NCBI GenBank assembly: GCA_030041195.1
Contig: JASHOI010000784.1
Span: 1-17,996 of the forward strand
Source of the DNA: Streptosporangiaceae bacterium
Lineage (GTDB): Bacteria > Actinomycetota > Actinomycetes > Streptosporangiales > Streptosporangiaceae
DNA length: 17,996 bases
Direction of reading: 5' to 3'
Under the pieces are notes generated by a model, which had not been told where the DNA came from, searched no databases, and worked only from the letters and a program-made list of their open reading frames with translations. Below, one piece after another: positions 1 through 17,996 of the stretch. A program made the position numbers and the translations under genes. Numbering within the stretch: the first letter of the stretch is position 1; every line of letters begins with the position of its first letter.

Positions 1-2
1 CG

Positions 3-200
3 CTGGCCGCGGTCAGCGTCGTGGCGGCCGACGGCGCTCCGCTGATGCCGTGCGGCCGGTGCCGTCAGCTGCTGCTGGAGGCCGGCGGCCCGGAGCTGCT
101 GCTCGACGCCGATGGCGGCCCGGTCCGCCTCGGCGACCTGCTGCCGGGCGCCTTCACCGGCATCGACCTGGCGGCCCGCCGGAACCGGCGCGATGCCTGA
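3..200 (+). CDS. cdd: Cytidine deaminase, C-terminal half (5' end outside window)
   Basis: The frame is open from the left edge to a TGA and gives 65 residues. It contains PCGRCRQ, the PCxxC half of the zinc-binding site of homotetrameric cytidine deaminases; the catalytic HAE half would lie upstream of the window. The segment before it (SVVAADGAPLM) and the acidic strand after it also fit the family, whose members are about 130 residues long, so roughly half the gene is visible. The enzyme deaminates cytidine or deoxycytidine to uridine or deoxyuridine in pyrimidine salvage. Its last 8 nt overlap the start of deoA, so the two are probably translated from one mRNA. The assignment rests on one clear motif plus the neighbouring gene. 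Confidence 0.86.
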   Translation: MAAVSVVAADGAPLMPCGRCRQLLLEAGGPELLLDADGGPVRLGDLLPGAFTGIDLAARRNRRDA

Positions 201-1464
201 CGCCATCGACCTGATCCGGGCCAAGCGCGATGGCGGGCGGCTGTCGGCGGGCGACATACGCTGGCTGATCGCCGGGTACACGGCGGGCGCCATCGCCGAC
301 GAGCAGATGGCCGCGCTGCTCATGGCGATCTACTTCCGCGGCCTCGCCGCCGACGAGCTCACGGCCTGGACCGAGGCGATGATCAGCTCCGGCGAGCGGC
401 TCGAGCTGCGCGGCCTGGCTGGGCCGACCGTGGACAAGCACTCCACCGGCGGAGTGGGCGACAAGGTGTCGCTGGTCCTGGCGCCGCTGGTGGCCAGCTG
501 CGGCGCCGTCGTGCCGCAGCTTTCCGGGCGCGGCCTCGGCCACACCGGCGGCACCCTCGACAAGCTGGAGTCGATTCGCGGCTGGCGGGCGTCGCTGTCG
601 AACGCGGACATTCTGCGGGTGCTGGGCACCGCCGGCTGCGTGATCTGCGCTGCGGGCGACGGCCTGGCTCCGGCCGACCGCCGGCTCTACGCGCTCCGGG
701 ACGTCACCGGCACGGTGGAGTCGATTCCGCTGATCGCGAGCTCGATCATGTCCAAGAAGATTGCCGAGGGAACCGGGTCGCTGGTCCTCGACGTCAAGGT
801 CGGCAGCGGCGCGTTCATGCCCGATCTGGCGGCGGCGCGCGAGCTGGCGCAGACCATGGTCGAGCTCGGCGGCGCCTACGGCGTCCGCACCAGCGCGCTG
901 CTCACCCGGATGGACACGCCCCTGGGGCGCGCCGTCGGCAACGCCGTCGAGGTCGAGGAGGCGGTTGCGGCGCTGCGCGGGCGCGGCCCCGCCGACCTGG
1001 TGGAGGTGACGCTGGCGCTGGCCGCCGAGATGCTGCGGCTGGCTTGCCTCAGCGCCGATCCTGCTGCCGCGCTCGCTGGCGGCCGTGCCCTGGAGCGGTA
1101 CCGGGCCATGATCGCGGCGCAGGGCGGCGATCCGGACGCGCGGCTGCCGACGGCACGGCACGCCGAGGTCGTGACCGCGCAATCCGGCGGCCGGCTGCAG
1201 GCCCTGGACGCGCGCTCGGTGGGCGTGGCGGCCTGGCGGCTGGGCGCCGGCCGGTCCAGGAAGGAGGACCCGGTCTCGGCGGCCGCCGGGATCCTCTGCC
1301 TGGCCAAGCCGGGCGATGCGGTCGAGGCGGGCCAGCCGCTGCTGGAACTGCGCAGCGATGACGCCGTCACCTTCGAGCGCGCCCGCGAGGCGCTGGCAGG
1401 CGCGATCCGCATCGGTCAAGACGCTCCCGACCCGGCTGGCCTGGTGCTCGACCGGATCGGGTGA
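193..1464 (+). CDS. deoA: Thymidine phosphorylase
   Basis: This 423-residue protein carries the thymidine/pyrimidine-nucleoside phosphorylase signature SGRGLGHTGGTLDKLE at about residues 111-126, preceded by the phosphate-binding segment KHSTGGVGDK near residue 82. Its length is normal for the family (about 430). The enzyme cleaves thymidine or deoxyuridine with phosphate to the free base and 2-deoxyribose-1-phosphate in the cytosol. The open frame reaches back to an ATG at 112, but the ATG at 193 starts at the family's usual N-terminus (MPDAIDLIRAKRDG) and sits 8 nt inside the end of cdd, so 193 is chosen. The cdd-deoA pairing is a common actinobacterial nucleoside-catabolic arrangement. It ends 16 nt from the end of the convergent minus-strand gene, with no obvious terminator hairpin between them. 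Confidence 0.95.
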   Translation: MPDAIDLIRAKRDGGRLSAGDIRWLIAGYTAGAIADEQMAALLMAIYFRGLAADELTAWTEAMISSGERLELRGLAGPTVDKHSTGGVGDKVSLVLAPLVASCGAVVPQLSGRGLGHTGGTLDKLESIRGWRASLSNADILRVLGTAGCVICAAGDGLAPADRRLYALRDVTGTVESIPLIASSIMSKKIAEGTGSLVLDVKVGSGAFMPDLAAARELAQTMVELGGAYGVRTSALLTRMDTPLGRAVGNAVEVEEAVAALRGRGPADLVEVTLALAAEMLRLACLSADPAAALAGGRALERYRAMIAAQGGDPDARLPTARHAEVVTAQSGGRLQALDARSVGVAAWRLGAGRSRKEDPVSAAAGILCLAKPGDAVEAGQPLLELRSDDAVTFERAREALAGAIRIGQDAPDPAGLVLDRIG

Positions 1465-1480
1465 TCACAGCTCCACGTGC

Positions 1481-2716
1481 CTACCAGGCGATGCCTTGCG
1501 GGAATACCCGCCCGACCCCGGGCAGCGGGTGCAGCCGGCCGCCGGATATCCAGCCGGCCGCGACGGCGATCCGATGGTGTCGCGGACTGGATACGCCGCT
1601 CGTCGGCCACAGGAGCACCCACTGGCCGGATGGATCGGCGAACAGCCCCGTGCGGTCGGCGGTTATGGCCATGGGTGTGTCGGTCAGTTCGCTGTACAGG
1701 ACGGTCTGAGGGCTCCCGGCCGCTGACGGGATGCTGACGACCAGCACCCGGGTCTGGTGCTGCCCGGCCGCCTGGAACTCGACCGCCGTCAGGCTGTTGT
1801 CCGGGCCGGCGACAGCCGCCGCCACGCAGGTGGAGCAGTTGGGATTCTGCTGCAGCAGCGTCGTGCTGTCGGCCTGCAGCGAGCCGCCGCTGCTGGCCGT
1901 GTTCAGCCCGAAGACCGTGAGGTCCGACCCCGCGGACGTGGGCGAGTATTCATCGATGATGAGCGTGCTGCCGTCCGGCGCCCAGGACAGTCCGCTGACG
2001 GTTTCCCCGGTCGGGTTCTGCCAGGTCCGGACCACTCCGGTGGACAGATCAACGATGCTGACCGCGCCTGCCGCCGGCTCCCCCGGTTCCGCGCTGCCGC
2101 AACTGCCAGGCAGCGCGGCGTAGGCCATCTGCGACCCGTCCGGCGAGACCGCGAGGTAGGTGAGCATCCCCTGGACGGCCCGGCCAGCCGGCGCGATGCC
2201 GCTGATCCGCCCCGAGCCGGTGATCGTGATCCGGTAGAACGTGGTGAGCGCCGCCGCGGTGCTGCGGCACGGGTAGTGGCCGATGAAGAACGCGCGGTCG
2301 CTGGCGGCGGCGGTGATGTTGTTTCCCCACCCCATGTTCGCTGCGGGGATAGTGGTCGAGGCGGTGACCGCGCCGCCCGCGGTGCGCCGCACCTGCAGCT
2401 GCAGGACGTTTGGGCCAGTCGGCGGGTACGTCGCGGTCATATAGAACTCTGGCCGTGGCACTTGAGCCGTGGTCGCGCCTTGTCCTCCGGCGGGGCTGGC
2501 CAGGTGAGCGGCGATCACCGACGCCGCCGCGATCACCACGATGCTCGCGGCGGCCGCGAGCGGAGACAGCCAGCGCCTGACCCGCCTGACATGCTGGCGT
2601 TCAACCGCGTCATGCTGGCGTTCCGGCACGTCACGCACCACCATGACGTCGGCGGCTGCGCTCAGGGCGTCCCTGAGCCGGGCCCCGGTGCGTTCGGTCT
2701 CGTCTTGATCGGTCAT
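1481..2716 (-). CDS. Single-pass membrane protein with propeller-like outer domain, partner of the ECF sigma factor
   Basis: The protein has 411 residues. An N-terminal cytosolic stretch of about 48 residues, rich in Arg and acidic residues, is followed by one hydrophobic segment at about residues 50-73 ([19 protein letters not shown]...) preceded by positive charges. This predicts a cytosolic N-terminus and an outer C-terminus. The outer part has repeated beta motifs of the TolB/PD40 type, such as [14 protein letters not shown] and [15 protein letters not shown], so a beta-propeller is likely. Its ATG overlaps the sigma-factor stop in an ATGA, meaning translational coupling. This layout suggests a transmembrane regulator of the sigma factor. 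No HxxxCxxC zinc anti-sigma motif is visible in the cytosolic part, so anti-sigma function is inferred from position only. It could instead be a lipid- or ligand-sensing protein that the sigma factor controls. Confidence 0.8.
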
Positions 2717-3219
2717 GGTGTTTCCCTGAGGTCACGGGCCAGCGTCGCGAGGCCCCGCGCGGCGGTGGACTTGACGGTGCCGGGGCTGATCCCGAGCATT
2801 TTGGCGATTTCCGCCTCGGACATATCCAGGTAAAAGCGCAGCACGAGCACTTCCCGGCGCCGCCGGGGCAGAGTCGCCAGCGCGGCCAGGACCCGCCTGC
2901 GGTCCTCGGCCAGCATCGCGGCTTCCTCTGCGGTCAATGGCGGGCATGGCGACTGCCGCTCCTGCTGTCCGGCGTGGCGGCGGATCAGCCGCGACCGTCG
3001 CAACGTCGTGCGGCAGCCGTTGATCACCGCGGAGCGAAGGTAGTACTGCGGATCGCCGTCTATCGGGCCGCGCTGATGCACCCGGACGAACACGTCCTGC
3101 ACGACGTCCTCCGCGGCACCCCTGTCGCCGAGGATGAACGCGGCCAGCCGGACGAGCCCGGCCCGGTGCAGCCGGAACACCTCATCGAGGCCAGCACCGC
3201 GATATGTGCTCGGTACCAT
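2713..3219 (-). CDS. ECF-type RNA polymerase sigma factor (SigE-like family)
   Basis: At 168 residues this is a typical ECF sigma factor. Region 2 is seen as [19 protein letters not shown] followed by [20 protein letters not shown], the core-binding and -10 recognition helix. Region 4 is seen as [19 protein letters not shown] followed by [19 protein letters not shown], the -35 recognition helix-turn-helix. No extra C-terminal domain is present. It would direct RNA polymerase to a small regulon. Its stop overlaps the start of the membrane protein, as in many sigma/regulator pairs. The chosen ATG has no convincing Shine-Dalgarno sequence upstream, so a leaderless message or a slightly different start is possible. 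Confidence 0.92.
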
Positions 3220-3276
3220 GCAGACGACACGAATTGCGGTCCGCGTTGGTTGCTCGGTAACGGCGGGATGTTTTCC

Positions 3277-3474
3277 TCAGCGGCCTGCTCGCGCGGTTGC
3301 CGCCGACGCCAGCGCCCGCAGCGCCGCCGGGAACACCTCGGGCGGCGGCGTGACCAAACCCGCGCCCACCTGGCCGGTCCCCGCTGCCTTGCCGACCATG
3401 CCGGTGTTGATCTGCGGCACGATGCCCGTGTCGCCGCGGCCGTGACCGGCGACCCCGCCGTGTTCGTCTCGGTG
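3277..3474 (-). pseudogene. Remnant of a DUF1116-type gene (C-terminal end only)
   Basis: Between psuG and the sigma gene, one minus-strand frame reads [20 protein letters not shown], then [20 protein letters not shown], to a TGA at 3277. From memory this resembles the C-terminus of DUF1116 proteins (the YahG/YlbE/AllG group associated with FdrA-like carbamoyl-transfer proteins), which end in an NTG...[11 protein letters not shown] pattern. A TGA at 3475-3477 blocks the frame upstream and there is no plausible start codon before the conserved part, whereas full DUF1116 proteins are several hundred residues. It is therefore read as a decayed 3' fragment. The family assignment is by pattern recognition and is moderately sure. 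The rest of the gap (3220-3276) holds only the presumed sigma-gene promoter region, with no recognisable sites. Confidence 0.55.
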
Positions 3475-3485
3475 TCAGCGGCGCA

Positions 3486-4433
3486 TCAGGGACCGGACGG
3501 CGGCGGGCCGGTCGCGGCGATCGTCGACCTTGGCGACAGGTCGGCGTAGGCGACCGCGACCCCGGCGGCGAGCTCGGCGTTGTCCGCGATCAGGCGCTCG
3601 TTGACCTCGACACTGCGGCCACCGCTGAGTTCCTCAACCGCGGCCAGCACCGCCGGCGTGACCGCCTGGCCGGTCAGGCCGGCCTGGCGCACCCGCTCCA
3701 CCGCCTCCGTGACCACGGCCTCAAGATCGAGGCCGTCCGCCGGCGGGCGGGCGAGGATAAGGCCGCCGGCGGGTACGAGCTGCCAGTGCGCCGCCGCTAT
3801 CTGGGCGGCCTCGGCCGCATCCGCCACCGTTGCCGAGACCGGCGGGCCGCCCGCGCCGCTGTAGAACATCGGCAGGGTCGGGGTCTGCCAGCCGAGGACG
3901 GGTACGCCGAGCGTCTCCAGCAGCTCGGCGGTGGCGCTGACGTCCAGGATCGACTTGGCGCCCGAGCAGACGACGACTGCCGGGGTCCGCGCGAGCTGCG
4001 GCAGGTCGGCAGAGATGTCCAGGGTGTCGGCGAAGCCGCGGTGCACGCCGCCGGTGCCGCCGGTGCCGACGAACCGGATGCCAACCGTGCGCGAGACGGC
4101 CAGCGTGCCGCCGACGGTCGTCGACCCCAGCGCGCCCTGGACGACGCACGCGGCAATGTCGCGCGCGCCCAGCTTGCGGGCGGCCGGGCCGGCATCGGCG
4201 AAGCGCTCGAGCTCGGCGGCGTCAAGCCCGACCCGCACGACGCCGTCCAGCACGCCAATCGTGGCCGGTGTCGCGCCAGCGGCCCGGACTCGGCGTTCCG
4301 ACTCCAGCGCGGCATCGAGCCCACGGCCGCCGGAGAATCCATGTGACACCAGCGTCGTCTCCAGGGCAACGACCGGGCGGCCGGCCCTCAGCGCTTCGGC
4401 GATCTCACCTGTCAGCTGCGGCACAAGCGTCAC
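3486..4433 (-). CDS. psuG: Pseudouridine-5'-phosphate glycosidase
   Basis: The enzyme reversibly cleaves pseudouridine 5'-phosphate to uracil and ribose 5-phosphate. Starting at GTG 4433 the product has 315 residues, the normal family length (about 300-315). Conserved blocks include [56 protein letters not shown] and a C-terminal [17 protein letters not shown]25, K87 and K160 correspond to the catalytic E31, K93 and K166 of the E. coli enzyme, with a constant offset of six. The open frame continues upstream to an ATG at 4676, but that extension runs antisense-free over another gene and shows no PsuG homology. GTG 4424 is a possible alternative start. The partner kinase psuK is not in the window. 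The gene begins 16 nt after the 69-aa gene ends, so read-through from the large operon is possible. It fits the cdd/deoA pyrimidine-catabolism neighbourhood. Confidence 0.93.
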
Positions 4434-4449
4434 GGCATCGCCGCGTTTA

Positions 4450-4659
4450 TTATCCACATAGCATCTGTTCGATATCGCCGCCGCCGAGGCTGGCGAGAAG
4501 AGCCTCGAGTTCGTCTGGGCGGAAGGCATCCCCGAGAATCGTAAGTCCGCTATCGGTGATGGATATTCGCAGCCGCATGAGGCGCCCGTCGGGATAGCGG
4601 TCATACTCGCTTGCATCAATAAGGTCGGGAAGATCCGGCACGTATCGCGGAGTAACCAT
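4450..4659 (-). CDS. 69-aa protein ending in Leu-Cys-Gly, last gene of the ternary-system operon
   Basis: The ATG lies 3 nt after the stop of the radical SAM gene and the frame ends at TAA, giving 69 residues. It starts MVTPRYVPDLPDLIDASEYD, has a central beta-like stretch RLMRLRISITDSGLTILGDAF, an acidic helix DELEALLASL, and ends GGGDIEQMLCG. The only cysteine is residue 68, next to a terminal glycine. The alternation of hydrophobic residues suggests a small folded domain rather than an unstructured leader. No known family can be named with confidence. Its fixed place after the radical SAM gene suggests it may be a substrate or partner of that enzyme, or a small adaptor of the ATPase system; both are inference. 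Its DNA is visibly less GC-rich than the rest of the operon. It lies in a different frame from the upstream extension of psuG, which is rejected in its favour. Confidence 0.8.
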   Translation of the reverse strand: MVTPRYVPDLPDLIDASEYDRYPDGRLMRLRISITDSGLTILGDAFRPDELEALLASLGGGDIEQMLCG

Positions 4660-4662
4660 CTT

Positions 4663-5682
4663 CTACCATCGCCCATCTATCGCTTGCGTGCAACCTGGAC
4701 AGGCGCCGTCGACCAGTCGGTTGGTCTCGGTGCGCCACAACCCACGGACGATCGCCGCCTCGCCGCAGGAGGGGCAATACGTGGTACGGCCGGCCTGACC
4801 GAGAGCGCGCTCGACGTATACGAACCGCAGCCCAGCCGCTCTGCCGATCTCGGAGGCGCGAGCGAGAGCGGCCGGGGTTGTCGGATCCCGGTCGGCCATC
4901 CGGAACGTTGGCGTGAACCGGAGCAGATGCCACGGGATCTCGCTACCGATATTGGCCAAGGTCCGTGCCATCCATGTCAGGTCGCTTTCGTTGTCGTTGA
5001 CGGCAGGGATCAGCGGCGTGCTCACCTCGAGCCAGACCCCGCGATCGTGCAGAGCGCGGATCGTGTCGATGACCGGCTTGAGCGCGGCGCCGGTCAGGCG
5101 GCGATGCTGCTCCTCGGTCGCAGCCTTCAGATCGATGTTCGCCGCGGCCAGCGCCGGAGCGACCGCCTGCACCGCCTCCTGGGTGAGGAAGCCGTTGCTT
5201 TTCCAAACGACGCTGAGTCCTTTGGCCCGCGCCAACTCCAGGGTTAGTTCGCACGCCAGAGCGGGTTCGGTGTACGACAGCGCGACTATGCCGTCGATCT
5301 GGGCCGCTCGGTGCACGACATCCATCACCTCCGTGTATCCACCCGACCAAGGTGACCCGGCCGGCCTGCCAAACTGCGAGAGGCGGTAGTTGATGCAGTA
5401 GGAGCAAAAAAATGTGCAACCAGGCGCAGCGATCGTGAGGGCCGTTGTCCCGGGCCGGAAATGATAGAGCGGTTTTCGCTCGATCGGGTCTTCGTGGCTT
5501 ACCGCGATGCCAGAAAAAGTGGCCGTCTCCAGTACGTCGCCCCGCCGACGGCGCACGCGGCAGAGCCCGACCTGTCCGTCTGATAGCCGGCACCGGTGCG
5601 GGCACAGCGTGCACTCGATCCGCTCGCGGTCGTTTCGGTAAAGGATGGCAGGTACCCATTGCTCTGGCGCGCGCTCGTTCAT
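4663..5682 (-). CDS. amrS: AmmeMemoRadiSam-type radical SAM enzyme
   Basis: The protein has 339 residues. The N-terminus has four cysteines in CTLCPHRCRL...GQVGLCRVR (C24, C27, C31, C41), typical of the AmmeMemoRadiSam radical SAM family. The [4Fe-4S]/SAM motif is CTFFCSYC (C89, C93, C96), a canonical CxxxCxxC. The C-terminus has a zinc-ribbon-like CPSC...CPGC set (C303, C306, C328, C331). Family members use a 5'-deoxyadenosyl radical, but their substrate is unknown; they are usually found with AMMECR1 and Memo proteins, neither of which is seen here. Its ATG overlaps the stop of the WD40-vWA gene (ATGA), so it is translated with the ternary system. The 69-aa gene follows after 3 nt. The family call is strong. 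The symbol is the generic family name, and a role in the system is inferred from the overlap alone. Confidence 0.88.
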   Translation of the reverse strand: MNERAPEQWVPAILYRNDRERIECTLCPHRCRLSDGQVGLCRVRRRRGDVLETATFSGIAVSHEDPIERKPLYHFRPGTTALTIAAPGCTFFCSYCINYRLSQFGRPAGSPWSGGYTEVMDVVHRAAQIDGIVALSYTEPALACELTLELARAKGLSVVWKSNGFLTQEAVQAVAPALAAANIDLKAATEEQHRRLTGAALKPVIDTIRALHDRGVWLEVSTPLIPAVNDNESDLTWMARTLANIGSEIPWHLLRFTPTFRMADRDPTTPAALARASEIGRAAGLRFVYVERALGQAGRTTYCPSCGEAAIVRGLWRTETNRLVDGACPGCTQAIDGRW

Positions 5683-8600
5683 CTACGCACCGGGTCCCGG
5701 ACGGCGGGGGCCAGCAGCCGCAGCACGGCCTTCAACACCTCGGCGGCGCTGGGCTTGGGCGGCAAGTGGAGATGGTACGGATTCATGAACGGCCGCCGTG
5801 GCGGGTCGCCTGGCGCATGGGTGGTCAGCACTCGCACCGAGGCGCGCGCCACGACGTCCTGATCCGACACGAGGTGGTGCTGCGTCAGCAAAACGGTCGT
5901 GGCCTGTCGGCGGTACGTCGCCGTATTCAGTGCCGCGGTCAGTGACGTGGATGCCGGCTCCAGCGTGCGACCGCACCAGACCTCGATTAGGTCGGCGGGC
6001 CGGATAAGCGGCACGGCGCGGTCCGGGGCGTCCAGCCGTATCAGATGGGCGTCCTTATGCGTAATCCACAAGTTCGTTGCGATGGTGTGCGCGACGAGTC
6101 GCAGGACCATCTCCACCGGGCCGAAGGTGGGGGGAGTCGTGTCGAGCACGATCGTCACCGGTGCCAGCGGCGTTTCGATGCCGCCGTCGCGCAGGCGGTA
6201 GAGCAGCTGATCCTGAGCGTATCTAGCCGCGAACAGCCTTAGCGGCAAGGCCAGCTCGGTGTGCACGAGATTCGGCAGAGTACCCCTGCGCACGAGTCCG
6301 TTGACCCCGGCTGCCTGCGCGGAAGTGCTGGCGCGACCACTAGCGTCCCGCTCCAGCTGCCGGGTGACGTCCAGCAGCAGCGTTCGTGGCTCGACGTCGA
6401 GCGACAGCAACTGCGGGGCATGGTGCCTGAGCCGTACCGGCAGGATGGGGTCGGCCGCGACGGCGTCGGGGCCCAGCACCGTGAGGAGGGCTATGACCTG
6501 GTCGTTGATCCGGTTGGCCGCTGCGCGAAGCAGGTCGAGCGGCACGGCCTCCGGCAAGCCGTCGCCGGGGGGCGAGTCGAGCGCTGCCAGCAGCGCGCGG
6601 TGCAGCGCCGCTTTCGGCGCGGGTGGCGCTGTGTAGCGGTCGTCGGCCGGCAGGTCCTCGGCGAGCAGGGCAGCAAAGCCCACCCGGGCGCCATGCGGCC
6701 AGGCAAGGCCGCGCAGTCGGCTCACGCCGGGGTGTTCGGCTAGCGTCGCGATGGCCCCCGTGCGTGGGGCCTCTCCCCCGGTGATCGCGACGAGATCGGC
6801 CAGGAGAGCTAGCGGCGGGTCGAGATTCGAGCCCGCCAGCGCGATCAGGTCGGCGGCCCACCGCGCGTCGGAGCGGCTCCCGGCCGGCCGCGCAGGCGTC
6901 GGCGCCGACCCGCCGCCCCGCGTGTGCATGGTCAGCAGGCTCAGCTGACCGCGTTCACCACCGACCGCGATCTGGAATCGATGCGCGTCCAGCCACCGCA
7001 CGGCCACAGCCTGGCTCGTCGGCACCTCCCTGCGCAGCAGCAACCTGGCCTCGGCCAGGTTCCAGATGCGCACGTCGCCGATCCTGTGAGCACCCGTGAC
7101 GGTTACCGACTCCCCCGCGTGATTGACGGCTGAGTCCACAGACCATAGGGGACCAGCCTCGTCGTCCAGCAAGCCCACTTGCTGGCCGGTAACCGGGTCC
7201 GAGAGCCGCAGCGAACCATCGATTCCGCAGCTGGCCAGGACAGCGGATCCATCTTGCCGTCCCTCGAATCTCAGCCCGTACACCGAATCGGTGTGGCTCC
7301 TCAGAGTGCGGAGCTGACGACCGGTCGCCGGGTCCCATAGCTTGACCGTATTGTCGACGCTGCCGCTGGCCATCAGGTCTGATCCGTCGGGAAGCCGAGT
7401 GAAGGCAAGCGGCCAGACCCCGTTGGTGTGCCCGGACAGGGTGCGGAGGTGATCGCCCGTCACCGGATCCCACAGCCGGATGTTCGAGTCGCCGCAACCG
7501 GCCGCGAGCACGACCGACCCATCGGCGAGCGCGCCGAACCTGACCTCGTGGGCGCCTCCCTCGTGCCCGGTCAGCCTGTGCAGCGCCGTCCCGGTGACCG
7601 GATCCCACACCCGGACCGTGCGGTCGTTACTGGCGCTGGCGAGCAGCGTGGTTCCGTCCGGCAAGGTGCCGAAGGCGACGCCCCAGATCCTCGCGGTGTG
7701 GCCCTCCAGGGAGCGCAGGTGATCACCGCTATCCGGGTCCCAGATCTCGACCGTGGTGTTATCTCCGCCGCAAGCCAGCAGATCCGAGCCATCGCGCAGC
7801 CGGCCAAAGGCGATTACGTTGATGTCCAGAGCCGGACCGGGCAGGGTACGGACGCTCACCTCCTCGACCTCCGTTACGGTGCCGTCTGTCTGCGGCCCGT
7901 TACCCTGACCGGTCGCGCTCATCCGCGCGGACCAGAGCAGGCCGGAGTCGCCTCCAGCGGCCAGATACACAGAGCCGTCCGGCAGTGAGCCCAGCGCCGC
8001 GCTCCAGAGCGTCCCGGGCTGTTTCTCGGAGGCGAACAGGCAGTCATGGGTGAGCGCGTCCCAGACCCAGACACGGTCGTCGCAAGCGGCGACGAGGACG
8101 GTCGTCCCGCTGGGCAACACCGCGAACGCGACGGAGCCGACGGAACCGTTACCGGTGTCGACGGAACCGTTGCCGGTGTCGAGGGTCCGAAGCAGCCGAC
8201 CGCTCGCAGGATCCCACAGTCGGACTGGCCCTTCGCCAGATCCGACGCTGGCCAAGACCGTGGTTGCATCATCGAGGCGCGTGAACGCTAGCCCATATAC
8301 GACGCCTGGGTGGCCGGTCAAAATACGCAGGTGCTCGCCAGTCAGCGGATCCCACAGCCGGATGGCCGAATCCGCGCCAGCACTGGCCAGGATCGAGGAG
8401 CCGTCCGGCAGCACGCCGAACGCGACCGCGTACAGCGCCTCGCTGTGGCCGACGAGTGTGCGGATGTGACGCTGGGTATAGGGGTCCCAGATCCGCACGG
8501 TGTGGTCGTACGCCGCGCTGGCCAGCAGGGCCGATCCGCCGGGCAAGGCGGCGAACGCTACCGCCCAGGGATTTTCGGTGTGCCCGGTCAGCACGGCCAG

Positions 8601-10043
8601 CTCTTCGCCGCTGACTAGATCCCAGATCCGCACCGTGTGATCAGAACTATCCGTGGCCAGCAGGACCACACCGCCGGGCGTGACGTGGGTGGCGAACGCC
8701 GCAATCGTCCCGGCGCTGCCCTGCAGGCGCTTCAGTGACCTCCCGGATACAGGATCCCGGATCTCTACCCTGCCGTCACCCGCGCTCACCAGCGCTGTGG
8801 TTCCGTCGGGCAGATCGACGAAGGCCACGCCGTAGACGGTGTCGTGGTGTCCCGCGATCAACCGGGGTTCGGCATCGAGCCGCATGCTCGGCGCGCTGAA
8901 CGCGGACACCGACATTTCCGCTGCGGGCGCTTCGATCCCAAGATCCCATATTCGGATCCGGGTATCTCGGCTTCCGGTGGCCAGCGCCAGCCGTCCATCC
9001 CCCGTCCCGGCGAACGCGACGGACACGGCCCGGTCAGAACCGTTGAGCACGCTCAGGCAGGAGCGGTCGCTGAGCCGCCATAGCCTGGCAGCCCCGTCGG
9101 TAGAGACGCTGGCGAGGATGACCGTACCGTCAGGCAGGGTGGTGAACGCGCATCCATACAGGGCTGGCTCCTGCCCGGTCAGCATATCGAGCAGCTGACC
9201 GGTCTCTGGATCCCACAGGCCGATCCGACCCCCGTCGCAGCAGCCGGCGAGGACGGCTGAGCCGTCGATCGCGACCGCTGCAGCCAGCCCGACAACATTA
9301 CGTGAGCCGGAGGGATCCTCGAGGGACCGCAGCAGATCGCCAGTGACTGGATCCCAGATCCGGGCGCCGCCTTCCCCCTGGTCGCCGCCGCTTGCGAGGA
9401 CGACCGTGCCGCCGGGCAGCGTGACGAAGGTGACGGAGAAGATCTTGCTGGCGTGTCCCTCGAGGGTGCGGACCGGACGGCCGGTCATCGGATCCCAGAG
9501 CCTAACCGTCTCGTCGTAACCGCCGCTCGCGAGCAGCACCGTCCCGTCCGGAAGCTTGCCAAACGCGACGGTGCGGGCGTAAGCGGTGTGGCCGCTGAGC
9601 GTCTGGCGGAGTTCTCCTGTCTCGAGATCCCAGAGCCTGACGGCGCCGTCTGAGTTACCGCTGGCCAGAACCGTCGCGCCGTTGGGCAGAATGCCGACGG
9701 CGACCGCGGCAACCCTGCTCTCACCATGCTGAAGAACGCGGATGCAGACACCGCTGGCTACGTCCCATACCCGCACGGTATGGTCGCTGCTCGCGCTGAC
9801 GAGCAACTGAGCGCCGTCTCGGGCCTGGGCGGCCTGGATCGACCAGACAGCGTCGGTGTGGCCGCTAAGGACGGCGGGCTCAGCGGCGGCCCGGACTGTC
9901 CATCGACCTGGCTTCGGCAAGTGCCTGTCGGCTCGGCGGGCAGGCGCCGCATCGGTAGTGCCCGGGACGCCGACGCGTCCCACGGTGCGGGCGTGGTTGA
10001 CCGCCCACCGGCGGATGGCCTCGTTGGTGTCGTCAGCGCTCAT
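5679..10043 (-). CDS. Giant WD40 beta-propeller / von Willebrand A protein, putative sensor-scaffold of the ternary system
   Basis: The product has 1454 residues. A basic N-terminus (1-55) leads into 21 WD40-type blades of the form GHT..V..VAF..LPDGT.LLAS...D.TVRLWDP.TG. Blades 1-7 span about 58-367, blades 8-14 about 397-705 and blades 15-21 about 734-1040, separated by two linkers of about 28 residues; this predicts three seven-bladed propellers. Residues 1050-1290 are mainly helical and include GLVRRGTLPNLVHTELALPL and QDQLLYRLRDGG, a segment I associate with vWA proteins of ternary systems. A vWA-like domain follows at about 1296-1425 (VTIVLDTTPPTFGPVEMVL ... TTVLLTQHHL). The metal site is degenerate: D1301 and T1303 remain, but P1305 and Q1388 replace the usual Ser and Asp. 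No signal peptide or membrane segment is seen, so it is cytosolic. ATG 10043 is chosen because the frame upstream runs through the end of the preceding gene. The propellers probably bind a ligand or target while the vWA part contacts the MoxR ATPase (inference). Confidence 0.9.
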   Translation of the reverse strand: MSADDTNEAIRRWAVNHARTVGRVGVPGTTDAAPARRADRHLPKPGRWTVRAAAEPAVLSGHTDAVWSIQAAQARDGAQLLVSASSDHTVRVWDVASGVCIRVLQHGESRVAAVAVGILPNGATVLASGNSDGAVRLWDLETGELRQTLSGHTAYARTVAFGKLPDGTVLLASGGYDETVRLWDPMTGRPVRTLEGHASKIFSVTFVTLPGGTVVLASGGDQGEGGARIWDPVTGDLLRSLEDPSGSRNVVGLAAAVAIDGSAVLAGCCDGGRIGLWDPETGQLLDMLTGQEPALYGCAFTTLPDGTVILASVSTDGAARLWRLSDRSCLSVLNGSDRAVSVAFAGTGDGRLALATGSRDTRIRIWDLGIEAPAAEMSVSAFSAPSMRLDAEPRLIAGHHDTVYGVAFVDLPDGTTALVSAGDGRVEIRDPVSGRSLKRLQGSAGTIAAFATHVTPGGVVLLATDSSDHTVRIWDLVSGEELAVLTGHTENPWAVAFAALPGGSALLASAAYDHTVRIWDPYTQRHIRTLVGHSEALYAVAFGVLPDGSSILASAGADSAIRLWDPLTGEHLRILTGHPGVVYGLAFTRLDDATTVLASVGSGEGPVRLWDPASGRLLRTLDTGNGSVDTGNGSVGSVAFAVLPSGTTVLVAACDDRVWVWDALTHDCLFASEKQPGTLWSAALGSLPDGSVYLAAGGDSGLLWSARMSATGQGNGPQTDGTVTEVEEVSVRTLPGPALDINVIAFGRLRDGSDLLACGGDNTTVEIWDPDSGDHLRSLEGHTARIWGVAFGTLPDGTTLLASASNDRTVRVWDPVTGTALHRLTGHEGGAHEVRFGALADGSVVLAAGCGDSNIRLWDPVTGDHLRTLSGHTNGVWPLAFTRLPDGSDLMASGSVDNTVKLWDPATGRQLRTLRSHTDSVYGLRFEGRQDGSAVLASCGIDGSLRLSDPVTGQQVGLLDDEAGPLWSVDSAVNHAGESVTVTGAHRIGDVRIWNLAEARLLLRREVPTSQAVAVRWLDAHRFQIAVGGERGQLSLLTMHTRGGGSAPTPARPAGSRSDARWAADLIALAGSNLDPPLALLADLVAITGGEAPRTGAIATLAEHPGVSRLRGLAWPHGARVGFAALLAEDLPADDRYTAPPAPKAALHRALLAALDSPPGDGLPEAVPLDLLRAAANRINDQVIALLTVLGPDAVAADPILPVRLRHHAPQLLSLDVEPRTLLLDVTRQLERDASGRASTSAQAAGVNGLVRRGTLPNLVHTELALPLRLFAARYAQDQLLYRLRDGGIETPLAPVTIVLDTTPPTFGPVEMVLRLVAHTIATNLWITHKDAHLIRLDAPDRAVPLIRPADLIEVWCGRTLEPASTSLTAALNTATYRRQATTVLLTQHHLVSDQDVVARASVRVLTTHAPGDPPRRPFMNPYHLHLPPKPSAAEVLKAVLRLLAPAVRDPVRR
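6924..9872 (-). repeat. 21 tandem WD40 blade units (three sets of seven)
   Basis: Each unit is about 40-46 codons and repeats TLxGHTxxVxxVAFxxLPDG followed by TxLLASxxxDxTVRLWDP. Many units are closely alike (for example those ending near residues 173-183, 511-520, 807-815 and 897-904), while others have lost the GH or WD residues (blades 5, 6, 14, 20 and 21). The insertions after blades 7 and 14 mark the propeller boundaries. Confidence 0.88.
8140..8181. repeat. 21-bp tandem duplication inside blade 13
   Basis: Two adjacent 21-bp units, 8140-8160 and 8161-8181, differ at one base. On the minus strand they encode DTGNGSV twice in a row. The insertion lengthens the loop that leads into blade 13 of the WD40 protein by seven residues without breaking the frame, and looks like a recent slippage event. 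Confidence 0.9.
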
Positions 10044-10053
10044 GGTGGCATGC

Positions 10054-10761
10054 TCATGGGGCGAGTCGGCCCGCGAAGACCTGGCACGGCGGAAGCTCCC
10101 GCGTGCGGTAGCGCAGCAGTACACCGCCCTTGATCGCCGCGTGCACGGTGACGGTGGCCCACACCTCCGCCCGCAGCGGACCGCGTACCACCATGGCCAG
10201 CCGGTGCGCGCCGGCCAGTTGCACGGCCGAGGTGCGCCGGAACCGCCATTCCGGATCGGACCGCAGCAGGTGGACTGCCTCGAGAAACACCTCGTCGACA
10301 GTCCGGGAGGTGGTGTGCTGCCACTCACCGGCGCTCGCCTCGACGTTCGAGATGGTCAGCTTCGGTCCCAGCCGCCACGTCGTGCCGGTTTGCACCGGAT
10401 GCGCGGCGCGCTCGGGCGCCATGGACCAGGCGATCGGCGTCTCCCCGGCCTCGGTCGTGAACAGGCGCAGCCCCAGCGCGGCCGACTCCAGCGGCGGATC
10501 GCCCGGCGCGGACTCGAAAGTCACCGAGGCCTGCATGACCGAGAACGTGGACCTGGCCGCCTCTGCGGTCACAAATAGCTGCAGCTGCGGATCACCGGCA
10601 ACGTAATCCGCGGTCACCGGAACGGCGACCGGCCCGCCGAGCAGCACTCGTGCGGCAAGCCCAGTGGCCGGTTCCGGCCCAGGCCGGCCGCGCACTGGCG
10701 TCTGGTCAGCGACGAGCTCCAGGGCGCGTTGCGGCAGCGGTGGCGTCTCAATCTCGATCAT
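10054..10761 (-). CDS. 235-aa beta-rich protein of the ternary-system operon, function unknown
   Basis: The start ATG lies 2 nt after the stop of the preceding gene and is supported by a strong Shine-Dalgarno sequence GGGAGG six nt upstream. The protein has no signal peptide or membrane segment. The first two thirds are rich in alternating strands (LQLFVTAEAARSTFSVMQASVTFES, given here as two overlapping strands at about residues 60-85, then a segment ending TTWRLGPKLTISNVEAS), suggesting one or two immunoglobulin-like or jelly-roll modules. A helix follows (TVDEVFLEAVHLLRS), and a C-terminal beta unit GPLRAEVWATVTVHAAIKGG ends the protein. No catalytic motif is evident. By position it is one of the unassigned 'X' components that accompany the FtsH/MoxR/vWA core, probably structural or adaptor. 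The next gene starts 10 nt beyond its stop. Confidence 0.78.
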   Translation of the reverse strand: MIEIETPPLPQRALELVADQTPVRGRPGPEPATGLAARVLLGGPVAVPVTADYVAGDPQLQLFVTAEAARSTFSVMQASVTFESAPGDPPLESAALGLRLFTTEAGETPIAWSMAPERAAHPVQTGTTWRLGPKLTISNVEASAGEWQHTTSRTVDEVFLEAVHLLRSDPEWRFRRTSAVQLAGAHRLAMVVRGPLRAEVWATVTVHAAIKGGVLLRYRTRELPPCQVFAGRLAP

Positions 10762-10763
10762 GG

Positions 10764-12359
10764 TTAACCTCCCGGACGGCGGTCCAGGGCTTCCCGCGCG
10801 GCCCGTTCGAATAGATGTGCGGCGCGCAGCGGCTCGTTATGGCGCCGGTGTAGTTCCGCGGCGCCTGCCAGGTTTCCGGCCAGCTCGGCGGCCAGAGCCT
10901 CGTCACGCCATGAGCGGGCAGCCGTCTGGGCCGAGCGCCGCACGGCGACCGGCGGCGCGGCGCCATCCGCCTCGTCGAGCGCGCGCAGCGCAGCGGCGGA
11001 GCCTGCCGGAAGGCGGAGGTCGGCCGGTGGTGGGTCGCCCACCCACAGCTTCCAGACCGGACGCCGCGCGTCGAGGCTGAATCGCAGCCCACCGCGATCG
11101 GTAAGGACGACGGCGTGCTGGGCGTCGGGCTCATACATCGCCTGCCGGGCCGATGGCGGCAGGCGCGGGCTCAGCCGCCTGCCCAGCGGGACGTAGAGCG
11201 GGCCCGGGCCCACGCAGGCGAGCGGCTCACCGACCGGAAGCTGTTCGAGCACTCCGCCCGCGGCCAGCACCAGGTGCCTGTCCTTCCCGAGCACGACGAC
11301 GGCGATCTCGGCGAGCGGATGGTGCTCCAGCAGCAGTGCCAGGTTGGCTAGGTCAGCGTCGTCAAGGAGGACGGCGTCCACGCGCTGGCCGGGCAGGCGG
11401 GCCGGGACGAGGCGCACCGCAGACTCGGTCACGACGTGATGGCTGCCGAGCGGGCGCTGGTCGGCGAGCGGCAGATCGTCGTCGAGACGGACCAGCCCGC
11501 TGCTGTCGAGCCAGTCGCCCATGGCATCAAGGCGCCAGCAGCCGAACGCCGCATCAGCGAGCACCCAGGTGCCGCCGTCAACGAGCATCGCAAGCTGCTC
11601 GTCGGCCAGCGGGGATGCCTTCCCGTGCTGCACGAGCAGACGGCCGTCGCCAGCGGGGCGAAAGACCGCGGCCTGCGGGTACCGGGCGGCCGCCCCGAGG
11701 AACGCGGTCGGGATCGTGCGGGCCGCTGCGCGCAGGCTCAGCTCAATGAGCGTTGTCTGGTCTCCTGCGGACGATCCGGCGAACAGCGGTTCCAGGCGAA
11801 CGGCCCGATATGAGACGTCAAGCCGGAGATCGAGCGCGCGCCGCACCACGGCGGTCATGGCGAGGCCAGGCAGCAGCACCGCCGCGGCGGACAGCGGATT
11901 CGGCCGCGTGGTGTGCAGCCCGCTCTGCCGGACGAGATCCAGCAGGCTCACCGGCGTCAGCGTGCCGGGATCGATGTCCTCGGCCCCGCGCCGCTGCGGG
12001 GCAGCGCCGAAGCCGCGGTCGCGGACCAGCCAGCCATCGACGCGCACGTAAGCGGCGCCGTTGGCACTGTCCACGATCGAGCGGCCGAGGTCCAGGTCCA
12101 GCGCCGCCAGCACCCACCACGAGCCCGATCCGGTCCGGAACTGCGCGTCCTGGGCGCGGCCTGCCGCGATCAGCGCGCCGACACAGGACAGTGCGGCGGT
12201 GGCGGTGCGAAACCGCCCGGCGACCGGCACCGGCGGGGCGGGCGCCGGATGGGCGCCGGTCGGTCGTGATGCCGCTGGCTCTGGCCGGCCGGGTGGCGCT
12301 GGTTCGAGTCGGGCGATCTGGCCGGTGGGCGGCCGGGTCCCGCCGGAGCGTCCGGTCAT
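10764..12359 (-). CDS. 531-aa multidomain 'X' protein of the ternary-system operon
   Basis: The ATG at 12359 overlaps the stop of the upstream gene (ATGA); the open frame extends further to 12449, but that part lies inside the neighbour and is Arg-rich nonsense. Residues 1-50 are a Pro/Ala/Arg-rich disordered segment. A middle domain begins around GSWWVLAALDLDLGRSIVDS and YVRVDGWLVRD. A second beta-rich part contains GTWVLADAAFGCWRLDAMGD. A third has VGPGPLYVPLGRRLSPRLPP, then HAVVLTDRGGLRFSL and PVWKLWVGD. I recall this last pattern from unassigned components of MoxR/vWA ternary systems, but I cannot give a Pfam number. The C-terminus (about 487-525) has three 13-residue helical repeats like those of the preceding gene. 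No enzyme motif is seen. A scaffold or adaptor role is the most likely reading. Confidence 0.82.
   Translation of the reverse strand: MTGRSGGTRPPTGQIARLEPAPPGRPEPAASRPTGAHPAPAPPVPVAGRFRTATAALSCVGALIAAGRAQDAQFRTGSGSWWVLAALDLDLGRSIVDSANGAAYVRVDGWLVRDRGFGAAPQRRGAEDIDPGTLTPVSLLDLVRQSGLHTTRPNPLSAAAVLLPGLAMTAVVRRALDLRLDVSYRAVRLEPLFAGSSAGDQTTLIELSLRAAARTIPTAFLGAAARYPQAAVFRPAGDGRLLVQHGKASPLADEQLAMLVDGGTWVLADAAFGCWRLDAMGDWLDSSGLVRLDDDLPLADQRPLGSHHVVTESAVRLVPARLPGQRVDAVLLDDADLANLALLLEHHPLAEIAVVVLGKDRHLVLAAGGVLEQLPVGEPLACVGPGPLYVPLGRRLSPRLPPSARQAMYEPDAQHAVVLTDRGGLRFSLDARRPVWKLWVGDPPPADLRLPAGSAAALRALDEADGAAPPVAVRRSAQTAARSWRDEALAAELAGNLAGAAELHRRHNEPLRAAHLFERAAREALDRRPGG
10768..10773 (-). promoter_or_regulatory. 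Shine-Dalgarno sequence for the 235-aa gene
   Basis: The minus strand reads GGGAGG six nt before the ATG at 10761. It overlaps the last codons of the upstream gene and fixes the start. It is one of only two near-perfect ribosome sites in an operon that otherwise relies on stop/start overlaps. Confidence 0.75.
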
Positions 12360-12949
12360 GACTGGACCTCTGCGCCGGCGTCGGCGGTCTGGGAGGGCGG
12401 CGGAATGACGATCGCGATGCCGAACCTGTCCTGCGTCCACGCGGCCCACTCCTTGTCCGCGTTCGGGAACCGGGCGCGTACGGCCGCAGACCAGATCAGC
12501 GCGGCCTGGTCGTAGCGCTGAATCGCCTCGGCTACCGCGATAGACCAGTGCAGCAGGCGCTGATCCGGCGCGCCGATCCGGCCGGCGAGTGCCTCCTGAA
12601 CGTCGCCGAGCACCGGCACGATGAGCTCGTGGTCAGCGCCCTCAGCGGCGTCGCACCGGGCGAGCACCAGGCGCCGGACCAGCTCGCCCGGTGCTGTGCC
12701 CGCGCTGGCCAGCACAGCCCGCGCGGCGGCCGCGTCGCCGGCGTAATGGACCAGCGTCCAGCCAGCCTCGTCGATGTTGCCGGCCGCCTGGTAGGCCTCC
12801 GCGGCATCGCGGTGCATGCCATGGTGCGCATACAGGTCGGCGGCTCGCCGGTGCATGCGCGCATGGCGGTAGCAGCGGGCCGCCTCCAGATGCGCGCCGG
12901 CCTGCTCGTAGCAGCTCGCGGCCTGTGACCACAGGGAGAGTTCAGTCAC
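12356..12949 (-). CDS. Short helical-repeat (TPR-like) protein of the ternary-system operon
   Basis: The 197-residue product starts at a GTG that overlaps the previous stop by 8 nt. Residues 10-74 consist of five 13-residue units whose alanines fall at 10, 23, 36, 49 and 62 and whose aromatic residues fall at 14, 27, 40 and 53 (for example AARCYRHARMHRR, AADLYAHHGMHRD, AAEAYQAAGNIDE). These are short helices of alpha-solenoid type with a period much shorter than the 34 residues of standard TPRs. The second half is helical too (LLHWSIAVAEAIQRYDQAAL) and ends in a KEWAAWTQDRFGIAIVIPPP tail. There is no catalytic motif, so protein-protein contact is the likely role. The neighbouring 531-aa protein ends with the same unit, which suggests they share a binding surface or a common origin. 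Confidence 0.82.
   Translation of the reverse strand: MTELSLWSQAASCYEQAGAHLEAARCYRHARMHRRAADLYAHHGMHRDAAEAYQAAGNIDEAGWTLVHYAGDAAAARAVLASAGTAPGELVRRLVLARCDAAEGADHELIVPVLGDVQEALAGRIGAPDQRLLHWSIAVAEAIQRYDQAALIWSAAVRARFPNADKEWAAWTQDRFGIAIVIPPPSQTADAGAEVQS
12728..12922 (-). repeat. Five 39-bp (13-codon) helical repeats
   Basis: The coding repeats have consensus AAxxYxxxGxHxx and sit back to back without spacers. The fifth unit (AGWTLVHYAGDAA) is diverged and lacks the conserved tyrosine spacing. The regular 39-bp register is direct evidence of tandem duplication. Confidence 0.7.
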
Positions 12950-13205
12950 GGAGCCTTGTCTCGGTGCTCGGTCTCGCCGGATCAGGAGCCGCTTGCTCGG
13001 GCTCGGCGCTGACCCTGGTGGTCGAGTTGGGTGCGACCTCGGTCACGGTGGGGTGGGGATCCACGACGCGCGCCACCTCGAGCGACGCGGCGTCGTGCCG
13101 TTCATCGTGGTCGAAGTCGGGTGGCCCGACGCGGGCGTCGTCCACCTCGAAGACCTCGACCTCGCCAGTGTCGGAGTTGAACCGGAAGCGCACGCGGACA
13201 CGCAT
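12942..13205 (-). CDS. 87-aa small 'X' protein of the ternary-system operon
   Basis: The protein starts MRVRVRFRFNSDTGEVEVFE, a predicted beta hairpin, followed by an acidic-histidine stretch DFDHDERHDAASLEVARVV and DPHPTVTEV, and a Pro/Ala/Glu low-complexity tail (AEPEQAAPDPARPSTETRLRD). The ATG at 13205 is preferred over the ATG at 13253 because it falls 10 nt after the upstream stop, while the longer form would run back into the coiled-coil gene and adds an unlikely Arg/Ser-rich leader. The hairpin plus 'HDxxSLEVARVV' layout matches my memory of a small component found beside FtsH-like/MoxR/vWA operons; the exact family number cannot be given. Its stop overlaps the GTG of the next gene by 8 nt. 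The role is unknown and probably adaptor. Confidence 0.8.
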   Translation of the reverse strand: MRVRVRFRFNSDTGEVEVFEVDDARVGPPDFDHDERHDAASLEVARVVDPHPTVTEVAPNSTTRVSAEPEQAAPDPARPSTETRLRD

Positions 13206-13215
13206 CGTCCCGCCC

Positions 13216-13989
13216 CTATCGCTGCATCTCGAACTCGATCTCCACCACGCCATCTCGCTCGGTGCAGGAGAAGTTCTCCGCGCCGCGGGACTGTGCGTAT
13301 GCGGTGATCGCGTCGCGGTACGCCATCGCCAGCGCGCGGTGGAAGACGTTGCGGCCCTCGATACCGAGCGCGGTCAGCCGCTGCACGGCCAGGCCGCGGA
13401 GTTCCTCGGCCCGTTGCGCGGTGCGCCGGGCCCACTCGGCCTCCGCCTGTGCCGCCGCGCTCGCCTCGACCTCGACCGCGCGCAGTGCCTCGGCCTGCTC
13501 CCGCGCCTGCGCGAGGACGCGCTGCCGCTCGAGCTCGAGATTGGACTGCGCGTCGGCATGTGCGGCCCGCCGAGCGTCATCCTCGGTGATCCCGCCGTAG
13601 CCGTCGTCGTAGTACGTTCCGGTGCCGCGCACCTCGATGTGCTCGGCCACCTCGCCGTGCGCCGTTTCGACCGCCGCGACCTCGACGTCGACCCGTTCCG
13701 CCGCCTGGGCCACGATCTCCAGCTCCTGGGTGTCGGCGTGGTACGCCAGATACCCGCCGTCGAGCGTGTACCGGAACGAGTCGCCGTCCTGCTCCCAGCC
13801 TTCGGTTCCGGCCAGCGCGCGCTCGAGCATGACCAGAACAGGCGCGCCGATCGTGGCATCTAGCGGCTCCAGCAACCTGGCCTCGGCCATGGCATCGCCG
13901 CTGCGGGTCGCGACCCTCCTGATTTCGTGTTCCCACGCCTCCGCGAGCTGGGCGCTGGCAGTGACGTGGATACGGCGCGGATTACACAT
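13216..13989 (-). CDS. Coiled-coil 'X' protein (MCNPRR N-terminus) of the ternary-system operon
   Basis: The product has 257 residues. The ATG at 13989 is chosen over the ATG at 14001 because a perfect GGAGGG lies 4 nt upstream, and because MCNPRRIHVTASAQLAEAWE reads as a clean start; it overlaps the MoxR stop by 8 nt. Residues about 20-135 form a mixed alpha/beta domain (WEHEIRRVA, SFRYTLDGGYLAYHADTQEL, EHIEVRGTGTYYDDGYGG). Residues about 137-205 are a long Ala/Glu/Arg heptad-rich coiled coil (NLELERQRVLAQAREQAEAL, AEWARRTAQRAEELRGLAVQ). A short C-terminal domain ends CTERDGVVEIEFEMQR. The coiled coil suggests oligomerisation or docking between the ATPases. I associate the MCNPRR start with a component of FtsH-like ternary systems. 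No enzymatic residues are recognised. Confidence 0.85.
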   Translation of the reverse strand: MCNPRRIHVTASAQLAEAWEHEIRRVATRSGDAMAEARLLEPLDATIGAPVLVMLERALAGTEGWEQDGDSFRYTLDGGYLAYHADTQELEIVAQAAERVDVEVAAVETAHGEVAEHIEVRGTGTYYDDGYGGITEDDARRAAHADAQSNLELERQRVLAQAREQAEALRAVEVEASAAAQAEAEWARRTAQRAEELRGLAVQRLTALGIEGRNVFHRALAMAYRDAITAYAQSRGAENFSCTERDGVVEIEFEMQR

Positions 13990-15175
13990 CGAACCCTCCA
14001 TCCTCGCTGTATCGGTCTCGCATGATCATGATCACCTCGGTCTGTGAGCGCTGGATCTCCCGCAGCGCCTCGACCGCCTGCGGGTGTGTGGACCTGACCT
14101 CGGCCACCAGCCTCCCCAGTTGTCCCAGCAGCTCACGACACTCCTCGCGAGAATCAAGCAGCGGAATCCGGTTCGCCAGCTCGCGGTGGCTGTACCGGAT
14201 CTCGTCGAGGTCCCGCGCCGTACGGCTGCGCCGGGCGAGCGGCACCCCGTGCGACTCGACCACGTCACGGATCGACGCCGCGTCGTACGGGCTCGTCCAC
14301 AGGTAGGTCAGGACCGACAGGTCTTCCACCTCCGCCTGGCCCCGGCCCGCGAGCAGCGCGCTCGCCGCGATCGCCTTCTGTGCCTTGACCGCGCGCCGGT
14401 CCGAGAACGGCACCGCTGCCTCGCGGAACGATACGAGGATCTTGGACAGGGCGCCCCGCACGCCCGCGAGGTTGATATCGGCGACCGCCGCTTGCAGAGC
14501 CTTCAGATCCCGGACCGGAAACACACCGTCGCCTTGCTGCTGGCGGGTTAGCGTCCCGTCGCGGATCAGCCGCTGCTCCGCCGCCCAGCCGAGCTGCAGC
14601 ACGTCGTCGATCGATTCGTCCGGCACGTAGTCAAGCTCGCAACGGAACAGGAAGCGGTCGCAGAACGCCAGCAGCACCGGATCGTCGGCCGGCATCTCGT
14701 TGGCCGCCCCGAGCAGAGAGATAAGGGGAACCGGCTCGATTCGGGAGCCGTTGTGGAACGTCCGTTCGTTGATCAACGTCAGCAGTGAGTTGAGGATCGC
14801 GCTGCTGCCATGGAACACCTCGTCGAGGAACGCAAACTCGGCGGTCGGCAGCATCCCGTCCGTGTTGACCCGGTAGACCGCGTCCTCCTGGAAGCTGTGC
14901 ACGTCCATCACGCCGAATAGCTCCGCAGGCTCGGTGAACTTCGACAGCAGGTAGCTGAAGTACCTCGCCTGCAGCAGCGAGCTGTACCGCTCGAGCAGCG
15001 CCGTCTTGGCCGTGCCGGGAGGGCCGAGGAGCAGAACGTGCTCGCGGCAGAGCGTGGCCAGGGCGAGCACGGTGATGGCCTCATCCCGCCCGACGAACTG
15101 TTCGCCGAGATCGGTGAGATGGCCGGCGAACGTCCGGGCGGTCAGCCGCAGGTCGGGAGCGAGCGTCGTGGTCAC
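13982..15175 (-). CDS. MoxR-family AAA+ ATPase of the ternary system
   Basis: The 397-residue protein starts at a GTG that overlaps the stop of the FtsH-like gene (GTGA). Walker A is GPPGTAKT (51-58), Walker B is FAFLDEVF (114-121), sensor 1 is N159 in GAANEMP, and the arginine finger is R174 in FCDRFLFR; a sensor-2-like SDRRAVKAQK follows near 258-267. The GTAKT form of Walker A and the LLTLINERTFHNG segment are typical of MoxR/RavA ATPases. A helical C-terminal extension (about 300-397) ends in acidic residues. MoxR ATPases commonly work as hexameric remodelling chaperones with a vWA partner, here most likely the WD40-vWA giant encoded five genes downstream. All catalytic residues are present, so it should be active. 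Confidence 0.95.
   Translation of the reverse strand: MTTTLAPDLRLTARTFAGHLTDLGEQFVGRDEAITVLALATLCREHVLLLGPPGTAKTALLERYSSLLQARYFSYLLSKFTEPAELFGVMDVHSFQEDAVYRVNTDGMLPTAEFAFLDEVFHGSSAILNSLLTLINERTFHNGSRIEPVPLISLLGAANEMPADDPVLLAFCDRFLFRCELDYVPDESIDDVLQLGWAAEQRLIRDGTLTRQQQGDGVFPVRDLKALQAAVADINLAGVRGALSKILVSFREAAVPFSDRRAVKAQKAIAASALLAGRGQAEVEDLSVLTYLWTSPYDAASIRDVVESHGVPLARRSRTARDLDEIRYSHRELANRIPLLDSREECRELLGQLGRLVAEVRSTHPQAVEALREIQRSQTEVIMIMRDRYSEDGGFDV
13994..13999 (-). promoter_or_regulatory. Shine-Dalgarno sequence that fixes the coiled-coil gene start
   Basis: The minus strand reads GGAGGG, then TTCG, then ATG at 13989. The other in-frame ATG (14001) lies upstream of this site and has no comparable motif, so the shorter product is favoured. 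Confidence 0.8.
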
Positions 15176-17208
15176 TGCCCGGGTACCTCCTCGGCGGTCG
15201 GCTCGGCTTCTTCGGCTGACCCGCCATCCCCGGGCTGCCCGGTCCGCCGCGGGGTCAGCACGACCATCTCGGTACCGGTCCGCCCGGCCCCGGTGCGAGG
15301 CCGCTGGCCGCGGTCCCGGTCCACGTCGCGCTCCTGGGTGGCGCGGCGCAACTGGCCTACCAGCTCCCCCAGTGCGCGCGCGTCGGCCGGACGCGGCGGG
15401 TGCCCGACGAGATTGTTGGCGCGGGCATCGCGGAAGATCGAGCGGATCTCGTCGCCGTTCATCCGGTTGGTGGCCACGGCAATCCGGTCCAGCAGTTCCT
15501 CGCTCACCTCGATGTCGAAGTGCCGGGCGTGCACCCGGGCGATCGCTTTGCGGGCGCTCAGGTCGGGAAGGTCGATCCGGATCGCCTTGAACCGGCTCGG
15601 CCGCAACAGCGCCTCGTCGATAATGTCGAGCCGGTTGGTGGTGCCGATGATCAGCACCGGGACCTCCGGCCGGAACCCGTCCATCTCGGTGAGCAGCTGC
15701 GCCACGATCGCGTTCCCGGCTCGGCTGCCGCCATCCTCGCGCCCGCTGCGCCGGGCCGCGATCGAGTCGAACTCGTCAAAAACGATCACCGCCGGAGCGT
15801 TGCGGCGCGCCTCGGCGAAGATCTCGCGCACCTTCCGCTCGCTCTCCCCGACGTACATGTCGGTGACCTCGGGGCCGGAAACCACCAGGATGGTCGCGTC
15901 AAAGGCGGTGGCGACTGCCTTCGCGAAGAGCGTCTTCCCGGTCCCGGGCGGCCCGTGGAAGATGAACCCGCGCGGCACCAGCTCGTGGCGCAGCTTTTCG
16001 GGCAGGGAGTCCGCGCGGGCGAGCAGGTCCAGCGCACGCCGGAGTTCCGCGCGCACGTCGGGGTAGCCGCCGATCTGGTCGAAGGAGACGTTGGGGAGCT
16101 CGAACGAGTTCGACGTGGTCGCCTTGAACAGCCGCAACTCGGCGACCAGGCGGCCAAACGTCGCCCCCGAGTGGCTGTACTGGTGAAAGGCGAAGCTGAC
16201 CGCGTGGCGCAGCCGCGCCGCGTTCATGCCCGCGATGTGCTTGTACAGCGCTGTCGCGTCGCCCTCGCCGAACGCGAACAGCTTTGCCTCTTCCGCGGTC
16301 ACTAGCGCTCGCCCGATCGGCACCCGCACTCCGTCGCTGGTGCGCACCTCGCGCGGCAGGATGTCGATGGCTATCCGGACCGCGAACCGGTTCGCCAGCA
16401 CCTCCGGGATGGACAGCGACGGGTCAACGAACGCCAGCAGGACCGCGCCGCTGCGCTCGTACAGTACGTCGGTCAGCTCCCTGGCCTCGCTGGTGAGCGC
16501 TGCGTCGCTGCCCCCCGCGAGCAGGTCGAGGTGCGGAACGACAATGAGGTCGGTGGCGGGGTTGGCGGTGGTTACCGCCGCCTGGAGCCCGGCGAGCATC
16601 CCCTGTCGCCGCCCTGCCGAGAAGCCGGGCAGGTCACGGCCGCCCCCATCCGGTCCGGGCTCGATCACCCGAACGGTGCGTCCGGAACGCGCCGAGATCG
16701 CGGCGGCGAGGTGCTCGACGAGCAGCTTCTCACAGCGGACCAGAACGGACATGCCGTCATGACCCGGTTCCAGGTAGGCGGCAGCCCGCCTGATCTCCTC
16801 GTCGTGAGCGATCAGCACGGCAGTCCTGGTATCGATCGACACTGGGTGGTCGAGGCCCGGTTTCGCGCCGCCGCCTCCCGGGCCTTGCGCCGTCGCGGCG
16901 TCGTCGGCGGCCCGCTCGCCGCTCCCGGTCGCCAGGCCGGAGGCCGGCGCGCGGCCGGCGAACGCCATCCCGGGCGGCCAGTACAGCGGCACATCCCCGC
17001 TCGGCTCGGCGACCTCGATCCGCAGCCGCGCCACGCGCCGCTCCAGCAGTTCCCCGTCGATCGGGGTCAGCGAGAACGCGGGCAGCTCACTGAGCAGCTT
17101 GCCCAGGGTCAGGTCGGGCTCGTCCACGTCGGCAAGCTGGTACCGGCTCTCGAACACGGCGCGGTCGGCCAGCGGCACCAGCGTCAGCCGGGTTCTCTGC
17201 GCGCTCAT
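15172..17208 (-). CDS. Tandem AAA ATPase, FtsH/Cdc48-like, with a degenerate first module and no protease
   Basis: The product has 678 residues. The C-terminal AAA module is intact: FDQIGGYPDVRAELRRAL (376-393), Walker A GPPGTGKT (419-426), pore-loop-like MYVGESERKVREIF (451-464), Walker B VIVFDEFDS (474-482), sensor 1 GTTNR with N525, and arginine fingers in LLRPSRF (R536, R539). Upstream, residues about 150-300 look like a decayed AAA module: TDLIVVPHLDLLA in the Walker-B position, AVLLAFVDPSLS, and IPEVLANRFAVRIAI, with no Walker A. No N-terminal membrane segments and no HExxH zinc-protease domain exist, so this is not a true FtsH protease. A Pro/Gly/Arg-rich tail (610-678) ends the protein. 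It begins with an ATGA overlap of the preceding gene. It probably unfolds or remodels proteins alongside MoxR; the substrate is unknown. Confidence 0.93.
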   Translation of the reverse strand: MSAQRTRLTLVPLADRAVFESRYQLADVDEPDLTLGKLLSELPAFSLTPIDGELLERRVARLRIEVAEPSGDVPLYWPPGMAFAGRAPASGLATGSGERAADDAATAQGPGGGGAKPGLDHPVSIDTRTAVLIAHDEEIRRAAAYLEPGHDGMSVLVRCEKLLVEHLAAAISARSGRTVRVIEPGPDGGGRDLPGFSAGRRQGMLAGLQAAVTTANPATDLIVVPHLDLLAGGSDAALTSEARELTDVLYERSGAVLLAFVDPSLSIPEVLANRFAVRIAIDILPREVRTSDGVRVPIGRALVTAEEAKLFAFGEGDATALYKHIAGMNAARLRHAVSFAFHQYSHSGATFGRLVAELRLFKATTSNSFELPNVSFDQIGGYPDVRAELRRALDLLARADSLPEKLRHELVPRGFIFHGPPGTGKTLFAKAVATAFDATILVVSGPEVTDMYVGESERKVREIFAEARRNAPAVIVFDEFDSIAARRSGREDGGSRAGNAIVAQLLTEMDGFRPEVPVLIIGTTNRLDIIDEALLRPSRFKAIRIDLPDLSARKAIARVHARHFDIEVSEELLDRIAVATNRMNGDEIRSIFRDARANNLVGHPPRPADARALGELVGQLRRATQERDVDRDRGQRPRTGAGRTGTEMVVLTPRRTGQPGDGGSAEEAEPTAEEVPGQ

Positions 17209-17996
17209 ACGGCCGCCGCCTGCAGCAGCCGGAACCGGTGTACGAGCCGGACCGCCGGAAGGTAGTCCTCGGGGCGGAGCAGGATCCGGTCCGCGATCGA
17301 CGGAGCGCCACGCGCCGCCTCGGACTGGCCAGCTGCGATCCGCCGGCCGAGCGTGTTCCGCGCCTGCTCGTCCCGGTACAGGCGGGCCAGCGGAACCCAG
17401 TACCGGATCGTGGCGATGGGCAGTTCGGGCTGTGCTCCCGGTCCGGCAAGCTGATGCTCGGCCCAGCGCAGCCGGTCATCCCAGGCCGTGCCGTGCCACA
17501 GCCTCGCCGCGAGGTAGACGTCGAGCGCGCAGGCGGTGTGCTGCAACCGCATCATCTCGAGCAGCTCCGCTCGCCAGTTCAGGATCTCGGCACTCGCCGA
17601 CGGTGCGGCCAGCGCCGGGACCGCGATGCCCGCGCCCCGTGGCCTGGCGAGCAGCCGTGCCGCGACAGTCCGCGCCGCAGGCGCCGTCCCTGAGGCGGGC
17701 CGGTACAGCACACCGGTGAGCGGCGACGCGCGCAGCAGCGTGTCCGCTGTCACGTCATCCAGGCCGATGCCCGGGCTGATCATCAGGGGCGCCACGACTG
17801 CGTGCCGAGCCACGGAGTCGACCCAGGCACCGCTGGAGCCGAGCCGTATGGCGGGGACCGCATCGATGATCGCCGCCGCGGCGTTCCTCTCGGCACGCCC
17901 GCCAATCGCGGCGGCCAGCAGCAGGCTGCCCGGCCCGACCGGCCCTGGATCGGCCAGGGGCGGACGGCCGGCGCCGAGCCTGGCGGCCGCCAGCGC
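17205..17996 (-). CDS. Helical Ala-rich protein of the ternary-system operon (5' end outside window)
   Basis: The frame is open from the right edge to a TGA at 17205 and gives 263 residues without a stop; a GTG at 17813 could be read as a start, but the frame continues upstream with similar composition (ALAAARLGAGRPPLADPGPV, SLLLAAAIGGRAERNAAAAI), so a longer protein is more likely. The sequence is mainly helical: AEILNWRAELLEMMRLQHTA, CALDVYLAARLWHG, DDRLRWAEHQLAG, IRYWVPLARLYRDEQARNTL, and a C-terminal LPAVRLVHRFRLLQAAAV. No catalytic motif, signal peptide or transmembrane span is clear. It overlaps the tandem-AAA gene by an ATGA, so it belongs to the same operon and is probably another unassigned system component. 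Confidence 0.8.
   Translation of the reverse strand, partial: ALAAARLGAGRPPLADPGPVGPGSLLLAAAIGGRAERNAAAAIIDAVPAIRLGSSGAWVDSVARHAVVAPLMISPGIGLDDVTADTLLRASPLTGVLYRPASGTAPAARTVAARLLARPRGAGIAVPALAAPSASAEILNWRAELLEMMRLQHTACALDVYLAARLWHGTAWDDRLRWAEHQLAGPGAQPELPIATIRYWVPLARLYRDEQARNTLGRRIAAGQSEAARGAPSIADRILLRPEDYLPAVRLVHRFRLLQAAAV

Follow-up and report, generated by a model that had tools for sequence, protein, structure and literature searches.

A probable FtsH ternary conflict operon from a Streptosporangiaceae bacterium, truncated at its upstream end, encodes a protein whose homologues adjoin CHAT proteases

Results and discussion

Gene content and identity of the locus

The window analysed here, a stretch of 17,996 nucleotides from a Streptosporangiaceae bacterium (contig JASHOI010000784.1), carries eleven minus-strand genes between positions 4450 and 17996 (Table 1), with intergenic gaps of −8 to +10 nt after correction of starts by homology and no internal stops; ORF extents derive from mechanical calling in scripts, and some are overlong. 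The number and tight spacing of the genes agree with the original prediction, made from the DNA alone.

Table 1. Genes of the operon, listed from the right edge of the window.
Product	Coordinates	Strand	Evidence
fvmX1 protein, N-terminus cut at window edge	17205..17996	-	PF19998 E 3.9e-54, match from profile position 31
FtsH/Cdc48-like AAA+ ATPase	15172..17208	-	PF00004 E 9.6e-40; P-loop at residue 419; no HExxH, no M41
MoxR AAA+ ATPase	13982..15175	-	PF20030 bpMoxR E 1.1e-66; P-loop GPPGTAKT
fvmX2 protein	13216..13989	-	PF20000 E 6.4e-77; start MCNPR, set by homology
fvmX3 small protein	12942..13205	-	PF19999 E 5e-23; start set by homology
TPR-like protein, 197 aa	12356..12949	-	no family above cut-off
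fvmX7 protein	10764..12359	-	PF20005 E 3.9e-52
U235, 235 aa, predicted beta-sandwich	10054..10761	-	no named family; homologues adjoin CHAT proteases
WD40 beta-propellers (N-terminal) and divergent vWA (C-terminal ~370 aa)	5679..10043	-	WD40 E 3.9e-82; vWA by profile-profile match
Radical SAM enzyme, AmmeMemoRadiSam type	4663..5682	-	TIGR04337 241.4 bits (cut-off 220); PF04055
Radical-SAM-associated peptide, 69 aa, C-terminus MLCG	4450..4659	-	PF20007 fvmRadSAM-pep E 8.7e-29

The FtsH-like protein has a single P-loop (GPPGTGKT), lying in an AAA match over residues 416-542, and no second one; because it contains neither an HExxH motif nor an M41 peptidase match, as judged by motif scan and Pfam, it was rightly called protease-less. 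Its residues 1-400 have 186 homologues, two stretches of the protein match VCP-like chains, and its best solved relatives are VCP/Cdc48; the best solved relative of MoxR by sequence is RavA. In the large WD40-vWA protein, WD40 matches fall inside the first 1080 residues, and the vWA end, which has no direct Pfam match, is recognised by a profile-profile match (probability 94.6, E 6.7e-8, 118 columns) to an alignment containing an ivWA protein. The WD40 repeats were also considered as near-identical, fast-diversifying sensors, an idea that was dropped: ten repeats delimited by one motif are on average 34% alike in ungapped comparison (60% at most), and comparison of the copies with their reference at the DNA level gave 61-72% likeness, with no sign of recent repeat turnover.

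These features place the operon almost certainly, on the grounds of its protein families and gene order, among the FtsH ternary conflict systems, a class described computationally in 2020 (Kaur et al., PMC7159879) and, according to the literature searched, so far only predicted, no experiments on it having been found there. By that description the FtsH-type protein carries two AAA copies, an inactive first and an intact second one, the latter agreeing with the P-loop-bearing AAA match of the window protein; the MoxR P-loop is of the GXXXTAK type, given with a final S where the window has T. A divergent vWA is likewise expected and agrees with the profile match found here, and the beta-propeller N-terminal to it is a mark of the elaborate type. 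The Ubl-bearing systems described there share with the window the FtsH-like AAA, bpMoxR, propeller-vWA protein, fvmX families, radical SAM enzyme and peptide, and share with its relatives also E1, EAD1-E2, JAB and EAD1-CHAT; the window differs in stopping before the Ubl and effector genes and in the additional U235, a protein not found in the sections of PMC7159879 consulted, though its source data may mention it. The beta-propeller ternary systems of the same paper have a bpMoxR family, a divergent vWA and a propeller in common with the window, but there the propeller is C-terminal to the vWA and FtsH is absent; the window, with its FtsH-like gene and N-terminal propeller, is thereby set apart from them.

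Profile searches, which the original prediction had proposed, thus bore out the ternary operon that it named: X1, X2, X3 and X7, listed there among unassigned small or scaffold proteins, match FtsH ternary families rather than unrelated ones, which leaves the TPR-like protein and U235 as the two of eleven products with no family in Pfam; the radical SAM enzyme and peptide encoded by the last two genes had been overlooked. A likeness of X2 and X3 to DUF1257/DUF2997 of the Ycf35 neighbourhood was also considered and dropped on the result for PF06868, which matched in none of ten genomes while one control genome, Synechococcus elongatus, was matched.

Conservation and genes beyond the right edge

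Gene order was compared between the window and 28 close loci, among them loci of Streptomyces, Frankia, Actinoplanes and Polyangium, each pair being counted only where both genes were found. Neighbours lie on the same strand almost throughout—X1-FtsH in 28/28, FtsH-MoxR in 27/27, MoxR-X2 in 26/26, X2-X3 and X3-TPR in 25/25 each, and TPR-X7 in 27/28—and are at most 150 nt apart in 27, 25, 25, 23, 25 and 25 cases, respectively. The block thus recurs in related genomes beyond what chance would give, and the lack of joint conservation of AAA and vWA genes that would have spoken against the original prediction did not occur. Exceptions are one locus with the FtsH-like gene alone (L020) and three departing in part from the common order (L003, L008 and L019). 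The TPR-like gene is present in 28 of the 29 loci, window included, and one relative of its product (L034, 8606-9247) has weak TPR matches.

The operon had been described as complete-looking, which it is not: X1 is short of about 30 N-terminal residues, and in a relative (L001) a 256-aa gene, E1, EAD1-E2 and JAB stand directly upstream of X1, where the window ends, together with a RING-like candidate. An EAD1-CHAT-type gene is present in 15 of the 28 close loci; in 11 (Polyangium, Acidobacteriota and others) no match was found in the locus DNA, and two more have weak matches only. Given these upstream genes and the recurrence of EAD1-CHAT, the best of the three effector options originally offered—an X protein, a target of the ATPases, or a gene past the right edge—is the last, the window itself containing none of the CHAT, Ubl, E1, E2 and JAB genes; one of the X proteins, U235, is a recurrent companion of CHAT. 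The window would hold the distal part, eleven genes, of an elaborate Ubl-bearing FtsH ternary conflict operon, on a GC-rich contig cut inside X1. Contigs with identical copies of the peptide and of U235 are listed in the databases, the longest having 24,785 bases.

Immunity is the predicted function of such an operon. On viral contigs at least 31 loci matched, the best at 39% identity among the matches listed and all in the generic AAA part, on which grounds a phage-borne origin was set aside; as PADLOC moreover gave no system match for the operon, these searches provide no independent link to phage defence. An assembly or quality-control machine resembling other MoxR-vWA pairs, rather than an immune system, would agree with RavA and VCP/Cdc48 as best solved relatives, with core genes that are conserved and not hypervariable, and with the PADLOC result. 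It is nevertheless an improbable reading. EAD1 and CHAT suit a conflict system, and so does a patchy distribution: with at most eight candidates per genome scored, none of 295 further Actinomycetota genomes sampled had an X1 above cut-off, a count that is a lower bound. Also in keeping with conflict is the enrichment of the published class in multicellular bacteria (63 of 79 organisms in Table 1 of PMC7159879).

U235 recurs beside CHAT proteases

The window's U235 has no match in Pfam, NCBIfam or PADLOC. Eighteen copies were found outside FtsH loci in a genome survey that scored seven candidates per genome, so that match counts are lower bounds; among the 16 examined (the weak G534 and G619 being left out), 15 lie no more than 0.5 kb from a match to CHAT protease, against 0.03 expected, G699 being the exception. 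The CHAT His and Cys are kept in 13/13 short and 7/7 large CHAT proteins aligned. This adjacency, as expected of a CHAT substrate, suggests that U235 is probably a substrate or partner of the protease. CHAT substrates are often encoded close by (PMC9729208), and the tested neighbours of CHAT or caspase-like proteases, Craspase Csx30 and bacterial gasdermin, are cleaved; the literature drawn on further comprises PMC10910872, PMC10907252, PMC9079055 and PMC8195603. For U235, neither Pfam nor the solved proteins yielded a relative by sequence, and its cleavage is a prediction.

Inside FtsH loci the association is looser in space: U235 adjoins CHAT in one of five relatives, the two lying about 11 to 20 kb apart in the other four, and all five have EAD1-CHAT-type genes in the cluster. 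Many FtsH loci with EAD1-CHAT show no U235 in the locus DNA, and U235 is therefore not required.

The AlphaFold2 model of U235 (pLDDT 78.4) is a beta-sandwich, and the central stretch of the protein differs in length among homologues. Beta-sandwich folds frequently bind ligands. Rather than a cleaved effector, U235 might thus be a sensor, inhibitor or chaperone partner of CHAT, and the occurrence of the pair in both gene orders would suit any obligate partner; we regard this as a serious but less favoured alternative, the precedents of Csx30 and gasdermin speaking for cleavage. Likeness of the model to leukocidin-type pore formers is hardly above that to other beta-sandwiches, the leukocidin family is absent among Pfam matches of 31 U235 members at E<=1 (HMMER filters drop most matches above 0.1), and no leukocidin or alpha-hemolysin sequence in the PDB matches; U235 as a proven pore former was therefore set aside. 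A bolder and doubtful proposal is that U235 represents a new family of CHAT-activated executors, maybe pore formers of leukocidin fold, belonging to a stand-alone actinobacterial module of two to three genes (U235 paired with either a large CHAT protein or a short EAD1-CHAT and in some cases joined by a further EAD1 protein) that is plugged into some FtsH ternary operons; if true, FtsH ternary ATPase systems would gain a gasdermin-like output.

A radical SAM enzyme and a peptide ending in Cys-Gly

The radical SAM enzyme and peptide of FtsH ternary systems are both present in the window. With AmmeMemoRadiSam systems it shares a radical SAM enzyme above the TIGR04337 cut-off, but here the enzyme is paired with a Cys-Gly-ending peptide, and neither the Memo nor the AMMECR1 family is matched in Pfam by the operon products. 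The C-terminal Cys-Gly is near-invariant: of 34 aligned database homologues 32 keep it, as do 25/25 ORFs of the loci, and the two homologues falling short of it (P0149 and P0153) look truncated or frameshifted. No substrate for this radical SAM family was found in the literature searched, and the Cys-Gly end would offer it a defined site.

The peptide could itself be the real output, its Cys-Gly end being modified by the radical SAM enzyme to yield a toxin or signal, with U235 as an accessory sensor or adaptor and with small loci of deltaproteobacterial type (ATPases, X2, X3, TPR, X7, vWA and peptide, no X1 or CHAT match) as the ancestral design. Such an output would account for the conserved C-terminus, for the proximity of the two ORFs (same strand and at most 150 nt apart in 19/21) and for the retention of the peptide in L032, L034 and L036, all lacking X1 and a CHAT match. 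It would also account for the distribution of AmmeMemo-type radical SAM matches above 100 bits, found in 28/28 genomes with the peptide versus 6/13 without, a comparison that covers genomes of 41 of 80 loci (themselves the best of 523 relatives), ignores kinship and uses a line chosen after the scores were known; the family's own cut-off is passed in no more than 20 of these 28, and at E<=0.001 the family also matches 8/14 control genomes. The tie between peptide and enzyme is not universal: the enzyme lies on a different contig from the peptide in G019, G036, G037, G038, G039 and G041—the peptide being adjoined in the last five by a protein of 369-406 aa that is not a radical SAM enzyme by Pfam where scanned—and G035, G040 and G043 have the enzyme but no peptide. 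Since strong conservation is moreover unlike a diversifying toxin, and several of the small loci are short contigs, we consider a peptide output rather unlikely.

A working scheme for the operon

The reading that we prefer, with a probability of roughly 55% for the scheme as a whole, runs from sensing to execution. Its gene identities, gene order and conservation, the missing genes in relatives and the association of U235 with CHAT are observed, while each functional step, like immunity itself, is inferred. The WD40-vWA protein would sense or capture an invader-derived or damaged protein. X1, X2, X3, X7 and the TPR-like protein would form the scaffold of a large complex, which MoxR, with the vWA, and the FtsH-like ATPase may remodel. 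Upstream Ubl ligase genes, known from relatives only, would recruit EAD1-tagged effectors, and an EAD1-CHAT protease, also known from relatives only, would thereby be switched on and act on U235, its putative partner or substrate, which is the best candidate for an executor in the window operon. The radical SAM enzyme would mature the small Cys-Gly-ending peptide, which could license or time the switch. As U235 travels alone with CHAT elsewhere, the pair forms a two-protein system that can be tested at the bench and so offers access to the output of the complete machine.

An FtsH ternary operon truncated at the window edge

Eleven genes run on the minus strand from position 17996 down to 4450, in the order X1 (cut), FtsH-like, MoxR, X2, X3, a 197-aa TPR-like protein, X7, U235 (235 aa), a 1454-aa WD40-vWA protein, a radical SAM enzyme and a 69-aa peptide. 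They are as tightly packed as the original prediction had it, with intergenic gaps of -8 to +10 nt once starts are set by homology and no internal stops in any of the eleven. The window contains no tRNA, nor does it match any Rfam family at gathering scores.

Profile searches also uphold the proposed FtsH-like/MoxR/vWA ternary operon. Pfam matches are fvmX1, AAA, bpMoxR, fvmX2, fvmX3, fvmX7, WD40, Radical_SAM and fvmRadSAM-pep; NCBIfam places the radical SAM enzyme in TIGR04337, the AmmeMemo type (241.4 bits, cut-off 220), and the only PADLOC matches in the block are IetA and TRIP13, both to AAA parts. Pfam gave no match to the propeller protein's vWA end; nine such ends, compared alignment to alignment with seven sequences including the ivWA protein of the relative's locus L055 (PF19997, E 1.7e-32), matched over 118 columns (probability 94.6, E 6.7e-8). 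The aligned ends retain the first MIDAS-like aspartate, while the later one is not seen. Judged by these family names and the vWA alignment, the window system is a member of the FtsH ternary class, known and computationally described (PMC7159879), and the aspartate pattern agrees with that paper's remark on divergent vWA domains.

The operon, although described as complete-looking, is not complete: the window stops at X1, where upstream genes begin in relatives, so the operon is truncated. Directly upstream of X1, locus L001 carries a 256-aa protein (two homologues of which have RING matches below cut-off), ThiF/E1, EAD1-UQ_con (E2 match just below cut-off) and fvmJAB_N. Genes of the EAD1-CHAT type, an EAD1 domain joined to a caspase-like protease, were detected strongly in 15 of the 28 close loci compared, weakly in two more and not in 11; Pfam confirmed EAD1 with CHAT in the proteins scanned, CHAT falling just under cut-off in L004 and L133.

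At the other end, the PF04227 gene starts about 16 nt past the peptide gene on the same strand, so operon read-through into it is possible. Further along, an ECF-like Sigma-70-family gene overlaps that of a 411-aa protein without Pfam match.

Coordinates of individual features (L, local to a relative's locus)
Feature	Location	Remark
U235	window 10054-10761 (-)	
PF04227 protein	window 3486-4433 (-)	presumably PsuG-like
Sigma factor and 411-aa protein	window 1481-3219	
369-406 aa proteins following peptide gene	L032:14722-15891; L034:813-1922; L036:8466-9590	mutually homologous; no Pfam match
369-406 aa proteins following peptide gene	L126:2702-3889; L127:2984-4204	mutually homologous
EAD1-DEAD-helicase protein	L128:7914-12467	adjoins U235 and EAD1-CHAT
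FtsH-like protein, simple-type locus	L055:9977-12076	Peptidase_M41 kept, unlike the window's
fvmX5-like ORF	L055:9417-9980	matched by fvmX2 profile

Conservation and spread

A genome scan seeded with 41 aligned FtsH homologues yielded 80 loci, the best 80 of 523. Across the window and the 28 close loci, the counts are X1 28, FtsH 29, MoxR 27, X2 26, X3 25, TPR 28, X7 28, vWA 24, radical SAM 21, peptide 22 and U235 5, absences being upper bounds because loci end at 10-kb flanks or contig ends; L020 has the FtsH-like gene only, and parts are missing or rearranged in L003, L008 and L019. Systems of this kind look rare, since fvmX1 exceeded its cut-off in 1/296 sampled Actinomycetota genomes (at most eight candidates scored per genome), the sample's own centre genome.

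An iterated fvmX2 profile picks up fvmX5-like proteins at other FtsH loci (E 1e-14 to 1e-43; L055 and similar ORFs in L041-L080), matching the first ~95 residues where inspected, with fvmX5 checked by Pfam for the L055 protein only. X2 and X5 may perhaps be one family.

U235 accompanies CHAT proteases

U235 is apparently a so far undescribed component of this known system class. Pfam matched one of 31 homologues, weakly (MLTR_LBD, E 0.055), and none of the other 30; NCBIfam matched neither the window protein nor the five relatives tested, and PADLOC did not match the window protein. EAD1-CHAT lies in the cluster of 5/5 relatives with U235 at the FtsH locus: L004, L011, L027, L005 (via L144; the U235 of this genome, additional to the five counted above, lies at its FtsH locus but outside L005 itself) and L001 (via L145, assigned by sequence search only).

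At least 18 copies lie outside FtsH loci in the set searched (26 handles, 394 genomes of one family and 394 of one class), and 15 of the 16 examined have a CHAT match within 0.5 kb, found by seed search, Pfam on scanned proteins and whole-genome PF12770 search; uniform placement predicts 0.03 copies of 16 within 1 kb, several of the 15 loci being close kin and not independent events. In G676, G547, G697 and G466, the genome's one PF12770 match is the U235 neighbour. Ten loci have a large CHAT protein (1096-1647 aa as called) as the neighbour, with the CHAT gene first in 9/10 and convergent in 1/10, and five have a short one, with U235 first in 4/5; EAD1 was confirmed in 4/5 short neighbours, the fifth (L132) being cut by a contig end. 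The presumed catalytic His and Cys are kept in all 13 short and all 7 large CHAT proteins aligned. The U235-CHAT association is well supported. According to two papers, substrates of CHAT proteases are commonly encoded nearby, with Csx30 cleavage shown (PMC9729208), and bacterial gasdermins cluster with, and are activated by, caspase-like proteases (PMC9079055).

The arrangement at L128 suggests a putative three-gene module of U235, EAD1-CHAT and the EAD1-DEAD-helicase protein. L133 and L137 hold one more EAD1-like ORF.

The peptide and its radical SAM enzyme

The peptide ends in Leu/Met-Cys-Gly in 32/34 database homologues, in all 25 peptide ORFs of loci (an overlapping set) and in L126 and L127. 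The window enzyme also matches glycyl-radical activases in NCBIfam, all far under their cut-offs, which makes it reasonable to guess that the enzyme would act on the terminal Gly or Cys.

The peptide occurs in 28 of 41 genomes, and AmmeMemo-type radical SAM exceeds 100 bits in 28/28 of those versus 6/13 peptide-free ones (Fisher 7.6e-5, with the threshold set after the scores and kinship ignored); 20/28 pass the family cut-off, and at E<=0.001 the family is also matched in 8/14 control genomes. A simple enzyme-substrate pair is disfavoured by peptide-free carriers (G035, G040, G043), by the enzyme lying on a separate contig from the peptide in G019 and five genomes labelled Thermodesulfobacteriota, Tharpella, Deltaproteobacteria or Proteobacteria, and by the 369-406 aa protein gene that adjoins the peptide gene in those five, in the enzyme's place. 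The Acidobacteriota genome of L006 (G010) carries a peptide/radical SAM pair twice, once on contig C6 and once on contig C358.
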